Shown here: piece by piece, positions 1 to 49,537 of the stretch
How positions within the stretch are numbered: position 1 is the first letter of the stretch
How the letters are laid out: every line of letters starts with the position of its first letter
Assembly (NCBI GenBank): GCA_016213945.1
Contig: JACQZF010000011.1
Location: 1 to 49,537 of the forward strand
Direction of reading: 5' to 3'
From: Nitrospirota bacterium
GTDB taxonomy: Bacteria > Nitrospirota > Thermodesulfovibrionia > UBA6902
DNA length: 49,537 nt
The notes under the pieces: generated by a model
What the model saw: only the letters and a program-made list of their open reading frames with translations
Told to the model about the DNA's origin: nothing
Database searches by the model: none
Made by a program: the position numbers and the translations under genes

Positions 1-1
1 C

Positions 2-85
2 GCCAAAAAAACGGAAATATTGATGCAGCGGGCTGCGAAAGTGATCCCGTGTCTCGATGCAACGGCAAAGAACTGGGAAAGATGA
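2..85 (+). CDS. possible C-terminal tail of an unidentified protein (partial)
   Basis: An open frame enters from the left edge and stops with TGA at 83-85, reading ...RAAKVIPCLDATAKNWER. A second frame is also open to about 153, so the choice rests only on the more protein-like composition of this one. I do not recognise the family. It is followed by a perfect palindrome and repeats, consistent with the end of an upstream gene. Confidence 0.25.
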   Translation, partial: AKKTEILMQRAAKVIPCLDATAKNWER

Positions 86-118
86 TAGAAAACTGCGTCC
101 CCGTCGAAAAAACGACGG

Positions 119-154
119 TTTATAAACAGACTCTAAATAGAGTCTGTTTATAAA
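119..154. repeat. perfect 17-bp inverted repeat, 2-nt loop
   Basis: Arms 119-135 and 138-154 (TTTATAAACAGACTCTA and its complement) are perfect, separated by AA. The same half-site recurs as a direct copy at 267-287, so the two flank the R1 element at 173-252. Downstream is T-rich, so a terminator role is possible, but the stem is AT-rich. It may instead be the border of a composite repeat. Confidence 0.7.
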
Positions 155-172
155 TTGCTGTTTTTTATTTTT

Positions 173-252
173 GTCATGCCCGAAGTCCTTAATCGGGCAT
201 CCAGAACCTCTTAAGAAGACTGGATTCCCGCTCAACAGACTGCGGGAATGAC
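173..252. repeat. R1 element (GTCAT...ATGAC), 80 bp
   Basis: Begins GTCATGCCCG, has an internal hairpin with CGGGCATCC, and ends GGATTCCCGC...GCGGGAATGAC. Near-identical copies of 80 and 76 bp lie at 16868-16947 and 36278-36353. It is an interspersed intergenic element with no coding capacity. Confidence 0.85.
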
Positions 253-299
253 GGTTAATGTTCGAGTTTATAAACAGACTCTAAATAATAAGTCTAAAT

Positions 300-340
300 A
301 AAAATCTGCGTAAATCTGGGCAATCTGTGGATTGATTAGT
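300..340. repeat. degenerate AATCTGCGTAAATCTG-type repeat
   Basis: The stretch repeats an ATCTG(C/G)G motif several times (AAAATCTGCG, AAATCTGGGC, AATCTGTGG). It resembles low-complexity intergenic repeats common in repeat-rich bacterial genomes. No gene is visible between 90 and 510. Confidence 0.4.
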
Positions 341-383
341 TTTTGAAAATTTATTGCAATAATCCCATTGCTTATGATAGTCT

Positions 384-389
384 TATAAT
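384..389 (+). promoter_or_regulatory. putative -10 box of the rpsB operon
   Basis: A perfect TATAAT lies about 120 nt before rpsB in an AT-rich stretch. No convincing -35 hexamer sits at 16-18 bp, so the call rests on the -10 alone. It would give a leader of roughly 115 nt holding the hairpin at 436-477. Confidence 0.35.
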
Positions 390-435
390 GCTTTAGAGAA
401 GATTTTATCTTCTAAATACACACGTCCACCCAATC

Positions 436-477
436 TTCTCTCTGCCAGTGTTCCGGCTAAACGGAATTTAGAGAGAA
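436..477 (+). promoter_or_regulatory. structured leader upstream of rpsB
   Basis: Outer stem TTCTCTCT (436-443) pairs with AGAGAGAA (470-477). Inside it TTCCG (451-455) pairs with CGGAA (462-466). The two-tier hairpin lies 34 nt before the start codon of rpsB. Ribosomal protein S2 mRNAs are autoregulated through leader structures in some bacteria; a similar role here is inference. Confidence 0.35.
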
Positions 478-510
478 AGGACGGAGGAAAAAAACTGAGG
501 AGGTACACAC

Positions 511-1280
511 ATGGTAGTAACAATGAAAGAGCTTTTGGAGGCCGGTGTCCATTTCGGACATCAGGTAAAACGCTGGAACCCCAAGATGAAAAAATATATC
601 TTCGGGCAGCGTAACGGCATCTACATCGTAGATCTCCAGAAAACAGTCAAGATGTTCGAGGAGGCCTATAATTTTGTCAAAAACATCTCTGTTCGCGGAG
701 AGTCCGTCCTGTTTGTCGGCACCAAGAAACAGGCGCAGGATGTGATAATCGAGGAGGCGCAGAGGGCCGGATCTTATTTCGTTAACCAGCGCTGGCTCGG
801 CGGAATGCTGACTAACTTCAGCACGGTCAAACAGGGGATTGAGAAATTAAAGAAGATAGAGAAGATGAAAGAAGACGGCACCTACGAGCTCCTGACCAAG
901 AAAGAAGTTTCTAAATATGAAATGGAAAGGATACGCCTCGATAAAAATCTGAGCGGCGTAAAAAATCTGACCGGCCTGCCCGGAGCTATCTTTATCGTAG
1001 ACCCCAAGAAAGAGTCCATCGCTATTGCCGAAGCCAAGAGGCTGTCAATACCGATAGTCGCACTTGTTGACACCAATTGCGATCCTGACGACATTGATTA
1101 TGTTATCCCAGGCAATGATGACGCGATAAGGTCCATTAAATTGATCTCATCAAAAATAGCCGAGGCAGTTCTTGAAGGGAAAAGTATTCTGAACAAGGCC
1201 GCCCAGGAATCTTCTGAGAAAGAGGCCATTGCAGAAAAGGTAGCTGAAGAAGAGAAGCAGGCGAAGGAGGAAGTTGCAGG

Positions 1281-1284
<4 letters not shown>
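511..1284 (+). CDS. rpsB: 30S ribosomal protein S2
   Basis: Component of the small ribosomal subunit, needed for 30S assembly and S1 recruitment. The family signature is clear: [15 protein letters not shown] at the N-terminus, then [12 protein letters not shown] and RWLGGMLTN, and a C-terminal acidic Lys/Glu/Ala-rich tail. The 257 residues match the usual bacterial length. The start is fixed by a strong AGGAGG about 8 nt upstream; the real core begins at the second Met, but the first ATG fits the Shine-Dalgarno better. First gene of rpsB-tsf-pyrH-frr; its stop overlaps the tsf start (ATGA). The order is the classic bacterial one. Expression is likely driven by the TATAAT box at 384 and may be modulated by the leader hairpin. 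Confidence 0.98.
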
Positions 1285-2141
<857 letters not shown>

Positions 2142-2156
2142 GGCTGTGAAAACCAT

Positions 2157-2897
2157 ATGGCACAAGCACGGTTCAAACGCGTATTGCTTAAGTTAAGCGG
2201 CGAGGCCCTGATGGGCAGCAAGAGTTTTGGAATTGACCAGAAGGTAGTACAATATATATCAAAAGAGCTTAAAGGCATCTCAAAGATGGGCGTTCAGATT
2301 GCAATCGTCATAGGCGGAGGGAATATATTCCGCGGGCTTGAGGCAAGCGCGGAAGGTATGGAGAGGACCTCGGCCGATTACATGGGTATGCTGGCGACAG
2401 CGTTAAACGCCCTTGCTCTGCAAAACGCATTAGAGATGAACGGGATGCCGACAAGGGTATTGTCTGCGATTGAGATGCGCGAGCTTGCAGAGCCTTACAT
2501 CAGGAGGAGGGCGGTCAGGCATCTTGAAAAGGGAAGATTTATAATATTCGCATGCGGCACCGGCAATCCCTATTTCACAACAGACACGGCAGCGGCGCTG
2601 AGGGCCATGGAGATAGGGGCTGATATTATATTGAAGGCAACAAAAGTCGACGGGGTATACACCAGCGATCCGATGAAAGATCCTTCCGCAAAAAGATTTT
2701 CGGAGATTACTTACATAGATGTCCTTAAGAAGGGTTTGAAGGTAATGGACTCAACCGCCATATCGCTTTGTATGGACAATAACCTGCCGATAATGGTCTT
2801 CAGCCTTATGAAACAGGGCAATATCAAAAAAGTTTTAGAAGGCAAGAAAATCGGCACCGTGGTGAAAGGGGGAATTCCTCATGCAAAAAGAGGTTAA
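2157..2897 (+). CDS. pyrH: uridylate kinase
   Basis: Phosphorylates UMP to UDP in pyrimidine nucleotide synthesis; hexameric amino-acid-kinase fold. Visible motifs: KLSGEALMG at the N-terminus (phosphate binding), [10 protein letters not shown], the TADYMG-like stretch [18 protein letters not shown] (UMP site), [17 protein letters not shown] and [13 protein letters not shown]. Length 246 is typical of bacterial UMP kinases. It follows tsf after 15 nt and overlaps frr by 17 nt, the conserved rpsB-tsf-pyrH-frr order. Confidence 0.97.
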
Positions 2898-3438
2898 AAA
2901 AAAGCTGTTGGACAAAATGGAAAAGGCTATAGATGTCCTAAAAAAAGACCTTGGTGGAATAAGGACGGGCAGGGCTTCATTGGCTGTCTTTGACGGCATC
3001 ACCATGGATTATTTCGGGACGCCAACCCCTATTAATCACGTCGCGACATTAAGCGTGCCTGAAAGCAGGCTGATCACAATACAGCCATGGGACCCTAAGA
3101 TTATAGCAGACATTGAACGGGCCATTCAGAAGTCAGACCTCGGTTTAAACCCGAGCAATGACGGCAAGATCATCAGGATTGCCATTCCTCCGCTTACTGA
3201 AGAGCGCAGAAAAGACATTGTCAAGCACGTTCATAAAAGAGGCGAAGAGGCAAAGGTTGCCATCAGGAATATCCGCCGCGACGCCAATGAAGAAATAAAG
3301 AAGCTCGAAAAAGATAAACACATAAGCGAAGACGATACCAAACGTTCGACAGAAGAAATACAAAAAACTACGGATATCTATATCAAGAAGGTAGATGATG
3401 TTATCTATCATAAAGAGACGGAAGTGATGGAAGTCTGA
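2881..3438 (+). CDS. frr: ribosome recycling factor
   Basis: Releases the ribosome from mRNA after termination together with EF-G. At 185 residues it has the normal length and family motifs: an N-terminal three-helix part with [17 protein letters not shown], the [16 protein letters not shown] beta domain, [32 protein letters not shown], and a long Lys/Glu-rich C-terminal helix. Its ATG lies inside the pyrH end, with an A/G-rich Shine-Dalgarno (GGTGAAAGGGGG) in pyrH. Last gene of the operon; an R5 repeat pair follows. Confidence 0.97.
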
Positions 3439-3441
3439 AAC

Positions 3442-3522
3442 AAGCTGATAGCAATTAGCTGTCAGCAGGCAGCTTTAAGCTTCTTTTAATGACTGCTGAT
3501 CGCTAACTGCTAACCGCTATTT
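3442..3522. repeat. R5 repeat (CAGCTGA-type inverted pair)
   Basis: The frr-gap gap is filled by AGCTGATAGCAATTAGCTG followed by GACTGCTGATCGCTAACTGC, imperfect inverted copies of a GCTGA/TCAGC word. A related element lies at 45616-45708. It can fold into a long imperfect hairpin and may act as a transcript end for frr. Confidence 0.6.
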
Positions 3523-3540
3523 ATAACTAAAGGAGGACTT

Positions 3541-4545
3541 ATGGCTTTACGTGTAGGCATTAACGGTTTTGGAAGGATCGGAAGAAATTTTTTCAGGATA
3601 TGCTCTAAAGAGCCCTCGATTGAAATTGTGGGGCTAAACGACCTCACTGACTCAAAAACATTAGCTCACATTTTGCGCTATGATTCCGTTCACGGCGCCT
3701 TTGACGCTGATATAAAGGTCAAGGAAAACAGCCTCGTGGTAAACGGCAGGGAAATAAAGGTCACCGCTTTGACAGACCCTGCTCAACTGCCATGGAAGGA
3801 CTTGAAGGTTGACGTAGTGCTTGAATCAACAGGGCGTTTCGTTGACAAGGCCGGGGCCTCAAAGCACCTTGAAGCCGGCGCGGGCTGGGCCATTATATCC
3901 GCTCCTGCAAAAGAGCCTGACGCCACAATCTGCATGGGTGTCAATGAAGAAACCCTCGACGTATCAAAACACAAGGTCATATCCAATGCGTCATGCACAA
4001 CAAACTGTCTCGCTCCGATCGCAAAGGTCATTGACCAGAAGTTCACAATAAAGCGCGGACTTATGACCACAATACATTCATATACAAATGACCAGCGCAT
4101 ACTCGACCTCCCTCACAAGGATTTGAGAAGGACGCGCGCGGCAGCCCTTTCGATGATACCGACAACAACAGGCGCCGCGAAGGCAGTCAGTCTGGTCCTG
4201 CCCCATTTAAAAGGCAAGCTGGACGGTTTTGCAATGAGAGTCCCCACCCCGAATGTCTCCGTAGTGGACCTCGTGGCCGACGTTGAAAAAGAGGTGACCG
4301 CGGAATCAGTTAACGCAGCCCTCAAGGAAGCGGCTGAAGGTCCGCTCAAGGGAATATTGCAATACTGTGACGAGCCGCTTGTATCAATAGATTTCAACGG
4401 CAATCCGCATTCATCCATTGTTGACGCAGAGCTTACCAAAGTAATGCAGGGCAACATGGTAAAAGTGCTGTCCTGGTATGACAACGAGTGGGGATACAGC
4501 ACACGGTTAAAAGACCTTATGCTTTACATCGAAAAAAAGAGGTAA
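3541..4545 (+). CDS. gap: glyceraldehyde-3-phosphate dehydrogenase, NAD type
   Basis: Converts glyceraldehyde-3-phosphate to 1,3-bisphosphoglycerate. The N-terminal Rossmann motif NGFGRIGRN, the NDLTD stretch seen in NAD-using glycolytic GapA enzymes, the catalytic Cys in ASCTTNCLAP, the HSYTNDQ stretch, TTTGAAKAV and WYDNEWGYS are all present. Length 334 is standard. Start: ATG preceded by AAAGGAGGA at good spacing. It forms an operon with pgk 9 nt downstream. No odd residue seen. Confidence 0.97.
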   Translation: MALRVGINGFGRIGRNFFRICSKEPSIEIVGLNDLTDSKTLAHILRYDSVHGAFDADIKVKENSLVVNGREIKVTALTDPAQLPWKDLKVDVVLESTGRFVDKAGASKHLEAGAGWAIISAPAKEPDATICMGVNEETLDVSKHKVISNASCTTNCLAPIAKVIDQKFTIKRGLMTTIHSYTNDQRILDLPHKDLRRTRAAALSMIPTTTGAAKAVSLVLPHLKGKLDGFAMRVPTPNVSVVDLVADVEKEVTAESVNAALKEAAEGPLKGILQYCDEPLVSIDFNGNPHSSIVDAELTKVMQGNMVKVLSWYDNEWGYSTRLKDLMLYIEKKR

Positions 4546-4554
4546 CTAACAGTC

Positions 4555-5616
4555 ATGGATAACAGTCATTCTATTCCGATTAAAGGGGTATTAAATAAAC
4601 TTTCCATCAGGGACCTGGACATTAAGGACAAAAGGGTCTTCGTACGTGTGGATTTCAATGTGCCTTTGGATGAAAATCTCAACATCACTGACGACAGAAG
4701 GATCCGTTCAGCGCTGCCGACGATAAATTACGCTATTGACGAAGGCGCTAAAATAATATTAGCGTCACACCTCGGAAGGCCCAAAGGCAAGCCTGACAAG
4801 AGGTACAGCCTTATATCCGTCGCAAGAAGGCTGCAGCGTCTTATAAAGAAGGAAGTAAAATTCCTTCCTGATTGTATCGGCCCTGAAACTGAAGCGGCAG
4901 CCAGTAAGATGTCCGCCGGCGATATATTGCTTATTGAGAATCTGCGGTTTCACCCCGAGGAAGAGAAGAACGACGAAGAGTTCAGCAAAAAGCTGGCATC
5001 GCTTGCCGATTACTATGTCAACGATGCCTTTGGCGCAGCCCACAGTATCAAAAACCTCGAAAAGAAGGTCGATAAAGTCATCGTCGGAGGAGGCATGGCG
5101 TTCACCTTTTTGAAGGCCATGGGATACAATGTCGGAGACTCCCTTGTGGAAAATGAAATGCTCGACCTTGCCAATGAAATAATCAAAAGCGTAACATCCA
5201 AGGGAATAAAATTCTATCTCCCCGTAGACTGTGTCATTGCCCAGAGCATCGAGCCCGGGGCTGAAACAAAACTCGTCACCGCCCAGGAAATACCAAACGG
5301 CTGGAAGGCTGTCGACATAGGCCCTGCGTCAGTGAAACTCTTTTCAGAGGCGCTGGAAAGCGCAAAGACCATTTTATGGAATGGCCCGATGGGCGTATTT
5401 GAAGTGGACGCCTTTTCGCGCGGGACCTTTGCCATCGCTCACGCCGTTGCTGACGCATACGCGCTTACAATTGTAGGCGGCGGAGACACGGACCTTGCGG
5501 TAAGCAGGGCCGGCGTTGCTGAGAGCATTTCTTTTATCTCAACCGGCGGCGGAGCCGCGCTTGAGCTTCTTGAAGGCAGAGAGCTTCCCGGCCTTATGGC
5601 ATTGACTGATAAATAA
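4555..5616 (+). CDS. pgk: phosphoglycerate kinase with an internal deletion of about 50 residues
   Basis: Would transfer the acyl phosphate of 1,3-bisphosphoglycerate to ADP. The N-domain (RVFVRVDFNVPLD, ASHLGRPKG, LLIENLRFHPEEEKND, VNDAFGAAH) and C-domain (VDKVIVGGGMAFTFLKA, WNGPMGVFE, VGGGDTDLAV, ISTGGGAALELLEG) are well preserved. However, at 5041-5049 the protein jumps from DAFGAAHS straight to IKNLEKKVDK. The stretch normally in between is absent: the rest of the AHRAHAS motif, the domain-linking helix and the GGAKVSDK loop with phosphate-contacting lysines. Length is 353 even with about 12 extra N-terminal residues, against roughly 395. Reading frame is kept. It could be a true deletion giving a dead enzyme or an assembly collapse. 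Start ATG lies 9 nt after gap. Confidence 0.9.
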   Translation: MDNSHSIPIKGVLNKLSIRDLDIKDKRVFVRVDFNVPLDENLNITDDRRIRSALPTINYAIDEGAKIILASHLGRPKGKPDKRYSLISVARRLQRLIKKEVKFLPDCIGPETEAAASKMSAGDILLIENLRFHPEEEKNDEEFSKKLASLADYYVNDAFGAAHSIKNLEKKVDKVIVGGGMAFTFLKAMGYNVGDSLVENEMLDLANEIIKSVTSKGIKFYLPVDCVIAQSIEPGAETKLVTAQEIPNGWKAVDIGPASVKLFSEALESAKTILWNGPMGVFEVDAFSRGTFAIAHAVADAYALTIVGGGDTDLAVSRAGVAESISFISTGGGAALELLEGRELPGLMALTDK

Positions 5617-5643
5617 ACTATTCGGATGATTGTCCTAAAAAAC

Positions 5644-5736
5644 AGTTAACCACAGAGATCACAGAGAAAATGAAGCTAATGTGAATAACTGTTTGAATAT
5701 GAAATTTTTTGATCTCTGTGCCCTCTGTGGTTAATT
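5644..5736. repeat. R4 element (CCACAGAG inverted pair) in a convergent gap
   Basis: TTAACCACAGAGATCACAGAG near 5646-5666 is the complement, with small changes, of GATCTCTGTGCCCTCTGTGG at 5711-5730. The pair spans the gap between the convergent pgk and metallophosphoesterase genes and includes the stop of the latter. A bidirectional terminator role is plausible. Other copies: 17611, 26141, 43056. Confidence 0.75.
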
Positions 5737-6873
5737 GCCGTTTTTAAATTTATCTTCCCGCACCAATTCAATCAATGTCACTTCAGGATGGGAAAGAAAA
5801 CGGACCGGAGGCCCCCACGTGCCGGTGCCACGGCTTACATAAAGATAAGAATTGTTAAGAGGGTTTGAAAGTCCTGAGTGCGACGGATAATAAAATTTTG
5901 TAAGCAGGCTGAAGGGGAATATCTGTCCTTTATGCGTGTGGCCTGAGAGCTGCAAATCAAAAAGGCCGGCCGAGTCTTTGTCCGCAAACGGCCTGTGTTT
6001 AAGCAAAAGGGTGAACTTTCCATGGTCCAATCCGGACAACAATTCCATTTCTGAAATGTTTTTATAAAGTCCAAAAGCTTTTCCGGCAGGATCATCAACC
6101 CCTGCGATATTTATTCCCGCTGTTTCAACAGTTTCTCCTCTTAAAATTGTAAATCCTCCCCTCCTTGTGAAATCCAGCGCCTGTCCAAGCCCGGCATAAT
6201 ACTCGTGATTGCCTGTGATGGCGAATTTCCCGTACCTTGGATTGAACTCATTAAAAAGTTTCTCCAGCCCCTCAAGCCTGTTAATCTGCCCGTCCACAAG
6301 GTCGCCTGTCGACACAAGGATGTCGGGATTTGCAGCTTTCACTTTGCTGAGAATTTTCTTCAATCTTTCCTTTCTTATGATCAGCCCGATATGCACATCC
6401 GAGATCTGCGCTATTTTCAAACTGCTGATATCAGCCGGGAGCTTTGCGGTCTTAATCGTAATGTGTTCAACGCGAATATTCTTTGCATCAAAATAGCCGT
6501 AAGCGCTTATTGTAATTGAGAGCAGAAGCGGCACGAAAAAAGAAATTTTTGGTGAAGTAAACGCTGTTGATAAATTGCTTTTAACTATAAAACCAATGGA
6601 CCGGCAAAGCTCAAATACTACAGAGGCGGAAACGAATAAAAATAAGGCCCCCATCCACAGATAACCGGCATATGACATCAGCCTTGCGATGAATTCATAC
6701 CCGTGCCTTTCCGATGAATAAATAATGAACGGCGAGGAGATCATGGCAGCCATAAAGGCAATCAGAGGGACAGCTTTATTAATTTTAAACCGGAAAGCCG
6801 CCTTTGCCTTAAAAAAGGCATACACATGCATCAGGCCGTATATTAAAAAGAAGAATACTAAAAACCTGCTCAA
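5731..6873 (-). CDS. membrane-anchored metallophosphoesterase (YkuE/YaeI type)
   Basis: Calcineurin-like phosphoesterase with a membrane N-terminus. Four hydrophobic segments are visible at about residues 4-22, 34-53, 68-90 and 111-128. The catalytic domain then carries every metal motif: SDVHIG (D159, H161), STGDLVDG (D191), ITGNHEYY (N222, H223), LLKHRP (H293) and SGHTHKGQ (H312, H314). This architecture matches the YkuE/YaeI group, some members of which cleave UDP-diacylglucosamine or related lipids; the substrate here is unknown. The last residues KNGN and the stop come from the edge of the R4 repeat, so the C-terminus may have been altered by the repeat. Transcribed alone, towards pgk. 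Confidence 0.88.
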   Translation of the reverse strand: MSRFLVFFFLIYGLMHVYAFFKAKAAFRFKINKAVPLIAFMAAMISSPFIIYSSERHGYEFIARLMSYAGYLWMGALFLFVSASVVFELCRSIGFIVKSNLSTAFTSPKISFFVPLLLSITISAYGYFDAKNIRVEHITIKTAKLPADISSLKIAQISDVHIGLIIRKERLKKILSKVKAANPDILVSTGDLVDGQINRLEGLEKLFNEFNPRYGKFAITGNHEYYAGLGQALDFTRRGGFTILRGETVETAGINIAGVDDPAGKAFGLYKNISEMELLSGLDHGKFTLLLKHRPFADKDSAGLFDLQLSGHTHKGQIFPFSLLTKFYYPSHSGLSNPLNNSYLYVSRGTGTWGPPVRFLSHPEVTLIELVREDKFKNGN

Positions 6874-6969
6874 TGCCGTCTCCGGATAATTAAATAACTT
6901 CGCGGAATGTTTTTATTATTATAGAAGATTTACCACGGTGTTTTAACAAAATCAATTGAAAGGCGGGGT

Positions 6970-7443
6970 TTAAATCATTTGAAGATAAAATTCATATGCA
7001 ACGACTATAACATATATTTTTATTGCGACAGGCAGGCCGATCCTTGTGATATTTACATTTTTAAACAGGCATAAAACAATCAGCGATAATGCGGTCACAA
7101 CAAATTTTATGATTGAAAAAGGCATGAAACCGTATTCCAGAAAATGCGCCATGATCGGATTGGCCTCAACAACTTTGCCTTTTTCTATCAATACAAGAGT
7201 TAAATAGGCGTCTAAGCAACTGAGGCACAGGAGGGACAAAATTACTATCAGGAGCCTTGTGCTGTATAAGTCCACAAACAGGTATTTTTTCTTGTCGGAT
7301 TCTCTCCTGATAATTTTTCTTCTGCCACCCCAAAAAGTGTATCTGCTGATAATAGGGGTAGGACATCTGCGTCTATCCGAAGAGTCTCTCATTTCCATCC
7401 CTATGCCGTAAGTGTCCATGTTCATATTATAGCTATAGGTCAT
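6970..7443 (-). CDS. small membrane protein, DUF5658-like
   Basis: 157 residues. The N-terminus carries a SDRRRCPTPIISRYTFWGGR stretch, an Arg-rich PTP-x-SRY-GG-RR motif I associate with DUF5658-type proteins of Nitrospirota and Deltaproteobacteria. Three hydrophobic segments follow (about 62-82, 98-120, 135-153) with a conserved-looking EANPIM between the first two. Function unknown. It lies 96 nt upstream of the metallophosphoesterase gene on the same strand; co-transcription is possible. The first ATG was taken; no strong Shine-Dalgarno is seen. Confidence 0.65.
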   Translation of the reverse strand: MTYSYNMNMDTYGIGMEMRDSSDRRRCPTPIISRYTFWGGRRKIIRRESDKKKYLFVDLYSTRLLIVILSLLCLSCLDAYLTLVLIEKGKVVEANPIMAHFLEYGFMPFSIIKFVVTALSLIVLCLFKNVNITRIGLPVAIKIYVIVVAYEFYLQMI

Positions 7444-7632
7444 CCCACAATATAAGCATTTTCCACACGCAAGATCCTATGGTAAAAAACAAAGCAAGCC
7501 ATGTGCCATTGCTAACATGTTGATATTTCAGGAACGGTTTTTTGCTGTTCAAAACTTACTGTAAGATATTTCGACACTTTCAAAGAAATTTTAACATAAA
7601 GTGTAAAACATTATCTTCTTTAAGCCGGTCTG

Positions 7633-7661
7633 TTGACTTACTATTAATGTATCTTTAAACT
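7633..7661 (+). promoter_or_regulatory. sigma70-like promoter of argS, apparently leaderless
   Basis: TTGACT at 7633-7638, 17-bp spacer, TAAACT at 7656-7661. The expected transcription start falls at about 7668-7670 and the ATG of argS is at 7670. There is no Shine-Dalgarno, which fits a leaderless transcript. Confidence 0.55.
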
Positions 7662-7669
7662 TATTGTTC

Positions 7670-9388
7670 ATGAAACAGATCGTTATAGACACCGTTCGGA
7701 ACGCACTCGAAAATCTTAAAGAAAAGTGGGGCCTTGCCGCGACCCCCGATGTAGATGTTGAGGTCCCGAAGAATGAGGCAATGGGTGACTTTGCTACCAC
7801 TGTGGCAATGGGGCTGACAAAGATCCTGAAAAAACCTCCGAGGAAAATCGCTGAGGAGATTGTTGAGGCAATTAATGCAAGCATCCCACTTTTAGAAAAG
7901 GGGGGTGAGGGGGGATTTGACATCTTTGAAAGCGTTACGATTGCAGGGCCCGGATTTATTAATTTTAAATTCAGGAGGGAATTATTTTACAGGGAATTTG
8001 AAAAGCTCCTGACAGAAAGGCATTCAGCGCTGAGGACTGATCTCGGGAAGGGCAGAAGGGTGCAGGTCGAATTTGTCAGCGCAAACCCCACAGGGCCGCT
8101 TCATATCGGTCACGGAAGAGGCGCGGCTGTAGGCAATGCCCTGTGCAACATTCTTAAAGCCGCTGGCTTTGATGTGGAAAGGGAATTCTACATCAATGAC
8201 GCCGGGCTTCAGGTCAAGCACCTCGGGAGGTCCGTGTACGCGCGCTATCAGCAATTATTGGGGAACAATGTCCCATTCCCTGAAGACGGGTATAAGGGCG
8301 AATATATTAAATCCATTTCGGATGAGTTCATCAAAAGGGCCGGCGATAAGTACCTTAACAAAACGTTTGAAGAGTGCGGGGCATTTTTCACAAACGTCGC
8401 TTACAAGAAGATGCTTGCCGATATCGCGCAGGACCTGAGAGACTTCGGCATTGTCTTTGACAGATGGCAAAGTGAAAAAGAGCTTTACGTGAAGCCGGAA
8501 GACAAAGGTCGGAAGTCTGAAGTGGAAAGTTCGATAGACGCATTGGCGGACCGTGGTTATATTTATGAAAAGGATGGCGCTGTATGGTTCAAATCCACTC
8601 TCTTTGGTGATGACAAAGACAGGGTCATTGTAAAGCGGGACGGTGAATACACATACTTCGCCTCTGACATCGCATATCATAAAGACAAGCTCGACAGGGG
8701 ATTTGATACAATTATTGATATATGGGGGGCCGACCACCACGGTTATATCCCAAGGCTTAAATCGGTGCTTGAGGCATTCGGCCTGCCAAGGGAAAAATTC
8801 AGGGTCATACTTATTCAGATGGTTGCATTATTAAGACACGGCGAGCCGGTCCAGATGTCAAAAAGGTCCGGGGAATTTGTGACCCTGCGCGAGGTAATTG
8901 ACGAGGTCGGCGCGGACACTACGAAATTCATTTTCCTTACCCGGCGGGCCGACAGCCAGCTTGAATTCGACATAGAGGTTGCGAAAGAACAGTCAGCGGA
9001 GAACCCGGTATTTTATGTCCAGTACGCGTTTGCCAGGATATCGAGCATATTCAGGCAGGCGGAAGAAAGAGGAGTCGGAAGTCAGAAGTCAGAAGTCAGA
9101 AGTCAAGACATTTCAGCATTAAAAGAAGATGAGGAAATCTCCATCATCAAAAGGCTCCTTCAATACCCGATGGTTTTTGAAGGAGCGGCGCTTTCCATGG
9201 AGCCGCACAGGATAACATATTATCTTCAGGAGCTTTCCGGCGTGTTCCACTCGTACTACAATAAGCACAGGGTGATATCGGATGACGCGGAACTCACGAA
9301 GGCCCGGCTCTCTCTTTGCAGGGCTGTGCAGATTGTGCTTGAAGAGGGCCTGAAAATTTTAGGCGTCAGCGCGCCGGAGAGGATGTGA
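7670..9388 (+). CDS. argS: arginyl-tRNA synthetase with two repeat-derived insertions
   Basis: Class I synthetase that charges tRNA-Arg. N-terminal Add1 domain (VEVPKNEAMGDFATTVAMGL, then FINFKF), HIGH-type motif in SANPTGPLHIGHGRG, a KMSKS-equivalent in VQMSKRSGEFVTLRE, and the C-terminal DALR anticodon domain. Two stretches have no counterpart in the family: SIPLLEKGGEGGF, encoded by an R2 copy at 7885-7916, and GVGSQKSEVRSQ, encoded by an R3 tandem at 9072-9112. Both are in frame and lie at domain surfaces or linkers, so the enzyme is probably functional. ATG 7670 was preferred over TTG 7664 because homologues start at MKQ-like residues and the promoter ends just upstream. Confidence 0.95.
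   Translation: MKQIVIDTVRNALENLKEKWGLAATPDVDVEVPKNEAMGDFATTVAMGLTKILKKPPRKIAEEIVEAINASIPLLEKGGEGGFDIFESVTIAGPGFINFKFRRELFYREFEKLLTERHSALRTDLGKGRRVQVEFVSANPTGPLHIGHGRGAAVGNALCNILKAAGFDVEREFYINDAGLQVKHLGRSVYARYQQLLGNNVPFPEDGYKGEYIKSISDEFIKRAGDKYLNKTFEECGAFFTNVAYKKMLADIAQDLRDFGIVFDRWQSEKELYVKPEDKGRKSEVESSIDALADRGYIYEKDGAVWFKSTLFGDDKDRVIVKRDGEYTYFASDIAYHKDKLDRGFDTIIDIWGADHHGYIPRLKSVLEAFGLPREKFRVILIQMVALLRHGEPVQMSKRSGEFVTLREVIDEVGADTTKFIFLTRRADSQLEFDIEVAKEQSAENPVFYVQYAFARISSIFRQAEERGVGSQKSEVRSQDISALKEDEEISIIKRLLQYPMVFEGAALSMEPHRITYYLQELSGVFHSYYNKHRVISDDAELTKARLSLCRAVQIVLEEGLKILGVSAPERM
7885..7916. repeat. R2 copy inside argS, in frame
   Basis: C-poor left half CCCACTTTTAG, then AAAAGGGGGGTGAGGGGGGA. 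Encodes PLLEKGGEGG in the Add1 domain. Matches the right half of the R2 palindromes elsewhere in the window. Confidence 0.75.
9072..9112. repeat. R3 tandem (GTCAGAA) inside argS, in frame
   Basis: GGAGTCGGAAGTCAGAAGTC with further AGAAGTC units, about four tandem copies of a 7-8 bp word. Encodes GSQKSEVRSQ before the DALR domain. Confidence 0.8.
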
Positions 9389-9461
9389 ATTTGGTGCAGG
9401 CATGGCTCAAAAACATCTTGAAAGCGATGAGATTTTTGAAAGTGCCTGTTCACGTGAATAC

Positions 9462-9484
9462 GTCATTCCAGCTTGTCTGGAATC
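9462..9484. repeat. R1 half element
   Basis: GTCATTCCAGCTTGTCTGG followed by AATC, the left half of an R1 hairpin, in the argS-CopD gap. Nothing else convincing is seen between 9389 and 9591. Confidence 0.65.
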
Positions 9485-9591
9485 TTTCTTAAAGGAAGGA
9501 TTACTGCAAGCCGCAACGACGGCACAAGGTATCGCGCAATATGTTTTTGAGCCATACCCGCACCGAGCTATAACTTTAAAGGAGGCTCATA

Positions 9592-11290
<1,699 letters not shown>

Positions 11291-11330
11291 TTTTAATTAA
11301 TGCCTATTTATAACTTCAGCGGTTTTTATT

Positions 11331-11398
11331 GTCATTCCGGCTTGCCCGGAATCCTTCTTTAAAAGAGATTCCCGACGCGCTTCGCTTGCGGGAATGAC
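11331..11398. repeat. R1 element, 68 bp
   Basis: Starts GTCATTCCGGCTTGCCCGGA and ends CTTGCGGGAATGAC; internal hairpins match the other R1 copies. The AAGGAGTGG right after its end is the Shine-Dalgarno of the next gene. Confidence 0.8.
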
Positions 11399-11410
11399 AA
11401 GGAGTGGAAT

Positions 11411-12388
11411 ATGAACATACTTATCACAGGCGGGACAGGGTTTATCGGGACACCTTTAAGCCGTGAACTGCGCAACGCCGGGCATACGGTTGTCGTCACC
11501 ACAAGACGCCCGTCAGATTCAAAGGACAAGCTGACATGGGACCCGCCGGCGCTTATTTCTGCCGACACAATTTCAGAATTTGATGCGGTCATCAACCTCG
11601 CCGGTGAGCCGATAGCGCCGGGACGCTGGACAAAAAAGCGCAAGGAACTCATCATGTCAAGCCGCGTAAATACGACACGCGCGCTCGTAGATTCAATGAA
11701 AAAAATAATCCCCCCTCGCCCCCCTTTAGAAAAGGGGGGATTTTCTAATATTCCCCTCTTTGATAAAGAGGGGTCAGGGGAGATTTTGAAAGGATTGCCG
11801 AAAGTCCTGATCAGCGCCTCTGCTATAGGCTACTACGGCGATCACAGGGATGAATACGTTACCGAGGATACCCCGCCTGCTTCAGATTTTCTCGCAGAGG
11901 TCTGCAAGGCATGGGAGGCGGAGGCTTTGAGGGCGCAGGAATTTGACATCCGGGTTGTGCTTGTCAGGATCGGAGGCGTGCTGGAATCAGACGGAGGCGC
12001 GCTGCCTGAGATGATGGTCCCTTTTAAATTTTTTCTCGGCGGCCCTATCGGAAGCGGGAAACAATGGTTTTCGTGGATTCACAGAGATGATGTTGTCGGC
12101 ATCATAAAGCACGCGCTTGAAAATGAATCAGTCTCCGGCCCTGTGAATGCTGCCGCGCCTAATCCGGTCACAAACAAAGAATTCAGCTCCGCGCTCGGAA
12201 AGACGCTTGGCAGGCCGTCGTGGCTTGCAGTTCCGGGTTTTATTGTAAAATTAACTCTCGGAGAACTTGGCGGCGTGCTCCTTACAGGGCAGCGGGTCCT
12301 GCCGGAGAAGGCGCTAAAAGCCGGGTATCATTTTAAATATACAGAAGTGAATGAAGCGCTGGCCGCAATATTAAGGGGAAGAAAATAA
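11411..12388 (+). CDS. TIGR01777-type NAD-dependent epimerase (SDR39U1 / YfcH family)
   Basis: Atypical short-chain dehydrogenase with Rossmann motif TGGTGFIG at residues 7-14, then VINLAGEPIAPGRWTKKRK, the signature SSRVN, LISASAIGYYGDH, the WE-EA stretch and a C-terminal DUF1731-like part (NPVTNKEFSSALGKTLGRP, then FIVKLTLGE). The substrate is unknown in all bacteria. Length 325 is about 25 above usual because two R2 copies (11709-11783) insert PPRPPLEKGGFSNIPLF and following residues between KKI and KVLISASA. The insertion stays in frame. ATG has AAGGAGTGG upstream. Followed after 4 nt by the ThrRS editing-domain gene. Confidence 0.88.
   Translation: MNILITGGTGFIGTPLSRELRNAGHTVVVTTRRPSDSKDKLTWDPPALISADTISEFDAVINLAGEPIAPGRWTKKRKELIMSSRVNTTRALVDSMKKIIPPRPPLEKGGFSNIPLFDKEGSGEILKGLPKVLISASAIGYYGDHRDEYVTEDTPPASDFLAEVCKAWEAEALRAQEFDIRVVLVRIGGVLESDGGALPEMMVPFKFFLGGPIGSGKQWFSWIHRDDVVGIIKHALENESVSGPVNAAAPNPVTNKEFSSALGKTLGRPSWLAVPGFIVKLTLGELGGVLLTGQRVLPEKALKAGYHFKYTEVNEALAAILRGRK
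11709..11783. repeat. two adjacent R2 palindromes inside the TIGR01777 gene
   Basis: First copy 11709-11740: CCCCCCTCGCCCCCCTTTAG and AAAAGGGGGGA. Second copy 11751-11783: TTCCCCTCTTTGATAAAGAG then GGGTCAGGGGAGA. Each is a C-run/G-run palindrome with a short loop. Translated in frame. Confidence 0.85.
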
Positions 12389-12392
12389 AATC

Positions 12393-12803
12393 ATGAAACT
12401 TGTCATGTTTTATGTACACGAGTGGTGGTATAAGACCGCGTCCAAAACCTTGTCTGATGTGCCTGACGCCGAGAAAGAGGAATCCATGAGCAATGCGGCA
12501 GTGGTCTTTTACCACTCAGAGGCGGAGGATGAAACGAACAGGGACAGCGTCATCCAGAAATTCGTCAAGAACACGAAATGGATTGCCGGTAAATTCAATA
12601 CAAAAAATGTCGTGCTCCATTCATTCAATCACCTGTCTGCGAGCAAGTCATCCCCGGAATTTGCGCAAGCCCTGCTTCACGAAGTTGAGGAGAGATTAAC
12701 GAGGACCGGTTATGCAGTGATGACCACGCCGTTTGGATATTTCAATGAATTCAAAATGCACGTGGCCGGAGATTCATTAGCGAAAGTGTATAAGGAGTTT
12801 TAG
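12393..12803 (+). CDS. free-standing threonyl-tRNA synthetase editing domain (archaeal type)
   Basis: 136 residues resembling the N-terminal editing domain of archaeal ThrRS (tRNA-Thr_ED, a D-aminoacyl-tRNA-deacylase-like fold): MKLVMFYVHEWWYKT at the start, VVLHSFNHLSASKSSPEFA in the middle, and the end motif TTPFGYFNEFKMHVAGDSLA, which is close to the archaeal one. No synthetase catalytic or anticodon domain is attached. In archaea the domain hydrolyses Ser-tRNA-Thr; a trans-editing role here is inference. The gene follows the epimerase by 4 nt and its stop overlaps the convergent epimerase gene by 4 nt. Confidence 0.75.
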   Translation: MKLVMFYVHEWWYKTASKTLSDVPDAEKEESMSNAAVVFYHSEAEDETNRDSVIQKFVKNTKWIAGKFNTKNVVLHSFNHLSASKSSPEFAQALLHEVEERLTRTGYAVMTTPFGYFNEFKMHVAGDSLAKVYKEF

Positions 12804-13807
12804 TCCTTCCACTTCAAACTCTTTAAAAACTGCTTGTTCTCCACAAACCATCTGACGGTATTTTCTACGCCCTTCTCAAGAGGCATCCTCGGTTTCCAGC
12901 CCAGAAGTTTTTTCGCCTTTTCTATATGCGCCCATGTCGCGGTAACATCAGCCGGATGCATTTTCAGTCTCTTGACTTTTGCCTTTATGCCGAGATTTTT
13001 TTCAAGGAGTCCGATGACATAATTGAGTTTTACGGGGTGATCGCCGCCCAGGTTGATTATCTCATAGCCCACAGGTCTTAACGCCCTTATTGTGCCGTCT
13101 GCAATATCATCGATATACGTGAAGTCTCTTGTCTGGCTTCCGTCCCCGAAAAGCGGAATAGGTTTGCCTGCGTCCATGTTTTTTACAAATTTAAAGATGC
13201 TCATGTCAGGTCTGCCCGCGGGACCGTACACGGTGAAGTACCTCAACACGGTTATATCAAGACCATAGAGATAATGATACGCATAGCAGAGCGCCTCCGC
13301 TCCTTTCTTAGTCGCGGAATACGGCGCAAGGGGCGTATCGGTTATTGAGGTCTCCTTAAACGGCATATCCAGTGACGCGTAAAGGCTTGAGGTGGAGGCG
13401 AGTACAAATTTTTTGACTTTATGGTCCTTGCAGCATTCAAGCAGGTTCAACGTCCCCTGTGTATTGGTTTGCAAATATACCCACGGGTCTTCTACTGACG
13501 CGCGGACACCTGCCCTTGCAGCGAGGTTGATGACAGCGTCGATTTTATTGCCGCTGAAAATCTTCTTTGTTTTTTTGTAATCGCCGATGTCAACTCTGTA
13601 GAATTTAAAGGCCGGATATTTTTTCAATATTCCAAGGCGCCACATTTTCAAGCGGGGATCGTAGTAGTTATTGATATTGTCAACGCCGATCACCTTCCTG
13701 TTCATCTCAAGCAGAAGCTGAGAGACCTTCCACCCAATAAAACCTGCACAGCCTGTAACGAGAATGGTCCTGCCTTTAAAATCTGTTTTTGCCGATGGCT
13801 TTTTCAT
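12800..13807 (-). CDS. NAD-dependent nucleotide-sugar epimerase (UDP-glucuronate 4-epimerase-like)
   Basis: Extended SDR enzyme of 335 residues. Rossmann motif TGCAGFIGWKVSQLL at about 19-33, DNINNYYDPRLK (typical of UDP-glucuronate/UDP-galacturonate epimerases), AARAGVRASVEDP, SSLYA in place of the usual SSVYG, catalytic YSATKKGAE (Tyr-x3-Lys), RYFTVYGPAGRPDM and DFTYIDDIADG. It likely supplies an acidic sugar nucleotide for the neighbouring polysaccharide cluster. Start has GAAGGGAAGAGG upstream. It is divergent from msbA and convergent with the ThrRS editing-domain gene. Confidence 0.88.
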   Translation of the reverse strand: MKKPSAKTDFKGRTILVTGCAGFIGWKVSQLLLEMNRKVIGVDNINNYYDPRLKMWRLGILKKYPAFKFYRVDIGDYKKTKKIFSGNKIDAVINLAARAGVRASVEDPWVYLQTNTQGTLNLLECCKDHKVKKFVLASTSSLYASLDMPFKETSITDTPLAPYSATKKGAEALCYAYHYLYGLDITVLRYFTVYGPAGRPDMSIFKFVKNMDAGKPIPLFGDGSQTRDFTYIDDIADGTIRALRPVGYEIINLGGDHPVKLNYVIGLLEKNLGIKAKVKRLKMHPADVTATWAHIEKAKKLLGWKPRMPLEKGVENTVRWFVENKQFLKSLKWKD

Positions 13808-13947
13808 ATAAATTCCTCTTCCCTTCTAAAAATATGCGATTTGTTATAATACAGCAGAAAAGCAGCCAAAGACAATACAGCCGGACTATAAACATGGTTT
13901 TTAAGGAATGTCTATTGTAGCGGCCCAAGGACCGCCTCTGCTTTCCT

Positions 13948-13976
13948 TTTCCATAATTTTACAAGTTGAGTATACT
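13948..13976 (+). promoter_or_regulatory. candidate promoter of msbA, leaderless
   Basis: TTTCCA (13948-13953), 17-bp spacer, TATACT (13971-13976). The ATG at 13983 begins 6 nt after the -10, right at the expected transcription start, and no Shine-Dalgarno is seen. Confidence 0.5.
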
Positions 13977-13982
13977 ATTAAC

Positions 13983-15698
13983 ATGCAAATTCTCAGGAAG
14001 ATAATCAGGCTTACAAAGCCCTACTGGCAGAAGGTTGTTATTGGAATTATTCTCAGCCTCCTTGTTTCCGGCATAACTGTGGCGATTGCATGGGCTGTTA
14101 AACCTGCGCTTGATGAAATATTAGCGGATAAAAAATATGAGTATCTGAAGCTTTTCCCGCTCGGCATTTTTCTGCTTATTTCATTAAAGGGTGTTTTGAA
14201 CTATGGACAGAATTACTTGATGAAAGCCGCCGGCCTTCAGCTTGTGAGAGATATGAGGAACAGGTTATTTAACCACGTACTTAACCTTCCGGTCGGTTAT
14301 TTCACAAAAGAATCTTCAGGCGTGATCATATCAAGGATTATGTATGACGCGGAAGCGCTGAGAAGTTTGATGTCGGATATCTTAAAAGCTTTTGTGCTTG
14401 AAATACCCACGGTAATATTCCTTCTCGGCCTCGCGTTTTACAGGAGCTGGAGTCTGACTTTGATGACGCTGGCGCTGCTTCCTTTAATGGCGTACAGCAC
14501 AAGAAAATTGGGCAAGAGCGTCAAGAAAAAAAGAAAAGAGGCCCAGAGGAAACTGTCCTTCCTGACACAAAAAGTCGGTGAAAGCATCCTGGGAGTGCGA
14601 ATAATCAAGGTATTTACCCGTGAAAGATCAAAGAGCGAAAATTTCAGCGACGAGAACCGCAGATACTACAGGGAATTGCTGAGGGTTGAAAGATATAAAG
14701 AGTTCATAAAACTGGCAATTGAAATCATTACCGGCCTGGGGATCGCAGTTATTTTGTGGTACGGCGGCAATATGGTGATGAAAGGAACTATTACCACCGG
14801 TGATTTTGCGTCAATACTTGTCGCAATTTATATGATCTTTGGTCCGACAAGAAAAATAAGCGAGGCATATACCTCACTTCAGGAGACAAGGGCGTCTATT
14901 GAAAGAGTTGATACCCTGCTTGATGCCCCGCATGAGGAAAGCGGGCAAATAAAAATAGACAGTTTTAAGGATTCAATCAGATTTAAAAATGTATCTTTTG
15001 CGTATCCGGGAAGGAATTCTTCAGTTTTAAAGGATGTGGACCTTGAAATAAGGCATGGAGAAGTTATCGCGGTTGTCGGGCACAGCGGGGTCGGGAAGTC
15101 AACGCTGGTTGATTTAATACCCGGATTTCATAAACCTTCAAAGGGGAAAATAACCATCGATGGAATCGATATAAATGAGGTGGAACTATTGTCCCTTAGA
15201 AAGCTGATAGGTATTGTAAGCCAGGACATTATACTTTTCAATGATACAGTCAGGGAGAATGTAGGTTTTGGGCGTGAAGGCGCCGCGGAGGCGGAACTTA
15301 TCGAGGCGGCAAGACTTTCCCATGCCGATGCCTTCATAGAGGAGCTGCCGGAAAAATACGATACCGTGATAGGCGAAAGAGGCCTTAAACTCTCCGGCGG
15401 GCAAAAGCAGAGAATTGCCATCGCAAGGGCGATACTGAAAAACCCCCCGATCCTGATACTCGATGAAGCCACGTCCTCGCTCGATTCCGTATCCGAGGCG
15501 ATTGTGCAGGAGGCGCTGGAGAAATTAATGAAAGGCAGGACGACCATCGTGATAGCGCACAGGCTTTCTACAATCAGAAATGCGGACAGAATAGTGGTCC
15601 TTGATAAAGGCAGGATAGTTGACATAGGCTCACATGAACAGCTTATATCGAGGAATGACACGTACATGAAGCTCTATAATGCCTTTGCTCACGCCTGA
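13983..15698 (+). CDS. msbA: MsbA-type lipid A/lipid-linked oligosaccharide exporter ABC protein
   Basis: Half-size ABC exporter of 571 residues from ATG 13983: six-helix membrane domain (about 1-310), then an ATPase with Walker A GHSGVGKS, Q-loop in GIVSQDIILFNDTVRENV, signature LSGGQKQRIAIARA, Walker B ILILDEATSSLD and H-loop IAHRLSTI. A longer frame starts at 13908, but its extra residues (APQGPP-like) do not match the family, and the -10 box lies between the two. MsbA flips lipid A-core across the inner membrane; lipid-linked exopolysaccharide is an alternative substrate given the neighbours. First gene of the polysaccharide cluster. Confidence 0.88.
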   Translation: MQILRKIIRLTKPYWQKVVIGIILSLLVSGITVAIAWAVKPALDEILADKKYEYLKLFPLGIFLLISLKGVLNYGQNYLMKAAGLQLVRDMRNRLFNHVLNLPVGYFTKESSGVIISRIMYDAEALRSLMSDILKAFVLEIPTVIFLLGLAFYRSWSLTLMTLALLPLMAYSTRKLGKSVKKKRKEAQRKLSFLTQKVGESILGVRIIKVFTRERSKSENFSDENRRYYRELLRVERYKEFIKLAIEIITGLGIAVILWYGGNMVMKGTITTGDFASILVAIYMIFGPTRKISEAYTSLQETRASIERVDTLLDAPHEESGQIKIDSFKDSIRFKNVSFAYPGRNSSVLKDVDLEIRHGEVIAVVGHSGVGKSTLVDLIPGFHKPSKGKITIDGIDINEVELLSLRKLIGIVSQDIILFNDTVRENVGFGREGAAEAELIEAARLSHADAFIEELPEKYDTVIGERGLKLSGGQKQRIAIARAILKNPPILILDEATSSLDSVSEAIVQEALEKLMKGRTTIVIAHRLSTIRNADRIVVLDKGRIVDIGSHEQLISRNDTYMKLYNAFAHA

Positions 15699-15712
15699 GA
15701 ACAATACGTCTC

Positions 15713-15732
15713 ATAAGTCGTATACGACTTAT
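15713..15732. repeat. R6 perfect 20-bp palindrome
   Basis: ATAAGTCGTATACGACTTAT is fully self-complementary and lies between msbA and the first glycosyltransferase. A relative with small changes lies at 19597-19618, also between cluster genes. Confidence 0.75.
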
Positions 15733-15745
15733 TTCTTCCAAGAAG

Positions 15746-16834
15746 ATGCGAATACTTCATACAGAATGGTCCGACGGCCTGGGTGGACAGGAAAAGAGGG
15801 TGCTTACAGAGGCAGCCGGCCTGCTTGAAAGGGGACACTACGTTTCCATTGTGTGCAGGGGACATGCGAAGATAAAAAGTGAAGCCGTCCGCCTTGGGAT
15901 AAATGTACACACCCTTTCATTTAGAAAACCTTATGACATAGTTAGCATCATGGGCCTGGTGAAATTTTTGAAGGACAATAAATTCGATATTGTCAATACG
16001 CACAGCGGCGTTGATTCATGGATAGGAGGCATTGCGTCAAAGATCGCAAAAGTCCCTGTGCTCGTAAGAACGAGGCATCTGAATATTCCCCTGAAGCGGA
16101 ATATTTTCAATTTCATTCACTACCTCCCGGACGTTTATATTTCCTGCGGCGACAATATGCGGAACAATCTCATAATAAATTGCGGGTTCCCGGAGAACAA
16201 GGTTGTGAGTATTCCAACCGGTGTTGGTATGGAATTCTTTGACGTGAAAAAAAATAAGGAAACAAAAATCAAATATGGACTGGATATTAATTCGCCTGTG
16301 ATAACGAACGTAGGGATATTAAGAAGTGTCAAAGGACACGAGGTGACCCTGCAATCGGTAAAGGCCGTTACAGATGTTTTCCCTGACGCTAAATTTCTGA
16401 TAGTGGGAGACGGCCCGAGGCAGGAGGCGCTTGTGAAATTTGCAAAGGACCTCGGTATCGCAAAGCACGTAATATTCACCGGCTTTGTAAAAGATATTCC
16501 CGGAATTTATTCATTCACGGATGTAGCCATTCTGAGTTCCTGGTCTGAAGGATTGCCCCAAGGGCTTCTCCAGGCTATGGCCGCAGGCGTTCCTGTTGTC
16601 GCTACAAAAGTAGGCGGCGTGCCTGAAGTTGTTATCAATGAGAAAACAGGCCTTCTCATTGCCCCCGGAGATCATGAGGGACTTGCTAAAGGCATAATCC
16701 GGATTCTCAATAATCAGAATGAGGCCAAAAGTTTTTCCGGGAACGCGAAAGAGCTTGTAATGAGAGGGCATTCAGTGAATCATATGATTGATAAGATAGA
16801 AAGCCTTTATAAGAATCTGCTGGAGGCCAAATAA
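15746..16834 (+). CDS. GT4 family glycosyltransferase
   Basis: 362 residues with GT-B fold. N-terminus MRILHTEWSDGLGGQEKRVL (glycine-rich acceptor loop) and the C-terminal nucleotide-sugar site: GVGMEFFD, ILRSVKGHEVTLQ, FLIVGDGPRQEALV, FTGFVKDIP and SSWSEGLPQGLLQAMAAGVPVVATKVGGVPE, containing the E-x7-E signature. Transfers a sugar in LPS or capsule assembly; donor and acceptor are unknown. Its N-terminal motif is shared with the gene at 17729, suggesting duplication. ATG follows AAGAAG. Confidence 0.88.
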   Translation: MRILHTEWSDGLGGQEKRVLTEAAGLLERGHYVSIVCRGHAKIKSEAVRLGINVHTLSFRKPYDIVSIMGLVKFLKDNKFDIVNTHSGVDSWIGGIASKIAKVPVLVRTRHLNIPLKRNIFNFIHYLPDVYISCGDNMRNNLIINCGFPENKVVSIPTGVGMEFFDVKKNKETKIKYGLDINSPVITNVGILRSVKGHEVTLQSVKAVTDVFPDAKFLIVGDGPRQEALVKFAKDLGIAKHVIFTGFVKDIPGIYSFTDVAILSSWSEGLPQGLLQAMAAGVPVVATKVGGVPEVVINEKTGLLIAPGDHEGLAKGIIRILNNQNEAKSFSGNAKELVMRGHSVNHMIDKIESLYKNLLEAK

Positions 16835-16867
16835 ATATTAATCAGTAATTAGTATGAATACCCGTTT

Positions 16868-16947
16868 GTCATGCCCGCAGGTAGTAAGCTGGCATCCAGA
16901 ACTTATTTAAAAGACTGGATTCCCGCTCAACAGACTGCGGGAATGAC
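16868..16947. repeat. R1 element, 80 bp
   Basis: Very close to the copy at 173-252, with the same length and the same ATTCCCGCTCAACAGACTGC core near the right end. Followed by ATGGACTCCTTAGTAAA, which has a relative after the third copy (36372-36388). Confidence 0.85.
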
Positions 16948-16989
16948 GCTTACGTATTTTTATATGGACTCCTTAGTAAATTACTTAAT

Positions 16990-17604
16990 GTGATACAAAT
17001 GGACAAAACTTATCTAACACTTGAATACAATTCAAAGTCCCGTTGGCTTAGTTACTGGCACCAGATCTCGGAAGCCCTTGAGGTCTCTCCTGCCAGCGTT
17101 CTGATAGTCGGAAAAGGAAGCGGCATTACGGGAAACGCGATCAAACAACTCAGCGCCGGGGGAACGAAAGTTGTAACAGTGGACATTAACAGCGCGGTCA
17201 ACCCTGATGTTGTGGGTGATGTGACCCGTCTTCCTTTTGAAGGCGACGCCTTTGATGTGGCGATATGCTGCCAGGTCCTGGAGCACATTCCCTTTGATAA
17301 ATTTCCTGACGCGCTGGGTGAATTACACAGGGTCGCAAAAAAGAGGGTCATCATCTCTTTGCCGCATAAGAGGAAGCACCTCAAGCTGATTTTCAAGCTA
17401 CCATTTTTAGAAGAGAAAACGATTATAATAAAACACCCTTTCACGGTAAAACGGTGCACGAGCGGACAGCACCACTGGGAGATCACAAGGGGAGTGACAA
17501 GGAGGCAGGTCATAAAAGAGATGAAAAAGTATTTCGATATAGAGAAAGAATTTTTAAATGAACTGAATTGCGAACACAGATTTTTTATATTGAGGAGAAA
17601 GTAA
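16990..17604 (+). CDS. class I SAM-dependent methyltransferase
   Basis: 204 residues. SAM-binding motif VLIVGKGSGITGNAI at about 38-52, the acidic residue in VVTVDIN, DVVGDVTRLPFEGDAFDVAICCQVLEHI (motifs II-III) and RVIISLPHK. Methyltransferase_11-like; probably methylates a sugar or lipid-linked intermediate, as it sits between two related GT4 genes. The first start is GTG 16990; ATG 16999 is an alternative. Neither has a clear Shine-Dalgarno. Confidence 0.8.
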   Translation: MIQMDKTYLTLEYNSKSRWLSYWHQISEALEVSPASVLIVGKGSGITGNAIKQLSAGGTKVVTVDINSAVNPDVVGDVTRLPFEGDAFDVAICCQVLEHIPFDKFPDALGELHRVAKKRVIISLPHKRKHLKLIFKLPFLEEKTIIIKHPFTVKRCTSGQHHWEITRGVTRRQVIKEMKKYFDIEKEFLNELNCEHRFFILRRK

Positions 17605-17610
17605 ATTCAA

Positions 17611-17715
17611 TTAACCACAGAGGCCACAGAGACTAATAGAGGATGAGCGGACTGCATTTTTATCTTCATAACTTCTTATCATCTCAACTTCTTTTCTCTG
17701 TGTTCTCTGTGGTGA
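17611..17715. repeat. R4 element (CCACAGAG inverted pair)
   Basis: TTAACCACAGAGGCCACAGA at 17611-17630 and CTCTGTGTTCTCTGTGG at about 17696-17712 form inverted arms around a 65-bp core that includes CATCTCAACTTCTTT. The core is partly shared with the copy at 43056. Confidence 0.75.
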
Positions 17716-17728
17716 AGAAAGATCCCAT

Positions 17729-18811
17729 ATGAATATCCTTCACACAGAGACATTGAAGAAATGGGGCGGCCAGCAGAACAGGATCCTGGCCGAAGCGACC
17801 GGCTTCATCAAGAGAGGCCATAAGGTTGTTATCGCATGTCACAAGGGCAGTGTTCTTGCGCAGAAGGCAAAACAGGCGGGCATAAAAGTGCATGAGATGA
17901 ACATGACAAAGAACGGTTATCTTCCGATCTTCATGAAGGTTAAGAGGATCATCAAGGATGAACAGATCGATCTGGTCTCGACCCACAGCTCCGTAGACAC
18001 CTGGGCGGGCGGAACAGCGGCAAAACTTTCCGGGAAGAAACTCGTAAGGTTCCGCCAGAACCTCTACCCTATCGGCAGGGGCCTGCTTGCGAAATTTATT
18101 TATTCGATACCTGACAGGCTTATCGCCAGCAGCGGCGCTATTAAAAACCTGCTCATACAGCGGGGTTTCAGAGAAGAGAAAATAGCGGTCATACCCGAAA
18201 CCTTTGATATGCAGATATTCAATCCTGACGTTAAAGACCTCCGGGAAGAGTTGAAAATATCGCCGGAGACGCTTATCATCGGCAATACATCCACATTTAC
18301 AGAGGTAAAAGGGCAGGAATATCTTTTACAGGCGTTTAACATTATCAGCAAAATGGTCCCATGTATATTATTATTTGCCGGCAGGCTGCCGGAGCCGGCC
18401 AGGAGCCGGTATCTTTCCCACGTTAGCCCGGAGTTCAGGGACAAAGTCATCTTCCTTGGACACAGGGACGATGTTCAACGGGTCTTAAAGACAATTGATA
18501 TTTTCGTGTATCCCTCGTGGCTGGAAGGGCTGGGCACCGCACTTGTTGAGGCAATGGCAATGGAAAGGGCTGTGGCTGTTTCCGATATCCCTACGTTCCG
18601 GGAATTCGTGGAAGACAATGTGAACGGCGTGTATTTCAAAGTCAAGGACCCGGATGATATAGCTGAAAAAGTCATCCTCCTTGCACGAAATAAAGACTTC
18701 AGAGAACAGCTTGGCAGCGGGGCAAGGGCCACCGCGCTTGAAAAGTTTACCCTTGACAGGATGATCGATCTGACAGAGGCATGTTATAAGGAGGTCCTTG
18801 ATGTTGCATGA
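17729..18811 (+). CDS. GT4 family glycosyltransferase
   Basis: 360 residues. N-terminal KKWGGQQNRILAEATGFI parallels the GGQEKR loop of the gene at 15746. C-terminal donor site: PETFDMQIF, TEVKGQEYLLQAF, LLFAGRLPEP, LGHRDDVQRVL and YPSWLEGLGTALVEAMAMERAV with the E-x7-E pair. Sugar specificity unknown. The end overlaps the polysaccharide deacetylase start by 11 nt, so the two are translationally coupled. The start lies at the edge of an R4 repeat. Confidence 0.88.
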   Translation: MNILHTETLKKWGGQQNRILAEATGFIKRGHKVVIACHKGSVLAQKAKQAGIKVHEMNMTKNGYLPIFMKVKRIIKDEQIDLVSTHSSVDTWAGGTAAKLSGKKLVRFRQNLYPIGRGLLAKFIYSIPDRLIASSGAIKNLLIQRGFREEKIAVIPETFDMQIFNPDVKDLREELKISPETLIIGNTSTFTEVKGQEYLLQAFNIISKMVPCILLFAGRLPEPARSRYLSHVSPEFRDKVIFLGHRDDVQRVLKTIDIFVYPSWLEGLGTALVEAMAMERAVAVSDIPTFREFVEDNVNGVYFKVKDPDDIAEKVILLARNKDFREQLGSGARATALEKFTLDRMIDLTEACYKEVLDVA

Positions 18812-19592
18812 TTCCATCCCTGTTACAATGTACCATCACATAGCTCCGACAGACAGGGAGCTGAATGTATTCCCGGAAATCTTTGAGGACCAGTTGAGAG
18901 TATTATCAAGCAAAGGCTGGAAGACACTTTCCGCCGATGAGTTTCTGCATTTCCTTCAGGACCCGAAGGACAAGCCTGAAAAATGTATCCTGCTGTCCCT
19001 TGACGACGGGTTTGCCGACAACTATGTTTACGCGTATCCCCTTTTGAAGAAATTTAATATGAAGGCCACAATTTTTATTGCCACAGATTTTATCAGGGAC
19101 GCGGACGTCGACAGGAGCTCTTTTGTCCCGCTCTCCCACAACCCCGCGTGGGCACTGGCCCCTACTGAAAGGAGCCCTGAGGTCATGTGCACATGGAAGG
19201 AACTTCATGAAATGGAAGACAGCGGACTGGTCGATATACAGTCTCACGGGATGACACACAAGACCTGGCAGTATATGAAGGAGAAAAGATATGCGGAACT
19301 AAAAGAAGACCTTGAAGGCGGCAAGGCCTTACTTGAGAAAAGGTTTTCAAAAACAATAAACCATCTCTGCTGGCCCAGGGGACATTACGATGAGGAAGGC
19401 ATAAGGATAGCGTGTGATGCTGGATATAAAGCCCTGTACACGACAGAGCGCGGCTGCAACACCGTCAAAAATTTAAAAGAGGTCAGCAGGCTGCCGGTCA
19501 GAAACAATAAGGGCGGATGGCTTTTGAAAAATGCGAGGATATATTCGTCTGTTCTGCTGACAAAATTATACCTTGCGATAAGAACGGGATGA
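18801..19592 (+). CDS. polysaccharide deacetylase (NodB domain)
   Basis: Metal-dependent carbohydrate esterase 4. Motif 1 LSLDDGFADNY with the catalytic and metal-binding Asp pair, motif 2 QSHGMTHKTW (H-x3-H), motif 3 CWPRGHYDEEG, and a C-terminal GYKALYTTERG. The N-terminus has VTMYHHIAP, typical of deacetylases of polysaccharide clusters. No signal peptide, so it probably acts on a cytoplasmic lipid-linked intermediate. ATG 18801 was chosen over TTG 18798 because AAGGAGGT lies about 6 nt upstream. Confidence 0.88.
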   Translation: MLHDSIPVTMYHHIAPTDRELNVFPEIFEDQLRVLSSKGWKTLSADEFLHFLQDPKDKPEKCILLSLDDGFADNYVYAYPLLKKFNMKATIFIATDFIRDADVDRSSFVPLSHNPAWALAPTERSPEVMCTWKELHEMEDSGLVDIQSHGMTHKTWQYMKEKRYAELKEDLEGGKALLEKRFSKTINHLCWPRGHYDEEGIRIACDAGYKALYTTERGCNTVKNLKEVSRLPVRNNKGGWLLKNARIYSSVLLTKLYLAIRTG

Positions 19593-19596
19593 AAAA

Positions 19597-19618
19597 AATA
19601 AGTCTTATAAGACCTATT
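19597..19618. repeat. R6 imperfect palindrome
   Basis: AATAAGTCTTATAAGACCTA followed by TT; related to the perfect palindrome at 15713-15732. Located between the deacetylase and kinase genes. Confidence 0.6.
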
Positions 19619-19626
19619 ACGAAACT

Positions 19627-20457
19627 ATGAAGCACATTAGCAACGACGCGGCGTCTTTTCATTGCAGCGAAGACATCCTGCCATCTCTTGCCAGATTTTG
19701 TGAAATCATAAAACGTTATCCGATTTCTCTTGAGCCGTACAGGGGCATAAATGAAAAAGCGCAGGCGGCATTTCAGGAGGGAGGCTTTCAGCTCTATTCA
19801 ACAGTGAAAAAGACAACGCTTGTTTACGATCCCTCTGAGGGCTGTTTTATAAAGGTCCTTCATCCATTGAATATCAAGGACAAAATTTCTTTTCTTTTTT
19901 CAGACAAGGCAAGTGCCATTTACAACATCTCTGAACAGTTGCTCTCAAAAGGTGTAAAGGCAATGAAGGTGACAGCGTACGGGTCTTTGAAAAAAGGAAG
20001 ACAGCCCTTCTTTGCCGTGAAAAAGGCTGAAGGCGAATCTCTTTACGACATTATGATAAGGGGAAAGAGGACGCTTGATACACAAATTCTTAAAAATGTT
20101 CTTGACGAAGTGGCAGGACTCCACCGCCTCGGGTACTGGTTTGGTGACGCTCATCTTTCGCATATCTTTATAAAAGACACCGGTGTGTCTGCCTTGATAG
20201 ACATTGACGGCATCAGGAGGAACAGGCCTTACATGCTCAAGCGCCTCGCAAAAGACATTGCCGGCCTGAATCATCCGGAGCTGCCTTTAACAAAAGATGA
20301 AAAGAGATCTCTCCTGAATTACTATGTTGATGCTGTTGGAATTGACAAAAAGACAACCCCCTTCAATTCCCCCCTTAAAAAGGGGGGACAAAGAGGGGTT
20401 AAAAAGAAATTCATACAGCTTTTAAAATACTACACGGAGCGGAGATGGAAGGATTAA
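19627..20457 (+). CDS. WaaP/InaA-like lipopolysaccharide kinase
   Basis: 276 residues with a protein-kinase-like fold of the LPS heptose kinase type: a Lys in GCFIKVLHPL (candidate ATP Lys), an AVKKAEGESLYDIM hinge, a degenerate catalytic loop FGDAHLSHIFI and a DFG-equivalent LIDIDGI. The usual HxDL-x-x-N is changed to GDAHLSH. Expected to phosphorylate core sugars at the inner membrane. An R2 copy near the C-terminus adds TPFNSPLKKGGQRGVKKK in frame. It overlaps the following GT2 gene by 13 nt. Start ATG has no clear Shine-Dalgarno. Confidence 0.72.
   Translation: MKHISNDAASFHCSEDILPSLARFCEIIKRYPISLEPYRGINEKAQAAFQEGGFQLYSTVKKTTLVYDPSEGCFIKVLHPLNIKDKISFLFSDKASAIYNISEQLLSKGVKAMKVTAYGSLKKGRQPFFAVKKAEGESLYDIMIRGKRTLDTQILKNVLDEVAGLHRLGYWFGDAHLSHIFIKDTGVSALIDIDGIRRNRPYMLKRLAKDIAGLNHPELPLTKDEKRSLLNYYVDAVGIDKKTTPFNSPLKKGGQRGVKKKFIQLLKYYTERRWKD
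20355..20401. repeat. R2 copy inside the kinase gene, in frame
   Basis: ACCCCCTTCAATTCCCCCCT then TAAAAAGGGGGGACAAAGAG and GGGT. Encodes PFNSPLKKGGQRG, the same peptide style as other R2 copies. Confidence 0.85.
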
Positions 20458-21203
20458 GTATAATCATCCCGGTCTACAACAAGCTTGAGGCAACCGTGAA
20501 GTGCATAAACTTCATAAATGAACATAATAAAAATTGTTCTTTTGAAATTATTGTCGTTGATAACGGGTCAACAGATGAGACACAGAAGGTGTTTGATGCG
20601 GGACACAAAGGGGTCACCTACGTCCGAAATGACGAAAACCTCGGCGTGGCAAAGGCGCTGAATATCGGAGCGAAGGCGGCGAAATATGATGTCCTGTGTT
20701 TCATGCATAACGATCTCTTTGTCTTCAGGGAAGGCTGGGCAGGCGCAATACATAATTTTATTGCAAACACGGCAAATGCCGGAGTGGCCGGGCTTTACGG
20801 CGCAAAGACCCTGCGTAAAGACGGCAGTTTCAGAGGCAGGACAATAGTTCACGCAAAAAAGGACAGCCCCGCGATAAAAAGGCCTTTTGAAAAAGTGGCG
20901 GTTGTTGACGGCCTGCTTATGGCAATGAGCAAAACCGTGTTTGAAAAGACCGGCGGATTTCACGAGGACTTCAGGATGCATTATTATGATAAAGATATTT
21001 CAATGAGGGCCGTAAAGGTCAGGCTGGATAATTATGTCCTTAACATTTCTTTTGAGCACGCCTGCGGCACAACAAGAGCGCAGATAAAAGCTGATGACTC
21101 GATACGCGATGAGGCGCAGGAAAAATTTATTGAAATATGGAAACATTCCCTGCCAGTGGATGTAAGCACATGGCGGGAGAGGATCGGGTATTTGTTTCGG
21201 TGA
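20445..21203 (+). CDS. GT2 family glycosyltransferase
   Basis: 252 residues, GT-A fold: IIPVYNKLEATVKCI at the N-terminus, IIVVDNGSTDET (nucleotide Asp), NLGVAKALNIGAKAA, FMHNDLFVFREGW (DxD replaced by NDL), VVDGLLMAMSKTVFEKTGGF and a DKDISMRA stretch. Similar to rhamnosyltransferase-like family 2 enzymes; sugar unknown. Its start lies inside the end of the kinase gene. An R2 copy begins directly after its stop. Confidence 0.85.
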   Translation: MEGLSIIIPVYNKLEATVKCINFINEHNKNCSFEIIVVDNGSTDETQKVFDAGHKGVTYVRNDENLGVAKALNIGAKAAKYDVLCFMHNDLFVFREGWAGAIHNFIANTANAGVAGLYGAKTLRKDGSFRGRTIVHAKKDSPAIKRPFEKVAVVDGLLMAMSKTVFEKTGGFHEDFRMHYYDKDISMRAVKVRLDNYVLNISFEHACGTTRAQIKADDSIRDEAQEKFIEIWKHSLPVDVSTWRERIGYLFR

Positions 21204-21240
21204 AAATCCTCCCCTTGACAAGGGGAGGTTGGGAGGGGTT
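21203..21240. repeat. R2 copy, left border of the DUF559 gene
   Basis: AAAATCCTCCCCTTGACAAG then GGGAGGTTGGGAGGGGTT. It is the inverse orientation of the copy at 21601-21636; the reverse complement of that copy differs at only a few positions. GGGAGGGG (21231-21238) is placed as Shine-Dalgarno for TTG 21243. Confidence 0.88.
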
Positions 21241-21242
21241 GT

Positions 21243-21638
21243 TTGATAAAGATTTTTAACAGGAAAGAGTGTAAAGATAACAGGCGGGAACTAAGAGGTA
21301 ATATGCCGCCTGCAGAAATCATACTCTGGTCAGAGTTAAAAAACAAAAGACTTGACGGCTATAAATTCAGACGGCAGTATAGTATTGAAAACTATGTGGT
21401 TGATTTTTATTGCCCGGAATTAAAATTGGCAATTGAAGTTGATGGTCAGTCACATTATATTGATGGAGCAACCCGGCATGATAAAAAAAGGCAGGACATT
21501 ATAGAGTCTTTCGGTATCAATATTCTACGATTTACCAATAGAGAAGTTTATGAGAATATCGAAGGGGTGCTGATTAAATTAAAGCAGCATATTGGGAAAA
21601 AACCTCCCCTGACCCCTCCTTGTCAAGGAGGGGATTAA
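21243..21638 (+). CDS. DUF559 endonuclease-like protein flanked by inverted R2 repeats
   Basis: 131 residues of the DUF559 family, a Vsr-like PD-(D/E)XK nuclease fold. Typical motifs: NMPPAEIILWSELKNKRLDG, YKFRRQYSIENYVVDFYC (Asp of the active site), LAIEVDGQSH (E-x-D) and ILRFTNREV. The first start is TTG 21243, 4 nt after GGGAGGGG of the left repeat; ATG 21303 would still keep the core domain. The last residues PPLTPPCQGGD and the stop are encoded by the right R2 repeat. DUF559 proteins are suspected nucleases with no settled function. The exact fit between inverted repeats suggests a mobile or repeat-processing cassette inserted between GT2 and asnB genes. Confidence 0.88.
   Translation: MIKIFNRKECKDNRRELRGNMPPAEIILWSELKNKRLDGYKFRRQYSIENYVVDFYCPELKLAIEVDGQSHYIDGATRHDKKRQDIIESFGINILRFTNREVYENIEGVLIKLKQHIGKKPPLTPPCQGGD
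21601..21636. repeat. R2 copy, right border of the DUF559 gene
   Basis: AACCTCCCCTGACCCCTCCT then TGTCAAGGAGGGGATT. Encodes the C-terminal PPLTPPCQGGD of the DUF559 protein. Its AAGGAGG is also the only Shine-Dalgarno-like sequence before asnB, about 13 nt from its ATG. Confidence 0.88.
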
Positions 21639-21646
21639 CAAAAATT

Positions 21647-23629
21647 ATGTGCGGCATATTCGGATTTTTTTCAAAGAACAGAAAGATAACGACAAGGGAG
21701 CTTCACATGTCTTTGAAGGCACTCCATCACAGGGGGCCTGACAATGCCGGAGTTGTTTTCTTTCAGGACGGATCAAACACGTACTCCCCTGCCGCTTCTA
21801 TCCCCGACGGGCAGTGGTCTTCATTGCTGGCCCACAAACGCTTAAGCATTATTGACCTTTCGGACGCAGCCAGCCAGCCGATGTGTAATGAAGACGGGGC
21901 GGTCTGGATCTCATATAACGGGGAGATATACAACTTTCAGGAGATAAGAAGCGATCTGCAGTCACGGGGGCACACGTTCAAATCAAGGTCAGACACAGAG
22001 GTAATAATTCATGGTTACGAGGAATGGGGGATAGATGTTATAGACAGACTGCGGGGGATGTTCGCGTTCGCCCTGCTGGACAAGAGGAACAACCTCCTGT
22101 TTCTTGTGCGGGACAGGCTCGGCGTCAAGCCCCTGAAGTATTTTTACGATGACGAAACGTTTATCTTCGCATCGGAATTGAAAGGGCTCATTCACCTGAT
22201 ACCACGCAAGCTTGATCTTGATTCCGTAAACAGATTTCTTTCCCTCAAGTACATTCCTTCGCCGGACACCATTCTTGAGGGTGTTAAGAAGATTTCCCCG
22301 GGGCAATATTTGAAACTTGATCTGGACCCCGGAAGGCTGACAACTGAAACATACTGGAAGCCGAAGTTTTACCCTAAATCACGCCTCTCCTTTGATGAGG
22401 CGAAAAGTGATTTCAGAAAACTCCTGTCGGATTCCGTAGTCATGCGGACCATCTCTGATGTGCCCATCGGCGTCTATTTAAGCGGCGGCATGGATTCAAG
22501 CGCCATGGTTGCCATTTTAAAAGACAACGGCATAAAGGACATCAATACCTTCACCATAAAGTTCGACAGGCCGGGTTACGACGAATCGGAATACGCAAAA
22601 GCCGTTGCATACCGTTTTCATACCAGACACCACGAATACAGGACGCCGGCCCTCTCGTATAACGGCGTTCAGGAGATCGTGGATTCCCTGGACGAGCCGT
22701 TTGGAGATCCTTCATATATCCCGACTTATTATCTTTCAAAGTTTACTTCCGAGCACGTCAAGGTCATCCTTTCAGGTGACGGAGGCGATGAAATTTTAGG
22801 CGGGTATAAAAGATACTTCATTCACGCGCGCGGCAGGATACTGAAATTCCTGCCGCGCATTCAGCGGAATCTCATGAAAAAGCTTCCGCCTGAGATCAAC
22901 AAGAGGAAATTCATCGGCAGGCTTCAGAGGATTGCCGGGGACCTGTCAGCAGGCTATTGGGGATCATACCTTCTGAGGTCCAACGGCTTCAGCGACAGCT
23001 TTAAAAGATACACGATGACGCCGGAGTTTTATTCGACGCTCAACAGCTTTTCTCTTGAAGACATTATTCATAAAAATCCCCCTGCATCCCCCTTTACTAA
23101 AGGGGGACTTGACTCCCCTCTATCAAGAGGGGTTAGGGGTGTGTTTGATGCTGACTTTAATAACATCTCCAGCACAATTGAACGGCTTATCTGGATAGAC
23201 ATGCAAACCTATCTGCCGGATTACATTCTCACAAAGACGGACCTTGCCTTGATGGCGCATTCAGTGGAAGGCAGGAACCCCTTTGTTGATTATCGTCTCA
23301 TGGAATTTACCAACAGCCTGCCGCCTGAATACAAATTTAAAGGAGGCGGCAAATACATCCTCAAAAAGATCCTTGAAGATTATATCCCCAGAGAGATAAT
23401 CTACCGGAAAAAGATGGGCTTCAGCCCACCGATAAAATACTGGTTCAGGGACAACCCCGGCCTGCTGAATGATATCTTTGCAGAAGGCGATTTCGTATCA
23501 AAAGACATCTTTGATCTGAAGCAGGCACACAAGGTAATTGAGAAATTCAGGACAACCGAAATCAATATCTCCGAACAGTTGTGGCTGTTGATAGTGCTGG
23601 AGTTATGGAGACGGACATACAAAATTTAA
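21647..23629 (+). CDS. asnB: asparagine synthase (glutamine-hydrolysing)
   Basis: Glutaminase plus synthetase of 660 residues. ATG 21647 gives MCGIFGFF, exposing the catalytic Cys2; an upstream in-frame ATG at 21620 lies in the repeat and would destroy this. Then HHRGPDNAGV, SYNGEIYNF, RSDTEVIIHGYEEWG, FAFALLDKR and the synthetase P-loop SGGMDSSAMVAIL, SGDGGDEILGGYKRY. AsnB-like enzymes in polysaccharide clusters may amidate uronic acids rather than make asparagine. Two R2 copies (23074-23142) insert PPASPFTKGGLDSPLSRGVR near residue 480-500, in frame, in the C-terminal domain. Confidence 0.93.
   Translation: MCGIFGFFSKNRKITTRELHMSLKALHHRGPDNAGVVFFQDGSNTYSPAASIPDGQWSSLLAHKRLSIIDLSDAASQPMCNEDGAVWISYNGEIYNFQEIRSDLQSRGHTFKSRSDTEVIIHGYEEWGIDVIDRLRGMFAFALLDKRNNLLFLVRDRLGVKPLKYFYDDETFIFASELKGLIHLIPRKLDLDSVNRFLSLKYIPSPDTILEGVKKISPGQYLKLDLDPGRLTTETYWKPKFYPKSRLSFDEAKSDFRKLLSDSVVMRTISDVPIGVYLSGGMDSSAMVAILKDNGIKDINTFTIKFDRPGYDESEYAKAVAYRFHTRHHEYRTPALSYNGVQEIVDSLDEPFGDPSYIPTYYLSKFTSEHVKVILSGDGGDEILGGYKRYFIHARGRILKFLPRIQRNLMKKLPPEINKRKFIGRLQRIAGDLSAGYWGSYLLRSNGFSDSFKRYTMTPEFYSTLNSFSLEDIIHKNPPASPFTKGGLDSPLSRGVRGVFDADFNNISSTIERLIWIDMQTYLPDYILTKTDLALMAHSVEGRNPFVDYRLMEFTNSLPPEYKFKGGGKYILKKILEDYIPREIIYRKKMGFSPPIKYWFRDNPGLLNDIFAEGDFVSKDIFDLKQAHKVIEKFRTTEINISEQLWLLIVLELWRRTYKI
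23074..23142. repeat. two R2 palindromes inside asnB, in frame
   Basis: First: AATCCCCCTGCATCCCCCTT, then TACTAAAGGGGGA. Second: ACTCCCCTCTATCAAGAGGG then GTTAGGGGTGTG. Encodes PPASPFTKGG and SPLSRGVRGV. Confidence 0.88.
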
Positions 23630-24726
23630 CTGGCAGAAAAAAAATTAACCTCATGGTCCTTATCGTCAGCATGCCGGTCGGCGGCGTGGAGACCCAGGTA
23701 TTGTCCATTATCCAGCGGCTCAACAGGGAAAGATACAACGTCACACTATGCTGTATAAAGGAATCAGGCGAACTTGGCGAAAAAGCCGCCGCCTCGGGCA
23801 TAAAAACTATTTCGCTTAATTTAATGGACAGCAATAAATTCAGTCTGTATATCCCGTGGAAAATTTACAGGGCCGTTAAGGAAAATAATATTCATATCCT
23901 CTGGACTCATCAGTATGTTGCAAACCTTTACGGCAGGCTTGCGTCATTGTTTGTCAAAGTCCCTGTAGCTCCGACGTTTCACGTGCTTTATGATAATCCT
24001 AAATTACATCGCAGCATCCTCAATAACCTCCTGTCTTATAAAACGGACCTGATGGTCAGCGTTTCAAACGCTGTTGCCGCCGATATGGTCAGGTTTGATA
24101 GGGTCAACCCGGAAAAGATAAAAGTGATCTACAACGGCATAGATGAAAATGCGTTCAGCAGCGGACTGTCAAAACAGGAAGCAAGAAAAATTTTCAACCT
24201 GCCGCCCGATGGCATTATTGCCGGTTCAATAGGAAGGCTCTCGGAACAGAAAGGGCATCGTTATCTGATCGCGGCGGTGTCAAAATTGAAAAATGCCTGC
24301 GTCGCGATAGCGGGCGAGGGCCCTCTTATGGAAGAGCTTAAGTCGCTATCAGATAGTTTAAAGGTCAAATGCATCTTCACGGGGAAAGTCGGTCCTGAAA
24401 AGATACCGGCGTTTCTCAGCGCCCTTGACGTTTTCTGTTTCCCTTCATTGTGGGAGGGCTTTGGCATCGCCATTGTTGAGGCAATGGCAGCGGGGCTTCC
24501 TGTAATTGTATCGGACATCCCCCCTCACAGAGAGGTAGTTGGTGATGCCGGGGTATTTGTCCCTCCGGGAAATGCGGACGCTCTTGCGGAGGCATTAAAT
24601 ACGATAATGAAGGACCCTTCCATCAGGGGACCTCTTTCTGCCAAGGCAAAGGAGAGGGCGAGATTTTTTTCAATAGAAAAAACGGTAAAGGCTTATGAAA
24701 GGCTTTTCGAGGATTTGCTGAAGTAA
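23605..24726 (+). CDS. GT4 family glycosyltransferase
   Basis: GT-B enzyme of 373 residues from ATG 23605. IVSMPVGGVETQVLSII at the N-terminus, VIYNGIDENAF, IGRLSEQKGHRYLI, IAGEGPLMEEL, FTGKVGPEKIP and FPSLWEGFGIAIVEAMAAGLPVIVSDIPPHRE (E-x7-E). Sugar unknown. GTG 23581 and ATG 23653 are other possible starts; 23605 gives a 25-nt overlap with asnB and a usual N-terminus. Last gene before the island. Confidence 0.87.
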   Translation: METDIQNLTGRKKINLMVLIVSMPVGGVETQVLSIIQRLNRERYNVTLCCIKESGELGEKAAASGIKTISLNLMDSNKFSLYIPWKIYRAVKENNIHILWTHQYVANLYGRLASLFVKVPVAPTFHVLYDNPKLHRSILNNLLSYKTDLMVSVSNAVAADMVRFDRVNPEKIKVIYNGIDENAFSSGLSKQEARKIFNLPPDGIIAGSIGRLSEQKGHRYLIAAVSKLKNACVAIAGEGPLMEELKSLSDSLKVKCIFTGKVGPEKIPAFLSALDVFCFPSLWEGFGIAIVEAMAAGLPVIVSDIPPHREVVGDAGVFVPPGNADALAEALNTIMKDPSIRGPLSAKAKERARFFSIEKTVKAYERLFEDLLK

Positions 24727-24751
24727 GAAAATAAATATCAAAGGGTCTTCA

Positions 24752-24819
24752 GCCTTATTCTGTTATTCCGGCTTGTCCAGCATCTTTCTTTTAGACAAGC
24801 CGGAATAACAGAATAAGGC
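24752..24819. repeat. 26-bp perfect inverted repeat (R1-type), possible terminator
   Basis: Arms 24752-24777 and 24794-24819 (GCCTTATTCTGTTATTCCGG... and complement) are perfect with a 16-nt loop. It contains the R1 words TTATTCCGGCTTGTC and GACAAGCCGGAATAA. Lies between the convergent GT4 and antitoxin genes, so it may end both transcripts, although no T-run follows. Confidence 0.85.
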
Positions 24820-24839
24820 ACTTTATAAACATACACTAA

Positions 24840-25022
24840 TTAAGATGCTTTTGCTCTCACGACAATCGCAGCCCGCTTTGCCGGTAATGACACTACTTTT
24901 CGACCGCCCCTTTTTTCTTGTTTCTTTAGGTCTTGATATATTGCGTCCAGATTGTGATTGAATTTCCTGGCGTGGTCCTCGCGGACCTTCCTTACGTCCT
25001 CTACTATGCCATCTTTCCACAT
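24840..25022 (-). CDS. small antitoxin-like partner of the PIN protein
   Basis: 60 residues, MWKDGIVEDVRKVREDHARK at the start, then FNHNLDAIYQDLKKQE and a basic end with KVVSLPAKRAA. I recognise this as the small protein commonly paired with PIN toxins of the neighbouring type; a direct DNA-binding domain is not obvious. A longer frame opens at 25073, but GGGAGGA sits 7 nt before ATG 25022, so the short start is chosen. It follows the toxin gene by 4 nt in the toxin-first order. Confidence 0.7.
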   Translation of the reverse strand: MWKDGIVEDVRKVREDHARKFNHNLDAIYQDLKKQEKRGGRKVVSLPAKRAAIVVRAKAS

Positions 25023-25026
25023 AGTT

Positions 25027-25497
25027 TTATCCTCCCATGAGTTCTTCCGGTGTGCATATAATCGGTGGTTCATAATTGTTGCTGCGACATACCGCTGCTA
25101 TAGCATATTCTTTTTCAGCATTAGCTATATGCTTGCAGTTCCATGTCAATAAATAATCCATGCCGTGAATTGCGGCAACAGCAATATGTAAAGCGTCTTC
25201 CACTGCTTTTGGTGGTAATGCCTCATCTATCAAGATACGAGCTAAAGATATTACCTTCTCATTCAACTCAAGTAACGGAATTGGTCCAAGGATGTCCAGA
25301 CGTTTTTGTGCTGCGTTTTTGTCACCTGCTTTTGATTCTTGAATAACAAGCTGGGAAACAAATAAATCAAATCGCTTCCGACGATTCTCCCACCATTCAT
25401 TTGTTAATTCCTGATGAGCAGCAATGATAATATCCCTGCTTGGTCTCGCAGCAAGATAACTGATAATAGATGTTTCTAAATATGCCTTTTGTTTCAT
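25027..25497 (-). CDS. PIN-domain toxin (VapC-like)
   Basis: 156 residues with PIN-type acidic residues: YLETSIISYL near the N-terminus (Glu where most VapC have Asp), a central acidic residue in VIQESKAGD, DALHIAVAAIHGMDYLLTWNC and ICTPEELMG at the end. This subfamily usually carries YLETS and the LLTWN-x-KHIANA signature, so the Glu is family-typical. Expected to be a ribonuclease neutralised by the partner encoded downstream. It is carried in the island that splits the polysaccharide cluster. Confidence 0.82.
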   Translation of the reverse strand: MKQKAYLETSIISYLAARPSRDIIIAAHQELTNEWWENRRKRFDLFVSQLVIQESKAGDKNAAQKRLDILGPIPLLELNEKVISLARILIDEALPPKAVEDALHIAVAAIHGMDYLLTWNCKHIANAEKEYAIAAVCRSNNYEPPIICTPEELMGG

Positions 25498-25561
25498 TTA
25501 ACAATTATATAATTAATATCAACTTTAGCATAGTCATTATCAAATGTCACACCCAGCGTAA

Positions 25562-25618
25562 AGTCACCCTCCCCCTCCCCCGTCACCAAAAGCAGGTGCT
25601 TTAAGCAAGGGAGGGGCG
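25562..25618. repeat. R2-like element carrying a 23-nt internal segment
   Basis: CCCTCCCCCTCCCCCGTC, then a 23-nt segment (25585-25607, ACCAAAAGCAGGTGCTTTAA...), then AGGGAGGGGC. A related 23-nt segment (three differences) is in the R2-like element at 26401-26457. Intergenic. Confidence 0.65.
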
Positions 25619-25631
25619 CTACTGCTTGAAT

Positions 25632-25670
25632 AAAAAAAAAGCGTTCCGGTTTTCCGGGACGCTTTTTTTT
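25632..25670. terminator. bidirectional intrinsic terminator in a divergent gap
   Basis: A-run 25632-25640, stem GCGTTCCGG/CCGGGACGC (41-49 with 54-62, one T-G wobble), loop TTTT, T-run 25663-25670. It functions on paper in both directions. No annotated gene reads into it: the toxin operon runs left from 25497 and the small membrane operon runs right from 25736. Confidence 0.8.
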
Positions 25671-25735
25671 GTTTTGCAATTAAAAGCGCATTTTGCTATA
25701 TTGGAAATATCTTAATCAGTGACGGGGGGGCAGGG

Positions 25736-25936
25736 ATGGAACATTATAACAAGAGGGAAAAGACAGCGAACTGGTTGTTTAAGGTAGCGGAATATGTAGC
25801 AATTGCATTGGGAGTAAATGCATTGTTGCCGGATAATCCTTTAACCATGAGGAACGTTCTTATCGGGGCTGTTATACTTCTATTCATACTGATAGTTGCT
25901 TTATGGATAACCCCGGAAAAGGAGGAAAGGTCATGA
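25736..25936 (+). CDS. small membrane protein (DUF6722-like)
   Basis: 66 residues: polar N-terminus KREKTANWLF, then two hydrophobic stretches (about 16-31 and 40-58) and a charged tail PEKEERS. It resembles short proteins called DUF6722, but I hold that loosely. It starts a tiny operon of three overlapping or adjacent membrane ORFs. GGGGGGGCAGGG lies before the ATG as a possible Shine-Dalgarno. Role unknown. Confidence 0.55.
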   Translation: MEHYNKREKTANWLFKVAEYVAIALGVNALLPDNPLTMRNVLIGAVILLFILIVALWITPEKEERS

Positions 25937-26034
25937 ACTCTTTTATTATTGTTTTAATAGCAATAATTATCTTTGCCGTTGGAGCTGGCATTTATTTCTA
26001 CGTTTCTGAGAAGAAACATAAACATCCTCGCTAA
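25933..26034 (+). CDS. 33-residue single-helix membrane peptide
   Basis: MNSFIIVLIAIIIFAVGAGI followed by YFYVSEKKHKHPR: one transmembrane helix and a basic, His-containing tail. ATG overlaps the previous stop (ATGA) and is preceded by GGAGGAAAGG. The coupling and strong Shine-Dalgarno make it credible as a real gene. No function known. Confidence 0.6.
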   Translation: MNSFIIVLIAIIIFAVGAGIYFYVSEKKHKHPR

Positions 26035-26055
26035 CATTGAGAGAGGATGTTTATG
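26017..26055 (+). promoter_or_regulatory. hairpin covering the RBS and start codon of the third small ORF
   Basis: CATAAACATCCTC (26017-26029) pairs perfectly with GAGGATGTTTATG (26043-26055). The right arm contains the Shine-Dalgarno and the ATG of the ORF at 26053; the left arm is the end of the previous ORF. Translation of that ORF would open the hairpin, giving translational coupling. Confidence 0.6.
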
Positions 26056-26211
26056 GATAACATGACTATAGGCGCTCTAATCCTGTTTGGTGGAGGTATT
26101 ATCGCTATTTTAACTGCTTATCCTAAAAGCGGCAGTTCATTTACCACGGAGGCACAGAGACACGGAGAGGACAACGGGAGTCCGGAAAGTTTTGTACCAC
26201 CACTTGGGTGA
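26053..26211 (+). CDS. 52-residue single-helix membrane protein ending in repeat-derived sequence
   Basis: MDNMTIGALILFGGGIIAIL is one transmembrane helix. From about residue 30 the sequence FTTEAQRHGEDNG is translated from the R4 repeat at 26141. Shine-Dalgarno GAGAGAGGA lies 5 nt before the ATG, but inside a hairpin. Third member of the small membrane operon; the original C-terminus may have been replaced by the repeat. Function unknown. Confidence 0.45.
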   Translation: MDNMTIGALILFGGGIIAILTAYPKSGSSFTTEAQRHGEDNGSPESFVPPLG

Positions 26212-26275
26212 AGAAGAAGTTCTTGTCTTTACTATTATTTTTCAATCCTGTGTCTCCGTGTCTCCGTGGTTAACT
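26141..26275. repeat. R4 element (CCACGGAG inverted pair)
   Basis: TTACCACGGAGGCACAGAGA and CACGGAG at 26141-26167 pair with GTGTCTCCGTGTCTCCGTGG at about 26251-26270. The left arm is coding in the ORF at 26053. Confidence 0.75.
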
Positions 26276-26400
26276 GCTTTTTATAGGCTTATTACTTCAT
26301 CAGGAAAAGCGTCCTTAATGAACTGTCCCTCAGCAGAGACCCCGCTTGCTCATTCTGAATGCGACACTTCTGTCTCCCTCTTTGGCAAAGCAAAGGTATG

Positions 26401-26457
26401 TCTCCCCTCTTTGGCAAAGACCAACAGTAGGTGCCTTAAGCAGGGGTTAGGGGAGAT
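26401..26457. repeat. R2-like element with the 23-nt internal segment
   Basis: TCTCCCCTCTTTGGCAAAG, the 23-nt segment (26420-26442), then GGGGTTAGGGGAGA. Without the segment it would be an ordinary R2 palindrome. The rest of the gap 26276-26400 shows nothing recognisable except another CCCTCTTTGGCAAAG. Confidence 0.65.
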
Positions 26458-26470
26458 TGGGAGTAATAAC

Positions 26471-26509
26471 CAAAAAAAAAGGCTGCCCCGGTTATCCGGG
26501 GCAGCCTTT
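26471..26509 (-). terminator. intrinsic terminator of the lipoprotein operon
   Basis: Perfect 11-bp stem GGCTGCCCCGG/CCGGGGCAGCC (26481-26491 with 26496-26506), loop TTAT, followed on the minus strand by nine U (A-run 26472-26480). It ends the OMP-lipoprotein transcript and may also stop the small membrane operon from the other side. Confidence 0.9.
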
Positions 26510-26531
26510 CAGGTAAAGGCTTTACGAAATG

Positions 26532-28304
26532 TTATGGCGCTGTGACTGTCAGGGTTGTTGTTTCCCTTACGGTAGTGATACCACCACGGTCATAAGAGTA
26601 AAGGGTATACCTTACCGTGTATGTATCAGGCGCGAGGCCAACAACATACGTGTTGGTGTTACGGTCAGTGAAGGTATTGGTGCAGTCGTCAATAATATTG
26701 TCGATTGTCGCCTGCCATACAGTCCCCTTATAAATCTCGATGTCGAGATCATAACATCCATCATCGTAGTCAACCACTGTTGCATCATACGTAATGGTTC
26801 CGCCTGTTGCAACGGTTGTCGGTGTGATGGAGGTCGCGCCGAGGATGACGGGGTTGTTCAGAGCTAATGGCGTCCACCAGACACCTTGATTATAGTAATC
26901 ATAGTCGTCTTTTACAAGATCACCATCGCCGTTCAGCTTGTTGCCGGCAGCGTCTTTTACGCCGTCTTTGATAGTAATGTAATATGGGTTTACATCGACA
27001 TTTGCCAGGTCAAGTATCCATACAGTTGTTGAAGCTCCGCCCAATGTCGCGGGTGTGAAGGTATCGGGATGGATGGTGAAGTTCATGAAGTTGCCTCCAC
27101 CATCTCTCAGCACCACGTTCTCTGCTGTCAGGGTGGTAGTATCCATCAGGTCATTGTCTTGGTTCTTGGTGGCAAAGTAGATCTTTACCCTCTTATACAT
27201 GGGGTTACCCAAAGGTGAGGTTTCTACTACAATGCCGTTTACGGTCGGGCCGTCGGTCTTAGTGGTATCATCCGCCGCATAGAATCTGAAGACCTCTTTG
27301 TTGTCAGTCGGTCCGTCCCATTCGCCATCAAATGAGGTGTAAGCTATCAAGTAGCCATAGGTCGCGCCGTCTGTGCCGCTTATTGCCTTGCCCTTTATCA
27401 GGTCATGGTCAACCGTCAGGGTATAGCTCCCGGCTGTTAGGTCTGCGGTGGGTTTGAAATAGAAGGTCCTGAAATACTTGCCTGCCGGCGCGCTTGCAAC
27501 TGCAACAGCAGTGCCAACGGGTTCTTCTACATACCACGAGCCTGCTATAGCAGGTGAGAAGGCGAAGCTGGCAGAGTTGATCGTTGAGGGGTCCATAAAC
27601 TTGTTAAAGCTGAAAGCATAGTACCTGTCGGCCCCTATGGTGCTATAGCAAAATGTCTCTTCCGCGATCTTAGTATCAACTGCTCTATCACCTTCAAGGC
27701 AGTTATCATTATTAACAAGAGCCATAGCCATGCTTTGAAATTGCGGCCTGAGTAGGTCATACTGAAGCCCAGTGTTGAAAGTAAGTCTATAATTAACGTC
27801 ACTGCCTATGTTCTTGCCGTCTTCCAGATCGCCATCCATTATTCCGTCAGAACAATTGCCGTCAATCGGCTGCCCTGCGGCATCTGTTAAGCTCGAGGTG
27901 CCAATTATGACGAGCACATAGTCTTTTGCGGCATCAAGCGCAGCAGTTAAGTCTATGTTCAGCTTGGTTGGGGTTTCCCATGTATATGAGGTCACGGCAA
28001 GCGCGGCGCCAAGTGTATTGTTGTCCGTCAGCTCCTTGATCATTACAGTAGTTGAATCAGCAGATGCCGGATCCATTGCTTCGTTGAATGTTACAATGAC
28101 CCTCTTCTTGCCGCCGCCCATTTCCTCGACGGTCGCACCGGTAACAACCGGGAGATCGCTGTCCTGAGAATCAGCCTCTGTGATCCCCTGATTGTCAGGG
28201 GCGCTGATCACGCCTGTGCCTGATTCGTCAGGCCCGCAGCCGGTAAGGCCGGCGATCAATGTTAGAGCTATTAACAAAAACATCCAATTAAATACTTTCT
28301 TCAT
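26532..28304 (-). CDS. surface lipoprotein with Ig-like (Big_5) domains
   Basis: 590 residues. Signal peptide MKKVFNWMFLLIALTLIAGL followed by the lipobox LTGC (Cys23). Then at least two Big_5/SbsA-like Ig domains, each starting PVVTGATVEE- or PTVNGIVVE-like and holding VTFNEAMDPAS and YVLVIIG or YYITIKDG strands, and a C-terminal Ig-like domain ending TTTLTVTAP. Acidic loops rich in Asp/Asn/Gly (DGNCSDGIMDGD, NGDGDLVKDDYD) look like calcium sites. Likely exposed in the periplasm or on the surface. Transcribed after the OMP gene with a 27-nt gap and Shine-Dalgarno GGAGGAAGGA; the two probably act together. Partner function unknown. Confidence 0.8.
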   Translation of the reverse strand: MKKVFNWMFLLIALTLIAGLTGCGPDESGTGVISAPDNQGITEADSQDSDLPVVTGATVEEMGGGKKRVIVTFNEAMDPASADSTTVMIKELTDNNTLGAALAVTSYTWETPTKLNIDLTAALDAAKDYVLVIIGTSSLTDAAGQPIDGNCSDGIMDGDLEDGKNIGSDVNYRLTFNTGLQYDLLRPQFQSMAMALVNNDNCLEGDRAVDTKIAEETFCYSTIGADRYYAFSFNKFMDPSTINSASFAFSPAIAGSWYVEEPVGTAVAVASAPAGKYFRTFYFKPTADLTAGSYTLTVDHDLIKGKAISGTDGATYGYLIAYTSFDGEWDGPTDNKEVFRFYAADDTTKTDGPTVNGIVVETSPLGNPMYKRVKIYFATKNQDNDLMDTTTLTAENVVLRDGGGNFMNFTIHPDTFTPATLGGASTTVWILDLANVDVNPYYITIKDGVKDAAGNKLNGDGDLVKDDYDYYNQGVWWTPLALNNPVILGATSITPTTVATGGTITYDATVVDYDDGCYDLDIEIYKGTVWQATIDNIIDDCTNTFTDRNTNTYVVGLAPDTYTVRYTLYSYDRGGITTVRETTTLTVTAP

Positions 28305-28331
28305 GTCCTTCCTCCTTTCGTATTTCCAAGA

Positions 28332-30032
28332 TTAATTAAAATTAAGTGTAATCTGAGCAAAGATGTCCCAGTCGTCGTTAACAGCTTCCTTGTCCCTGTC
28401 CGTGAAACCCATCATAAGGTTAAAGTCTAAATTCTGGGACACCTTGTATCCAAGCCCGAGCCTGTAATCTGTTTCACTGTCAGTGTATGAATCACTTTCT
28501 TTGGTGTCATCAGGTATGTCAAAACCATCCTGAGAGGTAACAACATCGCCGCTTGCGTACGTTGTTGTAGTGGTTGTCTGATCGCTGCCGGACACAAATC
28601 TTATGGACTCCTCTGTCCTGGTGCGCATGATCTGGTGCTGCGCTCCGGCCCTGAAGGTCAATTTCTCGGTGGCCTTGAATTCAACTGCTACAGGTATGGA
28701 GATTACGGTCCCTTCATAGTCCCTCTTGTATTTCATGCGATAGGCGCCAGTGCTGGTTTCGGTGTAATCATTGATGTTGTTGACAGGGTCATAATCAGCA
28801 AGGTCTCCGTCTCCGTTGCTGTCAAATGTTGCGATGTTATTATCGAAATTCACTGTCATAGGCACATCTGATTCTGTTTCGGAAGGCTGCCAGAAAAGTC
28901 CGAAGGCAAAGGCCACGTTCTCATCAAAATTGTAGTAGCCCTTTACGCCAAGGCGGTAGCTTTTGGTCTCGTCAACTGTTCCCCTGTAGGATTCATTAAG
29001 GATATTGTTTTGCGTCCAGATTGTAGTGAACGGGCCGTTATCCAGCGGGGTAGTTTCATTTTCGGTGTAGTGTGTTGTGTAGGTATCATTTTCGAGGTCG
29101 CTTGTCTCGTTGTTATAGTCAGCATACCCCTTAACTGAAAACCTGGAGGTCACATTGTGAGTTGCCGCAAGGTGTACTCCATAAGATTTAAAATCCGTGT
29201 TGCCCATAGGGTTGAAATCTTCGGTGTTATGAAAACCACTATCAATACCGTTCGTTACGGTGCTTTGACTTAAAGAGTAGCCGGATGTAACCTGTGTTTC
29301 GTTGTATGTATCAACAGAACTGCGGACATTAGAATCCGTCTTGCCAAAGGAATAATCCGCGTCAAGCTCAACTATAACAGGGCCGGCATTGAATTCCGAG
29401 CCTGCCGAGATTACGTTGGTTTTATTTTTCCATTTCGTCTTCGAGCTATTAGTATCTTCTGTTAAAGATATCGCGGTATTATTGAGCAGGTTTGTTCTGG
29501 TTTGAATACTGGTGTTTCCGCTTTTATTTTCCCAATCGCTTGTATGCCTGTCATATGCAATGCCAAGCCTTACAGGCTCCAGGCCTATGCCGTATGAGAT
29601 CCTGACATCCATAGCATCACTATTGCTTTCAGAAAAATTGGAGTTTTGGGTGACGGTCTTATCAACGGTCACAGGATTACCGGGATCATCGAAGTTATTG
29701 TTAAAAGAAGTATATGTGTCAGCGTTGTTGTTTTTATTTTTGTACTCAGTGGTGTTGAAGAGCACTGCGAGAGTTCCCACCTGAAAGGGGTTCCCGGCAT
29801 AACCCAACTGGAAATTGTCTTCCCCTGAGGAGTTGTGCAGGTTTGTGAAAAGATAATTACCCTGCACCTTTGAAAGGTCTCCAAGGTCGATAACATTATC
29901 ATAAACGTCATAATCAAACAGGTTGAACGAATTTTCACTTCTCAGTGATTGAAAGTCAAAGGCCATTGCATTGGCGGCAAAGCCAAAAGCAAGTACAGCA
30001 AACAGCAGACTTAATATTTTCTTATACATCAT
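28332..30032 (-). CDS. putative outer-membrane beta-barrel protein
   Basis: 566 residues with signal peptide (KKILSLLFAVLAFGFAANAMA, cleavage after AMA) and long alternating hydrophobic/polar strands separated by Asn/Thr/Ser/Asp-rich loops. It ends in IFAQITLNFN, an aromatic beta-strand end typical of barrels. One loop contains DSNGDGDLADYD, an EF-hand-like calcium loop, matching the type in the downstream lipoprotein. No family recognised; porin or transporter are both possible. Start has GGAGGGAG upstream; ATGATG gives two possible starts 3 nt apart. Confidence 0.75.
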   Translation of the reverse strand: MMYKKILSLLFAVLAFGFAANAMAFDFQSLRSENSFNLFDYDVYDNVIDLGDLSKVQGNYLFTNLHNSSGEDNFQLGYAGNPFQVGTLAVLFNTTEYKNKNNNADTYTSFNNNFDDPGNPVTVDKTVTQNSNFSESNSDAMDVRISYGIGLEPVRLGIAYDRHTSDWENKSGNTSIQTRTNLLNNTAISLTEDTNSSKTKWKNKTNVISAGSEFNAGPVIVELDADYSFGKTDSNVRSSVDTYNETQVTSGYSLSQSTVTNGIDSGFHNTEDFNPMGNTDFKSYGVHLAATHNVTSRFSVKGYADYNNETSDLENDTYTTHYTENETTPLDNGPFTTIWTQNNILNESYRGTVDETKSYRLGVKGYYNFDENVAFAFGLFWQPSETESDVPMTVNFDNNIATFDSNGDGDLADYDPVNNINDYTETSTGAYRMKYKRDYEGTVISIPVAVEFKATEKLTFRAGAQHQIMRTRTEESIRFVSGSDQTTTTTTYASGDVVTSQDGFDIPDDTKESDSYTDSETDYRLGLGYKVSQNLDFNLMMGFTDRDKEAVNDDWDIFAQITLNFN

Positions 30033-30342
30033 TTACTCCCTCCTTTTTTACATGGTTTAAAATACTGACTGCGATGGTGCAAGAAACCTGCACGTATTGT
30101 TTACTTAGCTCACCACCTCCTTCGTTGATCCTGAGATAAATAATTTGATCTTATTGTTACTTTTACGCCTGCGTATCCCCAATAATTTATAGTCCCTTCT
30201 ATATGTTAAGGGGAATTTTACAATCTAATAATAAAAACGTCAAGTGAAAAATACCCCAAAAATAACAAAAGCAAATTTTTTTATAAGAGGGAAAAACCAG
30301 TATCAAGCAAGGGGTATCTGAAAGATGTGTAGTTATTTTGCT
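30033..30342. other. non-coding upstream region of the OMP operon
   Basis: AT-rich, no credible gene on either strand. On the minus strand a strong AAGGAGGTGGTGAGC stretch (around 30106-30123) is followed at once by a stop, so it starts no ORF. A short hairpin GTGCA/TGCAC lies near 30078-30094. It must hold the OMP promoter, but I could not pick one with confidence. Confidence 0.5.
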
Positions 30343-30410
30343 GTCATTCCAGCTTGTCTGGCTGTGTCATTCCTTAAAACCAGGAAGGATTCCAGACAAG
30401 CTGGAATGAC
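30343..30410. repeat. R1 element with 19-bp perfect arms
   Basis: GTCATTCCAGCTTGTCTGG at 30343-30361 and its exact complement at 30392-30410, enclosing a second partial GTCATTCC. Confidence 0.85.
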
Positions 30411-30510
30411 AGGCAAAGAAAGATGCAGCTTGGTAGAATTAAGCGCGGAAGTTGGGGTAATGTAATAAGCAGGCAGCGCTTAAATAAACCTGTGTATGAA
30501 CTTGCTATTG

Positions 30511-30538
30511 CTGTCATTCGGGCAAGCCCGAATGACAG
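30511..30538. repeat. R1-type 13-bp palindrome
   Basis: CTGTCATTCGGGC, AA, GCCCGAATGACAG: perfect 13-bp arms with a 2-nt loop. Flanked by imperfect outer arms ACCTGTGTAT (about 30488) and ATGCACAGG (about 30552). Confidence 0.75.
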
Positions 30539-30585
30539 AACCAGCGAATTTATGCACAGGCTCTAAAATAAGACTGGAAAGAATT

Positions 30586-31572
30586 ATGACTTCACCGGTT
30601 AGATATAACATTCTCTTAATAACTGAATTTTCAAAACCCTGGCATAACGGCTGGTATTACAAAGCAGGCCTTGAAAAAAACGGGCACACGGTGGTCCCCT
30701 TTGACCCGGAAACTGTTGAAGGGACCAAAGGCAAAGTTTTTGAGATAGTACGGGAAATCAAACCTGACTTCATTCTACACACGAAAGATGAACTTCCCGC
30801 AGAGACGTTTGAGGAATTGAGGCAGTTCACGAAAGTAGTCATGTGGTATCCTGATCCGGTAATTCCGGCATGGCTGGTCCCGTATGTGAAGGCGTGCGAT
30901 ATTTTTCTTACCATGTCTGAGGGGCTTATTCAGGATTTCAAAAAGTATAATGAGAAGGTCTTCTATCTGTCGCAGGCGTTTGAGCCTTCATTTTTTCAAG
31001 TAAAAGAAATTACAGGGGAAGACAAAAGAATATTCTCCTCGGATGTCGCCTTTGCCGGCAATCTCGGCTCAAAGGGACAGTACCTTTCACGGAGGGCTGC
31101 TCTTGAAAAGGTCATTGACGCGGGTTTTAAATTCAGATGGTGGGGGCCGAAGATACCGCGCAAGTTCTCCACAATACCGCTGCTTCTCGGTAAACTTGGA
31201 AGGGCTTACGGAGGAAGGTTTGTCTGGGGCGAAGAGTATGCGAAAGTCGCAAGGCTTTCAAGAATATTCCTCGCCTTTGATTCCATGCCCCATATCAGAA
31301 AATCCATGAGCGCAAGGATGTACACCGCTGTCGGGTGCGGGGCTTTCTACATGTGCCGGCATGTTGACGGCATTGAAGACGTGTTGGCGCCGGGACGGGA
31401 AATCGTGACTTTCCGCTCAGAAGATGAAATGATTGATATGATAAGATACTACCTTGAAAACGATGAACTGAGGATGAATATTGCGGAAGCGGGAAAGCGC
31501 CGCGTGTTAAGCGATCACACTTATGAAGTGAGAGCAAGACAGATGTGTGAGATGATGAAAACGAGTTCATGA
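30586..31572 (+). CDS. CgeB-like glycosyltransferase
   Basis: 328 residues from ATG 30586. NILLITEFSKPWHNGWYYKA start, VVMWYPDPVIPAW, VFYLSQAFEP, SDVAFAGNLGSKGQYLSRR, WWGPKIPRK, and a C-terminal Glyco_trans_1_2-type region MSARMYTAVGCGAFYMCRHV...ITFRSEDEMIDMI. This matches CgeB/spore-maturation-like GT-B enzymes. A longer frame starts at 30496, but it runs through the R1 palindrome and has no family residues; GGAAAG before 30586 supports the short start. Opens the second half of the polysaccharide cluster. Confidence 0.82.
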   Translation: MTSPVRYNILLITEFSKPWHNGWYYKAGLEKNGHTVVPFDPETVEGTKGKVFEIVREIKPDFILHTKDELPAETFEELRQFTKVVMWYPDPVIPAWLVPYVKACDIFLTMSEGLIQDFKKYNEKVFYLSQAFEPSFFQVKEITGEDKRIFSSDVAFAGNLGSKGQYLSRRAALEKVIDAGFKFRWWGPKIPRKFSTIPLLLGKLGRAYGGRFVWGEEYAKVARLSRIFLAFDSMPHIRKSMSARMYTAVGCGAFYMCRHVDGIEDVLAPGREIVTFRSEDEMIDMIRYYLENDELRMNIAEAGKRRVLSDHTYEVRARQMCEMMKTSS

Positions 31573-31613
31573 GTAAGAGTACATAAGCGGCAAAGATGGA
31601 GACCAAATAAAAA

Positions 31614-32642
31614 ATGCATTTCAGTGTCGCCACCTTTATGAGGGCGAACGCGCCTTCTTATCACTTAAGGTTTAAAAGTATTTTTGAATTTTTGAGGACC
31701 AATGGAAAGCTCAGTTATCAGGAAACCATTAAAACATACCTTGGGAAATACAGGACAATTTCTTTTAAAAAAGAAACGGATGTTATTTTTATTGCAAGAA
31801 TTATTGATCCTGAATATTTAAGAAAGATATTCAGCTTTGCTTCCGATAACCGCATTCCCATAATATATGAGACGGATGATCTGCTTTTGTTTGACAGAAG
31901 GAGTGATGGACCGGCAAAGGAACACGGAGCGCTGTCGGAGTATCTGGCGAAGGTTTCCGGTGTTATCACTTCTACTCAATATCTTGCAGATGAATTAAAA
32001 AAATATAATCGCAGGGTATTTCTGTTTCCGAATCTGCTGGACCCAAAAATATGGAATGCGGCCAGGGAAGAAAGGCGCGGCAATTCCGGCCGCCTGAATA
32101 TCTGCTGCATCGGCACAGGCATCATGCCTGAAAATTTAAGACTGATAGTCCCTGCTATGGAATATTGTCAGAAGGCCTACGGGAGAGATGTTATCTTTCA
32201 TCTATGGGGGAATGACAGATATATTGAGAATGATGTCAGAAGCTTAAAGAATGTTAAGTTGATAGATGGCAAAGTGGCGTATACAAAATTCGCAGCAAGG
32301 TTACAGGCATCATGTTTTGACATGGCCATTGCGCCATTAAGCGACTCTATGTTTAACCGCGCAAAAAGCAACATTAAATATCTTGAATATTCTATCTCCG
32401 GCATACCGGCGTTATTTTCCAGGGTCAGGCCTTACGGGTCCCTCAATGACGGAGGCTCTTGCATGCTTGTTGAGAATGACCCTGACGACTGGCGGGACAA
32501 AATAGCGAAGCTGATCGGGAGTGAGGAGTTAAGGCAGCGATTGTCCGCTCAGGCGCGTGATGACGTATTAAAAAATTATATACTTAATGAAGCACGGGCA
32601 GAAAATTATATGTCTATACTGAGGGACTTTTATGAACATTAA
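31614..32642 (+). CDS. glycosyltransferase, GT-B type
   Basis: 342 residues. N-terminus with VATFMRANAPSYHLRFK, then IFIARIIDPEYLRK, IIYETDDLLLFD, VSGVITSTQYLADEL, VFLFPNLLDPKIW, CCIGTGIMPENLRLI, DMAIAPLSDSMFNRAKSNIKYLEYS. The order matches family 4-like transferases with an ETDD acidic motif. Sugar unknown. It overlaps the O-antigen ligase by 11 nt. Start ATG preceded by a modest GGAGACC. Confidence 0.78.
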   Translation: MHFSVATFMRANAPSYHLRFKSIFEFLRTNGKLSYQETIKTYLGKYRTISFKKETDVIFIARIIDPEYLRKIFSFASDNRIPIIYETDDLLLFDRRSDGPAKEHGALSEYLAKVSGVITSTQYLADELKKYNRRVFLFPNLLDPKIWNAAREERRGNSGRLNICCIGTGIMPENLRLIVPAMEYCQKAYGRDVIFHLWGNDRYIENDVRSLKNVKLIDGKVAYTKFAARLQASCFDMAIAPLSDSMFNRAKSNIKYLEYSISGIPALFSRVRPYGSLNDGGSCMLVENDPDDWRDKIAKLIGSEELRQRLSAQARDDVLKNYILNEARAENYMSILRDFYEH

Positions 32643-33888
32643 AGATAAACCAAACTATCAGAAGACCGTTAATATTATTGAAGCGCTGCTTGAATATTCT
32701 ACATTCATATTTATCTTTTATGTTCTTACGGACGTGAGGAAAGGGGGAGACTTAAAGATACTCATTCCCTACATCTCTCTTGTGCTTATCAGCCTGTATC
32801 TGATAATAAGGCAGGATTACACGTGCTTAAAATCGCATCTCTTTTACGCCCTGCTGGGATATGTCCTTGTAAGCTATCTCCTCGTGCCATTGTCATTTGA
32901 TCCCGATATCTCGCTGAAAGCGCTCAACAGGGAGATACTGACAGGGGTCCCTTTGTTCCTTGCCGTGAATCTGCAGACAAACTCTAACAGGAAAATCGAA
33001 GCGGTAACGGTGTTCCTTATCGGATTGGCCGTATTTGTTGCAGGCGCCGGATATTTCACATTCCTTTATAAATACTTCTCGGAAGGCGTAGTGGACCATA
33101 TGTTCCCCGACATAAAAGATATAAAATTCTATCTGTATCATAACAGGTTCGCGATGGTCCTTAATCTGCTGCTGTCATTTGTCATATCATATGCGGTGTC
33201 CCGTAATAATAAGAAAACTCTATGGCTGCCCGGTCTTATAATTGTGCTTTCAGTGGTTGCCGTCATACTCAGCCTTTCCCGCGGCGGATGGGTCAGCCTG
33301 GCTGTCTCAGCGGTTTTATGGACCGCTTATTTCAGAAAGAATATCAGGCGATTTTCAATCCTGCTGACTGTTGTGACCCTGACAATCTCGACTTGTATAT
33401 TACTGCTTGTGCCGTCGTTTCAGCAGAGGATCGTTGAAACAACGGAGCAGATATCAACGTTCAACGAGAGGACGGAGATATGGGTCAATAAACTCTCTGC
33501 AATAAGGCAGTCGCCGCTTGCAGGCTGGGGATACGGTGACAATATAGTATGGCATGGGGCGCCTCTTGTTATGAACGAGACCAATAAAGAAGCCCTTCCG
33601 AGAGCGGTAAAAATCGGCAGCCATAATACAATATTGCACGTGTTATTTCATCAGGGATTAACCGGCTACGCATTTTTCATGTATCTTTTTATCGCAGGTA
33701 TTGTTATGGCGCTGAAAGAGTTGAAGCTTGTTCAAGGCAGCCACCCGGCCTTGTATGCGGTCGTTTGCGTTTTTATCAGCGTGTTTATTGTGCATTCATT
33801 TGTTGAGACCGTCCCTTTCCTTTACCTTTGTATGCTATTGGGATTCTTCAGCGGGATAAAAGAAACGCTTAAGGTTGAAGGTCCGTGA
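32632..33888 (+). CDS. O-antigen ligase/polymerase family membrane protein
   Basis: 418 residues with about eleven hydrophobic helices. The Wzy_C/WaaL core LSRGGWVSLAVSAVLW is seen, followed by a large periplasmic loop with ERTEIW, AGWGYGDNIVW and SHNTILHVLFHQGLTGYAF, the Arg/His-containing stretches typical of O-antigen ligases. Expected to join polysaccharide to lipid A-core or to polymerise repeat units at the periplasmic face. GTGA overlap with the next glycosyltransferase. Confidence 0.87.
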   Translation: MNIKDKPNYQKTVNIIEALLEYSTFIFIFYVLTDVRKGGDLKILIPYISLVLISLYLIIRQDYTCLKSHLFYALLGYVLVSYLLVPLSFDPDISLKALNREILTGVPLFLAVNLQTNSNRKIEAVTVFLIGLAVFVAGAGYFTFLYKYFSEGVVDHMFPDIKDIKFYLYHNRFAMVLNLLLSFVISYAVSRNNKKTLWLPGLIIVLSVVAVILSLSRGGWVSLAVSAVLWTAYFRKNIRRFSILLTVVTLTISTCILLLVPSFQQRIVETTEQISTFNERTEIWVNKLSAIRQSPLAGWGYGDNIVWHGAPLVMNETNKEALPRAVKIGSHNTILHVLFHQGLTGYAFFMYLFIAGIVMALKELKLVQGSHPALYAVVCVFISVFIVHSFVETVPFLYLCMLLGFFSGIKETLKVEGP

Positions 33889-35090
33889 ATATTTTAAAGA
33901 TCACGCATAGCTATTACCCCGAAAATAACGCCGGGGTTGAGATGTATGTCCATGCTTTAGCGTCAGAGCTGTCAAAAAAGCACCATGTCATGCTCTACAC
34001 ACGGAGCAAACCGGCCAGGGACCCCGTCACGGTATCGAACGGGCCTTATAAGATTTTTAAAATTCCGAAGAAGTTTGCAAAAAAAAGAACACTAAAATCT
34101 CTTAAGCAATGTATTCAATCCTTCAGGCCCGGCATAGTGCATATCCATCATCTGATGGGACTTGGCCTGTGCATACCGTTATTCCTTCAGAAGCAGAACA
34201 TCCCTTATGTGATTTCACTTCACGATTACTGGTTTGTATGCCCCCGGGTAAGATTAATAAAAGAGGACGGCAGTACATGCAACTTCCCTTTTGACAACTG
34301 CGCAGACTGCATGTGCCGGGAGGGGATATTAAAAAAAATATTTTTCAGATATAAGCTTGGAATACGGAAACGGAAAGTTTTGAATGTGCTTAATAACGCG
34401 GCATATCTGATTACACCATCAAAGACTGTCAAAAAAAGGTTCCTTGATTACGGAGTTCAGAACGATAAATTTGATGTCTCCACTCTTGGTTTAAACCTGA
34501 AAGAATTCAGTGCGCGCGAGAATTATGCTTTAAACCGGTCTGACATCAGGATAGGGTTTATAGGCACTGTAAGCATTTTCAAGGGGGTTGGGGTCCTGCT
34601 GAAGGCATTTGAGTTATTAAATACTGATAATGTGTTATATCTCTACGGCAAAATGTTAAAAGGCGATGAAAAGCAAATCCGGGGGACCATAAAAGAGAAC
34701 AGCAGGGTGGTGTATAAAGGCGGGTTTGACCACAATGATATAATGCGGGTACTTGGGAATATTGACATATTGGTTGTACCGTCAATCTGCGAGGAGTCAC
34801 ATGCAATAGTAATAGATGAAGGGCGCGCTGCGGGAGTGCCTGTTATAGCCTCTGCCATTGGAGCTGTTCCTGAAAGGATAGAAGACGGTATAAACGGCTT
34901 TCTTGTCGAGCCGGGAAACATCGCTGCATTAAGGGAAAAACTACAATGGTTGATTGATAATTATAATAACGTTGCAAGCCGTATGAATTTTACTTGCAAG
35001 TTAACGAGCATCCGGGAAGACGCTGACTATCACGATACTGTTTATAAAATGATAGTAACAGGAAATCGTTGTGAAGATAGCCATAATTAG
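33885..35090 (+). CDS. GT4 family glycosyltransferase
   Basis: 401 residues. SYYPENNAGVEMYVHALASELSKKH start, IVHIHHLMGLGLCIP, ISLHDYWFVCPR followed by a Cys-rich CNFPFDNCADCMCREG segment seen in some capsule GT4 enzymes, then SIFKGVGVLLKAFELL, YLYGKM, YKGGFDHNDIMRVLGNIDILVVPSICEESHAIVIDEGRAAGVPVI. GTG start overlaps the ligase stop. Overlaps the next gene by 20 nt. Confidence 0.87.
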   Translation: MNILKITHSYYPENNAGVEMYVHALASELSKKHHVMLYTRSKPARDPVTVSNGPYKIFKIPKKFAKKRTLKSLKQCIQSFRPGIVHIHHLMGLGLCIPLFLQKQNIPYVISLHDYWFVCPRVRLIKEDGSTCNFPFDNCADCMCREGILKKIFFRYKLGIRKRKVLNVLNNAAYLITPSKTVKKRFLDYGVQNDKFDVSTLGLNLKEFSARENYALNRSDIRIGFIGTVSIFKGVGVLLKAFELLNTDNVLYLYGKMLKGDEKQIRGTIKENSRVVYKGGFDHNDIMRVLGNIDILVVPSICEESHAIVIDEGRAAGVPVIASAIGAVPERIEDGINGFLVEPGNIAALREKLQWLIDNYNNVASRMNFTCKLTSIREDADYHDTVYKMIVTGNRCEDSHN

Positions 35091-36256
35091 AAAAAAATAC
35101 ACCTTCCACGGAGGGGCGGAGAGTTTTTCAGGCAGCTTTATTGAGAAGCTCGCGGATGACGGACACGAGATGCATATCTTTGCGATAAAGTGGGAGGCAA
35201 GCGGTACGCATAAAAATATCCACTTTCATAAAGTGCCCGCGATCACATTCAATTCATTCCTCAGGGACCTCTCGTTTGCAATATCTTCATACTTCCTGCT
35301 GAAAACGCAGAGAAGAAAGTTTGACATAATCCAGTCTCACGACAAGACAATTTATCAGGACATCTACCGCGCAGGGGACGGGTGTCATATTGAGTGGTTG
35401 AGGCAGAGATGGAAGAGGATTGGAATTGCGGGCAAACTTTCCATGGTCCTGAATCCTTATCACTGGCTCATTCTTGATCTGGAGCATGAAATTTTAAGAA
35501 GGCACAGGTATAAAAAGATCATCGCCATTTCCGAGATGGTCAAAAAGAATATCATCGACAATTACAAGGTACCTCCTTCCGATATAGAGGTGATTTACAA
35601 CGGCGTGGACACAGATAAATTCCATCCGGCAAACAGAGAAAAGTTCAGAAATGAAATAAGACGGAAGCACGGATTATCTGAAAATGATTTTGTCGTGCTC
35701 TTTATGGGTTCGGGTTTTGAAAGAAAGGGCGTCGGGGCTTTGGTACAGGCAGTAGAGAGGATAAAGGAGCCGGTTGCGGTTCTGGTAGTGGGGAAGGGAA
35801 AACACCCCCCTGTGTCCCCCCTTAATAAGGGGGGGAACCCCTCTGCATCCCCCCTTACCAAGGGGGGAATTAAGGGGGGTTAAGCAAAAGATAATCTTCT
35901 GCGGGCCGCAGAAGGACAATTATAAATACTATGCTGCCGCTGACATATTTGTCTTCCCGACAATCTATGAGCCGTTCGGCAATGTCCATCTTGAGGCGCT
36001 GGCAAGCGGGCTTCCGGTGATAACAACAAAAAACAGCGGCGCCGCTGAGGTAATCAAAGACGGTTTGCATGGTTTTGTTATAGAGGAGCCGGATGACGTC
36101 AACGCTATTTCGGAGAAGATAAAATATTTTATGGATAATAAAGACAAGCTGGAGTCAATGAGCAAAAACGCAAGACAGCTTGCCGGGGAGTTTACTTTTG
36201 AAAAGCATATTGAGAAAATACGAGAGTTGTACGAGAGGGTAATTGATGCGTCATAG
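35071..36256 (+). pseudogene. GT4 glycosyltransferase split by a frameshift at an R2 repeat
   Basis: The N-terminal part (35071-35883, GTG start) runs through RKKYTFHGGAESFSGSFIEKL, VIYNGVDTDKF, VVLFMGSGFERKGVGALV and then into R2-coded PPVSPLNKGGNPSASPLTKG and TAA at 35881. The rest of the enzyme continues one frame over: KIIFCGPQKDNYKYYAAADI, VFPTIYEPFGNVHLEALASG, VITTKNSGAAEVI to TGA at 36256. Removing one G from the last G6 run (35874-35879) would restore a single frame reading KGGIKGVKQKIIFCGP. This exactly parallels the in-frame R2 peptides elsewhere, so either a real homopolymer slip or a sequencing error has split the gene. Confidence 0.85.
35803..35880. repeat. two R2 palindromes at the glycosyltransferase frameshift
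   Basis: CACCCCCCTGTGTCCCCCCT then TAATAAGGGGGGGAAC, followed by CCCTCTGCATCCCCCCTTAC then CAAGGGGGGAATTAAGGGGG. Long C and G runs make this a likely slippage site. Confidence 0.9.
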
Positions 36257-36277
36257 GTAATGATACATGAATCAGTC

Positions 36278-36353
36278 GTCATGCCCGAAGTTCTTAATCG
36301 GGCATCCAGTTCTTCGGCTGTATGGATTCCCGCTTACTGACTGCGGGAATGAC
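36278..36353. repeat. R1 element, 76 bp
   Basis: GTCATGCCCGAAGTTCTTAA, inner complement CGGGCATCC, right end CTGCGGGAATGAC. Third member of the long R1 type. Confidence 0.85.
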
Positions 36354-36399
36354 AAGTAGTGTGGCTTATTCATGGACTACTTAGTGAAAGGATAGAGCT

Positions 36400-37143
36400 T
36401 TGTTTCCTATATCGGTTGCGATAATAACTAAGAATGAAGAGCATAACATCGAAGACGCGCTGAAAAGCGTTGCCGACGCACAGGAGATAATTGTCGTCGA
36501 TTCATTCAGCAGCGACAGGACGGTTGAGATCTGCAGGAAGTACACTGACAAGGTCTTCCAGCACCAGTGGGAAGGATACGCCAGGCAGAAACAAAGGGCG
36601 GTTGATCTCGCAGTGGGCCAGTGGGTCTTGATACTCGATGCGGATGAGAGGGTAACTCCTGACCTCAAAGTGGAAATCGTGAAAACCATAGCACAGACAG
36701 ACTGCAATGGTTTCTACATGCCGAGGGAAAACTATTTTATCGGTAAATGGATAAAACACGGAGGCTGGTGGCCTGACAATACATTGAGGCTTTTCAAGAA
36801 AGACAAAGGGCGGTTTGAGATCAGGGAGGTACATGAGAAAATAGTTATTGAGGGCAGAACCGGATATTTAAAAAATCCGCTCAGGCATTACACGTACCGG
36901 AGCATCCAGGATTTTACCGCGAGAATGGAGGGCTACTCCACGCTTGCCGCCAGAGAGATATTGAAAAGCTCCGGGAAGGCCGGCGTATTTTCGCTAACCG
37001 TAAAGCCGCTTTCAACTTTTCTTAAAATGTACGTGCTGCGGCTCGGCGTTCTCGATGGAAGGCACGGGCTGATACTCGCCGTTCTTTACAGCTACTACAC
37101 GTTTTTAAAATACGCAAAGACGTGGGAAATACAACTGAAATGA
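36400..37143 (+). CDS. GT2 glycosyltransferase, LPS core type (WaaE/KdtX-like)
   Basis: 247 residues. ISVAIITKNEEHNIEDALKS, IIVVDSFSSDRTVEI, WEGYARQKQRAVDLA, WVLILDADERVTPDL, GFYMPRENYFIGKWIKHGGW, DNTLRLFKK and REVHEKI match the WaaE/KdtX group that adds glucose to the inner core heptose. The start is TTG 36400 with AAGGA 8 nt upstream; no ATG is available before the conserved motif. It is coupled to the heptosyltransferase gene (ATGA overlap). Confidence 0.87.
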   Translation: MFPISVAIITKNEEHNIEDALKSVADAQEIIVVDSFSSDRTVEICRKYTDKVFQHQWEGYARQKQRAVDLAVGQWVLILDADERVTPDLKVEIVKTIAQTDCNGFYMPRENYFIGKWIKHGGWWPDNTLRLFKKDKGRFEIREVHEKIVIEGRTGYLKNPLRHYTYRSIQDFTARMEGYSTLAAREILKSSGKAGVFSLTVKPLSTFLKMYVLRLGVLDGRHGLILAVLYSYYTFLKYAKTWEIQLK

Positions 37144-38192
37144 AAATGCTTATCATCAAACCCAGCTCGCTGGGCGACATTATTCATGCCCTGCCTTTTC
37201 TGAAGGCGGTGAAAGATACCTTCCCAAAGGCACGAATTGACTGGGTGATAAGCGAAAATTTTAAAGACATCCTCACAGGCAATCCTCTTATAGACAGGCT
37301 TATTGTCTTTGATAAGGATTCGTTAAAGAAAATCGGCAAGCTGTTTTCTATAACATCGGCACTGCTTAAGGAGCTGAAGGCGCGGCGCTATGACATTGTT
37401 GTTGATCTTCAGGGACTATTAAGAAGCGGGGTGATGACATTATTTTCAGTGGCCCCGGTGAAAGTAGGTTTTGCGGACGCGCGTGAAGGGAGCACTTTTT
37501 TTTATGATAAAAAAGTTTCCGTCAACAAAAACATGCACGCAGTAGACAAATGCCTTGAGATTGCAAAGGCAATCGGCGTAAAGGTGAGCAAGGCGGAGTT
37601 CCCGCTTCATGTTGATAAGGCATCAAAGGCAAAAGCCAAAGAGCTTATCGGCAACATCGGGGAATATCTTGTGATAGTTCCATCTGCGAGGTGGGAGACG
37701 AAAAGGTGGCCTGCTGAAAATTTCGCATCGCTTATTGGAAAGCTTTCAATTCCATGCGTCATTGTTGGAAGCAAGGGGGACAAGAAGATAGTGCAGGAGA
37801 TTATGGATAGAAGACAGAAGACAGAAGACAGAAGACAGATACCCCCCCATCCCCCCCTTGGCAAGGGGGGGCAAAGGGGGGTTATCGACCTTTGCGGTAA
37901 AACCGATCTGAAAGAGCTCGTTGCCTTGATTGCCGGGGCGCGGGCGGTGGTTAGCAATGATTCAGGCCCAATGCACATTGCCGCCGCGCTAAATAAACCA
38001 CTTGTCGCGATCTTCGGCCCCACTGATCCGGCAAAGACCGGCCCGTACGGCTGGCAGAAAAATAAAAATATGAAAGTAATAAGGGCAAACGTCACATGCG
38101 GCCCTTGCAGAAAGAGGAAATGCAGGGAGTTTATCTGCATGGAAAAGCTAAGCGCTGAAAAAGTGTTTAAAGCGGTGAAAGAACTTTTATGA
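37140..38192 (+). CDS. waaC: LPS heptosyltransferase, GT9 (WaaC-like)
   Basis: 350 residues from ATG 37140. MLIIKPSSLGDIIHALPFLK with the catalytic Asp of GT9 enzymes, IDWVISENFKDIL, DLQGLLRSGVM, VPSARWETKRWPAENF (donor site), and the C-terminal SNDSGPMHIAAALNKPLVAIFGPTDPAKTGPYG. Adds heptose to Kdo of the inner core; the Asp-Gly differences between WaaC and WaaF are not decisive here. An R3 block and an R2 copy (37806-37883) insert RRQKTEDRRQIPPHPPLGKG and a few more residues before DLCGKTDL, in frame. The first in-frame start GTG 37122 is less likely. Confidence 0.87.
   Translation: MKMLIIKPSSLGDIIHALPFLKAVKDTFPKARIDWVISENFKDILTGNPLIDRLIVFDKDSLKKIGKLFSITSALLKELKARRYDIVVDLQGLLRSGVMTLFSVAPVKVGFADAREGSTFFYDKKVSVNKNMHAVDKCLEIAKAIGVKVSKAEFPLHVDKASKAKAKELIGNIGEYLVIVPSARWETKRWPAENFASLIGKLSIPCVIVGSKGDKKIVQEIMDRRQKTEDRRQIPPHPPLGKGGQRGVIDLCGKTDLKELVALIAGARAVVSNDSGPMHIAAALNKPLVAIFGPTDPAKTGPYGWQKNKNMKVIRANVTCGPCRKRKCREFICMEKLSAEKVFKAVKELL
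37806..37840. repeat. R3 tandem (GACAGAA) inside the heptosyltransferase gene
   Basis: Four tandem GACAGAA units (TAGAAGACAGAAGACAGAAG and on). It contains CAGAAGACAGAAGACAG, whose exact reverse complement lies in the signal-peptide region of the DUF3108 gene at 38269-38285. Confidence 0.88.
37841..37883. repeat. R2 copy inside the heptosyltransferase gene, in frame
   Basis: ACCCCCCCATCCCCCCCTTG, GCAAGGGGGGGCAAAGGGGG, GTT. Encodes PPHPPLGKGGQRGV. Sits right after the R3 block. Confidence 0.9.
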
Positions 38193-38968
38193 AAAAGTTC
38201 AGAAGTCAGAAGTCAGAAGTCAGAAGTCAGAAAAGAATTATCGTATTGCTCAGTCTGTGCTCTGTCCTCTGTCTTCTGTCTTCTGTTTTCTGTCTTTCTG
38301 TCGAGGCCGAACAGTCGATCAATAAAAGATTCGTTTACTACATATACTGGTCTGGGATAAAGGCGGGTGAGGCGGTCCTGAATTTTGAAGATACGCCGGA
38401 GGGCGTCATTATTAAAACTCTCGCGACATCCGCGCCGGTGATCTCCATTTTTTATAAAGTGGAGGATTTCGCGCAAAGCACTTTGAAGCCCGATGGCTAT
38501 CCGAAGAGTTTTATCCTGAAGGCAAGCGAAGGGAGGCACAAAAGGGACAAGGAGACGTACTTTGAATCTATGCCGGACGGAAAGTATAAGATAAATTATT
38601 ACGATAAAATAAAAGACAAGAGGGCTGAATTCTTCTTCGATCAACCGGCATATGACCCGTTGTCAGCTTTCTTCGCAATGACAAAGATGTCATTGGAGGC
38701 GGGACAGTCTAAATTTATCGACATCTTTGACAGCAAGAAGCTATATCATACTGAAATTCAGGTTTTGAAAAAAGAAAAGGTCCGCGTGCCCGCAGGAGAG
38801 TTCGACACGATCCTCGTGAAGCCTCTTTTAAAATCAGAGGGGCTTTTCCGCAAGACAGGAGATATCTTTATCTGGGCGACTGACGACGATAGAAAATTAC
38901 CCGTCCTTTTAAAAAGCAAGGCCGTAATCGGCTCCTTCACCGTTGAGCTGGCCGAAGGGGATTACTGA
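38189..38968 (+). CDS. DUF3108 periplasmic protein with a repeat-built signal peptide
   Basis: 259 residues. DUF3108 core: FVYYIYWSGIKAGEAVLNFE, then STLKPDGYPKSFIL, FFFDQPAYDPLSAFFAMT, VRVPAGEFDTILVKPLLKS and a WATDDDRKLPVLLKSKA end. Family function is unknown; periplasmic location is expected. The N-terminus MKKFRSQKSEVRSQKRIIVL followed by LSLCSVLCLLSSVFCLSVEA is a plausible signal peptide (cleavage after VEA), but both its basic part and hydrophobic core are translated from R3 repeats at 38197-38316. ATG overlaps the heptosyltransferase stop by 4 nt, so the start is well fixed. Confidence 0.85.
   Translation: MKKFRSQKSEVRSQKRIIVLLSLCSVLCLLSSVFCLSVEAEQSINKRFVYYIYWSGIKAGEAVLNFEDTPEGVIIKTLATSAPVISIFYKVEDFAQSTLKPDGYPKSFILKASEGRHKRDKETYFESMPDGKYKINYYDKIKDKRAEFFFDQPAYDPLSAFFAMTKMSLEAGQSKFIDIFDSKKLYHTEIQVLKKEKVRVPAGEFDTILVKPLLKSEGLFRKTGDIFIWATDDDRKLPVLLKSKAVIGSFTVELAEGDY
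38197..38312. repeat. R3 inverted pair inside the DUF3108 signal-peptide region
   Basis: Left arm: tandem AGAAGTC units (38199-38231). Right arm: CTCTGTCCTCTGTCTTCTGT and similar units (38260-38311). The arms are nearly complementary and form one hairpin over the first 40 codons. Confidence 0.85.
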
Positions 38969-39001
38969 TGATCCTTACATAACAAAAGGTCTCCCGGCGT
39001 T

Positions 39002-39133
39002 GTCACTCCCGCTTGTCGGGAGCCCTTCCGTAATCTGTCATGCTTGCTTGTCCAGCATCTTCTTTGCCTGTCATTCCAGCTTGTCTGGAATCCTTCCTTA
39101 AAACCAAGACGATTCCGGACAAGCCGGAATGAC
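39002..39133. repeat. cluster of three R1 elements
   Basis: GTCACTCCCGCTTGTCGGGA at 39002; GTCATGCTTGCTTGTCCAGC at about 39037; and a full R1 hairpin 39070-39133 from GTCATTCCAGCTTGTCTGGA to CCGGACAAGCCGGAATGAC. Fills the gap between the DUF3108 and MetE-like genes. Confidence 0.8.
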
Positions 39134-39160
39134 AAAGCGAGGCCATTAGATTTACAGCTT

Positions 39161-39189
39161 TTAAAAGTTTGTTTGCAACTTGTTACAAT
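39161..39189 (+). promoter_or_regulatory. putative extended -10 promoter of the MetE-like gene
   Basis: TGTTACAAT (39181-39189) is an extended -10 (TGnTACAAT); TTAAAA lies 17 bp upstream as a weak -35. The ATG at 39205 follows the -10 by 15 nt with no Shine-Dalgarno. Confidence 0.5.
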
Positions 39190-39204
39190 CATGAAGTATC
39201 ATTA

Positions 39205-40224
39205 ATGACTATGTTTCAGAGCTTCAGCACAACAGGTATCGGCAGCCTGCCTCACACTGATCCTGCAGAGGCATGTAATGTCATTTTAAGCTCGGTGGAT
39301 ATTCCCTTCTGGCCGCAGTTGCCGCACAGGAGTTTTCTTGAGCTTATGGTCCCGCAATACTCTGAAGGTTTTCCATTCATAAAAATTGAAGGCGAGCACG
39401 TAAATATAATACCGGGCGAGGAGAAGGCGATTTCGGTATTTTACGAGACGATTGCCGGTAACAGCGGTTTCCCCATTTCCCAGGAAAATGCTGCCGGGTT
39501 CTACGCATTCCTTGAAATCCTAAAAAGACAGGACAGGAAACTCGATACGGTTAAAGGCCACATCACAGGGCCTCTGACTTTTACGTTGTCTGTAACGGAT
39601 GATCAAAAACGTCCTCTTTTTTTCAATGACGAACTTAGAGAGCTCGCGCTTGAATTGCTCAAGGGCAAGGCAAGCTGGCAGATCAATATGCTCAAGCCCT
39701 TTGCCGGGAAAGTGCTGATCTTCATTGACGAACCGATCCTTTCTGCGCTGGGCACGTCCACTTACATCGGAGTAAATACCGCCGAGGCCTCAAGGATGCT
39801 CCAGGAGATTGTCAAACACATCAAGAACTCAGGCGGCATTGCCGGCATCCACTGCTGCGGCAAGGCTGACTGGCCGCTGATACTTTCCTCGGGTATTGAC
39901 GTGTTCAATTTTGACGCATATTTTTACTGGGATTCCCTCAGCCTGTATCCTGACGAAATAAAGTCGTTCATCAACAACAACGGCTTTATAGCCTGGGGGG
40001 TGGTCCCGACATCAGATATGATAAGAGGCGTGACCCTCCAGGGTTTGTGCGATCAGCTTGAAAGGGGCCTGACCTCGCTTGAGAAGATCGGCATACCCCG
40101 TGAAAAGATCAGGCGGCAGGCATTGATAACTCCCTCCTGCGGGACAGGCTCATTGGTCACCGAAGACGCGCTGAGGGTATTCTCCCTGTTAAAGGACCTA
40201 AGAAATCAATATGTCAAGGGTTAA
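39205..40224 (+). CDS. short MetE-like methionine synthase (core-MetE type)
   Basis: 339 residues resembling the C-terminal catalytic half of cobalamin-independent methionine synthase. TTGIGSLPHTDPAEA at the N-terminus, HITGPLTFTLSV, LIFIDEPILSALG, GIHCCGKADW with a zinc His-x-Cys, and TPSCGTGSL with the third Cys. The N-terminal folate-binding half of MetE is missing. In anaerobes such core-MetE proteins take methyl groups from a methylcobalamin or corrinoid protein; that is family knowledge, not visible here. The first ATG at 39205 is used; 39211 is equally possible. Stop overlaps tmk by 14 nt. Confidence 0.8.
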   Translation: MTMFQSFSTTGIGSLPHTDPAEACNVILSSVDIPFWPQLPHRSFLELMVPQYSEGFPFIKIEGEHVNIIPGEEKAISVFYETIAGNSGFPISQENAAGFYAFLEILKRQDRKLDTVKGHITGPLTFTLSVTDDQKRPLFFNDELRELALELLKGKASWQINMLKPFAGKVLIFIDEPILSALGTSTYIGVNTAEASRMLQEIVKHIKNSGGIAGIHCCGKADWPLILSSGIDVFNFDAYFYWDSLSLYPDEIKSFINNNGFIAWGVVPTSDMIRGVTLQGLCDQLERGLTSLEKIGIPREKIRRQALITPSCGTGSLVTEDALRVFSLLKDLRNQYVKG

Positions 40225-40834
40225 GGGGTTCATCTCCTTTGAAGGCATAGAAGGCTCCGGTAAAAGCACCCAGGTAAAACTCATTGCCGGCTATTTACGC
40301 TCAAAGGGCCACAATGTCATTGAGACTGTCGAGCCGGGCGGGACAAAGATCGGGGGCAAGATCAGGGGCCTGCTCCTTGAACCTGAAAATCACATGGACC
40401 CGCTTACCGAACTTCTTCTGTACTATGCGTCGCGGGCGCAGCACGTCAGGGAAGTAATTTATCCGGCGATACTCAAAAGCACGGTTGTCATCACAGACCG
40501 TTTTACGGATTCGACTATCGCTTATCAGGGTTACGCACGAGGGCTGGATATATCTCTTATACACGCACTCGATGAGATCGTGGTCCCTGATCTGAGACCT
40601 TCCCTCACCTTTCTGCTTGACCTCGATGTTGAGGATGGACTCAGGAGAAACAGGCAAGCGCAGAAAGAGGACAGGTTTGAATTAGAGACAATAGAGTTTC
40701 ATGGCCGGGTCAGGAGCGGTTTCCTTCAGATCGCCAAAGACGAGCCGGAGAGGGTCAAGGTAATTGACGCCTCAAAAAGCCCTGAAGAAGTCAGCGCTGA
40801 GATAATAAAAGTGTTAGAGGCATCATGGCATTAA
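40211..40834 (+). CDS. tmk: thymidylate kinase
   Basis: Phosphorylates dTMP to dTDP. P-loop FEGIEGSGKSTQ, EPGGTKIGGKIRGLLL, YYASRAQHVREVI, TDRFTDSTIAYQG (DR motif) and LDLDVEDGLRR with the LID ending QKEDRFELE. Length 207 is typical. It overlaps both the core-MetE gene and holB, indicating one transcript. The tmk-holB-ricT-metG order is common in bacteria. Confidence 0.96.
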   Translation: MSRVKGFISFEGIEGSGKSTQVKLIAGYLRSKGHNVIETVEPGGTKIGGKIRGLLLEPENHMDPLTELLLYYASRAQHVREVIYPAILKSTVVITDRFTDSTIAYQGYARGLDISLIHALDEIVVPDLRPSLTFLLDLDVEDGLRRNRQAQKEDRFELETIEFHGRVRSGFLQIAKDEPERVKVIDASKSPEEVSAEIIKVLEASWH

Positions 40835-41940
40835 AAGATATCATCGGACAGGAAAAGGCCCTCGGCATTCTCCGGGGCTGCATTGAAAAAAACCGTATCC
40901 CTCACGCGCTTTTATTTGCGGGCGATGAAGGCATCGGCAAGAGGCTTACCGCGATCAACTTTGCAAAAGCGCTTAACTGTCAGAAGGCAGAAGTCAGAAC
41001 ACAGAACACAGAGGAAAGTCCGGGGTTTGATTTTGGGACTGAAGATAGTCTGAATTCTGAACTCTTTGCACCGGAGTCTCAGACTGACAACACCGTCCCC
41101 CAACCCCCAACCCCCAACCCCCTTATCGATTCCTGCGATGCCTGTCCTTCATGCGTAAAGATAGACAAGGGGATCCATCCGGACTTTTTTCTGATCGAGA
41201 CTGAAGGCGACGGGGACCAGATAAAGATCGAGGCGGTAAGGCAGCTTGAAGAAGCTTTGTCCTACAAACCCTATGAAGCCAGCTATAAGATCGCGATTGT
41301 CGACAATGCCGACAAGATGAATTCATCGGCGGCCAATGCCTTTCTGTCCACGCTTGAGTCGCCTCCGTCACAAAGCATTATAATCCTTGTTTCATCAAAA
41401 CCCGACAGGCTCCTGCCGACAATCCGCTCAAGATGCCAGAGGATAAACTTCGCGCCTCTGCCCGTTGAAATGATGAGCGGCCTGGTGAAAGAGAAATATA
41501 AAAAGCTGGACGATGAGCAGGCATTACTTTTAAGTGTGCTGTCAGGCGGCAGGCTCGGATACGCCCTGAATGAAAACCTGGTCGCCCAAAGAGACAGGTC
41601 TTTCAATATTTTCAACCAAATGCTGAGCGCCCCCGAAGATGATATACGCGATGACAAATTATCCATGGAGGAATGGTTTGACTGGGCGCAGCTCTGGCTG
41701 AGGGACATTGCCGTATTTAAGGCGACAGGGCAAACGGCCTTCCTGATCAATAAAGACAGGGCAGGCGAGATACAGGACCTTGCCGGGAAGGCGGCCCTGA
41801 AAGATATACTAAAACTGGCCCGCGAGCTTTATAATATAAGGGTACAGTTAAATTTCAATCTCAACGAAAAGCTCACGTTTAACTACACAAGCCTTTTAAT
41901 GAGAAAAAGGTTAGGGAAAACATATGCAGGAAAACAATGA
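40825..41940 (+). CDS. holB: DNA polymerase III delta-prime subunit
   Basis: Clamp-loader subunit. Start IIGQEKALGILRGCIEKNRI, HALLFAGDEGIGKRL (degenerate Walker A), zinc cluster CDACPSCVKI, HPDFFLIE, VDNADKMNSSAANAFLSTLESPP and SSKPDRLLPTIRSRCQRI. Between FAKALNC and CDACPSC lie about 45 residues of repeat-derived sequence (QKAEVRTQNTEESPG up to TPNPLI) from an R3 block and a CAACCCCC tandem, in frame, so the zinc-site region is split. The C-terminal collar is complete. ATG overlaps the tmk end. Confidence 0.93.
   Translation: MALKDIIGQEKALGILRGCIEKNRIPHALLFAGDEGIGKRLTAINFAKALNCQKAEVRTQNTEESPGFDFGTEDSLNSELFAPESQTDNTVPQPPTPNPLIDSCDACPSCVKIDKGIHPDFFLIETEGDGDQIKIEAVRQLEEALSYKPYEASYKIAIVDNADKMNSSAANAFLSTLESPPSQSIIILVSSKPDRLLPTIRSRCQRINFAPLPVEMMSGLVKEKYKKLDDEQALLLSVLSGGRLGYALNENLVAQRDRSFNIFNQMLSAPEDDIRDDKLSMEEWFDWAQLWLRDIAVFKATGQTAFLINKDRAGEIQDLAGKAALKDILKLARELYNIRVQLNFNLNEKLTFNYTSLLMRKRLGKTYAGKQ
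40977..41124. repeat. R3 block plus CAACCCCC tandem inside holB, in frame
   Basis: CAGAAGGCAGAAGTCAGAAC then ACAGAACACAGAGG at the left; three CAACCCCC units (41100-41123) at the right. The stretch between looks like former non-coding DNA, with words such as TGAATTCTGAACTC. Confidence 0.7.
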
Positions 41941-43042
41941 CATACTGGAAACGCACGATGAGGCTGAACCACCTCTCAAACATACTGTAGTCGGTATCAG
42001 GTTCAGACGGTGCGGAAAGGTGTACACCTTTGAAGTCAACGGGCTTGACGTGCACCCCGGCGCAAAGGTTGTCGTAGAATCGGAAATGGGTTTGAGCATA
42101 GGCAATGTCGTAACGCCGAAGTGCTCAATTGAAAAACCGGATGGGCCTTTGAAAAAGGTCATCAGGATGGTATCTGAGGAAGACCTTGAAACAATAAAAA
42201 ACAACCGCGCCCTTGAGGAAGAGGCAAAAGTTTTCTGCGCCAACAGGGCCAAAGAACTTAATCTCCCCATGAAGATTGTGTCGGCGGAGACAACTCTTGA
42301 TAAAAAGAGGCTCATATTCTATTTCACGGCGGATGGCAGGATCGATTTCAGGGAGCTCGTCAGAGACCTTGCGGCAAGATTCAAGACCCGCATTGAAATG
42401 AGACAGATAGGCGTCAGGGACGAAGTGAAAATATTGGGCGGCATCGGCTGCTGCGGCAGGCAGACGTGTTGCAGCCTCTTTCTTACATCTTTTGAGCCTG
42501 TAACGATAAAAATGGCAAAGCAGCAGGACCTCTCGATAAACCAGAGCAAGCTGTCCGGCATCTGCGGCAGATTGATGTGCTGTCTTGGTTATGAATGCAA
42601 AGACGCGCCGGAAGAGGAGACAGCGCCGCCCAAAGGGGAAGATTTCATAACTGTTACAGATGAGCCTTCTGCGGGCCCCCTTCAAAAGCTGGATTCGGAA
42701 GTGATCTCTGCCCCTGAGTCAGAACAACATGCCGAATCACCCCGGGGCCGTGATGAAAGGCAAAGGACAGATGTTCCAGGCAGAGAGCAGCAGCAAAAGG
42801 AGGGAGCGGCACCTGACCAGTTTAGAAGGGACAGGCATCACAGGAGAAGACGTCACAGGCCGAGGAAACATTCGCCGGAAAACGCTGCTCAGGCAGCGCC
42901 TCCTCAGCAAAGGCCTGTTCAGCCGGAGAAACCCGTTCAGCAGAACGAACCCCGGCAGGGTGGACAGCAGCCGGCAGATGCGGAGGGGAAGGGCAAGCCC
43001 TTCAACAAACGCAGGAGATTCTGGCATAAGAAGAAACAGTAG
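41924..43042 (+). CDS. ricT: PSP1-domain protein RicT (YaaT)
   Basis: 372 residues. PSP1 core with FEVNGLDVHPGAKVVVESE, LIFYFTADGRIDFRELVRDLA, IGVRDEVKILGGIGCCGRQTCC and CGRLMCCLGYE: the Cys pairs match the RicT cysteines that hold a [4Fe-4S] cluster in Bacillus. After residue about 230 the tail is Gln/Pro/Arg/His-rich and probably disordered. RicT acts with RicA and RicF on RNA processing in Firmicutes; these partners are not seen here. It sits in the usual place between holB and metG, starting inside holB. Confidence 0.9.
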   Translation: MQENNDILETHDEAEPPLKHTVVGIRFRRCGKVYTFEVNGLDVHPGAKVVVESEMGLSIGNVVTPKCSIEKPDGPLKKVIRMVSEEDLETIKNNRALEEEAKVFCANRAKELNLPMKIVSAETTLDKKRLIFYFTADGRIDFRELVRDLAARFKTRIEMRQIGVRDEVKILGGIGCCGRQTCCSLFLTSFEPVTIKMAKQQDLSINQSKLSGICGRLMCCLGYECKDAPEEETAPPKGEDFITVTDEPSAGPLQKLDSEVISAPESEQHAESPRGRDERQRTDVPGREQQQKEGAAPDQFRRDRHHRRRRHRPRKHSPENAAQAAPPQQRPVQPEKPVQQNEPRQGGQQPADAEGKGKPFNKRRRFWHKKKQ

Positions 43043-43055
43043 GCTAACCATTGAA

Positions 43056-43197
43056 TTGAACCACGGAGAACACAGAGGCACAGAGACACGGAGAAAATAA
43101 AAATTGAAGTTGAGAAGTAGAGTGTCCCGTTTTGTTATCTTCCTTACTTCTTATATTCTTTCTTTGCGCCTCTGTGTCTCAGTGACTCAGTGGTTTT
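43056..43197. repeat. R4 element (CCACGGAG inverted pair)
   Basis: TTGAACCACGGAGAACACAG and GGCACAGAGACACGGAG (43054-43094) face GCGCCTCTGTGTCTCAGTGA and CTCAGTGG (43167-43194). Fills the ricT-metG gap; metG has no Shine-Dalgarno beyond it. Confidence 0.75.
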
Positions 43198-43216
43198 TAA
43201 AATTTAAACACTCATA

Positions 43217-45178
43217 ATGGAAAAGTTTTATATCACAACTCCTATTTATTATGTCAACGATGTCCCTCACATAGGACACGCATATACGACCATTGCCGCT
43301 GACATCCTTTCCCGGTATAACAGATTAAAGGGCAATAACGTTTTCTTCCTCACCGGAACGGATGAACACGGGCAGAAGGTCGAGAAGGCCGCGCAGGGAA
43401 GAGGGCTTTCTCCCAAGGAACACGCCGACATAATGGTCGAGAATTTCAAATCCCTCTGGAAGAAATTGAACATCTCAAACGACGCCTTCATCCGCACCAC
43501 CGACCCTGAGCATATCAAGACAGTGCAGGGACTCATCCAGCTTCTCCGGAACAACGGGGAGATAGAGAAGAGGCAGTATGCCGGATGGTATTGCACGCCG
43601 GATGAACGGTTCTGGACAGAGAAAGACCTTGTTGAGGGCAACTGCCCCGACTGCGGCAGGCCCGTTGAACAGATACAGGAGGAAAACTATTTCTTCCTGA
43701 TGTCAAAGTATCAGGACAGGCTGATCAAATATATTGAGGACAATCCTTCTTACATACTTCCTGAGACGCGCAGGAACGAGGTCCTCGGATTCTTAAATAA
43801 CAACACCCTTGGAGACCTCTGCATATCAAGGCCGAAGGCAAGGCTTGCGTGGGGAATTCCCTTTCCCTTTGACGAAGCCTTTGTGACCTACGTCTGGTTT
43901 GACGCGCTGGTAAATTATTTCTCAGCGACAAAATATCTTGCAACCCCCCTTAACCCCCCCTTAGTAAGGGGGGGATGGGGGGGTGACTGGTGGCCTGCGG
44001 AGCATCACCTTGTGGGAAAGGATATCCTGACAACCCATGCGGTCTACTGGTCTACGATGCTCATGGCTCTTGATTTCCCTCTGCCGAAAAATATCTTTGC
44101 CCACGGCTGGTGGACGGTTGATGGAAAAAAGATGTCAAAGTCCATCGGCAATGTCGTTGACCCGAATGAGATGGTTAAAAAGTACGGGGTCGATGCCTTC
44201 AGATATTTTCTCTTCAGGGAAGTGCCGTTCGGACTCGACGGAAATTTTTCTGAAGACGCTTTGATAAACCGGACCAACACAGACCTTGCCAACGACCTCG
44301 GCAATCTGCTCAGCAGGTTTCTGGCAATGGCGGAGAAATATTTTAACGGGGCAATTGAAAAGCTTAGCGATCCACCCGGAGATTTTGCTAAGCAGTGCGC
44401 GGATGCGAATCACAACGTACACCACAATGATCAAAACTGGTCACAGCTTCGCTTCAACCATATACTTGACGCCATTTGGGAAATCATCAGGGCAGGGAAT
44501 AATCATATCGCGCAGAAAGAGCCGTGGAAGCTTGCCAAGTCTGATATTGAAGAACTGAAACGCGTTATGTTTAATCTCTGGAATGCCCTCAGGCTTACGG
44601 CGGTTTCACTTTATCCATTTATGCCTGAGACAGCAGAAAAGATGTGGAAGCAGCTTGGGCTGAGGTCATTAACGGAAGAGGCTGGCGATAAGAATATTTT
44701 CACGTGGGAGTGGAAGCCGGGTTATGAAATTAAAGTTCAGAAAGGAGAACAATTGTTCCCGAGAATAGAGGTGAAGAAGGAGATGCAGAAAAGTGATGAA
44801 CAGAAACCGCCCGTAGGGGCGAACGGCCGTTCGCTCCTACAAAATGAAGGCGACAATTTAATTTCCATAGAGGATTTTGCAAAGGTGCAATTAAAGATCG
44901 GCAAGGTGCTTCAGGCCGAGCGGGTCCCTAAATCCAGCAAGCTTATCAAGCTTCAGGTTGACACAGGCGAGCCGAGACAGGTTGTCGCCGGGATCGGACA
45001 GGCTTACGCGCCTGAGGACCTGATCGGCAAGAGCATCGCGGTTGTCACAAATCTGAAGCCCGTGAAACTGATGGGTGTTGAATCCCAGGGAATGCTCCTT
45101 GCAGCGACAGACAGCGACGGCGTATTGTCAATACTAATTCCCGAAAAGAACGTGAAGGAAGGGGCGAAGATAAAGTGA
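43217..45178 (+). CDS. metG: methionyl-tRNA synthetase with two repeat insertions
   Basis: 653 residues. Class I motifs: TPIYYVNDVPHIGHAYT (HIGH), zinc region CTPDERFW and CPDCGRP, KKMSKSIGN (KMSKS), DAFRYFLFREVPFG, then the anticodon domain and a C-terminal tRNA-binding (EMAP/Trbp111) domain from FAKVQLKIGKVLQAE. An R2 copy (43941-43983) changes the loop before WWPAEHHLVGKD to TPLNPPLVRGGWGGD. A different palindrome at 44813-44840 adds PPVGANGRSLL to the linker before the tRNA-binding domain. Both are in frame. First ATG used; no clear Shine-Dalgarno. Confidence 0.95.
   Translation: MEKFYITTPIYYVNDVPHIGHAYTTIAADILSRYNRLKGNNVFFLTGTDEHGQKVEKAAQGRGLSPKEHADIMVENFKSLWKKLNISNDAFIRTTDPEHIKTVQGLIQLLRNNGEIEKRQYAGWYCTPDERFWTEKDLVEGNCPDCGRPVEQIQEENYFFLMSKYQDRLIKYIEDNPSYILPETRRNEVLGFLNNNTLGDLCISRPKARLAWGIPFPFDEAFVTYVWFDALVNYFSATKYLATPLNPPLVRGGWGGDWWPAEHHLVGKDILTTHAVYWSTMLMALDFPLPKNIFAHGWWTVDGKKMSKSIGNVVDPNEMVKKYGVDAFRYFLFREVPFGLDGNFSEDALINRTNTDLANDLGNLLSRFLAMAEKYFNGAIEKLSDPPGDFAKQCADANHNVHHNDQNWSQLRFNHILDAIWEIIRAGNNHIAQKEPWKLAKSDIEELKRVMFNLWNALRLTAVSLYPFMPETAEKMWKQLGLRSLTEEAGDKNIFTWEWKPGYEIKVQKGEQLFPRIEVKKEMQKSDEQKPPVGANGRSLLQNEGDNLISIEDFAKVQLKIGKVLQAERVPKSSKLIKLQVDTGEPRQVVAGIGQAYAPEDLIGKSIAVVTNLKPVKLMGVESQGMLLAATDSDGVLSILIPEKNVKEGAKIK
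43941..43983. repeat. R2 copy inside metG, in frame
   Basis: CAACCCCCCTTAACCCCCCC, TTAGTAAGGGGGGGATGGGG, GGG. Encodes PLNPPLVRGGWGG. Confidence 0.9.
44813..44840. repeat. GTAGGGGCGAACGG palindrome inside metG, in frame
   Basis: Arms GTAGGGGCGAACGG (44813-44826) and CCGTTCGCTCCTAC (44827-44840), complementary except one T-G pair. A widely seen type of bacterial palindromic repeat; only one copy was found in this window. Confidence 0.8.
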
Positions 45179-45615
45179 GCGCCAAAATTATTTCAATTAA
45201 CATCAGCGAAAAAAAAGGTATGAGGAAAAAGGCAGTTGAGTACGCTGTCATAAAAGATAATTATGGCATCGAGAGCGACGCCCATGCCTCGGAAAAGTGG
45301 CACCGGCAGATCAGCCTGCTTGCCCTTGAGAGTATCAAAAAGATGCAGGACAAGGGACTGAAAGTCGGCCCCGGTGATTTTGCCGAGAACATTACAACCG
45401 AGGGGATTATTCTCATGACCCTTCCGATCGGCACAAAAATGATTATCGGTGAGGGCGTTGAAGTCGAGGTCACCCAGATCGGCAAGCTGTGCCATGCCCG
45501 CTGCGCCATCTATGAACAGGCCGGGGACTGCGTGATGCCGCGGGAAGGCATCTTTGTAAAAGTCCTCAAAGGCGGCACGATTAGAAAAGGAGACGAGATA
45601 AAAATAATAAAGTAG
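45175..45615 (+). CDS. MOSC-domain protein
   Basis: 146 residues. MOSC fold with GIESDAHASEKWHRQISLLA (usual GD-H), VGPGDFAENITTEGI and a conserved Cys in KLCHARCAIYEQAGDC. MOSC domains bind sulfur or molybdenum cofactor; in this small form they often act with MogA/MoaB-type proteins, and mog follows. GTG start overlaps the metG stop (GTGA). Confidence 0.85.
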   Translation: MSAKIISINISEKKGMRKKAVEYAVIKDNYGIESDAHASEKWHRQISLLALESIKKMQDKGLKVGPGDFAENITTEGIILMTLPIGTKMIIGEGVEVEVTQIGKLCHARCAIYEQAGDCVMPREGIFVKVLKGGTIRKGDEIKIIK

Positions 45616-45708
45616 TCAGCAATCAGCGGTCAGCTTTCAGCTAACACATTAAAAGTCTTTGATTTCTCAAAAAAGCTGACCACTGACAGCTGATCGCTGA
45701 AAGCTGAT
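45616..45708. repeat. R5 inverted pair
   Basis: CAGCAATCAGCGGTCAGCTT and TCAGCT at the left; AAAGCTGACCACTGACAGCT and GATCGCTGAAAGCTGATT at the right, forming a long imperfect hairpin between MOSC and mog genes. Related to 3442-3522. Confidence 0.8.
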
Positions 45709-45710
45709 TT

Positions 45711-46238
45711 ATGATCAAGGTTGCGATACTGACATTAAGCGATAAAGGCTCAAGAGGCGAGCGGGAAGACACAAGCGGGCCGGCGATTGAAAGGATGATG
45801 AAGAAGATTGACGCTAAGGTCATCAGCTCTGATATCCTCCCGGATGAAAAGGCATTGATACGGAAAAAGCTTCTTTCCTTATGCAGCAAGGCTGACCTTA
45901 TTCTTACCACCGGAGGCACCGGCCTGTCACCAAGGGATGTAACTCCTGAGGCGACACGTGAAGTCATCCAGCGGGAGATACCGGGTATTGCCGAGGCAAT
46001 GCGTTATAAAGGCTTGAAGAAGACGCCGTTTGCGATGCTTTCACGGGCCGTTGCTGGTATAAGAGGTAAGACCTTGATAATAAATCTTCCGGGAAGTCCG
46101 GCTGCGGTAAAAGAAAATCTTTCGGTGGTCCTTGACTGCCTGCCTCATGCAATTGAAAAGATCCAGGGGTGTCAGAAAGATTGTGCCCACAGATTCCGGG
46201 GTAAGCCCGGAATGACAAAAGGAATCAATATTAGGTAG
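45711..46238 (+). CDS. mog: molybdopterin adenylyltransferase MogA/MoaB-like
   Basis: 175 residues. VAILTLSDKGSRGEREDTSG, TTGGTGLSPRDVTPEAT, the GIAEAMRYKGL stretch and INLPGSPAAVKENLSVVL are MogA/MoaB signature regions. It adenylates molybdopterin before metal insertion. The last residues FRGKPGMTKGINIR are translated from an R1 half element, so the C-terminus is probably longer than the ancestral one. No Shine-Dalgarno; the start lies at the end of an R5 repeat. Confidence 0.9.
   Translation: MIKVAILTLSDKGSRGEREDTSGPAIERMMKKIDAKVISSDILPDEKALIRKKLLSLCSKADLILTTGGTGLSPRDVTPEATREVIQREIPGIAEAMRYKGLKKTPFAMLSRAVAGIRGKTLIINLPGSPAAVKENLSVVLDCLPHAIEKIQGCQKDCAHRFRGKPGMTKGINIR
46192..46216. repeat. 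R1 half element at the mog end
   Basis: GATTCCGGGGTAAGCCCGGA then ATGAC: the right half of an R1 hairpin, coding in mog. Its terminal ATGACA forms the likely -35 of ccdA. Confidence 0.75.
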
Positions 46239-46241
46239 AAT
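46212..46241 (+). promoter_or_regulatory. putative ccdA promoter using the R1 end as -35
   Basis: ATGACA (46212-46217, five of six to TTGACA), 18-bp spacer, TAGAAT (46236-46241). ATG of ccdA begins 5 nt after the -10, so the transcript would be leaderless. Confidence 0.5.
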
Positions 46242-46246
46242 CTAAC

Positions 46247-46993
46247 ATGTCAAACGTAGGATACATAGGCGCTTTTCTTGGCGGGCTGCTCTCTTTTCTC
46301 TCACCGTGCGTGCTGCCGCTCATCCCGTCGTACGTTTCTTATATCACCGGAATTTCCTTTGAAGATTTCAAGACCGCTGACAAGGCATTCGTAAGAAAAC
46401 TGACGCTCATAAACTCCTCCGCTTTTGTCCTCGGCTTTTCCGTTGTGTTTATCCTGCTTGGGGTATCTTCATCTTTTATCGGCTCACTTTTTTCGTTCTA
46501 CTATGACCAGATCAGGATAATCGGCGGGATAATAATCATCTTCTTCGGACTGTACGTAATGGGGGTCCTGAAACTCAACTTTCTTGCATCGGACAAGAGG
46601 ATCCATCTTAAATCGAAACCTCGCGGCTATATGGGTTCTTTTGTCGTCGGGCTTACTTTCGGCGCGGGATGGACTCCGTGCATCGGCCCGATATTAGGAT
46701 CGATCCTGCTTATCGCGAGCACGTCAGGCTCTGCCATGTACGGCTTCAAACTCCTGCTCGTATATTCCGCGGGACTCGCGATCCCGTTTGTAACAACATC
46801 CCTTCTCATTAATACCTTTCTCAGCCATTTCCGCGTCATACAGAGCCGCATGAGAATAATAATGATCATAAGCGGACTGCTGCTGATCTCCTTCGGAATA
46901 GTCCTCCTCACCGACTCCGTGCATATTCTCCTGAGCATAGCGCCGGACTTAGGCGTGGAGAAATTAATCACCCCGTCGCACAAGGCCCAGTAA
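46247..46993 (+). CDS. ccdA: cytochrome c biogenesis protein CcdA
   Basis: 248 residues with six transmembrane helices. The two redox Cys motifs are present: LSPCVLPLIPSYVSYITG in helix one and GAGWTPCIGPILGSILL in helix four. CcdA passes electrons from thioredoxin across the membrane to periplasmic thiol proteins for cytochrome c or disulfide maintenance. Its thioredoxin-like partners are not next to it. Preceding sequence has a -10 and -35 rather than a Shine-Dalgarno. Confidence 0.93.
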   Translation: MSNVGYIGAFLGGLLSFLSPCVLPLIPSYVSYITGISFEDFKTADKAFVRKLTLINSSAFVLGFSVVFILLGVSSSFIGSLFSFYYDQIRIIGGIIIIFFGLYVMGVLKLNFLASDKRIHLKSKPRGYMGSFVVGLTFGAGWTPCIGPILGSILLIASTSGSAMYGFKLLLVYSAGLAIPFVTTSLLINTFLSHFRVIQSRMRIIMIISGLLLISFGIVLLTDSVHILLSIAPDLGVEKLITPSHKAQ

Positions 46994-47008
46994 ATTCATT
47001 GGCCGCTT

Positions 47009-47038
47009 TTGACTTTTAGGGCGGAATTTCTGTATTTT
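47009..47038 (+). promoter_or_regulatory. putative promoter of the PHP gene, leaderless
   Basis: TTGACT (47009-47014), 18-bp spacer, TATTTT (47033-47038). ATG of the PHP gene lies 8 nt after the -10, at the expected transcription start; no Shine-Dalgarno. Confidence 0.45.
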
Positions 47039-47046
47039 ACAATGTT

Positions 47047-47700
47047 ATGATTGATTTGCACACACACACATTTCTCAGTGACGGGGTCCTTATTCCCTCG
47101 GAATTTATACAGAGGGCCTACGCCGCGGGCTATACCGCCCTGGCGATTACGGACCACGTGGACCCGTCAAATATGGACACTGTTGTGCCGAAGATTGTGG
47201 AGACAATTGAGGCCCTCAGGGAATATTTAAAAATAACCGTCATCCCCGGCGCGGAGATAACCCACGTGCCTGCGGGGCTCATCGGGAAAATGGTAGAGAG
47301 GGCGCGGAAGCTCGGCGCTAAAATAGTGGTTGTGCACGGCGAGACCCTTGCCGAGCCTGTGGCACCGGGAACGAACAGGGCCGGGATAGAATCAGGCGCT
47401 GATATACTTTCGCATCCGGGACTGATCAGTATTGAGGATGCGATGAGGGCAAAGGAGCTGGGGGTGGCGCTCGAAATCACCGCGAGAAAGGGACACAGCA
47501 TCTCAAACGGCCATGTCGCAAAGGTCGCTATGGAGACAGGCGCTTCACTCGTGATAAACACGGACGCCCATGCGCCTGAGGACCTTATTACCCTTGAGCG
47601 CGCAAAGATAATTCTGCGTGCAGCGGGCATTGCAGAGGAAAAGATAGATCAAGTTCTTGCAAATTCAAAAAAGCTTGTTGATAAAATCAGGAGGAATTAA
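47047..47700 (+). CDS. PHP-domain phosphoesterase (histidinol-phosphatase-like)
   Basis: 217 residues. PHP metal motifs: MIDLHTHTFLSDG (H-x-H), AITDHVDPSN (Asp-His), IPGAEITHVP (Glu), KIVVVHGET (His), SHPGLIS and VINTDAHAPEDL (D-x-H). A single trinuclear-metal domain without extra parts. Similar to histidinol phosphatase-like PHP proteins, but the substrate is open. The next gene follows without a gap; AGGAGGAATTAA provides its Shine-Dalgarno. Confidence 0.88.
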   Translation: MIDLHTHTFLSDGVLIPSEFIQRAYAAGYTALAITDHVDPSNMDTVVPKIVETIEALREYLKITVIPGAEITHVPAGLIGKMVERARKLGAKIVVVHGETLAEPVAPGTNRAGIESGADILSHPGLISIEDAMRAKELGVALEITARKGHSISNGHVAKVAMETGASLVINTDAHAPEDLITLERAKIILRAAGIAEEKIDQVLANSKKLVDKIRRN

Positions 47701-48453
47701 ATGCCAAAGATAATCAAGAAAAAACCTGCCAAGGCCAGGCCTGCCCAGGAGGATGAGGTAAAGCACGCCGCCTTACACGCGCTAGATGCCGTAAAGCAGA
47801 AGCAGAAACAGGTAATAACAATTGTGTCCGCAATCTTAGCCGTCGCCATATTAGTTGTGGCCTTCAAGTTCTACTCATCGTCGCAAAATGAAAAGGCCTA
47901 TGCGCTTGAGAAAGAAGCGTACAACATTTATTACAACACCAGGTCCGATAAAACCACCCCTGAAATGGAAAGGTGGAAGAAGGCCCTGGAGCTTTTCAAG
48001 AAATCCGTTGATGTGAAGGCGACCCCGACAGCGTTATATTACCTCGGCAACTGTTACTACAATCTTAATGATCATGAAAACGCGATAAAGCAGTACAGTC
48101 TGTTTATTGATAAATTCGGAGGCAATTACCAAATAGTGCCCCTTGTTTATGAAAAGCTTGCGTCCGCTTATTTTAAAACCGGCAAGAGCGACAAGGCCCT
48201 CGAGACCCTCGGCAATCTTGCCAAAGTCAATCAAGGGATATTCAGGGACACAGCCCTGATGACAGAAGCCAGATATTATGAAAGCACCGGGAATGCTGAA
48301 AAGGCAAAAGAAAGATACAAAACCGTAGCCACTGAATTTCCGAATTCACCGTGGGGCGCTGAGGCCAATTCAAAGATCGCGGTAAATACGCAGGCCGCTC
48401 CGAAAGTTGAAATACAGCAGCAACCGCCCGCTGCCGGACCGGTCAAAAAATAA
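47701..48453 (+). CDS. membrane-anchored TPR protein (YfgM-like)
   Basis: 250 residues. Basic N-terminus, one transmembrane helix at about 39-61 (VITIVSAILAVAILVVAFKF), then TPR-like repeats including PTALYYLGNCYYNLNDHENA, YEKLASAYFKTGKSDKALET and ARYYESTGNAEKAKERYKTV, and a Pro/Gln tail. The layout (TM then TPRs) is that of YfgM/CcmI-type periplasmic scaffolds. Starts right after the PHP stop. Function unproven. Confidence 0.78.
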   Translation: MPKIIKKKPAKARPAQEDEVKHAALHALDAVKQKQKQVITIVSAILAVAILVVAFKFYSSSQNEKAYALEKEAYNIYYNTRSDKTTPEMERWKKALELFKKSVDVKATPTALYYLGNCYYNLNDHENAIKQYSLFIDKFGGNYQIVPLVYEKLASAYFKTGKSDKALETLGNLAKVNQGIFRDTALMTEARYYESTGNAEKAKERYKTVATEFPNSPWGAEANSKIAVNTQAAPKVEIQQQPPAAGPVKK

Positions 48454-48464
48454 CAGGCTGAAAA

Positions 48465-49262
48465 TTATTTGATTACTTCATGCAGCTTTTCAGCCATTTG
48501 GGGATCAAGGGTTTTCAATATCTCATATTCCTTAACGGCGGCGTCCTTCTGCTGCATATTAAAATAAGAAACGCCGAGATTATAATGAGCATCTGCCGCG
48601 TCAGGATTAATTGCTAAGGCCTTCTTGTAGGCAACAATTGCATCTTTATGCATCGCCAGTTTCCCGTAAGATACGCCCATATTAAAATATGCGTCGGCGT
48701 CACGTGGTTTTATTATCAGTGAGCTTTTATAAGACGAAATCGCCTCTTTATACATTCCTGATTCGCTGTAGGAAATACCCAGATTGTAATACGCGTCAGC
48801 GCTTTCCGGGTTAATTTTGATCACCTTTTTATAAGCTTCCCTTTCCTCTTCGTTCATTCTTAATTTATTGTAGGTAATAGCGAGATTGTTATACGCATTA
48901 ACATAATCGGGTTTTATTTTTACTGCCTGCCTGAACGCCTCAACAGCCTCTTTATACATGCCTAATTCTACATATGCAGCTCCAATATCATTATGCGCAT
49001 ATGGGAAATCCGGTTTTAACGCAATAACTTTTTTATAAGCCTCGATCGCCTCCTGATGTTTTCCTGACTTGCTTAATTCGTTGCCGAGATTATAGAACAT
49101 CACAGCCTTTTCAGCATTGCTGCCCTCAAGCGGTTCAATCTCCCGGTTACTTGCGTGATAGCTGCTTTCAATGCCGGAATATGCAATGACCGGGAAAAGG
49201 ATTATCATCATAATTGCGAGAGTAAAAAAAGCGGGTATCTGTTTAATTGAATTTAAAATCAT
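48465..49262 (-). CDS. secreted TPR protein
   Basis: 265 residues. Signal-like N-terminus (ILNSIKQIPAFFTLAIMMII to about residue 30), then six tandem 34-residue TPR units from about residue 50, each with A-x-x-NLG or YNLG at helix A and EAI-x-YKKA-x-x-NPD at the turn. It should be a periplasmic protein-protein interaction scaffold. AAGGAGGC lies 6 nt before the ATG. Convergent with the YfgM-like gene with an 11-nt gap, no terminator seen between them. Confidence 0.82.
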   Translation of the reverse strand: MILNSIKQIPAFFTLAIMMIILFPVIAYSGIESSYHASNREIEPLEGSNAEKAVMFYNLGNELSKSGKHQEAIEAYKKVIALKPDFPYAHNDIGAAYVELGMYKEAVEAFRQAVKIKPDYVNAYNNLAITYNKLRMNEEEREAYKKVIKINPESADAYYNLGISYSESGMYKEAISSYKSSLIIKPRDADAYFNMGVSYGKLAMHKDAIVAYKKALAINPDAADAHYNLGVSYFNMQQKDAAVKEYEILKTLDPQMAEKLHEVIK

Positions 49263-49347
49263 GTTTGCCTCCTTATGCGGGCGAGTTGTTTGCAGTTAGT
49301 AAGTTTAGTTAAAGTATAGCAGAGCCGGGGGGGAATTCGTCAGCCAA

Positions 49348-49537
49348 CTACCAATCGCTGTTGTACAGCTGCACATCAAGCTTTAATTTTTCAAGCGCGT
49401 AAGGGTCATAGCCTGAAAAAAGATAAGTGAAGACAGTGTTGTTTGTAAGAAGCGGATCTATACCGTCATTAATTATCCCCATGCTCTTCAGTTCTTCCCA
49501 GCAGGGTGTATGGGGAATCGGCGAGAACTCCGTGAGG
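49348..49537 (-). CDS. C-terminal end of a B12-binding/radical SAM protein (partial)
   Basis: The last 62 residues of a minus-strand gene run off the right edge, stop TAG at 49348-49350. LTEFSPIPHTPCWEEL, DPLLTNNTVF and a final KLDVQLYNSDW resemble the C-terminal region of cobalamin-binding-type radical SAM proteins (EYSPIPGTPLWEE-like). The SAM-cluster Cys motif is outside the window. Confidence 0.6.
   Translation of the reverse strand, partial: LTEFSPIPHTPCWEELKSMGIINDGIDPLLTNNTVFTYLFSGYDPYALEKLKLDVQLYNSDW

Follow-up and report, generated by a model that had tools for sequence, protein, structure and literature searches.

A DUF559 nuclease gene bounded by inverted C-rich hairpin repeats as a candidate mobile one-gene cassette in Nitrospirota

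The window analysed here, a 49,537-nucleotide stretch of DNA from a Nitrospirota bacterium (assembly GCA_016213945.1, contig JACQZF010000011.1), carries a cassette of ~438 bp on the forward strand (21203-21640), in which the gene for a DUF559 nuclease (PD-(D/E)xK, Vsr-like; Pfam PF04480) lies between two copies of a repeat, R2. Each R2 unit consists of a 9-bp hairpin and a C-rich arm on one side only, and because of this one-sided arm the repeat has an orientation. The left unit (21203-21242, reverse strand) has its hairpin outside (21208-21228; perfect 9-bp stem, fold z -2.3) and its G-rich arm inside (21230-21239). The right unit (21600-21636, forward strand) is oriented the opposite way, with the C-rich arm inside and the hairpin (21613-21633; z -2.8) outside, resulting in a layout with both arms towards the gene and both hairpins outward. 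The open reading frame between them (21243-21638, forward strand, 131 aa) was assigned a TTG start, preceded by 4 nt by the Shine-Dalgarno-like sequence GGGAGGGG (21231-21238) from the left R2 arm; this start codon, close behind the Shine-Dalgarno sequence, is uncertain, and the next in-frame ATG is found at residue 20. At the other end, the C-terminus PPLTPPCQGGD is encoded by the right R2 unit, directly followed by the stop codon TAA (21636-21638). These observations bear out the original prediction that the gene sits between two inverted repeats, of which the left supplies the Shine-Dalgarno sequence and the right encodes the last 11 residues and ends at the stop. Its description of R2 as a palindrome holds for the hairpin but not for the unit as a whole, which is no simple palindrome since the one-sided arm makes it directional.

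The DUF559 domain (21267-21590, forward strand) matched PF04480 with E=5.7e-32 and 110 bits compared to a gathering threshold of 20.6. An alignment of 98 related sequences, used for conservation and co-divergence and free of stop-bearing domains, showed conservation of 98% or more at E25, D54, E65, D67, H71 and D80; a stop codon inside the domain was present in 6 of 150 cases. The best PDB folds for the predicted structure (pLDDT 74) were 3hrl (NGO0050), 3r3p (the homing endonuclease I-Bth0305I, TM 0.75 to target) and 1vsr (Vsr). Together with the conserved acidic and histidine residues, this model points to a PD-(D/E)xK/Vsr-like nuclease fold, the class to which DUF559 proteins have been assigned (PMC1189080). 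The median dN/dS over 50 pairs was 0.13, indicating purifying selection. Matches to homing endonucleases in PHROG were weak, and a role as anti-phage defence protein was rejected, as PADLOC yielded only partial weak matches, the best with 31 bits to part of mREase_II. For one DUF559 protein, Caulobacter VsrA, a role in mismatch repair has been proposed (PMC12907096).

Ten hairpins of the R2 class were counted in the window. In the genome as a whole (3.5 Mb), a pattern search detected ~150 YCYYYYYTTNNNAARRRRRGR hairpins compared to 7 with the pattern reversed; DUF559 is represented there by a single gene. Gene-free inverted pairs with the layout arm-hairpin-hairpin-arm are exemplified at 11711-11787, where the outer arms pair around the two hairpins (z -3.2); further pairs are located at 35805-35881 (z -3.5) and at 23073-23145 (z -3.8), the latter in frame in asnB (peptide NPPASPFTKGGLDSPLSRGVRGV). 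Another copy (37836-37883) is in frame in a glycosyltransferase-9/heptosyltransferase-like open reading frame (IPPHPPLGKGGQRG), and at 20355-20400 and 43942-43989 a solo R2 has an arm on either side. Elsewhere in the genome, a solo R2 of 41 nt is 95% identical to the right cassette unit (G000:C14:77475-77514). An Rfam search of the window found no RNA family. Free pairs and cassettes differ in orientation: the former were (+,-) in 23 cases versus a single (-,+), folding with an outer stem around the hairpins (z -3.2 to -3.8), whereas cassettes were (-,+), that is hairpin-arm-gene-arm-hairpin, in 69 cases versus 13 (+,-). Joining the two cassette ends would create exactly the layout of the free pair, which suggests, without proving it, an excised, circular or end-joined intermediate.

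Comparison with relatives provided both filled and empty sites. At the glycosyltransferase/asnB junction, DUF559 and R2 are both absent, as a block, from the orthologous junction of two congeneric species, G370 (85-88% identity) and G397; the empty junctions hold unrelated short repeats of 38 bp and 31 bp instead. Within asnB, the in-frame R2 pair of the window is missing in G370; conversely, G370 has a C-rich hairpin close to the N-terminus where the window has none. A cassette located between paaD and paaZ of Deinococcus psychrotolerans, with inverted ends of ~57 bp that are nearly perfect, is absent in Deinococcus sp. QL22. None of the three empty sites (G370, G397 and Deinococcus sp. QL22) contains R2 or a C-rich hairpin. 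No target-site duplication was seen in the filled/empty alignments, in which the flanks have diverged. The filled site with its empty counterparts supports the originally suggested cassette nature of the unit, and it is in our view very probable that the cassette moves as a unit, with its palindromes as the ends.

Whole cassettes were also found in frame inside other genes, namely those for PriA, leucyl-tRNA synthetase (LeuRS), the methionine synthase MetH, a GHMP kinase, an M14 peptidase, HsdR and an Eco57I-type methylase, as well as HsdM, HsdS and Mod-like proteins, which were named by eye from their sequences. In the PriA host, two stretches align to solved PriA and DUF559 fills the gap between them. 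Inverted flanks were detected in 46 of 58 DUF559 loci located in large frames, and Pfam scans of eight hosts, PriA, LeuRS and MetH included, revealed no Hint/intein domain. In PriA of Gastranaerophilales/Cyanobacteriota (L155, L281, L283 and L298), the in-frame DUF559 cassette lies just upstream of the Walker A motif, and several species apparently share this site. An IspE-like GHMP kinase open reading frame (L278:334-2064) carries two DUF559 domains.

The generality of the arrangement was evaluated on a sample of 150 DUF559 loci out of 396 genomes of the phylum, 147 of which entered the flank test; a single-protein scan of genome contigs had given 13 loci, and the wider sample was obtained through Pfam searches. 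The test covered 200 bp on either side of the domain, with other genes of the same loci as controls, and counted inverted flanks at a local score of at least 18 and hairpin flanks at a score of at least 8 on both sides; the statistic is independent of locus orientation. Inverted flanks were present at 118 of 147 DUF559 loci (80%) compared to 14 of 497 control genes (2.8%; Fisher 8e-84), and hairpins on both sides at 65% compared to 3%. Outside the phylum, the corresponding numbers were 24/29 (83%) versus 0/22 in Cyanobacteriota, 24/30 (80%) versus 1/11 in Alphaproteobacteria and 13/27 (48%) versus 0/16 in Bacteroidota; a mixed set gave 28/36. Control genes were mostly from the window's own phylum, those of all other groups together scoring 1/101. 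The fraction of DUF559 loci failing the test was ~20% in the phylum and 52% in Bacteroidota. Among 153 intact small cassettes, the median length from hairpin to hairpin was 441 bp (interquartile range 423-477), and hairpin-coded peptides such as HPPLNPLPSREGK, SPQPSPVKGEGER and SPLTGEGQGGG were frequent in the frames upstream and in the C-terminal tails. Some lineages show the reverse arm orientation: the D. psychrotolerans plasmid locus L308 (EHF33_RS17430), with its near-perfect ~57-bp ends, has the arms outside, opposite to the window's phylum. Domain identity was correlated with repeat similarity (Mantel 0.43, permutation maximum 0.12), shared host ancestry contributing to this value.

In the same 396 genomes, hairpins matching YCYYYCCN7GGRRRGR were counted using the reversed pattern as control, and an excess of at least 20 was taken as threshold. 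This excess was reached by 65 of 141 genomes with a strong DUF559 match (46%) versus 14 of 216 without any (6%; p=1.6e-22). The median excess was higher with strong DUF559 in 16 of 19 families and in 21 of 28 genera (p=0.003 each), and among positives it rose with DUF559 copy number (rho 0.40, p=9e-7). Several of the 14 hairpin-rich genomes without DUF559 are 65-85% complete, and others 93-100%. Both comparisons thus agree with the original prediction: inverted R2-like hairpins are enriched around DUF559 genes of relatives, and their abundance tracks presence and copy number of the gene. Since the arrangement recurs across phyla and DUF559 genomes are richer in hairpins, the gene and the hairpins appear to belong to a single system.

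A Y1 transposase was rejected as driver of the hairpins, as their excess tracks DUF559 and not Y1_Tnp. Mobilisation of the hairpins by RAYT-type (HUH) transposases, with DUF559 as an incidental gene, has a known precedent in RAYT/REP (PMC3116915), and Y1_Tnp, the RAYT family, is present in 286 of the 396 genomes; yet Y1_Tnp adds nothing once DUF559 is given (p=0.81), the excess occurs in only 12 of 168 genomes with Y1_Tnp and without DUF559 compared to 10 of 23 with the reverse combination, and several hairpin-rich genomes have no detected Y1_Tnp, among them G026 with 1434 hairpins and 11 DUF559 matches, so that this reading is the least credible of all and in the window's phylum close to refuted.

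Two of the control genes with inverted flanks were assigned by eye to the families GxxExxY (PF13366, likewise PD-(D/E)xK) and 23S_rRNA_IVP (PF05635, four-helix). In their own tests, inverted flanks were detected in 24 of 30 and 25 of 29 (86%) loci, respectively, and hairpins on both sides in none of either. On visual inspection, short tandem-like repeats flank IVP, and CACAGAG-like or CACGGATT-like repeats flank GxxExxY. Because each family has its own repeat class, matching of gene and repeat is favoured over generic hotspots. Because 23S-IVP has such flanks and is not a known nuclease, a nuclease is not required for the inverted-flank architecture in general, and what moves these elements may be something other than a shared nuclease activity. 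At slightly below even odds, we propose a class of one-gene elements in bacterial genomes, each a small protein family with a matched bounding repeat (DUF559 with C-rich hairpins, GxxExxY with the CACAGAG type, 23S-IVP with tandem-like repeats) that it may spread in trans.

The window itself contains further repeats. CACAGAG/CACGGAG repeats at 26145-26168, 43069-43094, 5648-5737 and 17613-17714 resemble the bounds of the GxxExxY gene of the same genome (PF13366; L351, G000:C14:23812-24162) and probably represent solo copies belonging to a second pairing of gene and repeat. Tandem-like repeats of AGAAGTCAG / AGAAGACAG at 9069-9109, 37807-37839, 38199-38294 and 40980-41010 are in style like the 23S_rRNA_IVP flanks; such repeats are in frame in ArgS (RGVGSQKSEVRSQ) and in the heptosyltransferase-like open reading frame (DRRQKTEDRRQ). 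A many-copy inverted-repeat family, GTCATTCCGGCTTGTCCGGAATC... / GTCATGCCCG...GCGGGAATGAC, occurs at 170-257, 9462-9493, 11331-11362, 16865-16952, 24752-24819, 30322-30560, 36278-36362 and 39002-39143.

Taken together, we favour, with some margin for doubt, a mobile one-gene nuclease cassette that terminates on either side in a hairpin unit, the two being inverted, and whose non-autonomous derivatives are the solo and paired hairpins; DUF559 would be the mover. In such a system DUF559 would recognise the hairpin units, either in folded single-stranded form or as cruciforms, and nick or cut at the unit or at the target. Repair would then copy the cassette or the bare unit to a new place, and in-frame insertions would survive even within essential genes. 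This copying by repair would be analogous, in different ways, to homing endonucleases and RAYT/REP systems. That DUF559 itself mobilises R2 in trans is what we infer.

The alternative that fares best, although we regard it as rather unlikely, treats DUF559 as cargo: the units would be spread by the host itself, through template switching at replication or through recombination, or by another enzyme, and the gene would be a selfish or useful passenger between two of them. The 23S-IVP protein, a four-helix protein bounded by inverted repeats, and the numerous gene-free R2 copies are consistent with this. Against it, the repeat class differs between the three families, hairpins on either side being confined to DUF559 (65% compared to 0% for IVP and GxxExxY), and therefore the gene matters. 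In addition, hairpin excess tracks DUF559 (logit coefficient 2.5) more than IVP (0.9), GxxExxY (0.2) or Y1_Tnp, and DUF559 is under strong purifying selection. A housekeeping role is improbable. In that case DUF559 would be a Vsr/MutH-like repair nuclease acting on palindromes or mismatches, with R2 as its ribosome-binding site and terminator, for which the mismatch-repair proposal for VsrA (PMC12907096), the Shine-Dalgarno sequence from the left unit and the right unit ending at the stop all speak; it leaves unexplained the in-frame cassettes in PriA, LeuRS, MetH and HsdM, presence and absence at one junction and the co-divergence of repeat and protein. Still more improbable is insertion of DUF559 genes into pre-existing R2 targets, in the manner of insertion sequences entering REP, as described for ISPpu9 (PMC8450116). 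The three empty sites are free of R2 and C-rich hairpins, other small families are flanked by different repeats, and insertion into the middle of a (+,-) pair would leave (+,-) flanks whereas cassettes are mostly (-,+), which disfavours simple insertion of a gene into an R2 pair.

The favoured nuclease cassette shares several properties with known systems. Like REP/REPIN-RAYT (REPtron; IS200/IS605-like), it combines dispersed palindromes, solo and in inverted pairs, with a single dedicated gene that has inverted members of the dispersed palindrome family at its flanks, co-divergence of gene and repeat, and in-frame intragenic copies (PMC3116915, PMC3733652). Unlike RAYT, the enzyme of the window is a PD-(D/E)xK DUF559 protein and not an HUH Y1 (PF01797), R2 abundance is independent of Y1_Tnp, and neither REP foot, GTAG or CGTC, was found in the R2 units (21203-21244 and 21600-21640). 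Hence R2-DUF559 would work like REP/RAYT without being a member. Of the original interpretation, the cassette and the link to hairpin number are supported; mobilisation in trans in the manner of RAYT is a candidate mechanism, the DUF559 fold being unrelated to RAYT and one further family with inverted-repeat flanks, 23S-IVP, not being a known nuclease. For CGTC REPs no dedicated transposase has been reported, whereas the R2 unit comes with a nuclease gene. Palindromic inserts retained in conserved coding genes are likewise known from Rickettsia palindromic elements and intragenic REPs (PMC3733652). With homing endonucleases the system shares persistence within conserved genes, and the Vsr-like I-Bth0305I is the closest characterised fold (3r3p), the likeness here consisting of fold similarity and filled/empty sites; it differs in having no intron or intein, in its bounding palindromes and in its very many non-autonomous copies. 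An autonomous unit with terminal inverted repeats (~57 bp in Deinococcus L308) plus many short derivatives recalls pairs of insertion sequences and MITEs, but the cassette has no transposase, and no target-site duplication was identified between the diverged flanks. Vsr, VsrA and E. coli YcjD (COG2852) have the same DUF559/Vsr-like fold and family, while their known or proposed role is mismatch repair and a link to palindromes has not been reported for them (PMC12907096, PMC1189080). As originally stated, no established description of a DUF559-R2 link was found in the literature searched, which stopped short of subscription journals and bioRxiv.

The E. coli gene ycjD (L309, L312; NC_000913 1351407-1351760) belongs to the DUF559 family; its 3' end carries a C-rich hairpin that has decayed, and a C-rich palindrome with ~19 copies per E. 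coli genome is located further downstream. Similar repeats are known as BoxC elements. At the sapF-fabI site, presence of ycjD varies among E. coli lineages (PMC12817139).

The DUF559 gene and its hairpins look like a previously unrecognised mobile-DNA system. C-rich palindromic repeats of a very common group are thereby given a proposed partner gene, and a DUF that Pfam search finds in about half of the sampled genomes is given a testable job. If true, this would represent a RAYT/REP-like arrangement on a nuclease fold; to our knowledge, the DUF559-type fold is not known as a transposase on its own. It would also explain the strings PPLTPPCQGGD, HPPLNPLPSREG and SPLTGEGQGGG within essential proteins, and a very small hairpin-directed nuclease might be of use as a tool. 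If the wider class of one-gene elements is real, a large share of the dispersed repeats in environmental genomes that have so far lacked an explanation would be accounted for, as would peptides inserted in frame in essential proteins. With YcjD as a family member in E. coli, the idea is directly testable.
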